NCBI RefSeq assembly: GCF_016865485.1
Contig: NZ_AP024452.1
Span: 4,176,501 to 4,240,500, forward strand
Direction of reading: 5' to 3'
Origin: Luteitalea sp. TBR-22
GTDB lineage: Bacteria > Acidobacteriota > Vicinamibacteria > Vicinamibacterales > Vicinamibacteraceae
DNA length: 64,000 nt
The position numbers were made by a program, and so were the translations under genes. Under the pieces are notes generated by a model. It worked only from the letters and a program-made list of their open reading frames with translations, had not been told where the DNA came from and made no database searches. This document shows positions 1-64,000 of this stretch, piece after piece. Positions within the stretch are counted from its first letter, which is position 1. The number at the start of each line of letters is the position of its first letter.

Positions 1-1758
1 GTACTGCCGGTCGTGCAGCTGCCGGTAGCGGCCGTCGAGCGCCATCAGCTCCTTGTGCGTGCCGCGCTCGACGACGCGGCCTTCCTCGATCACGAGGATC
101 TGGTCGGAGGTGCGGATGGTCGAGAGGCGGTGCGCGATGACGAACGTCGTGCGTCCCTTGCGCAGCGTGCGCAGTGCCTCCTGGATCTTGGCCTCGCTCT
201 CGCTGTCGAGGCTCGACGTCGCCTCGTCGAGGATCAGGATGCGCGGGTCGGCGAGGATGGCGCGGGCAATCGCCACGCGCTGCCGCTGGCCGCCCGACAG
301 GCGCACGCCCCGCTCCCCCACCACGGTCCTGTAGCCCTCCGCGAAGCCGTCCACGAACTCGTCGCAGTACGCGATCCTGGCGGCCGTGATCACCTCGTCC
401 ATGGACGCGTGCGGGTTGGCGTAGCGGATGTTGTCGGCGATCGTGCCGTCGAACAGGAAGTTCTCCTGCAGCACGATGCCGAGCTGCGACCGGTAACTCG
501 CGAGCCGCACCTGCTCGAGGTCCTGGCCGTCGATGAGGACGCGGCCGCGGGTCGGCCGGTTGAAGGCCATCACGAGGCTGATCAGCGTGCTCTTGCCCGA
601 CCCGCTCGAGCCGACGAGCGCGGTGGTCGACCCGGCCGGCGCGTCGAACGTCACGCCCTTGATGACCGGCACGCCCTCGTTGTACTCGAACCACACGTCC
701 TCGAACGTGACGCGGCCCCGCACGTCGGTGAGGTCGCGACGACCCTCGTCCTCGGCGTCCTCGGTGGCCATCTTCTTGATCTCGTGGATGCGGTCGAGCC
801 CGGCGAGCGCCTCGGTGAGCTGCGTGCCGATGGAGGCAATCGAGATCAGCGGGGCCGCGACCAGGCCGGTGAAGAAGACGTACATCACGAAGTCGCCGAG
901 CGTCATGGTGCCGGCGACGATCGCCCGGCCGCCGATCGTGATCATGATGACGCCCGTCACGCCGATGATCACCGTGCCCATGGCGGTGGTCGCCGACACA
1001 CCGGTCATCGACTGCGCGACGTTGCGCAGCAGGCGATGCACGCCCTTGCTGAAGACGATCTCCTCGCGCTTCTCCGCGGTGTAGGCCTTGACCACGCGGA
1101 TGCCGCCGAGCGACTGCGAGAGCCGACCGGTCACCTCGGCGTTGATCTGCCCGCGCTCGCGGAACAGCGGCCGCAGCCGCTTGAAGGCCACGGCCATGAT
1201 CCCGCCGAAGGTGCCCAGCACCACGATCATCACCAGCGTGAGGTGCCAGTTCAGCCAGAACAGCACGCCGAGGCCGATCAGCGCCGACAGGATGCCCCCC
1301 GTGAGCTGCACGAGCCCGGTGCCCACCAGGTTGCGGATGCCCTCGGCGTCGTTCATCACCCGCGAGATGAGCACGCCGGTCTGCACCGTGTCGAAGTAGC
1401 GCACCGGCAGGCGCGCCACGTGGGCCTGCACCGACCGGCGCATCTCGGTGATCGCGCCCTGCGCCGCCACGCCGAGGATCTGCGACAGCGAGAACGACGT
1501 CACCGCCTCGACGAGCGTCGACAGCGCCACGGCGCCGGCGAGCGGCCACAGCAGCTCCGACCGGCCCTTGCCGATCACGTCGTCGACGAGGAACTTCGTC
1601 GACGCCGGCAGCACCAGGCCCGTGAGGCGGTTGACCAGCATGAGGCTCAGGCCGAGCCCCAGCCGGGCCCGGGCCTTCCACACCAGGCCCTTGGCCTCCT
1701 CCCAGGCGTTGCCGTAGTCGACCTTCTTCTTCTTGGCCTGGTCCTTCGCGTCGCTCAC
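1..1758 (-). CDS. ABC exporter-type transporter, fused permease and ATPase (3' end outside window)
   Basis: Half-transporter of the MsbA/lipid and multidrug exporter type: an N-terminal membrane domain followed by a nucleotide-binding domain, expected to act as an inner-membrane homodimer. The frame stays open to the window edge, giving 586 codons, so only the extreme C-terminus is missing. The ATPase domain shows Walker A GSSGSGKST (Lys about 389), signature LSGGQRQR (about 487), Walker B ILILDEATSSLD (Asp about 511, Glu about 512) and an AHRLST H-loop. The GTG start at 1758 overlaps the TGA of the upstream isomerase gene by 4 bp (GTGA), implying translational coupling. The N-terminus is lysine-rich (KDQAKKKK) and cytoplasmic. 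Substrate cannot be read from sequence. Confidence 0.93.
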   Translation of the reverse strand, partial: MSDAKDQAKKKKVDYGNAWEEAKGLVWKARARLGLGLSLMLVNRLTGLVLPASTKFLVDDVIGKGRSELLWPLAGAVALSTLVEAVTSFSLSQILGVAAQGAITEMRRSVQAHVARLPVRYFDTVQTGVLISRVMNDAEGIRNLVGTGLVQLTGGILSALIGLGVLFWLNWHLTLVMIVVLGTFGGIMAVAFKRLRPLFRERGQINAEVTGRLSQSLGGIRVVKAYTAEKREEIVFSKGVHRLLRNVAQSMTGVSATTAMGTVIIGVTGVIMITIGGRAIVAGTMTLGDFVMYVFFTGLVAAPLISIASIGTQLTEALAGLDRIHEIKKMATEDAEDEGRRDLTDVRGRVTFEDVWFEYNEGVPVIKGVTFDAPAGSTTALVGSSGSGKSTLISLVMAFNRPTRGRVLIDGQDLEQVRLASYRSQLGIVLQENFLFDGTIADNIRYANPHASMDEVITAARIAYCDEFVDGFAEGYRTVVGERGVRLSGGQRQRVAIARAILADPRILILDEATSSLDSESEAKIQEALRTLRKGRTTFVIAHRLSTIRTSDQILVIEEGRVVERGTHKELMALDGRYRQLHDRQY

Positions 1759-2948
1759 TGCGGGCCCTTCGTCAACGTCACCTTCGTGATCCCGATGCGT
1801 GTCCGCGGCGCCTCGCCGTCGAGCGGCGCCTGTTCGATGGCCGAGACCACGTCCATCCCCGAGAGCACGCGGCCGAACGCCGTGTACTTGCCGTCGAGGG
1901 ATGGCGAGGCTGCCGTGCAGATGAAGAACGAGGTGCTGGCGCTGTCGGGATCGTCGCCCCGCGCCATGCTCACGATGCCCGCCTCGTGCTTGAGCGGGTT
2001 GAACTCGCCCTTCACGGTGCCGACGTGCCTGCGCTGCACCTGCGTCAGGGGCGCAGGCCGCGACGAGAGGTCGCCGGCCTGGATGGCGAACTTCGGCACG
2101 ATGCGGTGGAAGCCGGTGCCGTCGTAGACCCCGAGTTGCGCGAGGCGCAGGAAGTTGCGGACGTGACCCGGCGCGGCGTCGGGCGCGAACCCGATGACGA
2201 TGTCGCCCATCGTCGTGGAGATCGTGGCGCGGTACTGCGCCAGTTCCTCGACGGGCGTCTCGGCGAACGGCGCGGCGGTCGGCGGCGGCGTGTCGCGCAC
2301 CGTCGCCTTCGTGATCGCGATGCGCGTGGTCAGCTTGCCGTTGGCGTCGAGCGGCGACTGCGAGATCTGCTCGGCAACCTCGAGCCCCTCGACCACCTCG
2401 CCGAAGACGTCGAACTGCCCATCCAGCCCGGGCTGGTCTGTGAGGCAGATGAAGAACTGCGCGCCGGCGCTGTCAGGCTTGTTGGGCACGAGCACCGACG
2501 ACACCGCCCCGCGCAGGTGCTTGCGCGCATTCGGCTCACGCTTGAGGCGATTGAGGCCGCCGGTGCCGTACAGCGCCGACTTCGCCGGGTCCTTCGAGAT
2601 CGGGTCGCCGCCCTGCACGATGCCCATCGCCACGGCGCGGTGGAACACCGTGCCGTCGTAGGCGCCGGCCTCGGCCTGATCGAGCACGAACCCGACGTGA
2701 TTGGGCGCCGCCGCTGCATCGAGCTGGATGACGATGGCGCCCTGCGTCGTCTCGAGCACCAGCTGCTTGTTCTGCAGGGCTGCCGCCGGGCGCGTCGTCG
2801 TGTAGAACCCGCTGGCTCCCGGCGAGGCCGGGGCCGGGGCCGGCGCAGGCCGCCTGCGGGCCTGGGCACCGGCGTCAGCGGCGAGCGCCAGCAGCCCCAG
2901 CGTGGCGCCGAGAAGCGCCATCCTGCCTGGATCCAGCCGGAAATGCAC
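1755..2948 (-). CDS. Exported peptidyl-prolyl cis-trans isomerase with two cyclophilin domains
   Basis: 397 residues with two consecutive cyclophilin-type domains (roughly residues 55-215 and 235-395). Each carries the bacterial cyclophilin pattern: FHR after the first strand (TVFHRAVAMGIVQGGD and TGFHRIVPKFAIQAGD), a central block with FFIC (AQFFICLTDQPGLDGQF and TSFFICTAASPSLDGKY) and VFGEV/AFGRV. It would catalyse proline isomerisation in exported proteins. An N-terminal hydrophobic stretch ending near AGAQA suggests a signal peptide, then an Ala/Pro-rich linker. I use GTG 2948 because it supplies the basic n-region; ATG 2921 (MALLGATLG) is the alternative. Most bacterial cyclophilins have one domain; a tandem fusion is less common. 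Confidence 0.92.
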   Translation of the reverse strand: MHFRLDPGRMALLGATLGLLALAADAGAQARRRPAPAPAPASPGASGFYTTTRPAAALQNKQLVLETTQGAIVIQLDAAAAPNHVGFVLDQAEAGAYDGTVFHRAVAMGIVQGGDPISKDPAKSALYGTGGLNRLKREPNARKHLRGAVSSVLVPNKPDSAGAQFFICLTDQPGLDGQFDVFGEVVEGLEVAEQISQSPLDANGKLTTRIAITKATVRDTPPPTAAPFAETPVEELAQYRATISTTMGDIVIGFAPDAAPGHVRNFLRLAQLGVYDGTGFHRIVPKFAIQAGDLSSRPAPLTQVQRRHVGTVKGEFNPLKHEAGIVSMARGDDPDSASTSFFICTAASPSLDGKYTAFGRVLSGMDVVSAIEQAPLDGEAPRTRIGITKVTLTKGPQ

Positions 2949-2992
2949 CAGCCGATTCTATCGCGGGGGACGTGGCGGGCCTGCCCAAAGAG

Positions 2993-3058
2993 GTAGGGCG
3001 CGGTGTCTCACCTCGCCGCGTTCGGCCGCCAAACGGCGCGGTCGGAGACCGCGCCCCG
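2993..3058. repeat. Inverted pair of GTAG-type REP hairpins (BIME-like)
   Basis: GTAG at 2993-2996 is followed by an imperfect 9-bp stem (GGCGCGGTG, loop TCT, 2997-3017). A perfect 9-bp stem (GGCGCGGTC, loop GGA, 3035-3055) follows in opposite orientation, its CTAC end degraded to CCGC. It lies between the divergent starts of the cyclophilin gene and the S9 peptidase, where most regulatory DNA for both genes should be. Confidence 0.75.
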
Positions 3059-3110
3059 CTCGCTGAATTGAGCGACAATGCTCGGGTTCGCCCGAAAGGA
3101 CCTCCTCCCG

Positions 3111-5194
<2,084 letters not shown>

Positions 5195-5195
<1 letters not shown>

Positions 5196-6046
5196 TGGAA
5201 CCGCGCGTCGTTGCGGCGAGGCGGGGCCTGGACTGGCTGCGCGAGGGGCTCGACCTGTTCGCCATGGCGCCGGGGACGTGGCTCGGAATCACGCTGCTGT
5301 TCTCGATGATGATCGTCGCGCTCTCGGTCATCCCGTTCGTCGGGATGTTGCTCAGCGTCGCCATCCCGATCTTCATCGGCGGCCTGATGCTCGGGTGCGA
5401 CGCGCAGCGGCTGGGCCGGCCGCTCGAGGTGCGCTACCTGTTCAACGGGTTCGAGGCGCCGCGCCTGCAGCCGCTTGCGGTCGTCGGCGCGCTCTACCTG
5501 GCCGGATCCATCGTGGTGATGATCCCGGTCATCGCCGTGGTCGTCGGCACGAGCGTGGCCTCGGCCGTCGCGGCCGTGTCTGCCAGTGGTGCCGGGAGCT
5601 CGTCGGCCGGCCTGGGCACGCTCGGCCTGTCGGCCGTGCTGTTCGGCGTCGGCCTGCTGCTGGTGATGGCGGCCTCGATCCTCCTGTCGATGACCCTCTG
5701 GTTCGCGCCGGCGCTGGTGGTGTTCCGCAACATCGCCCCACTCGAGGCGATGAAGGCCAGCTTGCGCGGCGCGCTGCGCAACATCGGCGCGTTCACCATC
5801 TACACGCTGTCGCTGCTCGGCGTCGGCCTGCTGGTGATGCTGCCGTTGCTGGCCGCCATCCTGTTGGCGGCCGCCCGCGGCACGAGCGGCGGCGATCTGA
5901 CGCCGATGCTCGCCATCGCGATCGGCGGTGCCAGCCTCTTCGCCCTCATCTGCATCGTGCTGCTGATGCCGCCGATGTGGGGCGCGATGTACGCCAGCTA
6001 CCGCGACGTGTTCGGTGATGCTGGCAATTTGGAATTTGACATGTGA
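5195..6046 (+). CDS. Multi-pass membrane protein, BPSS1780-like family
   Basis: 283 residues. The N-terminus RRGLDWLREGLDLFAMAPGTW followed by several hydrophobic helices resembles the BPSS1780-type membrane family: an amphipathic start, GGLMLGC after the second helix, then repeated long helices. The ATG overlaps the S9 peptidase stop by one base, so the two are probably co-transcribed. No catalytic motif is visible and the function is unknown. The last residues (GNLEFDM) and the TGA stop are encoded by the AT-rich repeat array that fills the following gap, so the C-terminal tail is repeat-derived. Confidence 0.8.
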
Positions 6047-6121
6047 CATAGACGGGCGAGGGCCTTCGGCCCCTCGCCGCGCCCCACGAGCATCTCGAAT
6101 TCTCCAATTTCAAATTTCTGA
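6025..6121. repeat. AT-rich heptad array, inverted arms with GC-rich hairpin core
   Basis: Left arm of AATTTGA-like units (6025-6045), a hairpin core built on GGCGAGGG around 6054-6078, and a right arm in reverse complement (6094-6120). It separates two convergent genes, and both of their stop codons (6044-6046 and 6110-6112) lie inside the arms. A bidirectional terminator role is plausible but unproven. Confidence 0.7.
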
Positions 6122-7609
6122 TGCACGTCTCGTCGCGGGCTCGATCACCAGCGACGCCATCAGCAGGCACACCGCGAGGCCCGCGGTGACCAGGGCGGCC
6201 ACCAGGCGGGTCTCGCCCGCATGCAGCGCCAGTCCTGCGAGCACGCTGGCGTAGACGACGTCGAGGGTCGTCAGCAACGGCCACAACCGCTGCCGCGCCT
6301 GGGCGACCGGACGCGGGTAGTGCTTCACGCTGAACCACAGGTGCAGGCGCAGTGACGTGGCGGTGGAGGCCAGGGTGACCAGCGCCATGTAGCCGGGCGT
6401 CCGCCAGCGCGGCGGGAGCGCGCCGGCCACCGAGGACCCCGGCCACAGCAGGCCGATGTAGAGCGCGGCCGTCACCGCATGGTGCACGTCGTGCCACGGC
6501 GGCGCGGCGGCGGTCCGCACTGCGTCCGGCACGGAGGCCACCGGTGCAATCGCCTGCGAGGTCGCCGAGGCGCGTGCTGCGGCGAGCGCCTGCGCCACCT
6601 CGCCCATCGACCCGAATCGATCGCCGGGCTGCCGAGAGAGGCACCGATGGACGATGGCGATGTCGTCGGGCCAGAGGTCTCTCGCCACGACCGACAACGG
6701 CGTGGGCTCGTCGCGCAGCATGCGCGCCCACACGCCGGCCACCGGTCCCTCGCCGAACGCGTGCCGCCCGCTGGCCGCTTCGTAGAGCACGAGGCCGAAC
6801 TGGAACTGGTCCGACAGCGCCGACGGCTGCCCGCCGTCGAGCACCTCCGGCGCCTGCGCCAGCATCGTCCCCGTGAAGTGCCCCACGTGCGTGAGTCGCG
6901 TGTCGCCCTCGGCGGTCGTCGCCAGGGCGATGCCGAAGTCGATCAACCGCACCCCGTCGCGGCCGAGCACCACGTTGGCCGGCTTCACGTCGCGGTGCAC
7001 GACCTGCGCGGCATGCGCAGCTCCGAGCGCTTCCGCCAGCGCCCGGGCCACGTCGTGCCAGCGCTCGCGCGGCAGCGGTCCCTCGCTTGCCAGCACCTCG
7101 GCCAGGGTCTGCCCTTCGACGTACTCGGCGACGATCACGGGGGTGCTGCCGATCTCCTCGAGGGCGTGCACCGAGACGATGTGCGGATGGCGCAGTTGCG
7201 CCGCCGTGCGTGCCTCACGCTGCAGGCGCGCCCGCGCCTGCGGGTCGCGCGCCGTGGCGGCCGGCAGCACCTTCAGCGTGACCTTGCGCCCGAGTCGCGG
7301 GTCGAGCGCCACGTACAACACGCCCATCCCGCCGCGCGCCAGCAGTCGCTCGACGACGTAGGGTCCCAGCGTCTCGCCGGGCGCGAGTTCGCGCCCGCCG
7401 GCCTCGTCGAGCAGGTCGACCGGCTGCACCGCTGCGCCGCCCTCGAGGAACCCGTCGTCACGGTCGGCCTCGAGCAGGCCGAGCACCTCGCGACGGACGA
7501 GCGTGTCGTCGCCGCAGGCGCGATCGAGGAAGGCGGCGCGCTCGTCGGCCGGCAGGTCGCGAGCCTCGCCGAAGAGCGCGGTGACGCGCGCCCACTGCTC
7601 CGGCGTCAC
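6110..7609 (-). CDS. Serine/threonine protein kinase with C-terminal membrane segments
   Basis: 499 residues. An N-terminal region of about 80 residues (TPEQWARVTALFGEA, typical of acidobacterial/planctomycete kinases) precedes a Hanks-type kinase domain: glycine loop ARGGMG (92-96), Lys 113 (VTLKV), HRDVKPAN (205-212), DFG (224-226) and an APE at 253-255. About 150 C-terminal residues hold several hydrophobic helices and no recognisable periplasmic sensor domain. The GTG start at 7609 overlaps the sigma-factor stop by 4 bp, so kinase and sigma factor are made together and probably form one signalling unit. The stop lies in the downstream repeat arm. Confidence 0.93.
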   Translation of the reverse strand: MTPEQWARVTALFGEARDLPADERAAFLDRACGDDTLVRREVLGLLEADRDDGFLEGGAAVQPVDLLDEAGGRELAPGETLGPYVVERLLARGGMGVLYVALDPRLGRKVTLKVLPAATARDPQARARLQREARTAAQLRHPHIVSVHALEEIGSTPVIVAEYVEGQTLAEVLASEGPLPRERWHDVARALAEALGAAHAAQVVHRDVKPANVVLGRDGVRLIDFGIALATTAEGDTRLTHVGHFTGTMLAQAPEVLDGGQPSALSDQFQFGLVLYEAASGRHAFGEGPVAGVWARMLRDEPTPLSVVARDLWPDDIAIVHRCLSRQPGDRFGSMGEVAQALAAARASATSQAIAPVASVPDAVRTAAAPPWHDVHHAVTAALYIGLLWPGSSVAGALPPRWRTPGYMALVTLASTATSLRLHLWFSVKHYPRPVAQARQRLWPLLTTLDVVYASVLAGLALHAGETRLVAALVTAGLAVCLLMASLVIEPATRRASEI

Positions 7610-8160
7610 GTCCCGGCTCCCGTGGAAAGGCGGCGACGGAGCCACGCCCGCGCGAGCGCCCAGTCGCGCTTCGCCGTCGCGGGCGCGACGCCGAGTTCGG
7701 CCGCAGCCTCCTCGATGGTCAGGCCGCCGAAGTAGCGCAACTCGACCAGCCGGGCCTGTCGAGGCTCCAGCTCGGCGAGCGCGGTCAGCGCCTCGTCGAG
7801 AGCCTCGACGTCGGGATCGCCACCGGGCGCGGCCGCTGCATCGTCGACGAGCGTCACGCGGATGCTGTCGCCGCCGCGCTTGAGGGCGTGCCGCGCCCGG
7901 GCCTGCTCGACCAGGATCTGCCGCATCGCGTTGGCGGCGATGGCGCAGAAGTGGGCGCGGTTGACCCAGGACGTGTTGGCCTCGCGCAGCAGCCGCACGT
8001 AGGCCTCGTGCACGAGCGCCGTGGGCTGCAGGGTGATCGCGTCGCGCTCGCCGCGCACATAGTGCCCGGCCAGCCGCCGCAGGTCCTGGTAGACCTCCGG
8101 CCACAGCGCATCGAGGGCATCCTGCCCTCGTTGCCGAGCTGGCTCGTCCGGGTGCGACAT
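7606..8160 (-). CDS. ECF-type RNA polymerase sigma factor
   Basis: 184 residues with sigma-70 regions 2 and 4 only. Region 2 has DLRRLAGHYVRGER and LQPTALVHEAYVRLL; region 4 has LEPRQARLVELRYFGGLTIEEAAAELG followed by TAKRDWALARAWLRR. The LVHEAYVRLL and KRDW motifs are typical of the Planctomycetes/Acidobacteria ECF group that is often encoded next to Ser/Thr kinases (PF07638 type). No anti-sigma gene adjoins; the overlapping downstream kinase suggests control by phosphorylation instead, which is inference. Confidence 0.92.
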   Translation of the reverse strand: MSHPDEPARQRGQDALDALWPEVYQDLRRLAGHYVRGERDAITLQPTALVHEAYVRLLREANTSWVNRAHFCAIAANAMRQILVEQARARHALKRGGDSIRVTLVDDAAAAPGGDPDVEALDEALTALAELEPRQARLVELRYFGGLTIEEAAAELGVAPATAKRDWALARAWLRRRLSTGAGT

Positions 8161-8206
8161 CGCAGAGATTCTAAGTGCAGGCCCGCCGTCTCGTGCATGG
8201 CGAAGG

Positions 8207-8242
8207 CGTAAGATGCAGTGCCGACACTCTTACGTGCCGACA
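8207..8242 (+). promoter_or_regulatory. Possible operator: direct and inverted repeats before the small basic gene
   Basis: A perfect 9-bp direct repeat GTGCCGACA occurs at 8218-8226 and 8234-8242 (16 bp start to start), and an inverted repeat CGTAAG/CTTACG at 8207-8212 and 8229-8234. Both lie immediately upstream of the Shine-Dalgarno of the 37-residue gene, in the gap shared with the divergent sigma-factor gene. Confidence 0.35.
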
Positions 8243-8253
8243 AGGAGAGGGGC

Positions 8254-8367
8254 ATGGGCGACAAGGGTGGGAAGAAGGACAAGGAGAAGGACAAGCAGCA
8301 GAAGGTGAAGAAGCAACAGGCCGAGACCAGGCGCAAGGAAGACAAGCAGCCGAAGCGTGCGTCGTGA
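8254..8367 (+). CDS. Small lysine-rich basic protein (37 aa)
   Basis: A short gene with strong signals: AGGAGAGG about 5 nt upstream of ATG 8254 and stop TGA at 8365-8367. The product is 37 residues, about one third lysine (MGDKGGKKDKEKDK...), with Gln and Glu and almost no hydrophobic residue, so it is soluble and highly charged. Tiny Lys-rich proteins of this kind occur in several bacterial phyla and are usually annotated as hypothetical; binding to nucleic acid or ribosomes is only a guess. It sits 65 bp before RsgA, a ribosome-assembly GTPase, on the same strand. Direct and inverted repeats upstream may regulate it. Confidence 0.72.
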   Translation: MGDKGGKKDKEKDKQQKVKKQQAETRRKEDKQPKRAS

Positions 8368-8432
8368 CGCCGGCGGCCCCGCCGCGCGTCGGGGGTCGGG
8401 CGTTGCCACCCGACGAGTTACGCTGTACCCAC

Positions 8433-9545
8433 ATGGACGCTGAGGTGACCCTCGAGGTGCTCGGCTGGGATGCGCGCTGGGCCGAGGCGTGGGCCGCGCA
8501 TCACCACGACGGCGATGGCCGCGTCCCCGCCCGCGTTGTCGTCGAAAGCCAGCACATCTACCGCGTCCACACGGGGCGTGAGGACCTGCTCGCGCGCATC
8601 ACGGGCCGCATCCGTCACAAGTTCGCCAGCCGGGAGGCGTTTCCAGCGGTAGGCGACTGGGTCGCCCTCAAGCCGGCCGGCGCCGCCGAGGAGATGGCCC
8701 GCATCGTCGACGTGCTGCCACGGCGCGGACGCTTCGTCCGCAAGGCAGCGGGCACGGCCGCGGAAGCGCAGGTGGTCGCGGCCAACGTCGACGTGGTCTT
8801 CCTCGTGAGCGGCCTCGACCACGACTTCAGCGTCCGTCGCATCGAGCGCTACCTCCTGGCCGCGATGGAGGGGGGCGCCTCGCCCGTGATTGTCCTGAAC
8901 AAGGCCGACCTGCCGCGCGATCAGGACGAAGTGCGTCACGCGCTCGGCCCGGTCGCGGGGCACGTGCCCGTCGTGATGATGAGCGCCAGGTCCGGCGTCG
9001 GCGTCGACGAGCTCCGCGCGCACATCGGACCAGGGCGCACCGCAGCCTTCCTCGGATCCTCCGGGGTCGGCAAGTCCACGCTCATCAACCGCCTCATCGG
9101 CCGTGACGTGCAGCGCACCGCTGAAGTGCGCGAGAGCGACAGCAAGGGCCGTCACACGACCACGCACCGCGAACTGGTGGTGCTGCCGGGTGGTGGCCTG
9201 CTGATCGACACGCCGGGCATGCGCGAACTGCAGTTGTGGGACGTGTCGACGGGCCTCGACGACGCGTTCGAGGACATCGCCACGCTAGGCGTAGGGTGCC
9301 GCTTCCGCGACTGCACGCACGACACGGAGCCGGACTGCACCGTGAAAGTCGCCGTGGCCGAGGGCCGGCTCGCGGCGGAACGCCTCGCGAACTACCAGCG
9401 CCTCCGCAAGGAGGTGCTCGCCAAGCCCGTCGAGGAGGCCGACATCAAGGCCGCCGCCGAGCGCCGCCGCGACGAGCGCGTGGCGTCGAAGGCGTTGAAG
9501 AAGCTGTACTCGAACAGGCTCAAGACTCAGGACTCAGGGCGCTGA
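8433..9545 (+). CDS. rsgA: Ribosome small subunit-dependent GTPase RsgA
   Basis: 370 residues. A circularly permuted GTPase that helps late 30S subunit maturation. Motifs appear in permuted order: NKAD (G4, 156-159) precedes GSSGVGKST (G1, 208-216), T-loop GRHTTTHRE (239-247) and DTPG (G3, 259-262). An N-terminal OB-fold region precedes the GTPase, and a zinc knuckle follows (Cys289, Cys294, His296, Cys302). ATG 8433 fits the family N-terminus. The C-terminal tail (about 35 residues, Lys/Arg/Ala-rich) ends in KTQDSGR, encoded by the start of a CTCAGGG-type array, so its last few residues are probably repeat-derived. Confidence 0.95.
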   Translation: MDAEVTLEVLGWDARWAEAWAAHHHDGDGRVPARVVVESQHIYRVHTGREDLLARITGRIRHKFASREAFPAVGDWVALKPAGAAEEMARIVDVLPRRGRFVRKAAGTAAEAQVVAANVDVVFLVSGLDHDFSVRRIERYLLAAMEGGASPVIVLNKADLPRDQDEVRHALGPVAGHVPVVMMSARSGVGVDELRAHIGPGRTAAFLGSSGVGKSTLINRLIGRDVQRTAEVRESDSKGRHTTTHRELVVLPGGGLLIDTPGMRELQLWDVSTGLDDAFEDIATLGVGCRFRDCTHDTEPDCTVKVAVAEGRLAAERLANYQRLRKEVLAKPVEEADIKAAAERRRDERVASKALKKLYSNRLKTQDSGR

Positions 9546-9660
9546 GAGCATCCTGACAGGGCTCAGGGCTACAGGCTCAGGGCTCAGGGCTCAGGGCTCA
9601 GAGAGCATCCTGACAGGGTGCATTCTGAGCCGCGAGCCATGAGCCTCGAGCCACGAGTCG
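9527..9660. repeat. CTCAGGG heptad array with inverted right arm and 18-bp direct repeat
   Basis: Units of CTCAGGG run through 9527-9600; units of the form CTCNNGG occur on the opposite strand at 9625-9660, making inverted arms between convergent rsgA and the molybdenum hydroxylase gene. An 18-bp direct repeat (GAGAGCATCCTGACAGGG) occurs at 9544-9561 and 9601-9618. Confidence 0.75.
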
Positions 9661-11895
9661 TCAGCTGTTGGACACCCGCCTGATCGGCAACTCGCGCAGA
9701 CGCTTGCCGGTGGCGGCAAAGATCGCATTGGCGATCGCCGGCGCCATCGGCGGCACACCAGGCTCGCCCACACCGGCGGGGGCCGCCGTGCTGGGAACGA
9801 TGTGGACGTGGGTCTCGCGCGGCGCCTCGACCTGCCGCGCCAGCACGTAGGTCGAGATGTTCTGCTGATCGATCCTGCCGCCCGTGGCGGTGATCTCGCT
9901 CAGCATCGCGATGCTGGTGCCGAACACCGCCGCGCCCTCGAACTGCGCCTTCACGCGGTCCGGGCTGATGACGAGCCCCGGATCGACGGCCACGTGCACC
10001 GTCGGGATCTTCACCTGTCCGCGCGCGTTGACCTCCACCTCCACCACCGTGGCGATGTAGCTGAGGAAGCTGTAGTGCGCGGCGATGCCGAGGGCACGCC
10101 CGGCGGTGGCGGGCTTGTTGGCCCAGCCCGACTTCTCGGCCACCAGCTCGATCACGCGGCGCAGGCGTGCCGTGTCGAACGGGTGCTTCGGGTTCGGACG
10201 GGCGCCCTTCACCCCTTCGGCCGCCAGGTCGATGACACGCGGCTCGCCGATCAGCTTCAGGAGGTACTGCACCCGATCGGCCTTGGCCGCCGCGGCCAGT
10301 TCGTCGGTGAAGCTCTGGACGGCGAACGCGTGGTGGATGTGGGCCACCGAGCGCATCCACCCGATGCGCACCGGCGAGGGCGACGGGTTGTTCTCGACGC
10401 GCAGGTTGGCAATCCGGTACGGGATGTCCGAGAAGCCCATGCCCACCTGGAAGCCGCCGTACTGCTCCTTCTCGTCGAAGGTGGAGCCGATCGGCGGGAA
10501 CGCGGTGCGCGCCAGCAGGCTGGTCGGCAGGCCCGAGGCGTCGACCGCCGCCTTCATGTACATCGCGGCCGGCGCATGGAAGTAGTCGAACTGCAGGTCG
10601 TCCTCGCGCGTCCACACGACCTTGACCGGCTTGCCCACCTGCCGGGCGAGCAGCGCGGCCTCGGCGCAGTAGTCAGGCTTGGACTTGCGACCGAAGCCGC
10701 CGCCGAGCAGCGTCACGTGGCAGGTGACGTCCTCGGCCTTGATGCCGAGTGCCTCGGCCACGGTGTCCTGCACGGCCTGGGGATTCTGCGTGCAGGTCCA
10801 GACCTCCGCCTTGCCGTCCTTCACCTCGGCCACCGCCATCGGCGGCTCCATCGGGGCGTGCGCCAGCATCGGCGTGTAGTACGTCGCTTCGTGCACGTTG
10901 GCTGCGCCGGCGAGCGCCTTCTCCGCGTCACCCTGATCGCGCACGACGCGGCCCGGCGTCCTGACGACGTCCATCAGGCTCTTCTTGAACGTCGCCGAGT
11001 CGAAGCTGCTGTTGGGACTGGCGCCCCAATGCACCTTCAGCGCCTCGCGGCCCTTGATGGCCGCCCAGGTCGAGTCGCCGACAACGGCGACGCCGCCGAG
11101 CGCCTTGAACCCATAGGGCGGCGTGGCGTGCGGGAGCTTCACCACGTCCTTGACGCCGGCGGTCGCGCGCGCCGCCGCGTCGTCGACGCCCGCCAGCGTG
11201 CTGCCGAGCACGGGCGGACGCGCGATCGTGGCAAACACCATCCCCGGCCGCTCGACGTCGATGCCGTAGGTCGCCGTGCCCTTCACGATCGGATCGAGGT
11301 CGACGACGGGCACCGGCTTGCCGACGTAGCGATAGTCCTCCGGCTTCTTGAAGCGGAGCGACTTCGCATCAGGCACCGGCAGGGTGCGCGCCGTCGCCAC
11401 CAGTTCGCCGAAACCTGCCGACTTGCCGCTCTTCTCGTGCACGACGGCGTGGCTGCGTACCGCCACCTCCGCGACGGGCACGTTCCACTGCTTCGCGGCC
11501 GCCTGCTCGAGCATCGTGCGCGCGCTCGCCCCCGCCACGCGCATGGCCTCGTGGAAGTCGCGGATGGAGCACGACCCGTCGGTGTTCTGCGAGCCGTACT
11601 TCTTGTCGCCGATCGCCTGCACGACCTTCACCTTCGACCAGTCGGCGTCGAGTTCGTCGGCCACGACGAGCGGGAGCGACGTGCGGATGCCGGTGCCCAT
11701 CTCGGATCGGTGCGCGACGATCTGCACGAGTCCGTCGGGCAGGATGGCGAGATAGACGCCCGGCTCCCACGCGGCCTGGGCGGCCACGTCGGCCGAGAAC
11801 ACCGACACCGGCACGAGCCTGGTGCCGAGGATGAACGCGCCGCTGGCGGCAGCGCCGCCGAGGAAGGCCCGACGCGAGACGCGGGTCGCGTTCAT
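9661..11895 (-). CDS. Molybdopterin-binding hydroxylase large subunit (isoquinoline 1-oxidoreductase beta type)
   Basis: 744 residues. Large subunit of a xanthine dehydrogenase-family molybdenum hydroxylase of the isoquinoline 1-oxidoreductase/aldehyde dehydrogenase subgroup, which hydroxylates N-heterocycles or oxidises aldehydes. A twin-arginine signal ([13 protein letters not shown]) marks Tat export; the family then shows the a/b hammerhead region, the molybdopterin loop [12 protein letters not shown], and a C-terminal [18 protein letters not shown], a position that in this family carries the catalytic Glu. Its ATG overlaps the stop of the small iron-sulfur subunit by 4 bp. No FAD subunit is encoded, as is usual for this subgroup, where electrons pass to cytochromes. 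Actual substrate unknown. Confidence 0.93.
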
Positions 11896-12386
11896 GCCTG
11901 CCTCCCGGCCGCCTGGGCCTCCTTGATGGCCGCGCGGATGCGCTGGTACGTGCCGCAGCGACACAGGATGCCTTCCATGTAGGACTCGATCTGCGCGTCG
12001 GTGGCGTTGGGGCGCGAGGCGAGCAACGCCGCGGCCTGCATGATCTGGCCGCTCTGGCAGTAGCCGCACTGCGGCACCTGGTGCTTCTTCCAGGCCGCCT
12101 GCAGCGGATGCTCGCCGCCAGCGGGGGCGAGCCCCTCGATGGTGACGATCTTCTTGCCGGCAAGCATCGACACGGGCGTCGCGCAGGACCGGATCGGCCG
12201 GCCGTCCATGTGGACGGTGCACGCGCCGCAGAGGCCGATGCCGCAGGAGAACTTGGTGCCGGTGAGCTTGAGGGTGTCGCGAAGCACCCAGAGCAGCGGC
12301 GTCTGGGGGTCGCCGGAGAAGCTCCGGGCCTCGCCATTGACGGTGAACTGCACGGTGGGCGCCGTGGGGGTTGACGGTTGAGCCAT
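11892..12386 (-). CDS. (2Fe-2S)-binding small subunit of molybdenum hydroxylase (isoquinoline 1-oxidoreductase alpha type)
   Basis: 164 residues, the usual size of this subunit. An N-terminal plant-ferredoxin-like [2Fe-2S] domain has Cys48, Cys53, Cys56 and Cys68 (CGIGLCGACTVHMDGRPIRSC in part), and a helical second [2Fe-2S] domain has Cys107, Cys110, Cys142 and Cys144 (CGYCQSG and CRCG). It carries electrons from the molybdenum site of the partner encoded just downstream with a 4-bp ATGA overlap. It has no signal peptide; Tat export would be by co-folding with the large subunit, as known for such pairs. Confidence 0.95.
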   Translation of the reverse strand: MAQPSTPTAPTVQFTVNGEARSFSGDPQTPLLWVLRDTLKLTGTKFSCGIGLCGACTVHMDGRPIRSCATPVSMLAGKKIVTIEGLAPAGGEHPLQAAWKKHQVPQCGYCQSGQIMQAAALLASRPNATDAQIESYMEGILCRCGTYQRIRAAIKEAQAAGRQA

Positions 12387-12429
12387 GGCGGGCCCAGTTT
12401 ACCCGGTCACGGACGGCCTACGGCCATGG

Positions 12430-12552
12430 GGACGGCAGTCGGCCAGTTGGCAGTCGGCAGTGGGCGCGGCAGTCGACGTCCAGTCTCACCAGGGTGCGAC
12501 GGCGGCGCGCGGCGAGTTCGGCCGTCAAACGTCAGACGTCAGACGTCAATGA
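12430..12552. repeat. GGCAGTC / GTCAGAC heptad arrays
   Basis: Left arm of GGCAGTC-like units (12430-12478) and right arm of GTCAGAC units (12528-12548) in the gap between yqgE and the iron-sulfur subunit gene. The yqgE stop TGA (12546-12548) is part of the last unit. Confidence 0.65.
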
Positions 12553-13103
12553 ACCCCCTGTCCCACCTGCAGGTTCCCGGGCTGCGTGCCCAGACGGCGG
12601 ATCGCGGCGTCCCACATCTGGTCGGCGGGCGTGTCGAAGATGAGCCCAGGGTCGACGTCCACGGTGAGCCATGCCGACGCCGCCAGCTCGTGATCGAGTT
12701 GCCCCGGGCCCCACCCGGCGTACCCGGTGAGCACGCGGGCACGAGACGGCATCGTCTGGATCACGCGCCGGAGGAGTTCGACCGAGGTCGACAGGTACAG
12801 CCCGGGCGCGACCTCGGTCTCGGCCTCTTCCTCGATGGACTCGCCGAGCAGGATCCATCCCCGTTGCGGCTCGACCGGCCCCCCGGTCCACAGCAGCGGC
12901 CCGCTCGTGGTCGAGAGCGGCGGGTCGAAGGCCACCGCCTCGGCAGCCGCCGTCGTCGTCGGACGATTCAGCACGAGGCCGAATGCCCCATCAGCGGAGT
13001 GATCGCACAACAGCACGACCGTGCGATCGAAGTTCTCGTCCTGCATCTGCGGCATGGACAGCAGGAGGGTCGGCGCGAGGCTGGCGGACTCCCGGGCGCT
13101 CAT
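12546..13103 (-). CDS. YqgE/AlgH family protein
   Basis: 185 residues, the usual size of the YqgE/AlgH (DUF179) family. Characteristic motifs: LLLSMPQMQDENFDRTVVLLCDH near the N-terminus, GAFGLVLNRPT, GGPVEPQRGWIL, and YAGWGPGQLDHELAASAWL. The biochemical role is unknown; AlgH has been linked to transcriptional control in pseudomonads, but no DNA-binding domain is visible. ATG 13103 gives the conserved N-terminus. It lies downstream of queG on the same strand, separated by 134 bp of repeats. Confidence 0.92.
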   Translation of the reverse strand: MSARESASLAPTLLLSMPQMQDENFDRTVVLLCDHSADGAFGLVLNRPTTTAAAEAVAFDPPLSTTSGPLLWTGGPVEPQRGWILLGESIEEEAETEVAPGLYLSTSVELLRRVIQTMPSRARVLTGYAGWGPGQLDHELAASAWLTVDVDPGLIFDTPADQMWDAAIRRLGTQPGNLQVGQGVH

Positions 13104-13145
13104 GGATCGATGATACACACCCGGGCCCGGGGCACCTCCCCAGTC

Positions 13146-13240
13146 GTAGCCCTTCTGCGTCGACCAAGGTCGACGCCTACGTCCGGCGGTCGGAGTCTGG
13201 CGTCGGGCGTTCGGCGTCAGACGTTCGGCGTCCGGCGTCA
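13146..13240. repeat. REP-like hairpin plus TTCGGCG/TCAGACG heptad array
   Basis: A perfect 9-bp stem (GCGTCGACC, loop AA, 13157-13176) is followed by CTAC (13177-13180), so on the minus strand it reads GTAG plus palindrome. A lone GTAG at 13146 may be the decayed partner. Units of 7 nt (TTCGGCG, TCAGACG, TTCGGCG, TCCGGCG) then run to 13240 and include the queG stop TGA. Confidence 0.65.
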
Positions 13241-14296
13241 CCTGATCCTCGCCCGCGCCCACGCCAGGTGCTCGATGACGACCGGGTGCGCGAAGGAGGG
13301 ATCCACCTGCGGGTCGCGCGGCTCGAGCAGCGCCGCCCTGGCCTCGGCATCGCCGGTGGCGGCGATGGCCAGCGCGAAGTTCCGGCGCAACCTCCACACT
13401 TTCGTCCGATACATCGGGCTGTGGCGGATGCTGGCCTGCAACTCGTCGTCGGAGGCCCGCCACACCTGCGCCAGCGTCGCCTGTCGCCACAGGGGTCGAG
13501 CCACCCACACCGGATCATCGGTGACCGCTGCGCCGTTGTTCCACGGGCACACGTCCTGGCAGAGGTCGCAGCCGTACACCTGCGATCCGAGCCAGTCCCG
13601 CTGCGCGGCGGCGATGCCCTCGTGCGACTCGATCGACACGTACGAGAGGCAGCGCGTCGCGTCGAGGACGTAGGGCGCGACGATGGCCTGCGTGGGACAC
13701 ACGTCGAGGCAGCGCGTGCACGTGCCGCAGCGATCCGGCACGGGCGTGCCGGTCGGCAGGTCGAGCGTCGTCAGGATGACCGTCAGGAACAGCCACGACC
13801 CGAGCTCCTGGTTGATCAGGCACGTGTGCTTGCCGACCCAGCCAAGTCCGGCGGCCGCGGCGAGCGCCTTCTCCTGCACTGGCCCGGTGTCGACGTAACC
13901 CACCGCCTCGAACCGGGCTCCGGCGTGCTCCTTCAACCAGCCGATGAGAAGGTGCTGCCGGCGACCGAGGACCTCGTGATAGTCCTCGCCCCACGCATAG
14001 CGGGCGATCCGTGCGTCACCGGGCGCCTCGCGCGCGATGGAGAGGGGCTCGTTCGTGTTGTAGATGGTGCCGGTGACGATGGCCGCGCGCGCACCGGGCA
14101 GCACGCGCGTCGGGTCCATGCGCGCCGCGACGCTGCGCGTGAGGTAGTGCAGATCGCCCGCGTATCCGCGCTCGACCCACTGCTTCAGGTAGTCGAGGCG
14201 CGCCACCTGCGCGACCGGCGCGATGCCGCACAGGTCGAAGCCCAGGGTCAGGGCATGGGCGCGGAGGGAGTCAACGGAAAACACGGCCTTCGTCAT
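13238..14296 (-). CDS. queG: Epoxyqueuosine reductase QueG
   Basis: 352 residues. Reduces epoxyqueuosine to queuosine in tRNA anticodons, using cobalamin and two [4Fe-4S] clusters. Asp136 in YVDTGPVQEKALA matches the catalytic acid; the cluster ligands are Cys190, 193, 196 and 200 (CGTCTRCLDVC) and Cys216, 243, 246 and 250 (CDLCQDVCPWN). The C-terminus keeps a short HEAT-like tail (RRNFALAIAATGDAEARAAL) but is shorter than in E. coli QueG. ATG 14296 is chosen because MTKAVFSVDSLRAHAL matches the family start; upstream codons are low-complexity intergenic sequence. Confidence 0.95.
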   Translation of the reverse strand: MTKAVFSVDSLRAHALTLGFDLCGIAPVAQVARLDYLKQWVERGYAGDLHYLTRSVAARMDPTRVLPGARAAIVTGTIYNTNEPLSIAREAPGDARIARYAWGEDYHEVLGRRQHLLIGWLKEHAGARFEAVGYVDTGPVQEKALAAAAGLGWVGKHTCLINQELGSWLFLTVILTTLDLPTGTPVPDRCGTCTRCLDVCPTQAIVAPYVLDATRCLSYVSIESHEGIAAAQRDWLGSQVYGCDLCQDVCPWNNGAAVTDDPVWVARPLWRQATLAQVWRASDDELQASIRHSPMYRTKVWRLRRNFALAIAATGDAEARAALLEPRDPQVDPSFAHPVVIEHLAWARARIR

Positions 14297-14329
14297 GGGG
14301 CCTTCGGCCTTCGGGGCCTCCACAAACAC

Positions 14330-14363
14330 CACAGCGGCGCCGGAACGCTCCGACACCGCTGTG
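14330..14363. terminator. Stem-loop between acnA and queG
   Basis: CACAGCGG (14330-14337) pairs perfectly with CCGCTGTG (14356-14363) across an 18-nt loop. It lies downstream of the acnA stop and just before queG on the minus strand. No U-tract follows, so it is at most a weak or factor-dependent terminator or attenuator. Confidence 0.35.
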
Positions 14364-14400
14364 TGCTCTTCCAAGGCCGACGGCCGATGGCCCAAGGCCG

Positions 14401-14425
14401 GGAGGCTGCCGGACGAGTCCGGCAG

Positions 14426-14429
<4 letters not shown>
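14401..14429. repeat. GTAG-type REP hairpin overlapping the acnA stop codon
   Basis: CTGCCGGAC (14406-14414), loop GA, GTCCGGCAG (14417-14425), then CTAC (14426-14429): on the minus strand this is GTAG followed at once by a perfect 9-bp hairpin. The TAG of the GTAG is the in-frame stop codon of acnA, and the hairpin begins at the next base. Confidence 0.75.
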
Positions 14430-17128
<2,699 letters not shown>

Positions 17129-17149
17129 CGGGCCCGATCGTATCAAAGC

Positions 17150-17337
17150 GGAAGGAAAGAAGAGTAGAAGGGCAGAAGGAAAAAGGCAGGGCGGGAAGGG
17201 CGAAGCCACCGCAAGGTGGATGGGGGAAAGAAGGCGAGGGGCCCCTTCGACCGTCAAGGCTTCGCGCTTCCGGGCCTTCCGCCTTCCCGGTTTGCCTTCT
17301 GCTCTTCTACTCTCCTTACCTTCTACCCTTCCTCGCG
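17150..17337. repeat. Purine-rich and pyrimidine-rich inverted arms of imperfect 8-nt units
   Basis: The left arm (about 17153-17205) is almost all purine with units like AGAAGAGT, AGAAGGGC, AGAAGGAA; the right arm (about 17265-17330) is its reverse complement (TGCTCTTCTACTCTCC in part). The arms could fold into a long imperfect hairpin between acnA and the sugar permease gene; the purine bias also allows other non-B structures. Confidence 0.75.
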
Positions 17338-18390
17338 CTAGTTTTCCCGGCGCGCCAGCATCTGGTCGACGACGACGATCACCACCACCACGAGGCCGAC
17401 GATCAGGCGGTCGTAGAAGGTGGCGCCAGGGACCTGCGGGAGGGCGTTGCGGAGGACGCCGAAGATCAACGTGCCGAGCACCGCCCCGACCACCGAGCCG
17501 CGGCCGCCGGAGAGGCTGGCGCCGCCCACCACGGCCGACGCGATGATGTCGAGCTCGTAGCCATTGGCGAGGTCGGCCTTGCCCTGGCCCTGGCCGAGCA
17601 CCAGGATCACGCCCGACAGCGCGGCCAGGACCCCGGACACCATGTAGACCATCGTCTTGATGCGTCCGACCTGGATCCCCGTGTAGCGGGCCGCCACCTC
17701 GTTGCCGCCCACCGCGAACACCGCGCGGCCGGCCTGCACGTGGCGCATGAACAGGTGGAACACCACGGTCAGCACCACCATCACGATCGGCGCGAGCCAG
17801 TCCAGCGGCACGCCGAGCGGCGCCCAGCCCGGCGGAATCCGCGCCGACACGTCGAAGAAGCGGCCCTCGGTGACGATGTAGGCCAGGCCGCGCGTGATGC
17901 CCATCACCCCCAGTGTCGCGATGAACGGCGGCAGGCGCACCAGCACCACCAGCGCGGAGCTGATCGCGCCGGCGATGGCGCCGACGCCCAGGCCGGCCAG
18001 GATCGAGGCCGGCAGCGACCAGCCGCCCTCGAGGAACAGGTAGCCGAGAACGACCGTCGTCAGCGCGATCACGGCCCCCGGCGCGAGGTCGACGCCCCCC
18101 GAGATGATCACCATCGAGGCGCCGACGGCCGCGATGCCGTAGATCGCCGAGTACTTGAGGATCAGCAGCCCGTTCTCGCCGTTGAAGAACGGATGCCGCC
18201 CGCCGCCGTCGGGCCAGAGGTACCAGGTGAAGAACGCAATCTCGGCCAGCAGGATGAACAGCGTGCTGAGCTCGCGCGTGCGCACGATCGCCCGCCACCA
18301 CGGCTGTGGCGGGCGGACCGGGCCGGCAGCCGGGGGGGCCGGCACGCTCCGGCTGCCCTCGCTGATGGCGGTTTGCAAGGCAGGGTTCAT
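17338..18390 (-). CDS. Sugar ABC transporter permease (RbsC/XylH family)
   Basis: 350 residues, inner-membrane permease of the carbohydrate uptake 2 (ribose/xylose/galactose) family with roughly 9-10 hydrophobic segments. Family motifs: [19 protein letters not shown] after the third helix, [65 protein letters not shown]. The hydrophilic N-terminal extension of about 30 residues is unusual but short. The ATG overlaps the ATPase stop by 4 bp. It forms the inner-membrane channel with the upstream ATPase and receives sugar from the lipoprotein encoded first in the operon. Confidence 0.93.
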
Positions 18391-19874
18391 GCCGCGTCGG
18401 TCTCCTCGGCGCGGGTGGCCAGATGCATCACGTCTTCCTCGGAAGCCCCGCGCAGCACCTCGCCCTGCACGCGCCCCTGCTTGAGGACGACGATGCGGTC
18501 GGCGAGGGCCAGCAGTTCGGGCAGGTCGCTCGAGACGACGAGGCACGCCATGCCGAGGGCGGCCTCCTCGCGAATCAGGTGGTGGATGTCGTGCTTGGCG
18601 CCGACGTCGACGCCCTTGGTGGGCTCGTCGAGCAGCAGCACGCGCGGCCCGGTGGCCAGCCACTTGGCCAGCACGACCTTCTGCTGGTTGCCGCCGCTCA
18701 GCGCGTCGGGCGGCACGTCGATCGAGGCCGCCTTGATGCCCCAGCGCTTCACGAGGGCCTCGCACTCGGCGCGCTCGCGCCCCGGTCGTCGACGCCACCC
18801 GTCGCGGGCGGCTTCGCGGGCCAGCACCAGGTTCTCGCTGATCGGCAGGTTGAAGAACAGCCCCTGCGACTGCCGCATCTCGGGCTGCAGCACCACGCCG
18901 CGCCGCACCGCCTCGGCAGGGTTGCGTGGCGCGAACGGCGCGCCATCGACCGCCATCGTCCCGGCCTGCGGTCGGTGCAGGCCGAAGACCGTCTCGACGA
19001 CCTCGGTGCGCCCGGCGCCGATCAGGCCGAACAGGCCGACGATCTCGCCCTCGCGCACCTGCAGGTCGACAGCCTCGAAGTGGGGGCGTCGGGTCAGGCC
19101 CGTCACCTGCAGGCGGACGCGGTCGCCGACCTTGCCCTCGCCGTGACCGGTCTCGAGGTCGCGGCCGACCATCGCGCGCACGATGTCCTGCGGCTTCTTG
19201 CCCGCGATCGGCCATGTGCCCACATGCTGGCCGTCGCGCAGCACCGACACGGTGTTGCACAGGCGGAACACCTCGGGCAGGCGATGCGACACGTAGATCA
19301 GCGTGACGCCGCGGCTGCGCAGGCGCTCGAGCACGGCGAACAGGTGGTCGACCTCGGCGTCGGTGAGCGCCGTGGTCGGCTCGTCGAGGATCAGCACCTG
19401 GCAGTCGAACGCCAGGGCACGCGCCACCTGCAGCAGTTGCTGCTGCGCCGCGCTGAGGTGCGACACCGTCGTCGATGGGTCGACGTTCAGGTGGAGCTGC
19501 GCGAGGAGCGCCGCGGCACGGTCGTGCATCGCGCGGCGATCGACGAGCCAGCCGCGCACCACTTCGTGGCCGGCGAAGATGTTCTCGGCCACGTCGAGGT
19601 TCGGGAACAGCAGCGTCTCCTGGTGGACCAGCCCGATGCCGTGATCGAGCGCCGCGCGCGGGTCCACCAGGTCGACGGGCTGCCCGTCGCGCAGGAGGCG
19701 GCCGCCGTCGGGGCGGTGGATGCCCGCGGCGATCTTCATCAGCGTGCTCTTGCCCGCGCCGTTCTCCCCCATCAGGGCGTGCGCGTCGCCGGCGGCGATG
19801 GACAGGCTCACGCCACGCAGCGCCTTCACGCCGCCGAAGTGCTTGCTGACGTCCTCGAATGCCAACGCACTCAT
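18387..19874 (-). CDS. Sugar ABC transporter ATP-binding protein, double NBD (RbsA/XylG family)
   Basis: 495 residues with two fused nucleotide-binding domains, as usual for pentose/hexose importers of the CUT2 family. NBD1 has Walker [11 protein letters not shown], degenerate signature [15 protein letters not shown] and Walker [14 protein letters not shown]2 has a non-canonical P-loop GLIGAGRTE, signature [15 protein letters not shown] and [11 protein letters not shown]. Only NBD1 is expected to hydrolyse ATP fully, as in RbsA. ATG 19874 is 54 bp after the GH30-like gene stop, and the 3' end overlaps the permease start. Confidence 0.95.
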
Positions 19875-19928
19875 CGGGAGGGGCAGTGTATCAGGGGCGT
19901 CGCGGAATCCCGCGTTCCGGCTCGAGCC

Positions 19929-21515
19929 CTACGGTAACGACCCGGCCGCCTCCCAGAACGTGACCACGGACATCGGCGGCAGCGTGAGCGTCGCGACGCC
20001 GGCCGCCGAGACCGGCACGTCGGGCAGGGGCTGCCACGTCTCGGGGGTCGGCCGCGGCCCCACCCAGTGCCGTGCCGGCAGGAGGTCGGTCACCGTGCGT
20101 CGCCCGACGAGCCGTCGCGCGTCGGTCCCCGACACGTGCACCTCGAGGGGCACCGCATACCACGACGCATTGGCCAGCACGAACGCCGACGGGACACCGG
20201 CGTCGCCGCGCGCAAACGCGAAGGGAATGATCCACGGATCGTCGGACGCCACACGCGCGACCCTCATGCCCGCGCGCCCGGCGCGCGTCAGGTGGCGGTA
20301 CAGGTGGAAGCCCCGCTGCACCGTGAGGCGGCCATCGTCGCCGACGAGGAAGCCGGCGCCCTTGTTGGGCACCTGTCCGTCGGTCTGCCACTGGCTCCAG
20401 CGCTGGACGACGGCCCACGGGATGTACCCGTTGACGCCGACCTCGTACACATGCCGCCGGATGCTCTCGAGGAAATCGAAGGCCATGCGGGGCGTGGTCG
20501 CGCCCCCGGCCGGCACGTCGGCGCCCCACCGCGCGGACGTCACCCAGGCGTGAAGGTCGGGGCGCGAGGCCCGCAGCCAGGCGAGCGGGCGCGGGTCGGC
20601 ATGAGCCCAGAGTGGCGCGTACCAGTCAGCCGTGGGATCGCCCCCCGCGTCGAAGCCGTGACTGGTGACCAACCCGATGCTGCGCGCCGCGCAAGGGTCG
20701 GCGACGATGGCCGCGGCGATGGGACGGAGCCAGGTCCAGTAAGTGGTCTCACCAGGGGTGAGGCCGACGCGCTCGAGCCCGTGCCGGTCGAAGTAGCTCC
20801 GCACGGTGCACAGCAGGCGGGTCACCTGCGCCGGCGTCCAGAACAGGTTGTAGTCGTGCCCGGCCAGCCTGCCCGAGGCTTCGCCGGCCTCGGCATAGCG
20901 GATGGCGTGCTCGCCCTCGTTGTGCAGGCTGACCCATCGCACCGTCAGGCCTTCCTCCTTGGCGAGTCCCCCGACGTACGCGGCGAGATACTCGGCAAGC
21001 TCGAGGTCCATCGCGGGATCGAGGTCGCGTCCGCGCAACGTCCCCTGCCGCGTCATCCACCCGGGAGGGCCATAGAGGGTCGCGAGGATCTGCAAGGCGC
21101 CACCGCGGGCCCGTGTCGCGGCCGCGCCTTCGCGGGCGAACCAGCGCATCCACTCGGTGCCGACCGACAGGTCGATGCGCTTCGCGTCCGTGCGCTCCGG
21201 ATCCGCGTTGTCGTTGACCGGCTCGTGGAACGGGAGGATCCAGAGCTTGAGGAGGTCGGGCTGCAAGCCGTCCCTGCCGAACACGAGGTCGATCAACTCG
21301 CGACGGCTGGCCTCGGACAGGACGCTGGCGCCGCCGAAATCCTGTGGCGATGTCCGGGGATCGGGCGTCTGCGCGGACTGGACGTAATTGACGCCGAACC
21401 CGTCCCACACCCGCAACGGCTCGTCGAAGGCGACGCGGACGTGCGAGGGCGGCTGGGCTGCCGGGCGCGTCGGCGCCGCGGCGAGCACGGCGAGGCCGAG
21501 CAGGCCGGCGACCAC
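19929..21515 (-). CDS. Secreted GH30-like glycoside hydrolase, probable nucleophile replaced
   Basis: About 528 residues: signal peptide (VVAGLLGLAVLAAAPTRPAAQ), a TIM-barrel domain of GH30/glucosylceramidase type, then a C-terminal beta-sandwich ending in LTLPPMSVVTFWE. Barrel landmarks are WDGFGVNYVQSAQ, acid/base Glu200 in SLHNEGE, SHGFD after strand 6, and HAWVTSARWG where strand 7 normally carries the nucleophile Glu (FASEA or WTE). Here that position looks like Ser327, so activity is uncertain. The GTG at 21515 is the likely start because the frame upstream runs into the binding-protein gene; a CTG at 21536 would add basic residues. It sits inside a sugar ABC operon, suggesting a role in releasing or binding the imported sugar. 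Confidence 0.8.
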   Translation of the reverse strand: MVAGLLGLAVLAAAPTRPAAQPPSHVRVAFDEPLRVWDGFGVNYVQSAQTPDPRTSPQDFGGASVLSEASRRELIDLVFGRDGLQPDLLKLWILPFHEPVNDNADPERTDAKRIDLSVGTEWMRWFAREGAAATRARGGALQILATLYGPPGWMTRQGTLRGRDLDPAMDLELAEYLAAYVGGLAKEEGLTVRWVSLHNEGEHAIRYAEAGEASGRLAGHDYNLFWTPAQVTRLLCTVRSYFDRHGLERVGLTPGETTYWTWLRPIAAAIVADPCAARSIGLVTSHGFDAGGDPTADWYAPLWAHADPRPLAWLRASRPDLHAWVTSARWGADVPAGGATTPRMAFDFLESIRRHVYEVGVNGYIPWAVVQRWSQWQTDGQVPNKGAGFLVGDDGRLTVQRGFHLYRHLTRAGRAGMRVARVASDDPWIIPFAFARGDAGVPSAFVLANASWYAVPLEVHVSGTDARRLVGRRTVTDLLPARHWVGPRPTPETWQPLPDVPVSAAGVATLTLPPMSVVTFWEAAGSLP

Positions 21516-21544
21516 ACGACGTCGACCGGCCGGCAGCCGTGTGG

Positions 21545-22504
21545 CTACTGGCCGCGTTCGAGCTTGTTCCACTCGACCAGGTAGGCGTCGACGTTGGCGC
21601 GGTTCACCACGTCCACGCCCGAGTCGATGACCTTCTGGGGCGGCATCCGGCCGGCCTTGATCTCGGAGAGCAGGCGGATCGCCTCGCTGCCCCACCCGAA
21701 GTACTTCTGCCCCACCAGCGTGTGCACCTTCCCGGCCTTGAGGAGCTCGGGAGCCGGCGGGATCGTGTCGAAGCTGAAGACGCGGGTGCGCGCCGTGTCG
21801 ACCGGCTCGAGGGCGTTACGCGTCATGATCGGCCAGCCGCCGACCGAAATCCACGCATCGAGGTCCGGGTACCGGTTGGTCGCCGTCGCGATGATCTCGC
21901 CGGCGCGGACGATGTCCTCCTTGACGTCGAAGGTCTCGACGATCGTCACCCCGGCGTGCTGCTTGAGCACGTCGTTCACGCCGTCGAGGCGACGCTGGAG
22001 GTTGTAGGAGCCGAGGCTGGTCATCAGGGCGACCTTGCCCTTGCCGCCGAGGGCGTCCACGGCTTCCTGGGCCAGTCGCTGGCCGGCCTTGAAGTCGTCG
22101 ACGCCGTAGTAGGCCATGCGCTGCGAGGTCGGCGCGTCGGCGTCCCAGGTGATCACGGGGATGCCGGCGGCGATGGCCTTGTCGATGACCGGCGCGAGGA
22201 AGTCGCCATTGGTGCAGGAGATGGCGATGCCGTCGACGCGCTGCGAGATGAACGACTCGAGCACTTCCTTCTGGCGAAGCTGGTCGGCCGACTCGGGCGC
22301 CCGCCAGATCACCTCGATGTTGCCCAGTTCCTTGGCCTTGCGCTCGGCGCCGATGCGCGCGTAGTTGAAGACCGGGATGTCGAGGGCCTTGGGGATGACG
22401 GCGAACCGGAGCGTCTTCGGCCCGGCCGGCGCCGGCGTGGAGGACCCGCCGCCACAGGCGGAGGTGAACAGGCCGAGGCACAGGAGCGTGAGCAGTCGTC
22501 GCAT
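21545..22504 (-). CDS. Sugar ABC transporter substrate-binding lipoprotein (RbsB family)
   Basis: 319 residues. Periplasmic-binding protein of the ribose/galactose type (type I fold), anchored as a lipoprotein: signal MRRLLTLLCLGLFTSAC with lipobox TSAC. Domain 1 begins KTLRFAVIPKALDIPVFNYARIGAERKAKELG; DGIAISCTNGDFLAPVIDKAIAAGIPVITWDADAP is the conserved block of strand 4-5. The ligand is a sugar but the specificity is not readable. It is the first gene of the operon; ATG 22504 has GGGGAAG upstream, whereas ATG 22531 is an alternative with a longer n-region. Confidence 0.93.
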   Translation of the reverse strand: MRRLLTLLCLGLFTSACGGGSSTPAPAGPKTLRFAVIPKALDIPVFNYARIGAERKAKELGNIEVIWRAPESADQLRQKEVLESFISQRVDGIAISCTNGDFLAPVIDKAIAAGIPVITWDADAPTSQRMAYYGVDDFKAGQRLAQEAVDALGGKGKVALMTSLGSYNLQRRLDGVNDVLKQHAGVTIVETFDVKEDIVRAGEIIATATNRYPDLDAWISVGGWPIMTRNALEPVDTARTRVFSFDTIPPAPELLKAGKVHTLVGQKYFGWGSEAIRLLSEIKAGRMPPQKVIDSGVDVVNRANVDAYLVEWNKLERGQ

Positions 22505-22589
22505 GGGCTTCCCCGCCGTGCCTGCGCCCATGCCGCGACGCGCGTTGCATGGGGAGACGGTTCGGCGTGCGCGGATTGTAGCGTAAAGG

Positions 22590-22676
22590 ACGGGAGTCGG
22601 GAGTCGGGAGACGGGAGTCGGGAGACGGGAGTCGGGAGTCGGGAGTCGGGACTCGGGAGTCGGGAGTCGGGAGTCG
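22590..22676. repeat. GGGAGTC tandem heptad array
   Basis: About 12 copies of GGGAGTC and its one-base variants GGGAGAC and GGGACTC run head to tail between the divergent sugar-binding-protein and NIPSNAP genes. A small inverted repeat (GGGAG-TTG-CTCCC) follows near 22689-22701. It occupies the region where both promoters should lie. Confidence 0.88.
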
Positions 22677-22732
22677 ACGGTCGGCAGCGGGGAGTTGCTC
22701 CCGCGGCCGCCGCGGACCAGACTTGTCGCGCC

Positions 22733-23518
22733 ATGACCCGACGCGACTTCCTCTCCACCACCCCGGCCGCCGCCCTCACCCTGACGGGCGGCACCGGCGC
22801 CGCCCAGACTCCCGGGGCCGCGAGCCGCCAGCTCTACGAGCTCCGCCGCTACCGCATCCGCACCGGCTACATGCGCGACACGACGCGCGCGTATCTCAAG
22901 GACGCGCTGCTGCCGGCGCTCACGCGCCTGGGCCTCGGCCCGGTCGGCATGTTCGACGTCACGACGGGCGAGCCGCCGACGTGCGTGGTGCTGATCCCGC
23001 ACGCCACGGCCGACTCGGCCGTCACCCTCGGTCGTCGCCTGATGAGCGACGCCGCGTACGTGAAGGCCGGCGCGCCCTTCCTCGACGCCCCAGCCGATCG
23101 GCCGGCGTTCGATCGCGTGGAGAGCGCGCTGCTGCTGGCCTTCGAGGGCATGCCGCAGATCAAGGCGCCCGACACCAGCAAGCCCCGCCTGTTGGAGATC
23201 CGTCGCTACGAGGCGCCCAGCCAGATGGCCGGCCTGAAGAAGATCGAGATGTTCGACACCGGCGGCGAGTTGGCCATCTTCCGCAAGGTCGGCCTGACGC
23301 CCGTGTTCTTCGGCCAGACCCTCTACGGCGTGCGGCTGCCGCAGTTCGAGTACATGCTCACCTACGCGAACATGGCCGAGCGCGAGCAGCAGTGGAACGC
23401 GTTCCGCAACGATCCCGACTGGAAGGTGCTGTCGCAGAAGGAGGAATACAAGGACGCCGCGATCATGTCGGGCGCGACGTCGACGTACCTCTCACCGCAG
23501 CCGTGGTCGCAGATCTGA
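22733..23518 (+). CDS. Tat-exported NIPSNAP family protein
   Basis: 261 residues with a twin-arginine signal (MTRRDFLSTTPAAALTLTGG). Two ferredoxin-like NIPSNAP domains follow: the first begins QLYELRRYRIRTGYMRDTTRAYL, the second RLLEIRRYEAPSQMAGLKKIEMFDTGGELAIFRKVGLTPVFFGQTLYG. The domain is a dimeric alpha/beta barrel of uncertain function; exported copies are common in Acidobacteriota and Planctomycetes near sugar-metabolism genes. It is transcribed away from the first sugar operon and towards the second. The stop TGA is followed directly by an octad array. Confidence 0.88.
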   Translation: MTRRDFLSTTPAAALTLTGGTGAAQTPGAASRQLYELRRYRIRTGYMRDTTRAYLKDALLPALTRLGLGPVGMFDVTTGEPPTCVVLIPHATADSAVTLGRRLMSDAAYVKAGAPFLDAPADRPAFDRVESALLLAFEGMPQIKAPDTSKPRLLEIRRYEAPSQMAGLKKIEMFDTGGELAIFRKVGLTPVFFGQTLYGVRLPQFEYMLTYANMAEREQQWNAFRNDPDWKVLSQKEEYKDAAIMSGATSTYLSPQPWSQI

Positions 23519-23645
23519 GAATTGCAGAATTTCAGAATTGCAGGATTTCAGAATTGCGGAATTCACAGGCAAGGCCACACGCGTCGAGACGCTCGCCTGG
23601 TGTCTGAACGCCGTGAAATTCTGAAATTCTGAAACTCTGAAATTG
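23519..23645. repeat. AGAATTKC octad arrays as inverted arms
   Basis: Left arm 23519-23563 has units AGAATTGC, AGAATTTC, AGAATTGC, AGGATTTC; right arm 23616-23645 has the reverse-complement units GAAATTCT. The GC-rich core contains the palindrome GCGTC-GA-GACGC and an outer AGGC/GCCT pairing. It lies between convergent NIPSNAP and permease genes. Confidence 0.8.
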
Positions 23646-24608
23646 CTATGCCTGCTTCGCGCGTCGCGCCCGATCGGCGGCGACGGCGAGCACGATGATG
23701 ATGCCGATGATGATCTCCTGCACGTAGTTGGGCCAGCCCATCTGCTGGCTGCCATTGCGCAGGAACGCCATGACCAGGGCACCGATCAACGACCCGGCGA
23801 TCGTGCCCTCGCCGCCCGACAGGCTGCCGCCGCCGATGACCACGGCGGCGATCACATCGAGTTCGGTGCCGATCGCCACGGTCGGATCGCCCTGCCGCAA
23901 CCGCGACATCTGCATCACGCCCGACAGCCCGAACAGCAGCCCGGCGAGGCCGTAGATCCACACCTTCAGGCGATCGGTCTGCACGCCGCAGGCGCGCGCC
24001 GCCGCCTCGTTGCTGCCGAGCGCGAAGACGCGACGCCCGAACACGGTCTGCTGGAGCAGGAAGGTCGCCGCGATGGCGAGCACCAGCGAGACCCACACGC
24101 CCGGCGCCACGAGCAGCCAGGACGGCGTCGGGAAGGTCACGGCCAGCTCGTTGACCCACGTGGCGGGCGCGTTGACCGTCTGCTGGTCGGCGAGCCACTT
24201 GGCCACGCCCCGGGCGATGCCCAGCATGCCCAGCGTGGCGATGAAGGGCAGCACCTTGAGCCGCGTGATCGCCAGGCCGTTGACCAGCCCCACCACCCCG
24301 CCCGTCACGACGCCGGCCAGGATCGCCGCCAGCGGCGGGTAGCCATCGCGCAGTCCGAGGGCGGTCACCACGCCCGCCAGGGCGATCGTCGACCCGACCG
24401 CCAGGTCGATGCCGCCGCTGACGATGATGAAGGTCATGCCGATCGCGCCGAGCGCCACGATGACCGTCTGCGCGAAGACGATGCGCAGGTTGCGGGGCGA
24501 CAGGTACTGCGCCGGGTCGTCGCTGAGGGCGGCGAAGATGCCGATCACCAGCACGAGCCCGAGGATGGGCGCCAGCACGGAGAGACGGGCACGAAGCGTC
24601 GAGAGCAT
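23646..24608 (-). CDS. Sugar ABC transporter permease (RbsC family), second operon
   Basis: 320 residues, the normal RbsC length, with about 9-10 hydrophobic segments. Motifs: IGMTFIIVSGGIDLAVGSTIALAGVV, LKVLPFIATLGMLGIARGVAKWLA, VFALGSNEAAARACGVQTDRLKVWIYGLAGLL, ELDVIAAVVIGGGSLSGGEGTIAGSLIGA. It is the last gene of the UxaA-led operon. ATG 24608 begins the conserved N-terminus. The substrate may be a uronic-acid-related sugar given the operon partners, but the permease itself does not show this. Confidence 0.93.
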   Translation of the reverse strand: MLSTLRARLSVLAPILGLVLVIGIFAALSDDPAQYLSPRNLRIVFAQTVIVALGAIGMTFIIVSGGIDLAVGSTIALAGVVTALGLRDGYPPLAAILAGVVTGGVVGLVNGLAITRLKVLPFIATLGMLGIARGVAKWLADQQTVNAPATWVNELAVTFPTPSWLLVAPGVWVSLVLAIAATFLLQQTVFGRRVFALGSNEAAARACGVQTDRLKVWIYGLAGLLFGLSGVMQMSRLRQGDPTVAIGTELDVIAAVVIGGGSLSGGEGTIAGSLIGALVMAFLRNGSQQMGWPNYVQEIIIGIIIVLAVAADRARRAKQA

Positions 24609-24611
24609 GGC

Positions 24612-24722
24612 AGTCTCAGAATTTCAGGAATTCCAGGAATTTCGGGAATGTCAGCCCACCGCCAACCTTCGAGGTGCCGAGCTGGCGGTGAGATTGTGCA
24701 ATTGTGAAATCCCGCAATTTCA
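24612..24722. repeat. Octad arrays (CAGGAATT / GTGCAATT) between ATPase and permease genes
   Basis: The left arm has CAGAATTT, CAGGAATTC and CAGGAATTT units (24614-24650); the right arm has GTGAGATT, GTGCAATT and GTGAAATC units (24690-24722). The core holds a short hairpin (CCACCGCCA with TGGCGGTG). The ATPase stop TGA (24720-24722) is inside the right arm. Confidence 0.7.
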
Positions 24723-26213
24723 CTGTGCCGTCCCGATCGCCGCCGCCATCACCGACTCGGGCGTCCACTCGGCCAGCGGCCGCGCCGGCGTCAGCGTGCC
24801 GCGGCTCATCACCGCCAGCGAGTCACACAGCCCGAACAGCTCGGGCAGGTAGGAACTGACCATCACCACGGCGCAGCCCTGGTCGGCCGCACGGGCGATG
24901 GCCTCGTAGAGCTGCACCTTGCTGCCGACGTCGACGCCTCGGGTCGGCTCGTCGAGCAGCCAGACGGTGGCCTGCTGGTGCAGCAGGCGCCCGACGGCAA
25001 CCTTCTGCTGGTTGCCGCCCGACAGCGTGCGCACCGCCTGCGCCGACGTGCGCGCCTTCACCTTCAGCACGTCGATCCAGCGGTCGCCCTCCCTTCGCTG
25101 CGCCGGCCCGTCGAGGATCCCGCGGCGGCTGATCGCGCCGTACCGCGTGCAGGTCATGTTGTCGGCGATCGACATCGGCAGCGTCAGGCCCTCGCCCTTG
25201 CGGTCCTCACTCAGGTAGCCGAGGCCGGCGGCCAGGCGTTCCCACGGCGCCTTGCGCGCGACGGGCACGTCGCGGCCGTCGACGGCGAGCCGTCCGTGCA
25301 CGGGTCGGTCCTCGAGCCCCATCAGCCCGCGCAACAACTCGGTGCGGCCGGCCCCGACCAGGCCGGCGATGCCCAGGATCTCGCCAGCGCGCACCCGCAG
25401 CGACGCCTGACGCACGCGTCCCTCGACGCGCACGTCCTCGGCCTCGAGGCGCACGGTGTCGCCGACCGGCACGCGCCGGGTCGGAAACAGCTCGGCGACG
25501 TCGCGCCCGACCATGTGGCTGATGATCTGCGTGTCGGAGAGGGCGTCGACCGTGCCCGTCCACACCGTCCGGCCATCCCGCAGCACGGTGAGGTCGTCGG
25601 CAATCGCCCGCACCTCCTCGAGGAAGTGACTGATGTACACCACGGCCACGCCGCTGGCCCGTAGCCGCCGGATCAGATCGAACAGCCGTTCGACGTCCTC
25701 GCGCGGAAGGCTGCTCGTCGGCTCGTCCATCAGCACCACCTTGGCGTCGGCCGACACCGCCCGGCAGATCTCGACCACCTGCCGCGCGGCGATGGGCAGG
25801 TCGGCAACGCCACGATCGGGGTGCAGCTCGGGGTGGTGGAACGGGGCCAGCACGCGCGCCGCCTCGACCCGCGCCGCGGCACGGTCGTAGCGTCCGGCGC
25901 GACGCGGCTCGCGCCCGAGCAGGATGTTCTCGGCCACCGTGAGGTGGTCACACAGCGAGAGTTCCTGGTGGATCAGCGCGATGCCCGCCTGCCGCGCCTC
26001 GAGCGGCCCAGCCGGCCGGTACGCGGCCCCGCCGATCGTCATCGACCCGTCGTCGGCGCGCAGGCCACCGGCGATGACGTTCATCAAGGTCGACTTGCCG
26101 GCGCCGTTCTCGCCGACCAGCGCGTGGACGCGGCCGGGGCGCACCTGCAGCGTCACGCCGTCGAGCGCGCGGGTGGCCCCGAAGTGCTTCTTGATGTCGG
26201 TGAGGGAGAGCAC
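24720..26213 (-). CDS. Sugar ABC transporter ATP-binding protein, double NBD (RbsA family), second operon
   Basis: About 497 residues with two nucleotide-binding domains. NBD1: Walker [11 protein letters not shown], RbsA-type signature region LPIAARQVVEICRAVS, Walker B VVLMDEPTSSL. NBD2: [39 protein letters not shown] 26213 is preferred because the family N-terminus begins LSLTDIKKHFGATRALDGV and the DNA upstream is the repeat array. It serves the binding lipoprotein encoded upstream and the permease encoded 111 bp downstream; the two ATPases in this window are paralogues rather than recent duplicates, since they differ at many positions. Confidence 0.93.
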   Translation of the reverse strand: MLSLTDIKKHFGATRALDGVTLQVRPGRVHALVGENGAGKSTLMNVIAGGLRADDGSMTIGGAAYRPAGPLEARQAGIALIHQELSLCDHLTVAENILLGREPRRAGRYDRAAARVEAARVLAPFHHPELHPDRGVADLPIAARQVVEICRAVSADAKVVLMDEPTSSLPREDVERLFDLIRRLRASGVAVVYISHFLEEVRAIADDLTVLRDGRTVWTGTVDALSDTQIISHMVGRDVAELFPTRRVPVGDTVRLEAEDVRVEGRVRQASLRVRAGEILGIAGLVGAGRTELLRGLMGLEDRPVHGRLAVDGRDVPVARKAPWERLAAGLGYLSEDRKGEGLTLPMSIADNMTCTRYGAISRRGILDGPAQRREGDRWIDVLKVKARTSAQAVRTLSGGNQQKVAVGRLLHQQATVWLLDEPTRGVDVGSKVQLYEAIARAADQGCAVVMVSSYLPELFGLCDSLAVMSRGTLTPARPLAEWTPESVMAAAIGTAQ

Positions 26214-26389
26214 GGGGTCGGGAGTCGGGAGTCGCCCGGGGTGTGGGTGGTAGGGCCCGTTGTCCCAACGCGGCCCTCTGCATGCAGCGTTCACAGGGCC
26301 GGGCTCGGAGAGCCGGCCCTACCTTCTTCGCAGGCGTCCGACATCAAACGTCGGACATCAATCGTCAAACGTTAAACGTCAAACGTTAC
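26214..26389. repeat. Composite: GGGAGTC units, REP pair, CGTCAAA heptad array
   Basis: A few GGGAGTC units (26216-26233) are followed by an inverted REP pair: GTAG at 26250-26253 with an imperfect GGCCCGTTG stem, and a GGGCCGGCTC stem ending in CTAC at 26319-26322. Then eight 7-nt units in perfect phase (CGTCCGA, CATCAAA, CGTCGGA, CATCAAT, CGTCAAA, CGTTAAA, CGTCAAA, CGTTACT) run to the stop of the binding-protein gene. Confidence 0.8.
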
Positions 26390-27405
26390 TTCAGATACTC
26401 CGCCAGCGGCGGGTTCAGCAGCGCCTTGCTCGCGTCGGCGTCGAGGTTCTCGGGGGTGACCATCATGACGCCCGTGTCGACGCGCGGCTCGATCTTCTCG
26501 CCGCGCAGGTGCGCCACGATCGTCTTCAGCCCCTGGTAGCCCATCTCGAACGGGTTCTGCAGCACCACGCCGTCGAGCTGCTTGTTGCGCATCGCGGTGA
26601 TGAACGCCTCGCTGGCGTCGAAGCCGACGAACCTCACCTGCCCCGCCTTGCCGACGTCCTGCAGCGCCAGCAGCATGCCCGCGGTGGAGGACTCGTTGGG
26701 CGTGAAGATCCCGTCCACCTGGTTGCCGAAGCGGTTGAGGAGGTTCTCGGCGGCGCGCTTGGCCGTGTCGCGCGTCGGCCCGGAGTACTGGTCCGACGAC
26801 ACGATCTGCACGCCCGGATACTGCGCCTTCATCCGGTCGAGGAAGCCGCGCTCGCGCGCCTCGGTGCTGGCCGACCCTTCCTGGTACCGCAGCACCAGCA
26901 CGCGGCCCTTGCCGCCGAGCAGCGTGCCGAGACGGTCGGCCGCCAGCGCGCCGCCCTTCTCGTTGTCGGTCGCCACGAAGCTCACCGCGTCCTGCGAGGC
27001 CAGCGCAGAGTCGATCACCACGGTGGGGATGCCGGCCTGCCTGGCCTCCTGCACCGGACGAACCAGCGCACTGGCGTCGAGCGGCGCCAGCACGATGCCG
27101 TTGACGCCCTGGCTCAGGAAGCCCTCGACGACCTGGATCTGCTGCTCGCGGTCGTCCTCGCGGATCGGGCCCTTCCACGTCAGGCGCACCGGCACGCCTT
27201 GCGCCTCGTACTCGCGCTGCGCCTTGATCGCCCCGGCGTGGATGCTCTTCCAGAACTCGTGGGTCGTGCCCTTGGGGATCACCGCGACATGCAGGCCGCC
27301 GGTCGCCTTCAGGTCCTTGGTCGTCTGGGCCTCGTCCTTCGCCCCGCCACAGCCGGCCATCGTCATGGCCAGCAGGAGGGCCGTCAGCCCACGTTGAATG
27401 CGCAC
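26386..27405 (-). CDS. Sugar ABC transporter substrate-binding lipoprotein (RbsB family), second operon
   Basis: 339 residues. Lipoprotein signal MRIQRGLTALLLAMTMAGC (lipobox MAGC), then a type I periplasmic-binding fold: LHVAVIPKGTTHEFWKSIHAGAIKAQREY, QGVNGIVLAPLDASALVRPVQEARQAGIPTVVIDSAL, VDGIFTPNESSTAGMLLAL, GFDASEAFITAMRNKQLDGVVLQNPFEMGYQGL. The FWKSIHAGA and DGVVLQNPFEMGYQG blocks are typical of ribose/xylose-like binding proteins. Start is GTG 27405 with GGGAG about 8 nt upstream. Ligand unknown; the operon suggests a sugar acid or its parent sugar. Confidence 0.93.
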   Translation of the reverse strand: MRIQRGLTALLLAMTMAGCGGAKDEAQTTKDLKATGGLHVAVIPKGTTHEFWKSIHAGAIKAQREYEAQGVPVRLTWKGPIREDDREQQIQVVEGFLSQGVNGIVLAPLDASALVRPVQEARQAGIPTVVIDSALASQDAVSFVATDNEKGGALAADRLGTLLGGKGRVLVLRYQEGSASTEARERGFLDRMKAQYPGVQIVSSDQYSGPTRDTAKRAAENLLNRFGNQVDGIFTPNESSTAGMLLALQDVGKAGQVRFVGFDASEAFITAMRNKQLDGVVLQNPFEMGYQGLKTIVAHLRGEKIEPRVDTGVMMVTPENLDADASKALLNPPLAEYLK

Positions 27406-27446
27406 GTTGTGATCTCCCAAGCGATGAGATGGCCGACAGGGCAGCG

Positions 27447-27546
27447 GTAGGGGTCGACTCGGCGAGTCGCCCCCACCACCGTCCCGATCCGCGATTCCCG
27501 ATCCGCGATCCGCGCCCTCCATCCGTCGGCCAAGGCCGACGGCTAC
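27447..27546. repeat. Inverted REP pair; stop codon of the dehydrogenase supplied by GTAG
   Basis: GTAG (27447-27450) plus hairpin GGGTCGACTC / GAGTCGCCCC (one mismatch), then a perfect stem CCGTCGGCC / GGCCGACGG (27523-27531, 27534-27542) followed by CTAC (27543-27546). On the minus strand the latter is GTAG plus palindrome, and its TAG is the in-frame stop of the alcohol dehydrogenase. CGATCCGCGATTC-like direct repeats lie between. Confidence 0.75.
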
Positions 27547-28700
27547 AGCGGGGCGTACACGCCCTTCACGTAGTCGGCGGCGCGGCGATCGTCGCTGCCG
27601 AACGCCTGCGGCACCTCGTCGAGGGCGTGGTAGCGATGCGTCACGATGCGACTCACGTCGATCGCCGACGACTCGAGCAGCGCGAGCGACTGACGATACA
27701 CCGACGGCCGCCCGTCGGCGTCGAACCCGCCTGACGCGCCCACGGGCGACACCAGCGTCGGCTCGCGGAACATCAGCGTGTTCAGCACCCCGATGTCGAC
27801 GCCGGACTGCCCGTGGGCGTACAGCAGCACCGTCGCCTGCTTGCGCACCAGCCCCGGCATCTGCCTGAACACCTGCGCGCTGCCGGAGGCGTCGATCAGG
27901 TACTCCACGCGCCGGCCGCCGGTCAGCGTCAGCGTGGCGTCCACGACGTCGGTGCCGAGCGGGTCGATCACCTCGTCGGCGCCGTAGTGGCGCGCCAGCC
28001 CCTGCCGGGTGGCATTGGGCTCGCTCACGAGGATCCGCCCCTCGAAGCCGACGACCTTCCGGAGGTGCTGCAGGAACAGCAGGCCGGCCGGGCCGGCGCC
28101 GGCGATCAGCACCGACCGCACGCGGGCGGACGGGTCGGGATCCTGCAAGCGATAGCGGGCAATCGCCGAGGCCTGTCGCACGGCGTCGTGCGCGTGGATG
28201 ATGCAGGCCAGTGGCTCGGTCAGGGCGGCCTGCTCGGCCGGCAACGTGGCGCCACGCTTCACGGCGTTGACCGCCGGCACCACGATCACCTCGGCCAACC
28301 CGCCCTGCAGTCCGGTGATGCCGTGTTCGCCGTACGTCTCGCACTGGTGCGAGTCGCCGGTGGCGCAGTACTCGCAGAGCGGGTGCGTGCCGGCACTCAG
28401 GCAGTTGCGGCCCTGGTCGAGCACCACGGCGTCGCCGACCGCGAGGTCGCGGACCTCGGCGCCCCGCGCCTCCACGACCCCGGCCACCTCGTGCCCGAGC
28501 ACCTGCGGCGACACGTCGAACGGGATGGGCCGTCCCAGCCGGTCGGTATGGTAGTTGGCGTGCCCCTCGAAGATGTGGAAGTCGGTGCCGCACAAGCCGA
28601 CGCCAGTCACCCGCACTACCACGTCGCGCGGCCCGACCTCGGGGTCCCCGATCTCGCGGACCGCCATCACGCCGGGCGCGGTCAGGACGGCGGCCCTCAC
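27543..28700 (-). CDS. Zinc-dependent medium-chain alcohol/sugar dehydrogenase
   Basis: 385 residues. Catalytic-zinc ligands Cys37 (GLCGTD) and His70-Glu71 (LGHE); structural-zinc cysteines Cys100, Cys109, Cys112 and Cys120 with wider spacing than the classical four-Cys lobe. Rossmann motif AGAGPAGLLFL binds NAD(P). It probably oxidises a polyol or sugar acid; the preceding UxaA-type dehydratase and downstream importer suggest sugar-acid catabolism. GTG 28700 is chosen because GGGAGG lies 5 nt upstream; a TTG at 28715 lies within the preceding repeat. The TAG stop comes from a REP element. Confidence 0.9.
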   Translation of the reverse strand: MRAAVLTAPGVMAVREIGDPEVGPRDVVVRVTGVGLCGTDFHIFEGHANYHTDRLGRPIPFDVSPQVLGHEVAGVVEARGAEVRDLAVGDAVVLDQGRNCLSAGTHPLCEYCATGDSHQCETYGEHGITGLQGGLAEVIVVPAVNAVKRGATLPAEQAALTEPLACIIHAHDAVRQASAIARYRLQDPDPSARVRSVLIAGAGPAGLLFLQHLRKVVGFEGRILVSEPNATRQGLARHYGADEVIDPLGTDVVDATLTLTGGRRVEYLIDASGSAQVFRQMPGLVRKQATVLLYAHGQSGVDIGVLNTLMFREPTLVSPVGASGGFDADGRPSVYRQSLALLESSAIDVSRIVTHRYHALDEVPQAFGSDDRRAADYVKGVYAPL

Positions 28701-28713
28701 GCGTGCCTCCCGC

Positions 28714-28840
28714 AATTGGAAATTTGAAATTCGAAATTCATGTGCACGTGGGTCGAAAGACCTGCCGAAGGCCTCGCGGGCCTAGCGGCGAAGCCGCGGG
28801 CCCCGTTCAATTTCAAATTTCCAATCTCAAATTACAAGCT
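28714..28840. repeat. AATTTGA heptad arms with GC-rich hairpin core
   Basis: The left arm (28713-28740) has GAAATTTGAAATTCGAAATT-type units; the right arm (28807-28840) has the reverse complement (CAATTTCAAATTTCC). The core contains AGGCCTCGCGGGCCT and GCGGCGAAGCCGC hairpins. It separates the dehydratase and dehydrogenase genes of the same operon; the dehydratase stop TAA (28832-28834) is inside the right arm. Confidence 0.75.
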
Positions 28841-30400
28841 GACAGATTGCTCCGCCCACACCTGGAACTCGCGATGCTTGTTCTCCTCGGACTTGCCGAG
28901 GATCTCGCCGCTGGCCACCCGGCGGACGTGCTCGAAGACCTCGAGGCCGACCTCGTCGATCGACCTGGTCCCGTCGATGATGTCGCCGGCCGACAGGTCG
29001 AGGTCGTTCTTCATCCGCTCGTAGATCGCGTTGTTGGAGGCCAGCTTGAGCACCGGGGCGATGGCGTTGCCGATTGTCGTGCCACGACCGGTCGTGAAGA
29101 CCACCAGTTGCGCGCCCGACGCGATGAGCCCGGGCGTCGACTCCTGGTCGTAGCCGGGCCCCTGCATCAGGTAGAGGCCCGGCCCCGGCGGCTGCTCGGC
29201 GTAGCCCACCACGCCCTCGACGCGCGTGGTCCCCGCCTTGGCGATCGCGCCGAGCGACTTGATGGTGATGTTGAGCAGGCCGCCGGCGACGTTGCCCGGA
29301 CTCGGATTCTCGTTCAGCACCGTGCCGAACTTGGCGGCGTAGTCCTTGTACCAGTCGACCATCGCGTACACGGCGCGCCCCGTCTCGGCGTCCCTGGCGC
29401 GCCAGGCGAGGATGTGCTCGGCGCCGCAGAACTCGGGGACCTCGGTGATCAGCACGGTGCCGCCCTGCCGCACCAGTTCGTCGGCGGCGCGGCCGAGGGC
29501 CGGGTTGGCCGAGAGCCCCGAGAAGCCGTCCGATCCGCCGCATTTCACCCCGAGGGACAGCTTGCTGATCGGCGCCGGCTGGCGGGTGATCTGGTCGACG
29601 ACCGGCAGCATCGCCTCGACCGCCTCGAGCCCGCGCTTCACCGAGCCCTGCGTCCCGCCCGCCTCCTGGATGCCGATGCGCGCCACCGGCTTGTTCAGCG
29701 GCCGGTGCAGGTCCGACAGGTACTGCTCCATCACCGTCAGGTTCGTCTTCTCGCACCCGAGGCCGATGAAGACGACGCCGCCGACGTTGGGGTGCTCGGC
29801 GTAGGCCGCCAGCGTGCGGAGCATCACCTCGATGTTGGAGCCGTCGGAGCAGCCGCACCCCTTGTTGTGCGGGATGGCGACCACGCCGTCGACGTTGGGG
29901 TACTTCGCCCTGTCGAACAGCGTGAACTCGGCCACGGTGGCGATCTGCACCGCCTCGTGCGCGGCGCACATGCTGGTGGGCACGATCAGCACCCAATTGC
30001 GGATGCCGACCCGCCCGTCGGGGCGGTGGTAGCCCATGAACGTGGCGCGCTGCGCCTCGGGCACGTAGTCGGGGGCGGGCGTGTGCAGGTCGTCGGCCAA
30101 CTCGCGCACCACCGGCACGTCGTTGGACATGTTGGCGCGCGAGATCAGCGCCCCCAGGGCAACGCCCTTCGAGGTGCCGATCGGCTGGCCGTACTGGCGC
30201 ACGAACTGGCCCTCGGGGATGGCCGCGAGGGCGAACCGGTGCCCGGGCGTGATGTCGTCGAGGACCTCGACGGTGGCCTCACCGAGGAGCACCCGGGTGC
30301 CACGGGGCACCGGGACCCTGGCGACGGCGACGTTGTCACGGGCATCGACCTGGATGGCATACGCCGAGAGGGGGGCGGCTTCGGAAGCGACGGGAGCCAT
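28832..30400 (-). CDS. UxaA family hydrolyase (altronate/galactarate dehydratase type)
   Basis: 522 residues. The N-terminal SAF-like domain (about 1-110; VLDDITPGHRFALAAIPEGQFVRQYGQPIG) is joined to the catalytic domain of the altronate dehydratase family (GYHRPDGRVGIRNWVLIVPTSMCAAHEA, HNKGCGCSDGSNIEVMLRTL, GLGCEKTN, LGVKCGGSDGFSGLSANPALG). Conserved cysteines in GCGCSDG, GLGCEKT and VKCGGSDG probably hold the metal or cluster. The family dehydrates D-altronate to 2-keto-3-deoxygluconate, or galactarate in GarD. It is the first gene of the second sugar operon, so uronate or aldarate catabolism is the best guess; the exact substrate is not readable. Confidence 0.9.
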   Translation of the reverse strand: MAPVASEAAPLSAYAIQVDARDNVAVARVPVPRGTRVLLGEATVEVLDDITPGHRFALAAIPEGQFVRQYGQPIGTSKGVALGALISRANMSNDVPVVRELADDLHTPAPDYVPEAQRATFMGYHRPDGRVGIRNWVLIVPTSMCAAHEAVQIATVAEFTLFDRAKYPNVDGVVAIPHNKGCGCSDGSNIEVMLRTLAAYAEHPNVGGVVFIGLGCEKTNLTVMEQYLSDLHRPLNKPVARIGIQEAGGTQGSVKRGLEAVEAMLPVVDQITRQPAPISKLSLGVKCGGSDGFSGLSANPALGRAADELVRQGGTVLITEVPEFCGAEHILAWRARDAETGRAVYAMVDWYKDYAAKFGTVLNENPSPGNVAGGLLNITIKSLGAIAKAGTTRVEGVVGYAEQPPGPGLYLMQGPGYDQESTPGLIASGAQLVVFTTGRGTTIGNAIAPVLKLASNNAIYERMKNDLDLSAGDIIDGTRSIDEVGLEVFEHVRRVASGEILGKSEENKHREFQVWAEQSVSL

Positions 30401-30429
30401 GATGTGAGGCCCATCGTACCGCGATCATC

Positions 30430-30447
30430 GCGGCCCCGCGGGGCCGC
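30430..30447. promoter_or_regulatory. Perfect 18-bp palindrome between divergent dehydratase and receptor genes
   Basis: GCGGCCCCGCGGGGCCGC is a perfect palindrome 30 bp upstream of the UxaA-type start and about 65 bp upstream of the receptor promoter. It is placed like an operator for the sugar operon, though no regulator gene is adjacent and its very high GC leaves chance or a hairpin role open. Confidence 0.35.
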
Positions 30448-30511
30448 CTGCCATGGCGAACTGGTCACGCCAGCGGCCGTCCGTGGACGCCCCGCCCACC
30501 GGTGCCGCCGT

Positions 30512-30540
30512 TTGACTTGGGAATAGCCCTGCCTTACAGT
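30512..30540 (+). promoter_or_regulatory. Sigma-70-like promoter for the TonB-dependent receptor
   Basis: TTGACT at 30512-30517, a 17-bp spacer and TACAGT at 30535-30540 match the -35 (5 of 6) and -10 (4 of 6) consensus. It is the best match seen in the window and leaves a leader of about 115 nt before ATG 30661. Confidence 0.5.
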
Positions 30541-30660
30541 CCCGAGTCATCGACATTGGTCAAACCACACCGGTGCTGACGGTGACCGCGCGACGCGGAA
30601 CCGGGATTCATCGTGATGCAGGCGGCCGGCCTCGCCGTGCGCGCCGCGGAGAGTGACGAC

Positions 30661-33600
30661 ATGTTCAGGGCACGTCGGCTTCAATGGCTGGCTTGCGGTC
30701 TCCTGGCACTGCTTGGGGTGACGGCCTCCGTCACCCCGGCTCGCGCGCAGGCAGCCCGCGGCGGCATCCTCGGCAACGTTGCCGATACGTCGGGGGCGGC
30801 CGTCCCCGGCGCGACGATCTCGATCACCGAGATCCGGACCAACCTTTCGCAGAACACGGTGACCAACGAGTCGGGCAACTACACGTTCCCGAACGTGCAG
30901 CCGGGGGTCTACAAGGTGGAGGCCGAGCTCGCGGGCTTCAAGAAGGCCGTGCGCGAGAACGTCCAGGTGGACGTCAACACGACGATCCGCGCCGACTTCA
31001 AGCTCGAGGTCGGCGACCTGAGCGAGACGCTCACGGTCACCACCGAGGCGCCGGCGCTGCAGACCGACCGCGCCGACACGGGCCGCATCATCGAGGGCGA
31101 GGCGATCGCGGCGATGCCGCTCGGCTTCAACCGCAACTTCCAGGGCATGTGGGCGACCGTGCCGGGCGCGACGCGTCCCACCCGCCCGCACTCGGAGTTC
31201 TTCAACTCGCAGGATTCGCTCGAGAGCAAGGTCAACGGCCAGAGCCGCCTGGCCAACAACGTGCAGATGGAGGGCATCGACAACACCCACCGCACGGGCC
31301 TGCTGACGGTGCTGATCCCGTCGGCCGACGCGCTCGAGACGGTGTCGGTGAGCACCTCGAACTTCGACGCGGAGTTCGGGCGCGCCGGCGGCGCGGTCAC
31401 CAACGTCACCCTCAAGTCCGGCACCAACGACCTGCGGGGCAGCGCCTTCTGGTTCCACGGCAACGAGTCGCTCAACGCCACGCCGTACTACGCCACGACC
31501 AAGCCCGACATCAATTACAACCAGTTCGGCTTCGTGGTCGGCGGCCCGATCCGCAAGAACAGGCTGTTCTACTTCGGCGACTACCAGCGCACCAACGACG
31601 ACCTCGGCAAGGTGTACCGGTTCTTCGTGCCGCCGGCCGAGTGGCGCAACGGCGACTTCAGCAGCGCCACCAACACGGTCATCCGCGATCCGCTGACGGG
31701 CGATGCCGCCGGCAACAACCGCAGTGCGTTTGCCAACAACGTGATTCCGGCGGGACGCGTCAGCCCGATCGCCAAGGCGGTGCTCGCGAAGGTGCCGCTG
31801 CCCAACATCCCGAACCAGCCGATCGGCCAGCCGAACTACGAGTCGACCGCCATCCGCGAGCGCCGCACCGACCAGTTCGACATCAAGGTGAACTGGCAGG
31901 CCAGCGCCCGCGACCAGCTCGCGCCGCGCTTCAGCTTCATGCGTCCCACGGTGCTCGATCCGTCGCCCTACGGCGATGACGTGGGCGGCCCGGCCAACGG
32001 CGGGTTCGCGGGCCTGGGCACCAACGACACGTTCGTGACCGGCCTGAACTGGACGCGCACGTGGACCAACACCCTCGTGATGGAAGTCCGCGGCGGGCTC
32101 ACCAAGTACAGCAACGTCGCCAACTCGACGGGCCAGGGCCTCACGACGGCCGCCGATCTCGGCGTGCCCGGCGTGAACCTGAACGACTTCACGTCCGGCA
32201 TCATGTCGGTCAACATCCAGAACTACAGCAACCCGGTGGTCGGCTTCTCGAACTCGCTGCCCTGGGACCGCGGCGAGACCACCTGGACGTTCGCCACGAC
32301 GCTGACCAAGCTGGCCGGCAACCACTCGGTGAAGTTCGGCGCCGACCTCCGCCGCAACCGCGACTTCCTGCTGCAGACGCAGGACTTCGGCGGCCCGCGC
32401 GGCACCTTCTCCTACAACGGCTCGGGCACTTCGTCGCCGACCGACGCGGCGGCCATCCGCAACAACGTCGCCAACTCGCTGGCCAGCTTCATGCTCGACT
32501 ACGCCAACGACGTCCGCCGCGACGTGCCGTTCATCGACGAGCCCGGCACCAAGCACCAGCAGTACTTCTTCTTCGTGCACGACAAGTGGCAGGTGCGCTC
32601 GAACATCACGGTCGACCTCGGCGTGCGCTACGAGTACTACACGCCCTTCACCGGCATCGTCGAGAAGGGCGGCCTGTCGACCTACGACACCTCCAACAAC
32701 ACGCTCCGGGTCTCGGGCTACGGCGACATCCCGAACGACCTCGGCGCGACGACGCGGACCTGGAACTTCAACCCGCGCACCGGCGTGTCCATCCGCCTGA
32801 GCGACAAGGACGTGCTGCGCGCCGGCTATGGCGCGAGCACGGCGCCGTACCCCGACAACTCGTACGCGTTCAACTACCCGACCAAGGGCAACGTGCTGCT
32901 GCAGGCGACCAACGCCTTCACGCAGGGCGGGTCGCTGGCGACCGGCTTCCCCGTGCAGGGCACGGTGGACATCCCGAGCAGCGGCATCGTGCCGGTGGAC
33001 CAGCCGTTCCTGCGCAACTCGGGCCTGTTCGCCATCCCGGAGACGTTGTTCGGCGGCATCCTCCACTCGTGGAACGTCGCCTACCAGCGCCAGTTGCCGT
33101 GGGGCTTCACGGGTGAAGTGGCCTACGTCGGCAACAAGGGCGTGGACATGCTCTACAGCTACAACCTCAATGCCGCGACGGTGCTCGGACAGGACCAGGC
33201 CGGTCGGCCCCTGTTCGCGCCGTTCGGCCGCACGGCCGACGTGCCCTCGCGCGTGCCCGAGCGCAGCGACTACCACTCGCTGCAGGCCAAGGTCGACCGC
33301 CGGTTCCTCAACGGCATCCTGGTGACCAACAGCTACACGTACGGCCGCGCGCGCAACTTCGCCGATGACAACGGCGGCATCTCGACGCCCGCCGACTGGG
33401 AACTCAGCTACGGCCTCGCGGGCTTCGACCGCCGGCACACCTGGGTGACCAGCTTCGTCGTCGACATGCCCTTCTTCCGCGACGCCGACAACGCCGTCCT
33501 GCGCAAGGTGCTGGGTGGCTGGCAGGCCTCGGGCCTGCTGACCCTGATGAGCGGCACGCCGCTGAGCGTGACGGCCGACGGTGCGCTCCTGCGTGCGCCG

Positions 33601-33963
33601 GGCAACACGCTCTACGCCGACCGGGTGGCCGAGCCCACGATCATCGGCGACAAGGGGCCGAACGTGTACTACTTCGACCGCAGCGCCTTCGCGCAGCCGG
33701 CCGCGGCGACCTTCGGCAACACGGTGCGCAACGGCAGCGGCATGCGTGGACCCGGCTTCACCGCGCTGGACTTCTCGCTCGTCAAGCGCTTCACGTTCGG
33801 CCAGAGCTACCGCTTCTTCGAGTTCCGCACCGACGCGTTCAACCTGACCAACACGCCGGCCTGGAACAACCCGAACACCAACGTGGCCAGCCCGCAGTTC
33901 GGCACCATCACCGGCGCCAGCAACCAGCGCGTGATCCGCTTCGCGCTGAAGTACGCGTTCTGA
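30661..33963 (+). CDS. TonB-dependent receptor, Oar-like (carboxypeptidase-regulatory domain, plug, barrel)
   Basis: 1,100 residues. Signal peptide to about ARAQA, then a carboxypeptidase-regulatory-like beta-sandwich (GGILGNVADTSGAAVPGATISITE, about 28-115), a plug region (VNGQSRLANNVQMEGIDNTHRTGLLTVLIP), and a long C-terminal beta-barrel ending in an aromatic residue (RVIRFALKYAF). Domain order and size match the Oar/TonB receptors expanded in Acidobacteriota, which import large ligands or act in adhesion. No SusD-like partner is next to it. ATG 30661 is chosen because it begins the signal peptide; ATG 30613 would add a non-signal leader. Just upstream, divergent, is the uronate-type operon, so the two may be co-regulated. 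Stop TGA begins a CGTTTGA array. Confidence 0.93.
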   Translation: MFRARRLQWLACGLLALLGVTASVTPARAQAARGGILGNVADTSGAAVPGATISITEIRTNLSQNTVTNESGNYTFPNVQPGVYKVEAELAGFKKAVRENVQVDVNTTIRADFKLEVGDLSETLTVTTEAPALQTDRADTGRIIEGEAIAAMPLGFNRNFQGMWATVPGATRPTRPHSEFFNSQDSLESKVNGQSRLANNVQMEGIDNTHRTGLLTVLIPSADALETVSVSTSNFDAEFGRAGGAVTNVTLKSGTNDLRGSAFWFHGNESLNATPYYATTKPDINYNQFGFVVGGPIRKNRLFYFGDYQRTNDDLGKVYRFFVPPAEWRNGDFSSATNTVIRDPLTGDAAGNNRSAFANNVIPAGRVSPIAKAVLAKVPLPNIPNQPIGQPNYESTAIRERRTDQFDIKVNWQASARDQLAPRFSFMRPTVLDPSPYGDDVGGPANGGFAGLGTNDTFVTGLNWTRTWTNTLVMEVRGGLTKYSNVANSTGQGLTTAADLGVPGVNLNDFTSGIMSVNIQNYSNPVVGFSNSLPWDRGETTWTFATTLTKLAGNHSVKFGADLRRNRDFLLQTQDFGGPRGTFSYNGSGTSSPTDAAAIRNNVANSLASFMLDYANDVRRDVPFIDEPGTKHQQYFFFVHDKWQVRSNITVDLGVRYEYYTPFTGIVEKGGLSTYDTSNNTLRVSGYGDIPNDLGATTRTWNFNPRTGVSIRLSDKDVLRAGYGASTAPYPDNSYAFNYPTKGNVLLQATNAFTQGGSLATGFPVQGTVDIPSSGIVPVDQPFLRNSGLFAIPETLFGGILHSWNVAYQRQLPWGFTGEVAYVGNKGVDMLYSYNLNAATVLGQDQAGRPLFAPFGRTADVPSRVPERSDYHSLQAKVDRRFLNGILVTNSYTYGRARNFADDNGGISTPADWELSYGLAGFDRRHTWVTSFVVDMPFFRDADNAVLRKVLGGWQASGLLTLMSGTPLSVTADGALLRAPGNTLYADRVAEPTIIGDKGPNVYYFDRSAFAQPAAATFGNTVRNGSGMRGPGFTALDFSLVKRFTFGQSYRFFEFRTDAFNLTNTPAWNNPNTNVASPQFGTITGASNQRVIRFALKYAF

Positions 33964-33995
33964 CGTTTGACGTTTGACGTTTGACGTTTGACGAC
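33962..33995. repeat. CGTTTGA tandem array
   Basis: Four perfect 7-nt units CGTTTGA follow the receptor codon TTC, the first TGA being the stop codon. It is the shortest and cleanest array in the window. Confidence 0.88.
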
Positions 33996-34039
33996 GGGGC
34001 CGCCGGGCGACATGCCTGGCGGCCCTTGCTGTTTGGAGG

Positions 34040-34166
34040 CAATTCGAAATTGGAAATCGGAAATTCTCGTGGGGCGCGGCTTCGCCGCCGCTCCTCGCGA
34101 TGCTTCGAGCGGCAAGGCCGAGAGGCCGGCCGCCGGTCAATTTCAAACTTCAAGTTTCGAATTGCC
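34040..34166. repeat. AATTCGA heptad arms around GC-rich core
   Basis: The left arm (34042-34066, AATTCGAAATTGG-type units) and right arm (34138-34166, CAATTTCAAACTTC) are inverted around a core with GGGGCGCGGC and GGCCGGCCGCC hairpins. It lies between the convergent receptor and M23 peptidase genes. Nearly the same core edge (GTGGGGCGCGGCTTCGCC) recurs at 46794. Confidence 0.72.
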
Positions 34167-34175
34167 ACCGCAGCG

Positions 34176-34859
34176 TCACCGCAAGACGTCGTACGGATCG
34201 ATCGGCGTGCCCTCCCACCACCGCTTCTCCGGTCCCAGCACGCTGATGGCGAAGTGCAGGTGCGGCGCCGCCGGATCGGCGTTGCCCGTGCTGCCCACGT
34301 AGCCGAGGACCTGGCCCCGCCTCACCGTCGTGCCGTCGGACAGGCCGGGCGCATAGCGTTCGAGATGGGCGTAGTAGTAGACGACCAGGCGGGTCGGGTC
34401 GAACTGGTACACCGTGAGGCCGCCAGCCGCACTGGTGAACAACCGCGCGACCGTGCCGTCCTCGACCGCCTGGACCGGGGTGCCGGCCGGCGCCATGATG
34501 TCGAGCGCCTCGTGCACGCGCTCCCCTCGCGCCTCGGTGAAGGTCGATCGCAGGTCTTGCGCCTCGACGCCCCGGACCGGGACGAGCAACTGGCGCTGCC
34601 GCAGGGCGTCGGTCACGGCGGCGAGGCCAGCGGGCAGCGCCGCTGGCCTCGACGGCAACGACGGCACCCCTGACGAGGCGGAGCGATCGCCCGGCAGGGG
34701 CACCTTCGCGACCGGCACGGCCTCCTCCCGCCTCGTCACGCCGTCGGGCCAGGCCCGGTGCATGCGTGCCATCAGGGTCGCGATGCCGGCCAGGGCCGCG
34801 AACGCCGCCAGCACCAGCGCGGTGGTCCACGCCGCGGTTCGGAGCCGGGCGCGCGTCAC
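34176..34859 (-). CDS. M23 family (LytM-type) metallopeptidase, membrane anchored
   Basis: 227 residues: one N-terminal membrane segment (TTALVLAAFAALAGIATLM), a Pro/Ala-rich linker, then a LytM domain with zinc-site motif H116-x3-D120 (HEALD), His165 and His200-Leu-His202 (APHLHF), so the catalytic set is complete. It likely cuts peptidoglycan peptide crosslinks. The GTG start overlaps the stop of the L,D-transpeptidase by 4 bp, pairing a crosslink-forming with a crosslink-cutting enzyme under one transcript. Confidence 0.9.
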   Translation of the reverse strand: MTRARLRTAAWTTALVLAAFAALAGIATLMARMHRAWPDGVTRREEAVPVAKVPLPGDRSASSGVPSLPSRPAALPAGLAAVTDALRQRQLLVPVRGVEAQDLRSTFTEARGERVHEALDIMAPAGTPVQAVEDGTVARLFTSAAGGLTVYQFDPTRLVVYYYAHLERYAPGLSDGTTVRRGQVLGYVGSTGNADPAAPHLHFAISVLGPEKRWWEGTPIDPYDVLR

Positions 34860-35869
34860 GGCTCGAAGAGGACGGGCGTGCCCGTCTTGACCAGGGCCGC
34901 CACTCTCATCGCATCCCAGTTGGTGAGGCGCACGCAGCCGTGCGAGGAGGTTCGTCCGATGCGCTCGGGTTCCGGCGTGCCGTGCAGCCCGTAATGCTCC
35001 TTGTCGAGGTCGATCCACACCAGGCCGACGGGGTTGTTCGGTCCCGCCGCCAGCCTGGCCTTGGCGTGCGTGGGGTCGGCGTCCCAGAAGAGCGCCGGGT
35101 TGTAGTGGAAGACGGGGCGCAGGTAGACGGCGGTGACCTTCCAGGTGCCGAGTGGCAGCGGGTCATGTTCGCTGCCCGAAGTGACCGGCGCGGAGAACAG
35201 GAGGCGCCCGTCAGAGCCCCGGATCGTCAGGGTGCCCGAACTCTTCGACACACGCACGTCGGCGACGGCGTCCGCCTCGGGTGGGTTGACCTTGCGGGTC
35301 TCGGTCCTGGTCGGTGGCTCGAACGGCCCGACGTTGGGCACGCGCACGACGGTGCCCGCCTCCCAGCGCACCGCCGGGTTGAGCCGCGTGATCAGCCGCG
35401 GCGAGGCATGGAACCGCTCGGCGAGCCGCTCGAGCGGCGACGTATACGCCAGGGCCTCCAGTGTGCGCTTTTCCATCATGTCGCTGGGGATGGGCCGCCA
35501 CGGTCCGGCGACGTCCTCGGCGGTCAGCGTGTAGTCGAGCAGCGCGGGCTCCGAAGGCAGCGCCTGGCGCGTCGCGTCGTCGAGTTCACCGGACGAGGTC
35601 AGCCCGCGCGCCTCCTGGAAGTGCTGTAGCGCGGTGCGCGTGATGCGCCCGGCCGCCCCGTCGATCGCACCGGGCGAGAACCCGGCCCTGTCGAGCGCCA
35701 CTTGCAGGGCCAGGCGCTCGCTGGCCGGCTGCGTTGGCCGGGCTGGCGCCGGTTGGGCTGGCGTGGCCGCCGGCCCCCGGCCCTGCTCCTGACTGGCGAG
35801 AGAGGTCGAGCTTGCCAACCACAGCAGGCCGAGGGCGAGGGATCCGGTGCAGGTGCGCGACAGGGTCAT
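34856..35869 (-). CDS. L,D-transpeptidase (YkuD) with peptidoglycan-binding and LysM-like regions
   Basis: 337 residues. Signal peptide MTLSRTCTGSLALGLLWLASSTS, then a peptidoglycan-binding type 1 domain (LALQVALDRAGFSPGAIDGAAGRITRTALQHFQ), a LysM-like stretch (LERLAERFHASPRLITRLNP), and a C-terminal YkuD domain with SHGCVRL (Cys312). The YkuD domain forms 3-3 crosslinks in the cell wall or tethers lipoproteins. ATG 35869 is preferred over TTG 35887. The gene is first in a two-gene operon with the M23 peptidase. Confidence 0.92.
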   Translation of the reverse strand: MTLSRTCTGSLALGLLWLASSTSLASQEQGRGPAATPAQPAPARPTQPASERLALQVALDRAGFSPGAIDGAAGRITRTALQHFQEARGLTSSGELDDATRQALPSEPALLDYTLTAEDVAGPWRPIPSDMMEKRTLEALAYTSPLERLAERFHASPRLITRLNPAVRWEAGTVVRVPNVGPFEPPTRTETRKVNPPEADAVADVRVSKSSGTLTIRGSDGRLLFSAPVTSGSEHDPLPLGTWKVTAVYLRPVFHYNPALFWDADPTHAKARLAAGPNNPVGLVWIDLDKEHYGLHGTPEPERIGRTSSHGCVRLTNWDAMRVAALVKTGTPVLFEP

Positions 35870-35971
35870 GCGTGCCGTCACTTGCAAGGCAGTTGCCGAC
35901 GACGGATCAGGTGGTCATTCCACTGCCGACAGGGAGGGCTCCGGCGAGTACCCAGTTGCCTGCCTTCTTGC

Positions 35972-35977
35972 TATACT
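35972..35977 (+). promoter_or_regulatory. Possible -10 element (TATACT) for the second TonB-dependent receptor
   Basis: TATACT at 35972-35977 matches the -10 consensus in 5 of 6 positions, with no clear -35 at 17 bp. It would leave a leader of about 125 nt before ATG 36107. Confidence 0.3.
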
Positions 35978-36106
35978 CCGCGCGCTCTAGTCATCGCAGA
36001 GGTTCAAGGGTCGTCGCGCGCCGTGATCCCGGCGGCGCTGGTACGGTCGAGCACGGCGAATGGTGCGACCTCTCGTGGCGCCTTGACTGGTGGAAAGGGT
36101 TTTCGA

Positions 36107-39100
36107 ATGCAGACGCTCCTGCAACGTCGTCGTCTCGGCTGGCACTGGCTGCTGGCCCTGGCGTGTGTCATCGGACTCGGTGCGCCCAGCTCGGCGCAGG
36201 ACCCGCGCGGCGCCATCGCCGGCCGGGTGATCGACTCCTCGGGCGGTGCCCTCCCGGGCACCACGGTCGCGGTGACCAACACGGCCACCGGCACGGTCAA
36301 CACGGCGGTGACCGACGAACAGGGTCGGTACTCGATTCCCTTCATCTCGGTCGGCCGCTACGACATCGTCGTCGAGCTCACGGGTTTCAAGCGCGTCGAG
36401 CAGAAGGCCATCGAGGTTCGCATCAGCGACCGGATCGAGCTCGACTTCACGCTGGAGGTGGGCGGCCTGGAAGAGACGATCACCGTCTCGGGCGGTGCGC
36501 CGCTGCTCGAGACGCGGAGCGCCTCACAGGGGCAGGTCATCGACGAGCAGCGCATCCAGTTGATGCCGCTTTCCGACGGCAACCCCTTCACGCTGACGCG
36601 CCTGGCGGCCGGGACCGTGTACACCGGCGACCTCAAGTTCTCGCGCCCGTTCGACAACGCGGGCACCTCGGCGATCACGTCCAATGGCGCGTCTGGCGGC
36701 AACGAGTTCACGCTCGACGGCTCGCCCAACATGGCCCACGGTCGACGCGCGGCCTTCGTGCCTCCCGCCGGCGCCGTGCAGGAGTTCAAGGTCGAGACCG
36801 CGACGTTCGACGCGCAGCAGGGCCACACGGCGGGCGCGACGGTCAACGTGACGATGAAGAGCGGCACCAACACGTTCCGCGGCGACGGCTACTACCACTA
36901 CCGCGACGAGTCGCTCGGCAAGAACGACTTCTTCCTCGAGCGGGCCAACCAGCCGAAGGCGGCGCTCGACTACAAGCGGTTCGGTGGCACGTTCGGCGGT
37001 CCGGTGGACCTCGGGTTCTACAACGGCCGCAACAAGTCCTTCTTCTTCACGGCGTTCGAGTGGCTCTACGACCAGTTCCCGGAGCCCGGCCAGTTCACCG
37101 TGCCGACCGAGGCGCAGCGCAACGGCGACTTCTCGGCGCTCCTGCCGCTCGGCATCGTCATCTACGACCCGGCCACGGCGCGTCTCGAGAACGGCCAGGT
37201 GCGGCGTGATCCTTTCCCGGGCAACATCATCCCGGCCAACCGGATCAACGCGGTCGCCAAGGAGATGCTGAAGTACTACCCGCTGCCCAACCAGGCGGGC
37301 AACGCGCAGGGCCAGAACAACTACATCTCCAACAACCCGCGCGGCGACGACTTCTACTCGGCCAACTTCCGGTTCGACCACCAGTTCAACAACAACAACA
37401 AGACCTTCGTGCGCTACTCGCGCAACAACCGCACCGAGTATCGTGGCGCCTGGACGGGCGAGCAGAACGGCATCACGCCGACCGGCAACTTCCTGTACCG
37501 CATCAACGATGCCGTGACGGCCGACCACGTCTGGACGATGAACCCGACGACGGTGCTCAACCTGCGCGGCAGCTGGTCGCGGTTCCAGGAGCCGAACCTG
37601 CGCCAGAACCAGGGCCTCTTCGATCCGACGACGCTCGGATTCTCGAGCAGCACGGCGTCGCTGTTCGGCGGCGTCAAGTACTTCCCGCGCATCGAGCCTG
37701 GCGCCTACAGCGCCATCGGTGATTCCTACGCTGGCGGCACGACCTCGCAGATCTTCACGTTCCAGCCGACCGTGACCAAGTTCTTCGGCAACCACTCGGT
37801 GCGGCTCGGCTACGACTACCGCCAGTACAAGGAGCACAACGACCCGACGTATCACGCGGCGGGCATCTACCAGTTCAACCCCGGCTTCACCAACGGCGGC
37901 ACCGGCCTTCCGAGCGCCCCGATCGGGCAGGACCTGGCCGCGATGCTCCTCGGCTTGCCGCAGTCGGGCAGCCGCATCGAGATTTCCCCCGGTCGCGACA
38001 ACACCAGCCCGTACCACGGGGTGTTCTTCCAGGACGACTGGAAGGTCAACAGCAGGTTGACCGTCAACCTCGGCCTGCGCTACGAGTACGAGAACGCCCC
38101 GACCGACGACGCCAACGCCAACGTGCGCGGCTTCGACCCGACGGCGCAACTGGCGGTCACCAATGCGGCGCGCGCGGCGTACGCCCTGCGTCCGGTGCCT
38201 GAACTGGCCGCCAGTGCCTTCAATCCCGTGGGCGGCGTGACGTTTGCCAGCGACGAGAACCCGGGCTTCTGGAACGCCGACAGGAACAACTGGCAGCCGC
38301 GCCTCGGCTTCGCCTACCAGCTCAATTCGCGGACGGTACTGCGAGGCGGCTGGGCGGTCTACACCTCGCCCCTGCTGTTCGACTACGCCATCTTCCAGCC
38401 GGGCTACGCGCAGAACACGCCGATCGTCGTGACCAACGACAGCGGCCTGACGTACCAGGCCAACCTGACCACGCCCTGGCCGGGTGGGGTCATCCAGCCG
38501 GCGGGCAACAGCGCGGGGGTGAACACCTTCGTGGGACAGAACCTCAACCGCTACACGACCGATGTCGATGCGAGGAACCCGCAGGCGATGCGGTGGGCCG
38601 TCAACGTCCAGCGCGAGCTGTTCGGCAACTGGGTGGTCGAGGCTGGCTACACCGGCAACAAGGGCTACGACCTCACGGTGGAGACCGACATCAACGGGAT
38701 CCCGCGCCAGTACCTGTCGACGAGCAACGTCCGCGACAACGCGGTGATCTCGAACCTGGCGACCCCGGTGTCCAACCCGTTCGCGGGCCTGCTGCCGGGG
38801 ACGAACCTGAACACGGCCAACGTGGCCAAGAGCCAGTTGCTGCGGCCGTACCCGCAGTTCACGCAGGTGCAGAGCCGCAACTTCGACGGGACGAGCAGCT
38901 ACCAGTCCGGCCAGTTCCGCATCGAGCGCCGCTTCACCGACGGCTACTCGTTCCTCGCGACGTACACCGTCTCACGCTTCACGGAGCAGAACTTCACGCT
39001 CAATGCGGTGGACGGGCCGGACCGCATCTACGAGAAGCGCCGCTCGGACGTCGACGTCCCGCACCGCGTCGTCTTGAACGGCATCGTCGAGCTGCCGTTC

Positions 39101-39619
39101 GGTCGCGGGCGCAAGTGGGGGAGCGACTGGAACGGGTTGCTGAACGCGGTCGCCGGCGGCTGGAGCGTGTCGGCGATCTGGCAGTGGCAGAGTGGCCGTC
39201 CGCTGACGGTCGGCAACGTGTACTACAACGGCGACATCAACGACCTGACCACCAGCTACTCCACCGACAACGTCGACAACCCGGTGTTCGATGTGAGCGG
39301 TTTCTACTTCCAGGACATCCCTGAGGCGCAGCGCCGCAACGACCCGCGCATCCAGCTGGCGCAGAACTACCGCACGCTGCCCAGCCGCCCGGCCAACCTT
39401 CGGGCGCAGGCGCTCAACTACATGGACATGTCCGTCGTGAAGCGCTTCGACTTCACGTCGCGGGTCCGTGCCCAGCTGCACTTCGAAATCTACAACGCGC
39501 TGAACCAGACGTTCTTCAACAACCCGGACCTCAACCCGACGAGCGCCAACTTCGGCAAGGTGACCAGCCAGAACAACCTGCCGATCAACCTGCAGATCGG
39601 CGCGCGCATCTTCTTCTGA
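36107..39619 (+). CDS. TonB-dependent receptor, Oar-like
   Basis: 1,170 residues. Signal peptide (MQTLLQRRRLGWHWLLALACVIGLG...SAQ), carboxypeptidase-regulatory domain (GAIAGRVIDSSGGALPGTTVAVTNTATG), plug region (ITSNGASGGNEFTLDGSPNMAHGRRAAFVPP), and a long barrel ending NLQIGARIFF with terminal Phe. It resembles the other receptor in this window in domain order but differs in sequence, so they are separate subfamilies. ATG 36107 is preceded by GGAAAGG and begins a proper signal peptide. A terminator hairpin lies about 50 bp downstream. It is followed on the same strand by the Gfo/Idh/MocA cluster. Confidence 0.93.
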   Translation: MQTLLQRRRLGWHWLLALACVIGLGAPSSAQDPRGAIAGRVIDSSGGALPGTTVAVTNTATGTVNTAVTDEQGRYSIPFISVGRYDIVVELTGFKRVEQKAIEVRISDRIELDFTLEVGGLEETITVSGGAPLLETRSASQGQVIDEQRIQLMPLSDGNPFTLTRLAAGTVYTGDLKFSRPFDNAGTSAITSNGASGGNEFTLDGSPNMAHGRRAAFVPPAGAVQEFKVETATFDAQQGHTAGATVNVTMKSGTNTFRGDGYYHYRDESLGKNDFFLERANQPKAALDYKRFGGTFGGPVDLGFYNGRNKSFFFTAFEWLYDQFPEPGQFTVPTEAQRNGDFSALLPLGIVIYDPATARLENGQVRRDPFPGNIIPANRINAVAKEMLKYYPLPNQAGNAQGQNNYISNNPRGDDFYSANFRFDHQFNNNNKTFVRYSRNNRTEYRGAWTGEQNGITPTGNFLYRINDAVTADHVWTMNPTTVLNLRGSWSRFQEPNLRQNQGLFDPTTLGFSSSTASLFGGVKYFPRIEPGAYSAIGDSYAGGTTSQIFTFQPTVTKFFGNHSVRLGYDYRQYKEHNDPTYHAAGIYQFNPGFTNGGTGLPSAPIGQDLAAMLLGLPQSGSRIEISPGRDNTSPYHGVFFQDDWKVNSRLTVNLGLRYEYENAPTDDANANVRGFDPTAQLAVTNAARAAYALRPVPELAASAFNPVGGVTFASDENPGFWNADRNNWQPRLGFAYQLNSRTVLRGGWAVYTSPLLFDYAIFQPGYAQNTPIVVTNDSGLTYQANLTTPWPGGVIQPAGNSAGVNTFVGQNLNRYTTDVDARNPQAMRWAVNVQRELFGNWVVEAGYTGNKGYDLTVETDINGIPRQYLSTSNVRDNAVISNLATPVSNPFAGLLPGTNLNTANVAKSQLLRPYPQFTQVQSRNFDGTSSYQSGQFRIERRFTDGYSFLATYTVSRFTEQNFTLNAVDGPDRIYEKRRSDVDVPHRVVLNGIVELPFGRGRKWGSDWNGLLNAVAGGWSVSAIWQWQSGRPLTVGNVYYNGDINDLTTSYSTDNVDNPVFDVSGFYFQDIPEAQRRNDPRIQLAQNYRTLPSRPANLRAQALNYMDMSVVKRFDFTSRVRAQLHFEIYNALNQTFFNNPDLNPTSANFGKVTSQNNLPINLQIGARIFF

Positions 39620-39639
39620 GGCCCCCGATCCACACCGGG

Positions 39640-39663
39640 CCGTCGGCCAGGGCCGACGGCTCC
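39640..39663. repeat. REP hairpin with CTCC (GGAG) end
   Basis: Perfect stem CCGTCGGCC / GGCCGACGG (39640-39648, 39651-39659) then CTCC, i.e. GGAG plus palindrome on the minus strand. The same stem occurs at 27523 and 42567 next to CTAC. Confidence 0.75.
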
Positions 39664-39670
39664 TGCCAGC

Positions 39671-39719
39671 GCAGACCAGGGCGCGTGTCCGCAACGGGCA
39701 CGCGCCCTGTGTCGTCTGC
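39671..39719 (+). terminator. Strong stem-loop after the second TonB-dependent receptor
   Basis: AGGGCGCGTG (39678-39687) pairs perfectly with CACGCGCCCT (39699-39708); an outer GCAGAC (39671-39676) pairs with GTCTGC (39714-39719). No T-run follows, so it may act as a Rho-assisted terminator or a 3' barrier. Confidence 0.55.
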
Positions 39720-39789
39720 GGGTGATTTCCCGTTGCGCCCTGCGCCGCGTCCGCATAGGCTGTCGCGGACCCCCTCCTCCGGAACGCCC

Positions 39790-41118
39790 ATGAATCGTCG
39801 CGAATTCCTCTCGTCCTCGGCGGCCGCGCTCACGGCTGCCACCGCCCTTCCTCCGTCGGTCCACGCCGCCCTGCAGGGCGGCGCCGCGCCAGGCCGCCCC
39901 CGCCGCTACGCCATCGTCGGCACCGGGGGGCGCGGGTCGTCCATGTGGGGGACCGGCGTGAAGGCCAAGTGGGGCGACACGGTGCAGTTCGTCGGCCTGT
40001 GCGACCCCAACCCGAAGCGGGCCGAGGTGGTGCGCGGGTTGCTCGGCGTCGAGTGCCCGGTGTTCACCGACTTCGACCGGATGGTGCGCGAGGCCAGGCC
40101 GGACCTGATCGCCGTGACGACCGTCGACGCGCACCACGCCGAGTACATCGTGCGGGCCCTCGACCTCGGGATCGACGTGATCACCGAGAAGCCGATGACG
40201 ACCGACGAGAAGCAGTGCCAGGCCGTCATCGACGCCGAGAAGCGCAACAAGCGCAAGATCATCGTCGGCCACAACATGCGCTTCTCGCCGGCGCACGTGA
40301 AGATCAAGGAGCTGATGCTCTCGCAGCCGGTCGGGCCGATCCGGTCGGTGGACTTCCACTGGTACCTCGACACCAGCCACGGCACCGACTACTTCCGTCG
40401 CTGGCACGGCATCAAGGCCAAGAGCGGCTCGCTCTGGGTGCACAAGGCGACGCACCACTTCGACTACGTCAACTGGCTGCTCGACGCCGAGCCGGTGCAG
40501 GTGCAGGCCTACGGCGGCATCAAGCGGTACGGCGCCGCCGGGCCGTTCCGTGCCATTAACTGCCGCACCTGCCCGCACACGGCGAAGTGCCCGTTCTACT
40601 GGGACATGACAAAGTCGGCGTCGGCGATGCGGCTGTACGGCGGCGAGGTCGAGAAGGTCGACGGCTACCTGCGCGACGCGTGCGTGTTCCGGCCGGAGAT
40701 CACCACCTACGACACGATGACGGCGACCATCAAGTACAGCACCGACGTCATCCTCTCGTACTCGCTCAACGCCTACATGCCGATCGAGGGGTACTCGCTG
40801 TGCTTCAACGGCGACGGCGGCCGGGTGGAGATCCGGTCGTACGCCAACCAGCCGTGGAAGGTGGACCAGGAGTTCGAGGTCTCGGTGATCAAGGCGTTCG
40901 GCCAGCGGACGATGGTGCCGGTCCCGACCGCCGAGGGTGAGCACGGCGGCGCCGACGACGTGCTGCGGAACCTGATCTTCCGCCGGCCCGAGGTCCCCGC
41001 GCACCTGCGCATTCCCGACTCGCGCGCCGGCGCCATGTCGGCCCTGACCGGCATTGCCGCGCGGCGCAGTTGCGAAGAGAATCGGCCCATCACGATTTCC
41101 GACCTGGTGACGTTCTGA
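39790..41118 (+). CDS. Tat-exported Gfo/Idh/MocA oxidoreductase with a cysteine cluster
   Basis: 442 residues. Twin-arginine signal ([22 protein letters not shown]), then a Rossmann NAD(P) domain ([15 protein letters not shown]) with the family EKP motif (DVITEKPMT) and a C-terminal alpha/beta domain with the catalytic-site [11 protein letters not shown]. An insertion holds Cys258-x2-Cys261-x5-Cys267 ([16 protein letters not shown]), which looks like a metal site. Exported members of this family oxidise or reduce sugars in the periplasm with a tightly bound cofactor. The stop overlaps the next gene's ATG by one base. Confidence 0.92.
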
Positions 41119-42524
41119 TGTCCATCTCCCGACGATCCTTCGTGTCCTCGGCCGCCGCCGGCGTGGCCGGCGGCCTGGTGGCGGGCACGCCCGCGATGTC
41201 GCAGACGGCCGCGAGCCGCAGTCGCGTGCTCGGCGCCAACGACCGCATCCGCATCGGCTCGATCGGCGTGGGCGGCATGGGCCGCTCGCACCTGGGCAAC
41301 TTCCAGCAGCACGACGACGTGCAGATCGTCACCGTGTGCGACGTGTGGGACGTCAATCGCCGGCGCGCGCAGCGGATGACCGAGAAGCAGGCCGGCGGCG
41401 CCGCCACGATGGAATCGGACTTCCGGCGGGTGATCGACCGCCCCGACCTCGATGCGGTGATCGTGGCGACCGTCGATCACTGGCATGCCATCCCGATGAT
41501 CCTCGCCTGCCAGTCGGGCAAGGACGTGTACGTCGAGAAGCCGATCTCGCACAACCTGAAGGAAGGCCGCGCCATGGTCGAGGCGGCCCGCAAGTACGAC
41601 CGGGTCGTGCAGGTGGGCACGCAGCAGCGCTCGGGTCTGCACTTCCAGGAGGCGATCAAGGTCGTGCAGTCGGGGGCACTCGGCAAGATCCACCGGGTGC
41701 ATGCCTGGAACACGGGCAACCAGTCGCCGGCCGGCCTCGGCAAGCCGGCCGACGTTCCCGTGCCCGCCGGGCTGGACTGGGACATGTGGCTGGGCCCCGC
41801 GCCGAAGGTGGCGTTCAACCCGAATCGGTTCATCTTCAACTTCCGCTGGTTCTGGGACTATGCGGGCGGGATGATGACCGACTGGGGCATCCACCTGCTC
41901 GACCTGGCGCTGTGGGGCATGAAGGAGACCGCGCCGAAGTCGGTGTACGCGGTGGGCGGCAACTTCGTGCTCGACGACAACCGCCAGACGCCCGACACGA
42001 TCGACGCCATCTACGAGTTCCCGGGCTTCGTCTGCTCGTACAGCAACCGCACCGGCAACGCCTACAACGGCGCCGGCCGCGGCTACGGCATCGAGTTCTA
42101 CGGCACCAACGGCACGCTGTTCCTCGACCGCGGCGGCTTCGAGGTGATCCCGGAGACGGGCGGCACGGCCACCGCGCCGACACCTCAGTACCTGTCGGAG
42201 CAGGAACCCGTCGCGCCGGTCTGGAAGCGGTCGTGGAACGCGCCGACCAGGGCCCGCACACAAGGCATGAAGGCCGGCACGTCGGACCAGAACCTCACGC
42301 ACATCCGCAACTTCCTCGACTGCATGCGATCGCGGCAGCGTCCCGTCTCCGACATCGAGATCGGGCACCACTCGACGGCGATGTGCCTGCTCGGCAACGT
42401 CGCCTATCGGACGGGCCACAAGCTCACGTGGGACGCCGCCAAGGAGGAGTGCGTGGACGACCCGAAGGCCAATGCCCTGCTGACCCGCGAGTACCGCGAA
42501 CCGTACACGCTCCCGAAGATTTGA
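41118..42524 (+). CDS. Tat-exported Gfo/Idh/MocA family oxidoreductase
   Basis: 468 residues. Twin-arginine signal ([20 protein letters not shown]). Rossmann domain [20 protein letters not shown] motif in [16 protein letters not shown]; catalytic region [17 protein letters not shown]. Conserved HWHAIP and KPISHNL blocks match the large Planctomycetes/Acidobacteriota group of exported dehydrogenases. It overlaps the previous gene by one base and precedes the old-yellow-enzyme gene after a REP pair. Substrate unknown, probably a carbohydrate. Confidence 0.93.
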
Positions 42525-42538
42525 ACCATCCCGATGAC

Positions 42539-42590
42539 GTAGCCGTCGCGCGTGCGCGGCGGCTGACCGTCGGCCGAGGCCGACGGCTAC
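42539..42590. repeat. Inverted REP pair
   Basis: GTAG (42539-42542) plus an imperfect CCGTCGCGC hairpin (42543-42562), and the perfect stem CCGTCGGCC / GGCCGACGG (42567-42586) plus CTAC (42587-42590). It fills most of the gap between two co-oriented genes. Confidence 0.75.
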
Positions 42591-42622
42591 GACACGGTTC
42601 GGGCCTGCCATCGACACCACGA

Positions 42623-44055
<1,433 letters not shown>

Positions 44056-44059
<4 letters not shown>

Positions 44060-45291
44060 GTGCCCCCATGCCCCCGGTCACCCCGGGGTTCGACGACGCC
44101 GACATCCCGCGCGCCGGCCAGATCACGGCCGCTGCGACCGCGTTCGCGGCGCTCTTCTCGGCGGTGGGCATCGGCTTGTACGGCCTGACGTTCTTCTACG
44201 ACTTCTTCGTCAAGGACTACGGCTGGACGCGGCAGCAGGTCACCTCGGGCAACGCGTACGCCAAGCTGCTGATCGGCCCGCTGTTCGGCTATCTGGCCGG
44301 GTACCTGATCGACCGCTACGGGCCGAGGCGCCTGCTGCTGGTGGGCATCCTGATGGCCGGCGGCGCGATGGTCGGCCTCGGCTACGTCTCGACGCTGGCG
44401 GCCTTCTACGTGTGCTACCTGTTCAACGCGCTCGGCTACGTGTTCGGCGGACCGCTGCCGGTGCAGGTACTGCTCTCGCGCTGGTTCACCAGGGCGCGCG
44501 GCAAGGCGATGGGCTTTGCGTACCTCGGCATCGGCATCGGCGGGACGGTGGTGCCGGGGCTCGCGTACTGGCTCACGTCGACCTTCGGCTGGAACCGCGC
44601 CATGCAGGTCCTCGGCCTGCTGATGATCACCATCGCGTGGCCGCTGGCCTGGCTGGTCAAGGATGCGCCGCCGTCCTATCGCGCCGCCGCGCCCGGCAGC
44701 GCCGCCGCCACCACGCCGCTCGGCGAGGTGCTGCGCACGCCGGCGTTCTACCTGCTGCTGGTCGGCTCGATGTGCTCGATCGGCGCGGTGGGCGGCACGA
44801 TGCAGAACCTGAAGCTGTATCTCAGCCTCGACCATCCGTACGGGCAGGGCGAGATTGCGCGCATCCTCTCGCTGGTGCTCGCCGGCAGCATCCTCGGTCG
44901 CCTCCTCATGGGCTGGTTGGCCGATCGCTGGGCCCGCAAGCACGTGATGCTGCTGATCTACGTGATCGTCGCCGCGTCGATTCCGCTGCTCCTGCTCGCC
45001 GACTCGTGGACGATGCTGCACCTGTTCGCGCTGCTGTTCGGCATCGGCCTCGGTGGCGACTACATGATCATCCCTCTCATGGCCGCCGACCTGTTCGGCG
45101 TCCAGCGACTCGGCCGCGTCATGGGATTCGTGCTCACCGCCGACGGCATCGCGGAAGCGGTGTCGCCGATGCTGGTCGCGGGGTTGCGCGACCGCATGGG
45201 CACGTATCGCCCGGGATTCCTGCTGCTGATGGGCCTGGCCGCGGTCGGGGCCGCCGCGGTGGCGCTGCTGCCACAGAAGAAAGCACACTAG
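44056..45291 (+). CDS. Major facilitator superfamily transporter
   Basis: 411 residues with about 12 membrane helices. The MFS signature lies between helices 2 and 3 ([16 protein letters not shown]), and the second copy appears as [14 protein letters not shown]. The [20 protein letters not shown] and [20 protein letters not shown] blocks resemble the oxalate/formate antiporter-like and monocarboxylate transporter group. The start ATG overlaps the previous stop by 4 bp. The substrate is probably a small carboxylate or sugar acid related to the old-yellow-enzyme substrate; this is inference. The stop TAG is followed directly by octad arrays. Confidence 0.92.
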
Positions 45292-45472
45292 GAATTGCAG
45301 AATTTCAGGATTTCAGAATTTCAACATTGCAGGATTCACCGCCACGTTGACTGCACGGCACCAGCGTCACTGTGCAGGTGATCCGCGCAACGTGCGGCTT
45401 CGAAGTGCTGCAATTCTGCAATTCTGCAATTCTGCAATTCTGCAATTCTGCAATTCTGCAATTCCGTAGACG
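45292..45472. repeat. AGAATTTC octads (left) and GCAATTCT tandem octads (right)
   Basis: The left arm (45292-45340) has imperfect AGAATTTC units, and 45412-45468 holds seven near-perfect GCAATTCT units ending just before the next ATG. The arms are reverse complements and flank about 70 bp with a CGCAACGTGCGG hairpin. No room is left for a separate promoter unless it is inside the repeat. Confidence 0.88.
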
Positions 45473-45474
45473 CC

Positions 45475-46779
45475 ATGGACAGACGCGACTTCCTCCGCTC
45501 CTCCCTCACGGCCGGCCTCATCGCTCCGGCACTCACCGGCCGCGCCTCGGCGGCACAGTCGGTGGCGCCCTCCGATCGGCTGCGGCTCGGCTTCCTCGGC
45601 ACCGGCGCCCGCGCCCATCAGTTGATCGATGCGTGCCGCGCGATCCCGGGGCTGGAGATCGTGTCGCTGTGCGACGCCTACACCGGCCGCGCCGAGCGGG
45701 CGAAGGCGCGCAGCGGCGGCTCGGCCACGATCCGCCACGACTACCGCGCCGTGCTCGACGACCGTTCCGTCGACGCGGTGTTCATCGTCACGCCGGACCA
45801 CTGGCACAAGACCATGGCGCTGGCGGCCCTGGACGCCGGCAAGGACGTGTACCTCGAGAAGCCGATGACGTACACGGTGGCCGAGGGGCGCGAGATCATC
45901 GCCGCCGTCGACCGCTCCAAGCGGGTGCTGCAGGTGGGCAGCCAGGGTCCGAGTTCCGCGCTCGAGCACGCGGCGCGCGACATCGTCAAGAGCGGACGTC
46001 TCGGCCAGATCACGCTGGTGCGCGCGGCGTTCAACCGCAACAGCGCCGGGGGCGCGTGGCTGTACCCGATTCCTCCCGACGCCAACGAGCGCACCGTGAA
46101 CTGGGCGCAGTTCCTCGGGTCGGCGCCGGCACGCCCGTTCAGCCTCGAACGATTCTTCCGCTGGCGCTGTTACTGGGACTACTCCGGCGGCCTGGCCACC
46201 GACCTGTTCGTGCACCTGGCGACGACGATTCATCACGTCCTCGACGTGCAGGGCCCGTCGCAGGTCGTCGCGTCGGGCGCCACGCATCGCTGGAAGGACA
46301 CGCACGAGGTGCCCGACACCATCGACGCCATCCTCACCTACCCGGAAGGGTTCACGGTGACCCTCGGCTGCACGCTGAACAGCACGGGCGGCGACGAAGG
46401 CGTGCACATCCAGGGCACGAAGGGCACGCTGCACCTGCTCGGCAATCGCCTGCGGCTCACGACCGAGCCCGGCGGCGACAACAACCGCTGGGTGGTGCGC
46501 TCATGGCCGGAGGCACTCGAGCAGGCGTACTACGCCGATCCGAAGGTGCAGGCGGTGGAGACGCCGGGCCTGCAGCGACAGGCGGCCGCGCCGGCCGGCG
46601 AGGAGTGGGTCATCCGCGGCGAGGGCGAGGACATCGCGCACGTGCGATCGTTTGTCGAGGCCGTCCGATCACGCCGCCAGCCCGTCGAGGATGCACGGTT
46701 CGGCCACCGCGCCGCGGCGGTGGCGCATTACGTGAACCGGGCCATTCGAGAGGGCAAGAGCCAGCAATTTGAAATCTGA
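45475..46779 (+). CDS. Tat-exported Gfo/Idh/MocA family oxidoreductase
   Basis: 434 residues. Twin-arginine signal MDRRDFLRSSLTAGLIAPALTGRASA. Rossmann domain LRLGFLGTGARAHQLIDA; EKP motif in DVYLEKPMTYTVAEGR; catalytic region GGLATDLFVHLATTIHHVLDVQ. It differs clearly from the two other copies in this window, so these are not recent duplicates. The final residues (KSQQFEI) and TGA stop are encoded by AATTTGA units of the downstream array, i.e. repeat-derived C-terminus. Confidence 0.92.
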   Translation: MDRRDFLRSSLTAGLIAPALTGRASAAQSVAPSDRLRLGFLGTGARAHQLIDACRAIPGLEIVSLCDAYTGRAERAKARSGGSATIRHDYRAVLDDRSVDAVFIVTPDHWHKTMALAALDAGKDVYLEKPMTYTVAEGREIIAAVDRSKRVLQVGSQGPSSALEHAARDIVKSGRLGQITLVRAAFNRNSAGGAWLYPIPPDANERTVNWAQFLGSAPARPFSLERFFRWRCYWDYSGGLATDLFVHLATTIHHVLDVQGPSQVVASGATHRWKDTHEVPDTIDAILTYPEGFTVTLGCTLNSTGGDEGVHIQGTKGTLHLLGNRLRLTTEPGGDNNRWVVRSWPEALEQAYYADPKVQAVETPGLQRQAAAPAGEEWVIRGEGEDIAHVRSFVEAVRSRRQPVEDARFGHRAAAVAHYVNRAIREGKSQQFEI

Positions 46780-46942
46780 AATTCGAAATTCTCGTGGGGC
46801 GCGGCTTCGCCAAGACAGAGGTAGGGCGCGGTGTCCCACCGCGCCGTGAGCCACTGGCAGCGCCCCAACGGCGCGGTCGGAGACCGCGCCCTACCTGAGT
46901 GAGCGGCCGCCGGTCAATTTCAAGTTTCGAATTTCAAATTGC
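46765..46942. repeat. AATTTGA heptad arms enclosing an inverted REP pair
   Basis: The left arm (46769-46792) has units AATTTGA, AATCTGA, AATTCGA; the right arm (46915-46942) has the reverse complement. The core contains GTAG (46821-46824) plus a perfect GGCGCGGTG stem, and a perfect GGCGCGGTC stem with CTAC (46891-46894). Here the REP pair lies inside the heptad element, in the gap between convergent genes. Confidence 0.85.
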
Positions 46943-46947
46943 CGCCA

Positions 46948-47910
46948 TCAGAGGAGTCGCCGCGCCAGCACGCCCCACATCGCATACGCCAGGCGACGGC
47001 GGTGGTGGCGCGCGATCGGGCCGTGCCAGAACGGCGCCTGCACCACCTCGGTGCCGTGCGGCATGTCGCCCAGCGGCAGGGGGCGCTTGTGCTCGGCGGC
47101 GTAGCGCTCGAGCACGTCCTTGCCCGGACGCGCCGCATTGAACAGCACGGTGTCGACGGGCCGGCCGATGGCGTGGCTGATGTGGCGCACCGCGTCGGCG
47201 GCAGTGAAGTCGGCCATGCCGCTGCCTTCGGTGAGCAGGTTGGCCACCAGGACCACCGGCCCCTGCACCTGCGCTACGGCCTCGCGCACGCCTTCGACGA
47301 GCAACGGCGGCACCAGGCTCGTGAAGAAGCTGCCCGGCCCGATGATCACCGCGTCGGCGCGCCCGAGCGCGTCCCGCGCGGCGGGATGGATCACGACCGA
47401 CGGCGAGAGCCACACGCGTCGTACCGGGCGCCCGTCGCGCTGGCCGGCATCGACCTCGACCTCACCGGTCGTCGTGCTGCCGTCGGCGTACTCGGCACAG
47501 AGGCTGGCGCGCTCGGTGCTGATCGGCCACACGTAGCCACGGCACCCGAGCACCGCCCGCAGCCCGTCGACCGCCGCCTGGAAGTCGCCGGAGAACTGCT
47601 CCATCATCGACAGCAGCAGGTTCCCGCCCGTGTGGCCGCCGAGCCGCCGGTGCTCGAGGGTGGGCAGTCGGGTCAGCAGCACGCGACGCGCCTCGCCTTC
47701 GTCGCGGGCCAACGCCAGGGCGCACTTCAGGACGTCCCCGGGCGGCAGCACGCCCAGCTCATCGCGCAACACGCCCGAACTGCCACCGCTGTCGAACATG
47801 GTGACGATGGCGTGCACCTGCAGCCAGGGATTGGATTTGAGTCCCCCGAGCAGGCTGGGCAGTCCCGTCCCGCCCCCGAGGCACCCGACGTGCAGTTCGC
47901 GCAGCCGCAT
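46948..47910 (-). CDS. YvcK/CofD-like family protein (gluconeogenesis factor type)
   Basis: 320 residues. Family motifs: VGCLGGGTGLPSLLGGLK at the N-terminus, VTMFDSGGSSGVLRDELGVLPPGDVLKCALAL, GGHTGGNLLLSMM, IIGPGSFFTSLVPPLLVEGVREAV and VANLLTEGSGMADFTAADAVRHI. It matches the YvcK branch (a UDP-sugar-binding protein needed for growth on gluconeogenic carbon and for cell-wall shape) rather than the CofD branch of F420 synthesis, since no other F420 genes are present. ATG 47910 starts the conserved N-terminus. Confidence 0.9.
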   Translation of the reverse strand: MRLRELHVGCLGGGTGLPSLLGGLKSNPWLQVHAIVTMFDSGGSSGVLRDELGVLPPGDVLKCALALARDEGEARRVLLTRLPTLEHRRLGGHTGGNLLLSMMEQFSGDFQAAVDGLRAVLGCRGYVWPISTERASLCAEYADGSTTTGEVEVDAGQRDGRPVRRVWLSPSVVIHPAARDALGRADAVIIGPGSFFTSLVPPLLVEGVREAVAQVQGPVVLVANLLTEGSGMADFTAADAVRHISHAIGRPVDTVLFNAARPGKDVLERYAAEHKRPLPLGDMPHGTEVVQAPFWHGPIARHHRRRLAYAMWGVLARRLL

Positions 47911-47980
47911 CGCGGCAGATTGTGACCCGCGCCTGCGGCGGGAGCAACTCCGGCCGGTCGGGAGGCGTCCTTACGGGGGC

Positions 47981-48778
47981 ATGACTCCCCTCCTCACCCT
48001 GCTGGCCGCGGGGCTGTGCTTCCTCGTGGTGCTCATGGTGGCGGTGTGGCTGCTGTCGGTCCGGCTGCACAACGCCGGCATCGTCGACGTCGCCTGGTCG
48101 GCGGCCTTCACGCCGGTGGCCATTGGCTACGCGTGGCTCGCGGGCGGCTGGCCGGCGCGCGACCTGCTGCTGGTGGCCCTGGTGGCGGCCTGGAGCCTCC
48201 GCCTGGCGTGGCACCTGTACGTGCGCGTCAGCGCCGAGCATCCTCACGAGGACTCGCGGTATGCGGCCCTGCGCGCCCACTGGGGCACCGCGGCCAATGC
48301 GAAGATGCTGGGATTCTTCCAGGTGCAGGCCGTGGCGGCGCTGATCCTCAGCGTGCCGTTCGCGCTGGTGGCGCTCAACCCGACGCCCGGCTTCGCGCCG
48401 CTGGAATGGGTCGGCGTCGCGGTCACGCTGATCGGCCTGGCCGGCGAGGCGACGGCCGACGCCCAGTTGGCTCGCTTCCGGGCCAATCCTGCCAACAAGG
48501 GACGCGTGTGCCAGGACGGCCTGTGGGCCTGGTCGCGACACCCGAACTACTTCTTCGAGTGGATCATCTGGTGCGGATTCGGCATCTTCGCGCTGGGCTC
48601 CCCGCAGGGCTGGCTGGGTCTGCACGTGATCCCGCTGATGTTCTACGTGATGCGATACGGCACGGGCGTGCCCTATGCCGAAGCCTCGTCGCTCCGCAGT
48701 CGCGGCGACGCCTACCGCGAGTACCAGCGGACGACGAACACGTTCATCCCGGGCCCGCGGCGAACACGAGCCATTTGA
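47981..48778 (+). CDS. DUF1295 / steroid 5-alpha-reductase-like membrane protein
   Basis: 265 residues with 6-7 hydrophobic helices. The C-terminal half carries the DUF1295 pattern: [39 protein letters not shown] and [34 protein letters not shown]. Related proteins include 3-oxo-5-alpha-steroid 4-dehydrogenases and isoprenylcysteine methyltransferase-like enzymes. It is followed on the same strand by a cyclopropane synthase homologue; the pair DUF1295 plus CFA-like methyltransferase recurs in bacterial lipid loci. The stop TGA belongs to an ATTTGA repeat unit. Confidence 0.88.
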
Positions 48779-48917
48779 AATTGGACATTTGAAATTCTCG
48801 GGGCGCGGCCTTTGGCCAGCGCCCCTTCAGGCCTTCGTCCTTCTTCCTTCCGTCCTTCACCCTTCCCGCTCTGCCTTCTTTCCTTCTACTCTTCTACTCT
48901 TCTTCCCTTCCTTCCCC
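48774..48917. repeat. AATTTGA units and pyrimidine-rich CTACTCTT octads
   Basis: Units CATTTGAAATTGGACATTTG at 48774-48793 are followed by a GGGGCGCGGCC hairpin core, then a pyrimidine stretch 48836-48917 with CCTTCCGT, CTACTCTT, CTACTCTT, CTTCCCTT units reaching the next ATG. The pyrimidine array resembles the right arm of 17150-17337. Confidence 0.75.
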
Positions 48918-49952
48918 ATGCCGCTGTCCGTTGACTCCCTCCTCGACCGCGATGTCGTGCCCGACTCCATCATTCGCACCGGCATCCGCCGCAATCTCGC
49001 CGTGCGGCTCCGCGACGAGGCGCGCGACGGCGCCGAATCGGCCCACGCGGCAAAGATGGCGTGGGTCGAGGTGCTTCGGCGGTCGCCGATCGCGATTGCC
49101 ACCTCCGACGCCAACGCACAGCACTACGAGGTGCCCGCCGCCTTCTTCGAGACCGTGCTGGGGCCGCACCTGAAGTACAGCAGTGGCTACTGGCCCGAAG
49201 GCGTCACCGACATCGACGCCTCCGAGCACGCCATGCTCGACCTCACGTGCACGCGGGCGGGGCTGGCCGACGGGCAGCGCATCCTCGAGCTCGGCTGCGG
49301 ATGGGGTTCGCTGTCGCTGTTCATGGCGGCGCGGTACCCCGCGGCTCGCATCACCGCCGTCTCGAACTCGCGCACCCAGAAGGCCTTCATCGACGCACGG
49401 GCGGCGGCGCGAGGACTGACCAACCTGGAGGTCGTGACGGCCGACATGAACGCATTCGCGTTCGCCGACCGCGCCGACCGCGTCGTGTCGGTCGAGATGT
49501 TCGAGCACATGCGCAACTACGCCGAGTTGCTGCGCCGCATCGCCGGCTGGCTGCGCGAGGATGGCCAGTTGTTCGTGCACATCTTCACGCACCGGGAGTA
49601 CGCCTATCCGTACGAGGACACGGGGCCGGGCGACTGGATGGCCCGCTACTTCTTCACCGGCGGGCAGATGCCGTCCGACGACCTGTTCCTGTACTTCCAG
49701 GACGACATGCGCATCGACGCGCACTGGCGCGTGAACGGCACGCACTACGCCAGGACCTGCGAGGCATGGCTGGCGCGCATGGACGCGGCGGCGCCCCGCG
49801 TGCGGCAGATCTTCGCCGACACCTACGGCGCCGGGGAGGCCACCCGGTGGTGGGCCCGCTGGCGCATCTTCTTCATGGCCTGCGCCGAGTTGTTCGCCTA
49901 TCGCGGCGGCAACGAGTGGATGGTGTCCCACTACCGCTTCAGCAAGCGGTAG
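48918..49952 (+). CDS. Cyclopropane-fatty-acid-synthase-like SAM methyltransferase (short form)
   Basis: 344 residues, class I methyltransferase of the CFA synthase family. SAM motif [20 protein letters not shown], then [43 protein letters not shown]. It lacks most of the N-terminal region of the full-length CFA synthase also encoded in this window at 61123. Conserved SSGYWPEG (corresponding to YSSAYY) supports binding of a lipid acyl chain. It probably methylates an unsaturated lipid acyl chain. It follows DUF1295 on the same strand after a pyrimidine repeat. Confidence 0.9.
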
Positions 49953-50024
49953 TGACGCCGCGCCGGGGGAGCTGTCCCCAAGTGAACCTGCGGAGAGGCC
50001 CGGACTCCCGCTAGAATCCCGATC

Positions 50025-50753
50025 ATGACCGCGCTGCAGGCTGCCGCGTCGCTCGCCGACGATCTCGCCGCCATCTTCGGATCCCGACTGCGGGCCGTGC
50101 TCGTGTACGGCACGCATGCCCGGCCGCACCCGCGCGAGGTGAAAGCCCCGGTGCAGACGCTCGCGCTGGTCGAACGACTCGACTACGCCGACCTCGCCGC
50201 CGGCGCCGACAGATCCGCCGCCTGGCACTCGCGCGGGCTCGACATGCCGCTGCTGATGCCGGCGCGCGAGTTCGCCCGCAGCCTCGACGCCTTCCCGCTC
50301 GAGTACGGCGACATCATCGCGCACCACATCCTCGTTGCTGGCGCCGACCCGTTCACCGGGATGGCCGTGGCCGAGGAGGACATGCGGCGCGCGTGCGAGG
50401 TGAAGGTGCGCTCGCACGCCATCCACCTGCGCGAGGGCTTCCTGCTGGCCGGGCAGCGGCCCCGGGCCATCGCCGAGTTGATCCTCGCGTCGGCGACGCC
50501 GTTCGCGTCGCTCATGCAGACGTTCGCGCACGTCACGGGCGCCCCACGGCAGCTGCCTCCCGACGCGCTGGCCGCCCACCTGGGCCGGGCCGCCGGCCTC
50601 GACACGACCCTGGTCGCACGCCTGCTGCGCCTCGAGGAGGATCACGCCCTCGACCCGTCCGAAGCCGTGCAGTTGTATCCGCCGTACCTCGACGTCGTCG
50701 AGCACCTGATTGCCGCCATCGACGCGTGGAGCACGGAAGGGTCACGCGCGTGA
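50025..50753 (+). CDS. Nucleotidyltransferase-like protein of unknown function
   Basis: 242 residues. The N-terminus (LAAIFGSRLRAVLVYGTHARPH) resembles a nucleotidyltransferase fold beginning, but the Gly-Ser plus Asp-x-Asp active site is not clearly present: the expected acidic pair is replaced around KAPVQTLALVERLDYADL. The rest is helical. No signal peptide. It overlaps the TPM-domain gene by 4 bp (GTGA), followed by LemA, so it belongs to a four-gene unit with membrane proteins. Possibly a degenerate regulatory nucleotidyltransferase; function not assigned. Confidence 0.7.
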   Translation: MTALQAAASLADDLAAIFGSRLRAVLVYGTHARPHPREVKAPVQTLALVERLDYADLAAGADRSAAWHSRGLDMPLLMPAREFARSLDAFPLEYGDIIAHHILVAGADPFTGMAVAEEDMRRACEVKVRSHAIHLREGFLLAGQRPRAIAELILASATPFASLMQTFAHVTGAPRQLPPDALAAHLGRAAGLDTTLVARLLRLEEDHALDPSEAVQLYPPYLDVVEHLIAAIDAWSTEGSRA

Positions 50754-51571
50754 GCCACCGCACCGGCGTCCGCCTCGCGGCGCTCGTCACCTGCGCCTGG
50801 CTGTGGCTGCTGGCCTGCGCGCCGGCCGCGGCCCAGGCCGAGTTGCCGCCGCTCACGCAGCCGGTCAACGACTTCGCTGGTGTCATCGACGCGTCGAGCA
50901 AGGCGCGGCTCGACGACGTCATCAGGCGGCTGCAGGCAGCCACCGGCGACGTGATCGTCGTCGCCACGCGTGAGGCCATCGCGCCGTTCGCCGACGAGCG
51001 CGAGCTGGCGGTGAAGTGGTACGAGAACGGCGGGCGCGGCATCGGGGGCAAGGAGAAGGACTCGGGCGTCCTGTTCGTGCTGCTCCCCAACGACCGGGCC
51101 GTGTGGATCGAGGTCGGATACGGTCTCGAGGGCACCATCACCGATGGCGTCGCCGGCAACCTGAGCCGTCAGGTGATGGCCCCGCTGTTTCGCGAGGGCC
51201 GCTATGGCGAGGGGCTCGTCGCGGGCGTCACGACGGTGGCCGAGCGCATCGCGAAGGAGCGCGGGACGACGCTCGGGGACCTGCCGCCGGCGCCCCGGGC
51301 CCGCGAGGCGCAGGGCGGCATCCCGCTGTGGGTGATCGTCGTCGCTCTGCTGCTGTTCCTGTGGCTCTCGAGCCGCAACAGCGGCGGGGGTGGCCCCGGA
51401 CGCCGCGGACGCGCCGGCTCGATGTGGGGCCCCGCGTGGAGCGGCTGGGGCACCGGCATGACGACGGGCGGGTTCGGCGGCGGGAGCTTCGGGGGCGGGA
51501 GCTTCGGTGGGGGATTCGGCGGCTTCGGCGGCGGGATGAGCGGCGGCGGTGGTGGCGGGGCGCGCTGGTAG
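50750..51571 (+). CDS. TPM-domain protein with glycine-rich tail
   Basis: 273 residues: GTG start with signal peptide, a TPM_phosphatase-type domain (VNDFAGVIDASSKARLDDVIRRLQAATGDVIVVATREAIAPF, VLFVLLPNDRAVWIEVGYGLEGTITDG), one membrane helix (IPLWVIVVALLLFLWLSS), then a low-complexity Gly/Phe/Ser tail. This organisation matches YgcG-type proteins, commonly encoded beside LemA. The domain is exposed to the periplasm; the molecular role is unknown. Confidence 0.9.
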   Translation: MSHRTGVRLAALVTCAWLWLLACAPAAAQAELPPLTQPVNDFAGVIDASSKARLDDVIRRLQAATGDVIVVATREAIAPFADERELAVKWYENGGRGIGGKEKDSGVLFVLLPNDRAVWIEVGYGLEGTITDGVAGNLSRQVMAPLFREGRYGEGLVAGVTTVAERIAKERGTTLGDLPPAPRAREAQGGIPLWVIVVALLLFLWLSSRNSGGGGPGRRGRAGSMWGPAWSGWGTGMTTGGFGGGSFGGGSFGGGFGGFGGGMSGGGGGGARW

Positions 51572-51652
51572 GGACACCTTTCGGGTAGCCTGTGGCCGTC
51601 GCCTGCAGGTCGCGGGCGGCAGGCCACGGGCCTTGAGATTTCGAGGGACACG

Positions 51653-52219
51653 ATGAATCGACGCACCTTCTGGCAGCACACGCTGCTGGTCCTGGCCCTG
51701 TTCTCGCTGACGGGCTGCTCGTACAACTCCTTCACCAGCCAGCAGGAGTCCATCAAGGGCTCGTGGTCGGAGGTGGAGAACCAGTTGCAGCGACGCAACG
51801 ACCTCATCCCCAACCTCGTGAGCACGGTGAAGGGCTTCGCCGCGCAGGAGAAGGCCATCCTCGACCGCATCGCCGCTTCGCGCGAGCGCCTTGCCGGCGC
51901 CAAGACGCCGAGCGAGACGATGGATGCCGCCAACGAGCAGAGCTCGGCCCTCGCCCGCCTGCTGGTGGTCGTCGAGAACTACCCGCAGCTGAAGTCCAAC
52001 GAGAACTTCATGCGCTTGATGGACGAGCTCTCGGGCACCGAGAACCGCATCGCCGTGGCGCGCGGCCGCTACAACGAGAAGGTCACGGCCTACAACCAGC
52101 TGCGGCGCCGCTTCCCGTCAAACATCACCGCGAAGATCTTCGGCTTCGACGAGTGGAAGTACTTCGAGGCGCCCGCGTCCGCACGCGAGGTGCCCAAGGT
52201 AGACTTTTCGGCGAAATGA
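51653..52219 (+). CDS. LemA family lipoprotein
   Basis: 188 residues. Signal MNRRTFWQHTLLVLALFSLTGC with lipobox LTGC, then a four-helix LemA core: FTSQQESIKGSWSEVENQLQRRNDLIPNLVSTVKGFAAQEKAIL, IAVARGRYNEKVTAYNQLRRRFPSNI and FGFDEWKYFEAPASA. The family forms exposed helical bundles; the function is unsettled. It follows the TPM gene by 82 bp and overlaps the next gene by 4 bp. The NRRTF motif resembles a Tat signal but the lipobox argues for Sec plus lipidation. Confidence 0.92.
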   Translation: MNRRTFWQHTLLVLALFSLTGCSYNSFTSQQESIKGSWSEVENQLQRRNDLIPNLVSTVKGFAAQEKAILDRIAASRERLAGAKTPSETMDAANEQSSALARLLVVVENYPQLKSNENFMRLMDELSGTENRIAVARGRYNEKVTAYNQLRRRFPSNITAKIFGFDEWKYFEAPASAREVPKVDFSAK

Positions 52220-55182
52220 TCTCGCGTTCCCTGACGGCCGCTGCCTCCGGGGCGGCGGCCGGTCTGGGCCTCTGGGCCACCCTCGGTTCCATCGACCGCA
52301 TCCAGGCGCCTTCGGGGGCGGTGCGCGTCGCCATGCTCCCCGCGGCCGGCACGCTGCTCGGGTGCGTGGCCGTCGGGGCCGTGGTCTTCGTCCTCCTCGA
52401 TGCGCTGGCCCGGTCGCGCGGCACGCGCGACCCTGCCCCGCCACGCGGCTTCGACTGGCCGCATGCATCGCTCGTCGTGCTCGCGGCAGCCGGACTGCTC
52501 GTGCTGCCCTACCTGCCATGGGTGCCAGACCTGGCGCCCGGCCTGATGCTGCTCGCGGGCCCCGGCGCCCTGCTCGCCTGGGGCATCCTCGGCGCCCTGG
52601 CCGTGTGGGCCGCCGCTCTCGAAAGGCGCCTGACGACTGTCCCTTCGCCGCCCGCGAGCGCCGGTGAGGCACGCGCGCGGCGTCGTCGGTGGACGACGGC
52701 CATCCTCCTCGCGAGCCTGGCCTCGTCGGCCGTGCTCGCGGAGCGCTTCACCCGCACGCCGCTGTTCCCGGGCGGCGACGAACCGCACTATCTGGTGATC
52801 GCGCAGAGCCTCTGGCGCGACGGCGACCTGCTGATCGAGAACAACCACAAGCGGGGCGACTACCAGGAATACTTCCACCGCACGCTCACGCCCCACTACC
52901 TCACGCGCGGCGTCGACCGGCAGATCTACTCGATCCACCCGATCGGCATGCCGGTGCTGATGACCCCGTTCTACGCGATGGGCGGCTACGACCTCGTGGT
53001 GTGGGCCTTCCTGCTGCTCGGCGCGATCGCGATGACGGCGGCCTGGCGGCTGGCGTGGGCCGTCACCGGCTCGGCGTCGGCCGCGACGTTCGGCTGGGCG
53101 GTGCTCGCGCTCGGCCCGCCGTGGATCTTCAACACGTTCGCCGTGTACCCCGAGATCCCCGCTGCGTGCGCCGTGGCCCTCGCCTTCGCGTGGACGTCGG
53201 GTTGGCGGGCCGAGGCGGGGCCGGACGCGAACCTGCCGGCGCTGCCCGCCTGGCGCTGGTGGGCGGCGGGCGCGGCGATCGGCACGCTACCGTGGTTCAG
53301 CACGAAATACGTGGTGATGGGCGCCGTCCTCGGCCTGCTCACGCTGTTGCGCGCCTGGCTGCCGTGGCCGCGCGAGGCCGCCGAGCGGACACGAGCGTTC
53401 TGGCGCACCGTGGCCATCGTGGTGCCCAACGTGGTGCTCCTCTCGGGCTGGTTCCTCTTCTTCAAGCTGATCTGGGGAACGTGGTCGCCGTCGGCGCCGT
53501 ACGGGTCGCAGCGCGAGACGAAGCTGGCCTACCTTCCGAGCGGCGGCCCCGGCCTGCTCTTCGACCAGGAGTACGGCATCGTCGCCTTCGCGCCGGCGCT
53601 GCTGACGGTGATCCCCGGCTTGTGGGTGCTGTGGCGTGCCGGCGGCGCCCGACGACGCCTGGCCGTCGAGGTCGTGGCGGTGTTCGCAGGCCTGCTCGCC
53701 GTGGTCGGCGCGTTCCACATCTGGTGGGGCGGTAGCGCGATCGTCGGACGGCCGCTGGTGTCGGCGCTGCCGCTGTTGCTGCTGCCGGTGGCCGCGCAGT
53801 GGCAGGCCTGCGAGGGCGAGAACGTGCGGCGCGCGTTGCAGCGCGTGCTGTTGTGTGTCGGTGGCGCGCTCACGGTGCTGCTCGCCGTCGCCCAGAGTGG
53901 CCTGCTGCTCGTGGCCGGCCGCGACGGGTCGTCGCAGGTGCTCGAGTACCTGGCGCCATCGACGCCCGTGTGGACGCTGCTGCCGACGTTCCTGCGGCAG
54001 TCCCCGGCACAGGCGTGGACGCTCGTCGCGCTGTGGGGCGGGCTCGCGCTGCTGCGGGGCGTGGTGTTCTCGGGCCGACGCTTCCAGCCCGAGCGCCCCG
54101 GACGTGATCACCTGCTGGCCGTGTGGCAGGTCGTGATCATGGTGGGCGTCGCGTCGGCGTTCGCGACACTCCACGGGGCAGCGAGCACGCCGCCGCCGTC
54201 GCTGGAGGAACGCGCCCGCGTCCGCCTGCTCGACGAGTACGACGCCAGCCGGCGCCCCCTGGCCATCCGTTACGATCCGCTGACGCGCATCGACCCCGCA
54301 GTCGTGCCGGAGCTCTTCCCCATCGTCGTGCACGCCGCGGGGGACCGGCGCGAGGATCGCGCGACGCAGCTGTTCGGTCGTCGCCTGTCGCTGCCGGCAG
54401 GGACGTACGGCGTCGATCTGGTGTTTCCGCCCGGCGTCGTTCCGGACGGATCGGCACAGGGTGCCCAGCCCGCAGGAGCGCCCTCGAGCGTGGACGGCGC
54501 GCTCGCAGTACACGCCGGTCGGGTGAGTCCGCCGCTCGAGACGTGGACGGTGTCGGTCGTGCCGCCGGGCGTGTGGGCGCGCACGTTCTCGCTGCCGGTG
54601 GACATCGGGTTCGTCGGCTTCAAGGCGTCGGCGCCGATCACGGCGGCCTCGCCCCGCCTCCGCCTCACGCCGCAACGCATCGTCGACGCAAGCGCGCGGC
54701 CGCAGACCCCCGCGGTGCTCGGCAGCGCAACGCAAGCCGGCCTGGCGGTGCTCGTCCACGGTGAGGACGCCTGGCCCGAGCCCGCCGGCATCTGGTTGCG
54801 CGGCAAGTCCACGGTGATGCTCACGCTCGTGTTCCCCGACGACGCGGTGCGCACGTTCGACCTCCGCGCTGGCGCCAGGCAGGTGACGGTCACGGCGCAG
54901 TGGGGCGCGACGACGACCTCCTGGGATCTGCCGCCCGGGCAGGTCGTGCGCACGTTCATCGACGCCCCGCCGGCGCGCCCCGGACAGCAAGGACGGTCCA
55001 GTCAATTGCGCATCACCACGTCGGACGGCTTCGTGCCCGCCGAGGTCGATCCCGCCAGCCGCGATCGACGCCTGCTCGGCGCCTGGCTCGAACTCGGCCG
55101 CGTCGTCCCCGGCAGCCTCGGTTCCCTTCTCGGAGGCTTGCGCCATGATCGGCCGCCTGCTCCGCCTGCAACTCGACGCTGA
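52216..55182 (+). CDS. Large multi-pass membrane protein, possible GT-C glycosyltransferase
   Basis: 988 residues: about 12 hydrophobic segments in the first 600 residues and a C-terminal soluble beta-rich region. The first periplasmic loop holds GGDEPHYLVIAQSLWRDGDL, an acidic motif at the position where GT-C enzymes (ArnT/PMT type) bind sugar-phosphate lipids. The ATG overlaps the LemA stop by 4 bp; its 3' end overlaps the DinB gene by 38 bp. No close family is recognisable beyond the GT-C-like start; the donor and acceptor are unknown. Confidence 0.72.
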   Translation: MISRSLTAAASGAAAGLGLWATLGSIDRIQAPSGAVRVAMLPAAGTLLGCVAVGAVVFVLLDALARSRGTRDPAPPRGFDWPHASLVVLAAAGLLVLPYLPWVPDLAPGLMLLAGPGALLAWGILGALAVWAAALERRLTTVPSPPASAGEARARRRRWTTAILLASLASSAVLAERFTRTPLFPGGDEPHYLVIAQSLWRDGDLLIENNHKRGDYQEYFHRTLTPHYLTRGVDRQIYSIHPIGMPVLMTPFYAMGGYDLVVWAFLLLGAIAMTAAWRLAWAVTGSASAATFGWAVLALGPPWIFNTFAVYPEIPAACAVALAFAWTSGWRAEAGPDANLPALPAWRWWAAGAAIGTLPWFSTKYVVMGAVLGLLTLLRAWLPWPREAAERTRAFWRTVAIVVPNVVLLSGWFLFFKLIWGTWSPSAPYGSQRETKLAYLPSGGPGLLFDQEYGIVAFAPALLTVIPGLWVLWRAGGARRRLAVEVVAVFAGLLAVVGAFHIWWGGSAIVGRPLVSALPLLLLPVAAQWQACEGENVRRALQRVLLCVGGALTVLLAVAQSGLLLVAGRDGSSQVLEYLAPSTPVWTLLPTFLRQSPAQAWTLVALWGGLALLRGVVFSGRRFQPERPGRDHLLAVWQVVIMVGVASAFATLHGAASTPPPSLEERARVRLLDEYDASRRPLAIRYDPLTRIDPAVVPELFPIVVHAAGDRREDRATQLFGRRLSLPAGTYGVDLVFPPGVVPDGSAQGAQPAGAPSSVDGALAVHAGRVSPPLETWTVSVVPPGVWARTFSLPVDIGFVGFKASAPITAASPRLRLTPQRIVDASARPQTPAVLGSATQAGLAVLVHGEDAWPEPAGIWLRGKSTVMLTLVFPDDAVRTFDLRAGARQVTVTAQWGATTTSWDLPPGQVVRTFIDAPPARPGQQGRSSQLRITTSDGFVPAEVDPASRDRRLLGAWLELGRVVPGSLGSLLGGLRHDRPPAPPATRR

Positions 55183-55660
55183 GGTGGCGCTGTCGCGCCT
55201 GGTGCTCGACGCCGTGCACGGCGCCCCGCTCGACTGGCGGCCCCACCCGGCCTCCTTCTCGCTGGGGCGTCTGGCGATGCACGTGGCCACCATCCCCTCC
55301 TGGACGGCAGCCATCGTGCGGACGGCGAGCTACGACATGGGCGCCGGAGGGCCGGGCCCCGACGTGCCCGCGTCGAGCACCGCCATCGTCGAGGCGCACG
55401 ACGCCGCGATCGCGCGGGCGCGCGAGGTCCTCGACGGCCTCGACGAGCCCGCGCTGGTGGCCGACTGGACGCTGCTGCGCGACGGCATCGTGATCGAGAC
55501 GATGCCGCGGGTCGAGGCGCTCTCGCGCTTCGTCGTGCGGCACCTGGTGCACCACCGCGGCCAGTTGTGCGTCTACCTCCGCGAGTGCGGGATCGCGGTG
55601 CCGCCCATCTACGGCGACTCCGCCGATCGGCGCCTGCTGCCGCCGGACCTGGCCTCGTGA
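55145..55660 (+). CDS. DinB family protein
   Basis: 171 residues, a four-helix bundle of the DinB/YfiT type. Likely metal-ligand histidines: His46 in GRLAMHVATIP and His133/His137 in VRHLVHHRGQL, the usual triad arrangement. Members are often metal-dependent thiol or transfer enzymes. GGAGG lies 8 nt before ATG 55145, supporting this start even though it overlaps the upstream gene by 38 bp. It overlaps the next membrane protein gene by 4 bp. Confidence 0.88.
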   Translation: MIGRLLRLQLDAEVALSRLVLDAVHGAPLDWRPHPASFSLGRLAMHVATIPSWTAAIVRTASYDMGAGGPGPDVPASSTAIVEAHDAAIARAREVLDGLDEPALVADWTLLRDGIVIETMPRVEALSRFVVRHLVHHRGQLCVYLRECGIAVPPIYGDSADRRLLPPDLAS

Positions 55661-57165
55661 AGGCCGCCCAGCGGGTTCTCGCCGGCGCCGCCGGGCTGGC
55701 GCTGCTGGTGGTCCTGGCGATCGGCAACGCCGCCGGGTATCGCTTCGGCGTCTCGGACCAGGCGTTCTACCTGCCGTCGATCTTCCTTGCCGGCGACCCC
55801 ACGCTGTATCCGCGCGATGCCGCCCTGCTGCAGGCGCAGGGCCGCCTGATGGTCAGCGACGAGATCACGGCGTGGCTGCTGACGCGCGGCGTGCCGCTGG
55901 AGCCGCTGATGCTGGCCGGGCACCTGGCCGGCCTGGCGCTGCTCTTCGGTGCCGTGTGGGTGATCGGCCGTCGCCTCGCGCACAGCCCGTGGACGGCAGC
56001 GGCCTGCTGCGCGGCGGTGACGCTGCGGCACCGCATCACCGACACGGGCGCGAACACGTTCGAGGGCTACTACCACCCGCGCGGGCTGGCCTTCGCGGCG
56101 GGCGCGTGGGCGGCGGCGGCGCTGGCCTCGGGACGGGTCGTCACGTCGTGGGGCCTGGTGGCCGTTGCGCTGGTGCTGCATCCCACGACCGGCCTCTGGT
56201 GGGCCGTGTGGCTGGCGGTGGCCAGCCTCATGGCGCGGCCGACCTGGCGTCGCGACCTCGGTCTGGCGGCGGCCTGCGCCGTCCTGGTGGCGGGTGCCGT
56301 CCTGCTGGGCACGCCACTCGGCGAGCGGCTACGGGTGATGGACCCCGCCTGGGTCACGCCGTTCGCATCGAAGGACTACGTGTTCCCCGACGCCTGGGGC
56401 GCCGACGCGTGGCTGGCCAACCTCGGCACCGTGGCGGTGGTGCTGCTCGCCTGGCGGTGGCGCACGACCCGCGGCATCGCCCAACGCTGGGAGGCCGGCA
56501 TGGCGGGGGGCGTTGCGGCACTGGCTGCGTTGTTCCTGGCCTCGCTGCCGCTGATTGCGGCGCGGGTGGCGCTGGCGGTGCAGATGCAGACGTCGCGCGT
56601 GTTCTGGGTGATCGACATGTTCGCGGTGCTGCTGCTGGTCTGGGCGCTCGCGGAGGCGGGCAGCACGCCCGGCCCCGCGGATGAGAGCCCCGCGCGGACC
56701 TGGCGACCGCGCATCGTGGCCCTGCTTCTTCTCGCCATTGCGGCGGCGCGTGGCCTCTACATCACGCAGGTGCAGCATCCCGAGCGCGCGTTCGTGCAGC
56801 GCGGCCTCGAGGACTCCGACTGGGTGCGCGTGGGCCAGTGGATTGCCGAGCACACGCCGGCCGACACACAGGTGCTCACCGATCCCGACCACGACTGGAA
56901 GTTCGGCCACAGCGTGCGCCTCACCGCCAGGCGGGACGTGTTCGTGGAGGGTGTGAAGGACGCGGCCCTCGCCATGTACGATCGGGAGGTGGCCGTCCGG
57001 GTGCAGGAGCGCCTCGAGGCGATCGGCGACATCGGGTCGCTCGACGCCGACAAGGCCCGGGCGCTGGCCACCCGGTACGACCTCGACGTCCTGGTCATCG
57101 ACCGCGACCTGCCGCTGCCCGAACTGCACCGCGACGGCCGATTCCGCGTCTATCGTTTACGGTAA
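55657..57165 (+). CDS. Multi-pass membrane protein, unassigned
   Basis: 502 residues with about 10 hydrophobic helices and a C-terminal soluble part. GTG start overlaps the DinB stop by 4 bp. FRFGVSDQ-type early loop motif and NTFEGYYHPRG at a loop after helix 4 recall GT-C proteins without a recognisable catalytic pair. The C-terminal soluble domain includes RVGQWIAEHTPADTQVLTDPDHDWKFGHSVRLTARRDVFVEG, a pattern seen in hypothetical GT-C-like proteins. Function not assigned. Confidence 0.7.
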   Translation: MKAAQRVLAGAAGLALLVVLAIGNAAGYRFGVSDQAFYLPSIFLAGDPTLYPRDAALLQAQGRLMVSDEITAWLLTRGVPLEPLMLAGHLAGLALLFGAVWVIGRRLAHSPWTAAACCAAVTLRHRITDTGANTFEGYYHPRGLAFAAGAWAAAALASGRVVTSWGLVAVALVLHPTTGLWWAVWLAVASLMARPTWRRDLGLAAACAVLVAGAVLLGTPLGERLRVMDPAWVTPFASKDYVFPDAWGADAWLANLGTVAVVLLAWRWRTTRGIAQRWEAGMAGGVAALAALFLASLPLIAARVALAVQMQTSRVFWVIDMFAVLLLVWALAEAGSTPGPADESPARTWRPRIVALLLLAIAAARGLYITQVQHPERAFVQRGLEDSDWVRVGQWIAEHTPADTQVLTDPDHDWKFGHSVRLTARRDVFVEGVKDAALAMYDREVAVRVQERLEAIGDIGSLDADKARALATRYDLDVLVIDRDLPLPELHRDGRFRVYRLR

Positions 57166-57167
57166 GA

Positions 57168-57296
57168 AGGGGGCTGGGAGCGCGAAGCTGGGGGCTGAGC
57201 TGGAGGCTCCGGGTCCTTGTCCCTCGTCCCTTGCACGCTCGTCGCTGGTCCCGTGTTCCCCTTGTGACTTGTCCCTTCTCCCTCGTCCCTTGACCT
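57168..57296. repeat. GGGGGCT and TCGTCCC heptad arrays
   Basis: The left arm has GGGGGCT-like units (57170-57215); the right arm has TCGTCCC-like units such as TTGTCCC, TCGTCCC, TGGTCCC (57218-57296) in register. The right arm extends into the possible start region of the hydrolase gene. Confidence 0.65.
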
Positions 57297-57298
57297 CG

Positions 57299-58288
57299 TT
57301 GCCCTTCTCCCCCTACATCCCCTCCCGCCGGTGGTCGGGTGGTCACCGCATGACCGTCTACGCCTGGGCGCGCGCGCGTGCCCTGCCCGCGCTGCCGGAG
57401 CCGGAGGCCTGCTTCTTCGACACCGACACGGATGCGCGCGTGCTGGCGCACTGCAACTGGCAGCCCAGGCGCGACGAGGCGCCGGCATTGCTCCTGCTGC
57501 ACGGACTCGAGGGCTCCAGCCTTGCGCACTACATGCGGGGCATCGCCGAGAAGGCCTGGACGAGGGGGTTCAGCGTGGTGCGCCTCAACCAGCGCAACTG
57601 CGGCGGGACCGAGGCCTTGTCACAGGGGCTCTACCACTCGGGCCTGACGCACGATCCGCTGTTCCTGCTGCGCCACATGATCGAGCACGAACGGGTGCCG
57701 GCCGTGGTGATTGCCGGCTATTCGCTGGGCGGCAACCTGACGCTGAAGCTCGCGGGCGATCTCGGGGCCGACGCGCCCCCGCAGCTCAAGGCCGTGTGCG
57801 CCGTCTCGCCGACGCTCGACCTGGCGGCGTGCATCGACGCCATCGAGAAGCCGTCCAACGTCTTCTATCAACTCAACTTCATGCGCAACCTGCGAGCGCG
57901 CATGAAGCGGAAGGCCGCCCTGTTCCCCGACCGCTACGACCTGCGGAAGCTACGGGGCGTGTGGACCATCCGCGGGTTCGACGACGCGTACACGGCCCCG
58001 ATGAACGGCTTCGGGACCGCGACCCGCTACTACCACGAGGCCTCCAGCCTGCGCGTCGTCGATCGCATCCGCGTGCCGGCCCTGATCCTGACGGCCGCCA
58101 ACGACCCCTTCGTGCCGCCGGACCAGTTCAGGCGGCCTGAGGTCCGCAGCAACCCGCACCTGCACGTCGTGATCACCGACGATGGCGGGCACTGCGGGTT
58201 CGTGAGCGAGCCCGACCCCGCGCACGACGGCTACTGGGCGGAGCACGCCGTGGTCGCATGGGCAAAGCACCATGCGATTACGGCGTGA
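57299..58288 (+). CDS. YheT-type alpha/beta hydrolase
   Basis: About 329 residues. Family opening PSRRWSGGHRMTVY corresponds to the conserved PxxWLxxGHxQT motif. Catalytic Ser in GYSLGGN, Asp in TAANDPFVPP, His in GGHCGF; LLLHGLEGSS forms the oxyanion loop. Ester hydrolase of unknown natural substrate. Start is uncertain: the family N-terminus requires codons before ATG 57350, so TTG 57299 (or TTG 57290) is likely; the DNA there is part of a TCGTCCC array, suggesting that a repeat has replaced or altered the original translation start. Confidence 0.85.
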   Translation: MPFSPYIPSRRWSGGHRMTVYAWARARALPALPEPEACFFDTDTDARVLAHCNWQPRRDEAPALLLLHGLEGSSLAHYMRGIAEKAWTRGFSVVRLNQRNCGGTEALSQGLYHSGLTHDPLFLLRHMIEHERVPAVVIAGYSLGGNLTLKLAGDLGADAPPQLKAVCAVSPTLDLAACIDAIEKPSNVFYQLNFMRNLRARMKRKAALFPDRYDLRKLRGVWTIRGFDDAYTAPMNGFGTATRYYHEASSLRVVDRIRVPALILTAANDPFVPPDQFRRPEVRSNPHLHVVITDDGGHCGFVSEPDPAHDGYWAEHAVVAWAKHHAITA

Positions 58289-58316
58289 ATGCTGCGATGC
58301 CGTGAGGCCAACAGAG

Positions 58317-58376
58317 GTAGGGCGGCGTGTCCCACGTCGCCGTCTGCCAACGGCGCGGTCGGAGACCGCGCCCTAC
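58317..58376. repeat. Inverted REP pair; supplies the stop codon of the DUF72 gene
   Basis: GTAG (58317-58320) plus an imperfect GGCGGCGTG hairpin (58321-58341), and a perfect stem GGCGCGGTC (loop GGA, 58352-58372) followed by CTAC (58373-58376). The TAG stop of the minus-strand DUF72 gene is inside this CTAC/GTAG. Confidence 0.85.
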
Positions 58377-59083
58377 CTGTGTGGCGTTGCCAGCTTGTCC
58401 TTGAACATCGACGCGAACTCCGGCCCCTTCCCCTCGTCCTCGTGCTTGAAGTAGACGTAGGTCTCTCGCCAGGCGTCCTGTTGCTCGCCCACCCAGCCCG
58501 CCCAGCGCGCGAGGTCCTCCTCGCCGTAGCCCTCGTCGCGCAGGCGCAGGTAGCCGTAGTCGGCCGTGCGCACCAGGGGCGTGTGGCGCTCGGGACTGTC
58601 GGCGAGGCAGAGCGCGAGGTTGCGGGCGCGGAGCACGTCGTAGACCTCGTCGGTCCACCACGAGGCATGGCGGAACTCGAAGGCGACGCGCAGCGCCGGG
58701 GGCAGCTCGGAGATGAAGGCCTGCAGGCGCGGCAGGTCGCACTTGAAGGTCGGGCCGAGTTGCACGAGCACGCACCCGAGGCGCGGGCCGAGCGCGCCGG
58801 CCGCGGTGCAGAACGCGCGGAGCGGGTCGGCCACGTCCTGCAACCGTCGGTCGTGGGTGATGCGCTTGGGCGCCTTGAGCGTGAACGTGAAGCCTTCGGG
58901 CACCTGCGCCGCCCACCCTTCGACCAGGGCCGCCGTCGGCATGCGGTAGAACGTGTAGTTGATTTCGACCGTGTCGAAGACGCCCGCGTAGTACGGCAGC
59001 ATGGCCGAGGCCGCCATCTTCTCGGGATAGAAGCGCCCCTTCCACTCGGGGTAGTTGTAGCCGGAGGTGCCGACGTGGATCAT
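58373..59083 (-). CDS. DUF72 domain-containing protein
   Basis: 236 residues, typical of the DUF72 family (TIM-barrel fold, unknown function). Motifs: HVGTSGYNYPEWKGRFYPEKM, YAGVFDTVEINYTFYRMP, FTLKAPKRITHDRRL, LVQLGPTFKCDLPRLQAFI, FEFRHASWW. Start ATG 59083 lies only 17 bp from the ATG of the divergent gene, so each promoter must lie inside the other coding region or transcription starts at the start codon. Stop codon derives from a REP. Confidence 0.92.
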   Translation of the reverse strand: MIHVGTSGYNYPEWKGRFYPEKMAASAMLPYYAGVFDTVEINYTFYRMPTAALVEGWAAQVPEGFTFTLKAPKRITHDRRLQDVADPLRAFCTAAGALGPRLGCVLVQLGPTFKCDLPRLQAFISELPPALRVAFEFRHASWWTDEVYDVLRARNLALCLADSPERHTPLVRTADYGYLRLRDEGYGEEDLARWAGWVGEQQDAWRETYVYFKHEDEGKGPEFASMFKDKLATPHR

Positions 59084-59100
59084 CTGCTCGTCCGTTCCTG

Positions 59101-59820
59101 ATGCCGCCCTGTCGATTCACGCCGCGCGAGCGGCACCTGATTGCCCGCCTGCGGACGCCGCTGCAGGTCCAGCGGTGGCTGAATGCCCTGCCCTACAACA
59201 GCGAGCCCGACGGCGACACCCAGCGGTCGTTCCGCACCGTCGTCGCGCTCGGCACCGCGCACTGCATGGAAGCGGCGCTCAGCGCGGCCGTCATCCTCGA
59301 GGCGCACGGCTGGCCACCGCTGGTGATGAGCCTCGAGTCGGAGGACAAGCTCGATCACGTGATCTTCGTGTATCGCACCGCCACCGGCTGGGGCAGCATC
59401 GCGCGCTCGCGCGACCCGGGCCTGCATGGCCGGCGGCCGGTGTTCCGCACGCTGCGCGACCTCGCGGCCAGCTACGTGGAGCCCTACGTCGACGCGACGG
59501 GCCGGATCACCGGCTACGGGCTGTTCGACCTGCGCTCGCTGGGACGGTACGACTGGCGGTGCTCGACGCGCAACCTCTGGCACGTCGAGCAGGCGCTGAT
59601 CGACCTGCCCCATCGTCGGCTTCGCACCTCGGATGCCCGCATCGCGCGGCTGCGGGCCCGCTACCACGCGTTCATGGCCGCGCACCCGGGCTTCAAGCCG
59701 CTCTACTACGATGGGCAGGAGCGCTGGCACCCGCTGCCGTCGAGCTTCGCGGCCTCGGTGCGCCTCGCGAAGCGACTTTCCTGGGTAGGGCGCGGTCTCC
59801 GACCGCGCCGTGAGGACTAA
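59101..59820 (+). CDS. Putative transglutaminase-like (papain-fold) protein
   Basis: 239 residues, no signal peptide. The pattern GTAHCMEAALSAAVILEAHG (Cys55), DHVIFVY (His86) and a later Asp (RSRDPGLHG, about Asp105) resembles the Cys-His-Asp core of transglutaminase-like proteins. It may be a thiol protease or a structural relative. The C-terminal tail VGRGLRPRRED is encoded by a REP hairpin (GTAG plus GGCGCGGTC stem), so the original stop was probably upstream and the reading frame has run into the repeat. Divergent from DUF72 with only 17 bp between starts. Confidence 0.65.
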   Translation: MPPCRFTPRERHLIARLRTPLQVQRWLNALPYNSEPDGDTQRSFRTVVALGTAHCMEAALSAAVILEAHGWPPLVMSLESEDKLDHVIFVYRTATGWGSIARSRDPGLHGRRPVFRTLRDLAASYVEPYVDATGRITGYGLFDLRSLGRYDWRCSTRNLWHVEQALIDLPHRRLRTSDARIARLRARYHAFMAAHPGFKPLYYDGQERWHPLPSSFAASVRLAKRLSWVGRGLRPRRED

Positions 59821-59846
59821 CGGCGGGGTGAGACACCCCGCCCTAC
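59785..59846. repeat. Inverted REP pair overlapping a gene 3' end
   Basis: GTAG (59785-59788) plus a perfect GGCGCGGTC stem (59789-59809), then a perfect GGCGGGGTG stem (59822-59842) with CTAC (59843-59846). The first hairpin is translated as the C-terminus of the preceding gene, whose TAA stop (59818-59820) falls between the two hairpins. Confidence 0.85.
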
Positions 59847-59888
59847 CTCCGAGTTCGGCCGAGACGCGACCCGCGATTCGCGATCCGT

Positions 59889-60191
59889 CTAGTCCAGGTC
59901 GAAGGCGCGCTCGGGGCGGGTGATGGGTTCTTTCTTGGCCTGCTCCAGCGCCTCACGGAACCGTCGGTCGAGGTCGTCGCCGCGGTTCTTCTCGGCCTGG
60001 AACGACTGCTCGAAGAGCCGCTCGCGGGCCGCCGCTTCCTCGGCCAGCAGGCGATGCGCGTCGTCGATCTCTCGCACCGGCCCGGTGCGGGCTTCCTTGT
60101 GCGAGACCACGCGCTTGAGGTTCACGTCCACGACGAGCTCGGCGCGGCAGCACGGGCACTGGACGGTGAGTTCGGACGCGAGACGACCCAT
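59889..60191 (-). CDS. Small protein with a CPCC motif and coiled-coil tail
   Basis: 100 residues. N-terminal ELTVQCPCCRAELVVD contains a single CPCC motif (Cys12, Cys14, Cys15), then a charged helical region (VREIDDAHRLLAEEAAARERLFEQSFQAEKNRGDDLDRRFREALEQAKKE) likely to form a coiled coil. ATG 60191 is chosen because AAGGGAAGGTC precedes it. A second Cys pair is missing, so it may bind metal as a dimer or not at all. Divergent from the EEP gene by 58 bp. Function unknown. Confidence 0.75.
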   Translation of the reverse strand: MGRLASELTVQCPCCRAELVVDVNLKRVVSHKEARTGPVREIDDAHRLLAEEAAARERLFEQSFQAEKNRGDDLDRRFREALEQAKKEPITRPERAFDLD

Positions 60192-60249
60192 GACCTTCCC
60201 TTTCGATACGCGGGTTGCGTAGGCTTGACCCACGCCCCGGGGCGCGATC

Positions 60250-60999
60250 ATGACACACCACGGCCACTCTCGCGCTCCGTCCTCCCGCCACCTGCGGCTG
60301 GCGACCTACAACATCCACAAGTGCCGCGGCATGGACGGCCGTACGCGCGTCGACCGCATCGCCGACGTGCTGGCGAGCCTCGATGCCGACGTCATCGCGC
60401 TGCAGGAAGTGGTGGGGCATGGCGCCGAGGAGGAGGGCCAGGCGGCGGCGCTGGGCGCGCGGCTGGGAATGGGCTGGGTGATGGACTCGGTGCGGTTGTT
60501 GCGAGGCAAGGCCTACGGCAACGTCGTCCTCAGCCGCTTCCCGATCGAGGCGACGCATCGCTGCGACCTGTCGTGCGCCAAGCGCGAGCCGCGGGCCTGC
60601 GTCCGCGTCGACGTCGACGTGCACGGGCACCGACTCCACGTGTTCAACGTGCACCTCGGCACCGCGGTGTTCGAGCGACGCAAGCAGGCGCCACGGCTGG
60701 CCGAGTTCGTCGCCGACCGCGACGTGCCCGGGCCGAAGGTGCTGCTCGGCGACTTCAACGAGTGGGTCAAGGGGCTCACGTCGAGGACGCTCGGCGAGCT
60801 GCTCGAGGGCGTCGACCTGACGCACCACCTGCGCCGCCGCCGCACCTATCCCGGCGTGCTGCCGATGTTCCACCTCGATCACATCTACGTGGCCGGCGGC
60901 CTCACCGTGGAGAAGGTGTCCTTGCCGCGCAACAAGCTGACGCTGGTGGCCAGCGACCACCTGCCGCTGGTGGCCGACGTGGTGATGCCGGCAATTTGA
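60250..60999 (+). CDS. Endonuclease/exonuclease/phosphatase family protein
   Basis: 249 residues, without signal peptide. EEP-fold motifs: LATYNIHKCRG (Asn), ADVIALQEV (Glu), GDFNEW (Asp, Asn), TYPGVLPMFHLDHIYV and SDHLPLVADV (His). The set of metal and catalytic residues is complete. Substrates for such proteins range from nucleic acid to phospholipid; not distinguishable here. The stop TGA is inside the first AATTTGA unit of a downstream array. Confidence 0.9.
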   Translation: MTHHGHSRAPSSRHLRLATYNIHKCRGMDGRTRVDRIADVLASLDADVIALQEVVGHGAEEEGQAAALGARLGMGWVMDSVRLLRGKAYGNVVLSRFPIEATHRCDLSCAKREPRACVRVDVDVHGHRLHVFNVHLGTAVFERRKQAPRLAEFVADRDVPGPKVLLGDFNEWVKGLTSRTLGELLEGVDLTHHLRRRRTYPGVLPMFHLDHIYVAGGLTVEKVSLPRNKLTLVASDHLPLVADVVMPAI

Positions 61000-61117
61000 A
61001 ATTCGACATTTGAAATTCTCGCGGGGCGCGGCTCCGCCGCCGCCCCTCGGGATGTCTCGAGCGGCCAGGGCGAAGCCCGGCCGGCTCGAATTTCAGATGT
61101 CAAATTTTAAATTGCCA
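60991..61117. repeat. AATTTGA heptad arms with GC-rich core
   Basis: The left arm 60991-61016 (AATTTGA, AATTCGA, CATTTGA, AATTC units), right arm 61087-61117 (inverted), and a core with GGGGCGCGGC and CGGCCGGC hairpins. It lies between convergent EEP and CFA synthase genes and overlaps the EEP stop. Confidence 0.8.
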
Positions 61118-61122
61118 CGGAT

Positions 61123-62406
61123 CTATTCGCCGGCGCGGGCCATCACCAGCTGCAGCGTGCTGATCTGGCGCGTCTTGAACATCGCCTCGCACGAGGCCAG
61201 GTAGTACTCCCACATCCGCACGAAGCGGTCGTCGAAGCCGAGCGCGTGGACCTCGTCGAGGCGATCGAGGAACCGGGCGCGCCACTCGCGCAGGGTCCGC
61301 GCGTAGTGGGGGGCGATGTCGTCGACCCAGCGCAGCGTGAGGGGCGTGGTGCCGGAGGCGGCCTCGATCATCGCGCCGAGGCTCGGCAGCATGCCGCCCG
61401 GGAAGATGTACTTCTGGATCCAGTCGGCGTGTCGCGCGTACACCTCGAAACGGTGATCGGGCATGCCGATCGTCTGGATGGCGAGCGCGCCGCCGGGGGC
61501 GAGCCGGGCGTGGCACACCTCGAAGAACGTCGACCAGTGCTCGCGGCCGACCGCCTCGAGCATCTCGATCGAGACGATGTGCGAGTACTGCCCCGCCACG
61601 TCCCGGTAGTCGCAGAAGCGGATGTCGACCAGATCCTGCAGGCCGGCCTCGCGCACGCGGGCGGTCGCGAGCTCGAACTGCTCCTCCGACACGGTGATGC
61701 CCGTCACCCGGCAGCCGTAGGTCCGGGCCGCGAAGATGGCAAAGCCGCCCCACCCGCAGCCGATCTCGAGGACGTGCGCGCCGGCGCGCAGGCCGACCGC
61801 CTCGGCGAGGCGGCGGAACTTCCGCTGCTGGGCCTGCGCGAGGGTGTCGTCGGCGCGTTCGTAGTAGGCCGAGGAGTAGACCATCGCCGGATCGAGGAAC
61901 AGCGAGAACAGCGCGTTGCTCAGGTCGTAGTGGGCGTGGATGTTGCGCCGGCTGCCCGCCCGCGTGTTCGGCCGCAGGCGATGCTGCAGGTCGTTGCCCA
62001 GGTTCAGCAGCCGCGTGAGCCAGGTGACCTGCGGCAGCGCCGCCTCGTTGCGGATGCCGATCTCGAGCAGCGCCACGAGGTCGTCGGTGCGGAAATGCCC
62101 GGCCATCCACGACTCGCCCACGCCGATGTCGCCCCGCGACGCGAACGCGTCGAAGAACGCCTCGTCGTCGATCCAGAGGGTCGCGTGAAGCGACGAGCCA
62201 GGGTCGCCGCCGCCGTGGACCGTGCCGTCGGGCAGGTGGACCGTGAGGCGACCGACCGCCAGCGCCGGCAGGGCGGCGATGAGGCGGGCCTTGGCCAGGC
62301 GCCCGATCAGGCCGGGCGAGGACGTCCGGCGCAGTCGCGCCTCCGGGACCGTCAGGGCGGCATCGAAGGAACCGAACCGGCTCTCGCCGTCGAAGTGTTC
62401 ACTCAC
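61123..62406 (-). CDS. Cyclopropane-fatty-acyl-phospholipid synthase family protein
   Basis: 427 residues with the full-length CFA architecture: an N-terminal lipid-binding region (LWIDDEAFFDAFASRGDIGVGESWMAGHF), the linker HYDLSNALFSLFLDPAMVYSSAYYE and a SAM-binding domain with VLEIGCGWGGFAIFAARTYGCRVTGITVS. IEMLEAVGREHW and IFPGGMLPS are further family blocks. It methylates an unsaturated acyl chain in membrane lipids to form a cyclopropane (or another methylated product). GTG 62406 fits the N-terminus and has GGAG upstream. It is the last gene of the three-gene operon with DUF1365 and an FAD oxidoreductase. Confidence 0.93.
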   Translation of the reverse strand: MSEHFDGESRFGSFDAALTVPEARLRRTSSPGLIGRLAKARLIAALPALAVGRLTVHLPDGTVHGGGDPGSSLHATLWIDDEAFFDAFASRGDIGVGESWMAGHFRTDDLVALLEIGIRNEAALPQVTWLTRLLNLGNDLQHRLRPNTRAGSRRNIHAHYDLSNALFSLFLDPAMVYSSAYYERADDTLAQAQQRKFRRLAEAVGLRAGAHVLEIGCGWGGFAIFAARTYGCRVTGITVSEEQFELATARVREAGLQDLVDIRFCDYRDVAGQYSHIVSIEMLEAVGREHWSTFFEVCHARLAPGGALAIQTIGMPDHRFEVYARHADWIQKYIFPGGMLPSLGAMIEAASGTTPLTLRWVDDIAPHYARTLREWRARFLDRLDEVHALGFDDRFVRMWEYYLASCEAMFKTRQISTLQLVMARAGE

Positions 62407-62431
62407 GCGGAAGCGTCTCCAGGTCTGCGCG

Positions 62432-63178
62432 TCAGGGCTGCGTCTGGCGCGCGGCGTCCGGCGCGTACGCCGGCTTGTCGCGGAACGGCACGCCCTTCCA
62501 CCAGAGGCGCAGGGCCTCCCAGTGGATGGCGGCAATCACCTGCGCGGTGACCAGCGGTTGGCGGGCCAGCAGCCCGGCCAGGGCGCCATCGGTGAGACGC
62601 TTCCGGCGCAGCGCAAGTCTCGCCTCGAAGCGTCGATCCTCCCCTACCGTCAGGTCGATGCCGACTGTCAGGTCTTCGCCGGGCGCCTCGAGGGCGAACC
62701 GGTACGTGCCGTCGAGGCCGAAGAACGGCGACACGTGGAACTCCTTCTTGTGCGTCGGGGCCTCCGACGGCAGCACGTACACGTGGCGCTCGCCATACGT
62801 GTTGTTCACCTCGGCCACCACCGTCGCGAGACGGCCGTCCGGGTCGAAGCAGTAGAAGAAGCTGACCGGATTGAACACGTACCCGGCCACCCGGCAGTGG
62901 GTGAGCAGCAGGACCCGGCCGCCGGGCCAGGCGTGGCCGCGCGACACCAGCGCGTGCTCGATGGCCGCCCGCAGCGGCCGGCCGTCGAGGTGATCGGCAT
63001 CGTGCAGGCCGACCAGCCGCCGGCGGTTGTATCCGAGCAACCGGTGCGTGCCATTGATCCGCCCGACCTCGTCGAGGTCGAACAGGTGCATGTAGGTGCC
63101 GTACTCGAAGGCGTGGCGGGGCGCCGAGCGGGCGTGCCAGACACGCCCGCGGTACAACCAGCCGATCGGCCGCGTCAC
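62432..63178 (-). CDS. DUF1365 family protein
   Basis: 248 residues. Family signatures: GWLYRGRVWHARSAPRHAFEYGTYMHLFDLDE, HCRVAGYVFNPVSFFYCFD, VVAEVNNTYGERHVYVLP, KEFHVSPFF. DUF1365 members are regularly encoded between an FAD-dependent amine oxidoreductase and a cyclopropane fatty acid synthase, and a role in the same lipid modification is inferred from that. GTG 63178 overlaps the stop of the oxidoreductase gene by 4 bp. Confidence 0.92.
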   Translation of the reverse strand: MTRPIGWLYRGRVWHARSAPRHAFEYGTYMHLFDLDEVGRINGTHRLLGYNRRRLVGLHDADHLDGRPLRAAIEHALVSRGHAWPGGRVLLLTHCRVAGYVFNPVSFFYCFDPDGRLATVVAEVNNTYGERHVYVLPSEAPTHKKEFHVSPFFGLDGTYRFALEAPGEDLTVGIDLTVGEDRRFEARLALRRKRLTDGALAGLLARQPLVTAQVIAAIHWEALRLWWKGVPFRDKPAYAPDAARQTQP

Positions 63179-64000
63179 AGCCGCGCCCCGAACCGCTCGG
63201 TGACGCGGAGCGCCGACACCAGGCCGTCCTCGTGGAAGCCGTAGCGCAGGTGGGCCCCGCAAAAGAAGGTGTGCCGCTCCCCGTTGATCGCCTCGACCCT
63301 GGCCTGCGCGGTCACCGCCGAGCGGTCGAGCACCGGGTGCGTGTAGTCCATCGCCGCGAGGATCTCGCCCCGCGGCTGCTCGCGCGGGTTCAGGGTGACG
63401 CAGTACTGCGTGTCGCCCGGCACGCCCTGCAGCCGGTTCAGGTGGTAGGTGAGCGAGACCGGGGCCGTGGCGTCGCGGCAGTCGTGGATGTCGCAGTTCC
63501 ACGAAGCCCAGGCGCGGCGCGTCCGCGGCAGGACGGACGCATCGGTGTGCAGGATCGTCCGGTTGGTCGAGTACCTGAAGGCGCCCAGCGCCTCCTGCTC
63601 GGCCGGCGACGCATCGGCCAGCAGGGCCAGCGCCGTGTCGGCGTGCGTCGCGATGATGACGCGGTCGAAGCGCTCCGTCGTGCCCATACCGGTTTCCACT
63701 TCGACGCCCGCCGGCAGCCGCACGATTCGCTGCACCGGGGTGGCCACATGGATGGGCCCCGACACGCGGGCGGCGATCGCCTCGACGTACGCCCGGCTGC
63801 CGCCGGTCACCGTGCGCCACGGCGGCGCCCCCGACGCGGCCAGCAGCCCGTGGTTCTCGTAGAACTGCAGGATCGTCCGGGCCGGCGCCTCCATCATGTC
63901 GGCGAACGAGGCCGACCAGATTGCGCCGCCCATGGGCAGGACGAAGTGCTGCGTCAGGTGCCGCGAGAAGCCTTCCCGGTGCAGGAACCCGCCCAGCGTC
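63175..64000 (-). CDS. FAD-dependent amine oxidoreductase-type protein (5' end outside window)
   Basis: At least 275 residues (3' part only) of a flavin amine oxidase family protein of the cyclopropane-locus type. Visible blocks: GAIWSASFADMMEAPARTILQFYENHGLL, VTGGSRAYVEAIAARV (substrate-domain region), FDRVIIATHADTALALL (FAD-domain strand), YHLNRLQGVP and FCGAHLRYGFHEDGLVSALRVTERFG, the C-terminal FAD-binding region. The reading frame is open to the window edge. It overlaps DUF1365 by 4 bp. It may introduce or oxidise a methylated or unsaturated fatty acyl product; no substrate is proven. Confidence 0.9.
   Translation of the reverse strand, partial: TLGGFLHREGFSRHLTQHFVLPMGGAIWSASFADMMEAPARTILQFYENHGLLAASGAPPWRTVTGGSRAYVEAIAARVSGPIHVATPVQRIVRLPAGVEVETGMGTTERFDRVIIATHADTALALLADASPAEQEALGAFRYSTNRTILHTDASVLPRTRRAWASWNCDIHDCRDATAPVSLTYHLNRLQGVPGDTQYCVTLNPREQPRGEILAAMDYTHPVLDRSAVTAQARVEAINGERHTFFCGAHLRYGFHEDGLVSALRVTERFGARL

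Follow-up and report, generated by a model that had tools for sequence, protein, structure and literature searches.

An invariant serine at the nucleophile position in a bacterial protein family with the GH30 fold

A gene of Luteitalea sp. TBR-22, found in the window (the whole stretch of 64,000 nucleotides that was analysed), forms together with 47 relatives a distinct, monophyletic bacterial family that has the GH30 fold and in which the nucleophile glutamate has been replaced by an invariant serine. A sequence-only reading of the window had taken the serine as a possible sign of a repurposed barrel; the substitution is real and family-wide, goes beyond a single odd residue, and defines the whole family instead. 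Clan GH-A serves as the textbook example of an unvarying catalytic pair, and a family in which the acid and the sugar pocket persist beside a fixed serine would show how a retaining glycosidase can change its chemistry and provides a concrete set of proteins for the study of that change. A bolder proposal, more likely wrong than right, is that this branch of the clan dropped the two-glutamate retaining mechanism family-wide. It would then be a GH30 relative of inverting or hydratase/lyase type, the first of its kind, or else a Ser-His-Glu hydrolase that arose on the barrel of a glycosidase, and horizontal transfer would have carried it through many phyla as a tool for sugar acids. Annotation pipelines relying on fold or motif searches would assign these proteins to GH30 or GH59 and to the usual glycosidase mechanism. 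No description of the serine variant was found in the literature searched, a coverage outside which most subscription papers fall.

Gene, operon and predicted fold

The serine codon (TCC) was read from the sequence within the motif HAWVTSARWG. The residue is Ser327 when counted from the GTG at 21515, S387 in the longest ORF (P0001) and S307 in the modelled stretch (window 19932-21455, minus strand), whose numbering is followed for all residues below. The start of the gene is uncertain, the candidates being GTG 21572 and GTG 21515. A 4-base start/stop overlap with the solute-binding gene was considered and is wrong, as the codon concerned is GTA; the solute-binding gene terminates at TAG 21545-21547. 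Coordinates of the gene, of its main residues and of its neighbours are collected in Table 1.

Table 1 Features of the window discussed in the text (residue numbers follow the modelled stretch).
Feature	Position in window	Strand	Remark
Ser-variant GH30-like gene	19929..21572	-	stop codon 19929-19931; signal-like hydrophobic N-terminus
Ser codon TCC (S307), GH30 nucleophile position, strand 7 end	20535..20537	-	
Acid/base Glu (E180), strand 4 end, in SLHNEGE	20916..20918	-	aligned with GH30-like acid/base Glu
Asn (N179) preceding acid/base Glu	20919..20921	-	alignment column
His (H266), strand 6 end	20658..20660	-	alignment column
Phe (F268), GH30-like rows mostly Tyr here	20652..20654	-	alignment column
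Glu (E236) of PGETTYW, strand 5 end	20748..20750	-	alignment column
Trp (W347), strand 8 end	20415..20417	-	alignment column
ORF with ABC solute-binding protein (Peripla_BP_4)	21545..23002	-	true start internal to ORF
Sugar ABC ATPase	18387..19874	-	ATPase start at 19874
Sugar ABC permease (BPD_transp_2)	17338..18390	-	
Galactarate/altronate dehydratase-like protein	28832..30400	-	PF20629, PF04295; TIGR03248 below its cut-off

The genes run in the order solute-binding protein, Ser-variant GH30-like gene, ATPase and permease, so that the embedding in a sugar ABC operon proposed by the sequence-only reading stands. A zinc alcohol dehydrogenase gene and the galactarate/altronate dehydratase-like gene come further on in the window in the same direction, and the latter is part of the sugar-acid context of the window gene. 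A second sugar ABC system (permease and ATPase, window 23646-27400, minus strand, with a solute-binding protein in ORF 26386-28593) adjoins the first. Elsewhere, window 39685-46779 carries three Gfo/Idh/MocA-like ORFs with one old-yellow-enzyme-like and one MFS-transporter-like ORF in between, all named by eye; this is possibly another sugar-oxidation cluster.

The AlphaFold2 model of the window protein (mean pLDDT 88.3, pTM 0.91) is a GH30-like (beta/alpha)8 barrel with a beta-sandwich, of which residues 3-506 can be superposed on chains of GH30 enzymes. GH30 structures rank first in Foldseek, with 7n6o at E 3.9e-28, and the best solved match by VIA is the GH30_10 xylobiohydrolase AcXbh30A (PDB 7n6h, 7n6o; Z 36.5, rmsd 2.3, 412 residues aligned), which is also best by profile search (E 9.6e-13). 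AcXbh30A shares the barrel and beta-sandwich with the window protein at about 18% identity over the superposition, but has Glu in WMTE where the family has Ser. Alignment of the family with 14 GH30-like proteins by hhalign (probability 99.9, E 2.3e-36) placed WVTS on WITE. The GH30-like fold that had been proposed from the letters is borne out by the model and the structure matches, and the protein has the landmarks SLHNEGE, SHGFD and PGETTYW that were named there, with the Glu of SLHNEGE aligned with the GH30-like acid/base residue. In the model E180 comes directly after the strand 172-176, and E236, H266 and S307 lie at the ends of the consecutive strands 5, 6 and 7.

The window protein has no GH30 Pfam match; of 45 members, PF14587 is reached by a single one (E 0.00032), as is PF17189 (E 0.0011). 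The only Pfam family touched by most members (33 of 45 at E <= 0.01) is PF02057, that is GH59, the galactocerebrosidase family; the window protein scores 21.1 bits, below the cut-off of 27, which a few relatives exceed, and the serine family lacks the strand-7 Glu.

The structural equivalence of the serine was assessed by refolding the same alignment as a model ending exactly at Ser (pLDDT 84.4) and reading the last aligned residue pair. Among the 24 listed entries of human glucocerebrosidase (GBA1, a GH30 enzyme sharing the fold at Z about 34), Ser pairs with residue 340 in 18, with 379 in three and with 341 in three. Residue 379 is taken here to be residue 340 in precursor numbering (offset 39), and with this count Ser pairs with Glu340 in 21 of the 24. 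The serine also pairs with residue 297 of TcXyn30B in all three rows and with residue 253 of 1nof, while the BsXynC rows end at residue 229. PMC13431644 gives Glu340 as the GH30 nucleophile of glucocerebrosidase, at the place where the window family has Ser, and PMC7262913 assigns Glu297 of TcXyn30B to the -1 subsite. According to these two sources (PMC7262913, PMC13431644), the GH30 -1 subsite contains the two Glu together with one Asn, one Tyr and one Trp, the conserved Tyr and Trp being Tyr279 and Trp341 in TcXyn30B (PMC7262913). The assignment of Ser to the nucleophile position in the sequence-only reading is thus upheld. That reading had also asked whether another acid might occupy the site, for instance the Glu of PGETTYW: no other Glu or Asp is found there in the model, Ser itself being structurally equivalent to the nucleophile, and the PGETTYW residue aligns with the Glu/Asp of GH30 strand 5. 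An HMMER alignment to AcXbh30A that puts the catalytic Glu on a helix residue of the query was set aside, since hhalign, MAFFT and the structure concur against it.

Extent of the family and its residue pattern

The window protein was scanned once against 84,980 genomes of bacteria and archaea, and 47 loci with relatives came out. Ser is present in all 46 relatives covering the column, and the 47th (L050, 118 aa) stops short of it. The groups represented include Acidobacteria, Bacillota, Planctomycetota, Bacteroidota, Verrucomicrobia, KSB1, Anaerolineae, Trueperaceae and Lentisphaeria; with the last three assigned to their phyla, the family occurs in at least eight phyla. In the tree all 52 Ser rows form one clade with support of 100/100 on a stem of 2.68 changes per site; the nearest GH30-like rows are unsure, because long branches meet there, as the tree program warned. 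No intermediates between the family and GH30 were met in phylum scans in which five or six candidates per genome were scored: full-length members reached 573-852 bits and the next proteins at most 40.5 bits. These scans covered 296, 294, 251 and 240 genomes, and in each of them one genome gave a family-level match, always the centre genome itself. Likewise, the window protein found its own genome only among 396 (single protein query) and among 60 relatives, the family was absent from four other genomes of the same genus that were examined, and one tblastn search of a plasmid collection with the L035 protein, from Flexithrix dorotheae, gave no match. The rare, patchy spread and the absence from the four congeneric genomes suggest that the family has spread by horizontal transfer.

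Several loci carry more than one copy, namely L028 with five in tandem and L019, L030 and L041 with two or more, and Ser is kept in all tandem copies covering the site. The serine codons of the 45 rows of set A1 comprise 42 TCN and three AGC, so the residue has been retained across two codon classes. A sequencing error or lone oddity is ruled out by these two classes and by the serine in 46 of 46 relatives.

A joint MAFFT alignment served to compare the residues of the active centre between 52 family rows (the 45 rows of A1 and seven tandem copies) and 27 GH30-like rows. A1 excludes L043 (partial), L047 (broken frame) and L050, and the 52 exclude the partial copy L041:9855-10709. The GH30-like rows exclude L093, L120 and L122 (wrong ORF extracted), L124 (fused frame) and L113, a duplicate of L076. 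PF02055 is matched above cut-off by only 11 of these 27 rows; the others entered through matches to A1, to GH59 or to the window protein. The strand-7 nucleophile column holds Ser in 52/52 family rows and Glu in 27/27 GH30-like rows. Two positions after the strand-6 His the family has Phe throughout (52/52), whereas the GH30-like rows have Tyr (23), Trp (1), Ala (2) or Gly (1); judged from the alignment, this Phe would occupy the position of Tyr279 of TcXyn30B. The Tyr of the GH30 -1 subsite is able to hydrogen-bond the nucleophile. The remainder of the centre is kept: the acid/base column is Glu in 51 and Gln in one of the 52 family rows (26 Glu and one Lys in the GH30-like rows), the Asn before it and the strand-8 Trp are present in every row of both sets, and the strand-6 His is found in 52/52 family rows against 24 His and three Gln. 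The PGETTYW column of strand 5 is Glu in 52/52, and in the GH30-like rows Glu (13), Asp (11) or Thr (3).

Set A1 has 46 invariant columns. With face windows drawn by hand around the strand ends, 21 of 64 positions on the active face are invariant and 19 of 298 in the remainder of the barrel (p = 7.6e-8). The catalytic centre looks re-tooled and not decayed. The window protein is among the more divergent members (end branch 1.37) and lacks the near-invariant D74, H96, E26 and W187, and for these reasons may differ from the rest of the family. Among the GH30-like rows, L123 (a 972 aa ORF) is the mirror image, with the strand-7 Glu present and Lys at the acid/base position (NKAG); it is a single sequence on a very long branch.

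Since there is no strand-7 carboxylate, textbook double displacement cannot form its intermediate, and canonical retaining catalysis via a glutamyl-glycosyl intermediate looks impossible. The acid/base Glu, the Asn and the Trp are kept, so that a general-acid-assisted reaction is still possible, and the chemistry that the family uses on its sugar is probably a different one. What follows goes past the residue pattern and is inference: direct attack by water ranks first, ahead of binding only, then hydratase or lyase chemistry, then a Ser-His-Glu triad and, last, phosphorolysis.

The family may consist of pseudoenzymes, sugar-binding barrels that have lost catalysis and serve recognition or delivery to transporters, a reading that we consider unlikely yet the strongest of the alternatives. 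The trait of a pseudoenzyme, loss of an essential catalytic residue, is present, the nucleophile Glu being absent in 52/52 rows; the window gene is placed between ABC genes, and one tandem copy of L028 (4882-6339) has Gln at the acid/base position with Ser kept, so that the fold can be useful without the general acid. SusD-like neighbours occur at 4/47 loci, but also at 1/20 controls. Set against this, conservation in the family is among its strongest at the acid/base Glu and on the active face, which favours catalysis over binding alone, and at the 12 of 47 loci without a signal-like N-terminus the protein would bind in the cytoplasm, where delivery is less sensible. The sequence-only reading had taken the ABC operon as a hint of a possible sugar-binding barrel; most family loci are without such an operon, and this argument does not carry over.

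A Glu236-His266-Ser307 triad, that is a serine hydrolase built on the GH30 barrel and cleaving sugar-acid esters or lactones, would fit the invariance of the three residues (52/52) and their place at the ends of consecutive strands. It is nevertheless a very improbable reading: the ordinary GH30 rows already have the His (24/27) and a strand-5 acid (13 Glu and 11 Asp of 27), and only the Ser is new.

Genomic context and candidate chemistry

The operon neighbours of the family number 112, of which 104 were scanned, the other eight being family copies; the tallies of these scans comprise the 25 most frequent families each. Recurrent among the matches listed are Amidohydro_2 proteins, ABC, TRAP and GntP carriers, GntR-FCD regulators, Gfo/Idh oxidoreductases, GH2, GH28 and sulfatases. 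By E-values, without model cut-offs, three GH2 neighbours match models of beta-glucuronidase, with E down to 5.5e-79, and a rhamnogalacturonidase model is matched by two GH28 neighbours. In a post hoc tblastn test, for which the probes were picked from the family loci themselves, Amidohydro_2 homologues were found at 14/47 family loci and 0/20 GH30-like control loci (p = 0.006), and the set of TRAP, GntP, SSF and GntR-FCD at 15/47 and 0/20 (p = 0.003); these p-values are soft, because probes so drawn favour the family loci and the loci total 617,848 and 311,033 bases, respectively. Beta-glucuronidase, sulfatase, GH28 and other single families did not differ between the 47 family and 20 control loci.

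A signal-like N-terminus, scored by crude hydrophobicity, is present at 34 of the 47 family loci and absent at 12, one not being scored, and the Amidohydro_2 neighbour proteins are without one. This suggests that the product of the barrel enters the cell by import and is there passed to the amidohydrolase. The usual cargo of TRAP and GntP carriers is acids, which suggests that the product is acidic. The Amidohydro_2 neighbour at L016, the locus of the Roseilinea member, has no match in the window's own genome. In four Phycisphaerae loci (L022, L024, L027 and L037) two neighbour families of about 535-565 aa recur (e.g. L022:4063-5727 and L037:6279-7886), and these gave no Pfam match at 1e-5.

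We tentatively prefer, at somewhat less than an even chance, an active acid-assisted enzyme on sugar-acid (uronide-like) glycosides working by direct attack of water. Glu180 would act as the general acid in the cleavage of a sugar-acid glycoside, with no covalent glycosyl-Glu intermediate; most likely, a water molecule in the space left by the Glu, held by Ser307 and His266, would attack C1 directly in a single displacement with inversion. Most members of Gram-negative type would act outside the cytoplasm, with TRAP or GntP carriers importing the product, and those without a signal-like N-terminus would act after import by an ABC system. Several points weigh against the water mechanism: conserved pockets are found in binding proteins too, the change of Tyr to Phe renders the vacated side less polar and is no obvious aid to water, and the Gln copy of L028 has lost the acid/base yet keeps Ser. 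The sugar-acid part is weakened by the post hoc nature of the context test, by the single families that do not differ from the controls and by the missing match to the L016 neighbour in the window's genome, and a function shared by all members by the divergence of the window protein and its four missing residues.

The same sugar-acid context, with its Amidohydro_2 neighbours, could serve the triad, as the Amidohydro_2 superfamily includes lactonases; the L016 neighbour, on the other hand, resembles 3cjp and carboxyvanillate decarboxylases more closely in sequence than it does a lactonase. The sugar-acid context would also suit chemistry of the hydratase or lyase type, in which Glu180 would protonate the substrate for hydration of a 4,5-unsaturated uronide or elimination from a 3-keto-glycoside, no anomeric nucleophile being needed. 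GH88/GH105-type chemistry on unsaturated uronides needs no nucleophile. In 3-keto-glycosides, according to PMC10628242, beta-elimination cleaves the glycosidic bond without one, and the eliminases known there have a Mn2+ site and a different fold, which counts against such a role for the GH30 barrel. Gfo/Idh/MocA oxidoreductases at 11/47 family loci against 2/20 controls, 3-keto-disaccharide hydrolase (two members) and AP_endonuc_2 (three members) among the matches listed for the 104 neighbours, and the three Gfo/Idh-like ORFs seen by eye in the window would be in keeping with this chemistry. The Gfo/Idh excess is not significant (p = 0.32), however, and no polysaccharide lyase is among the matches listed for the neighbours scanned; we regard this chemistry as improbable.

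Last in rank, and scarcely probable, is an inverting phosphorylase, in which phosphate held at the nucleophile site by Thr306, Ser307 and His266 would attack C1. The GH112 phosphorylases, like other TIM-barrel relatives of glycosidases that have no nucleophile, keep the acid, as is the case here, where fold, acid/base Glu and Asn are those of GH30 and the strand-7 Glu is absent; GH112 is a separate family. The 12 of 47 loci without a signal-like N-terminus would suit such an enzyme, but phosphorolysis outside the cytoplasm is unlikely, and the 34 loci with a signal-like N-terminus speak against it.

Of the multicopy loci, the Prolixibacteraceae locus with five copies (L028:4882-12473) is adjoined by SusC/SusD-like genes and sulfatases.
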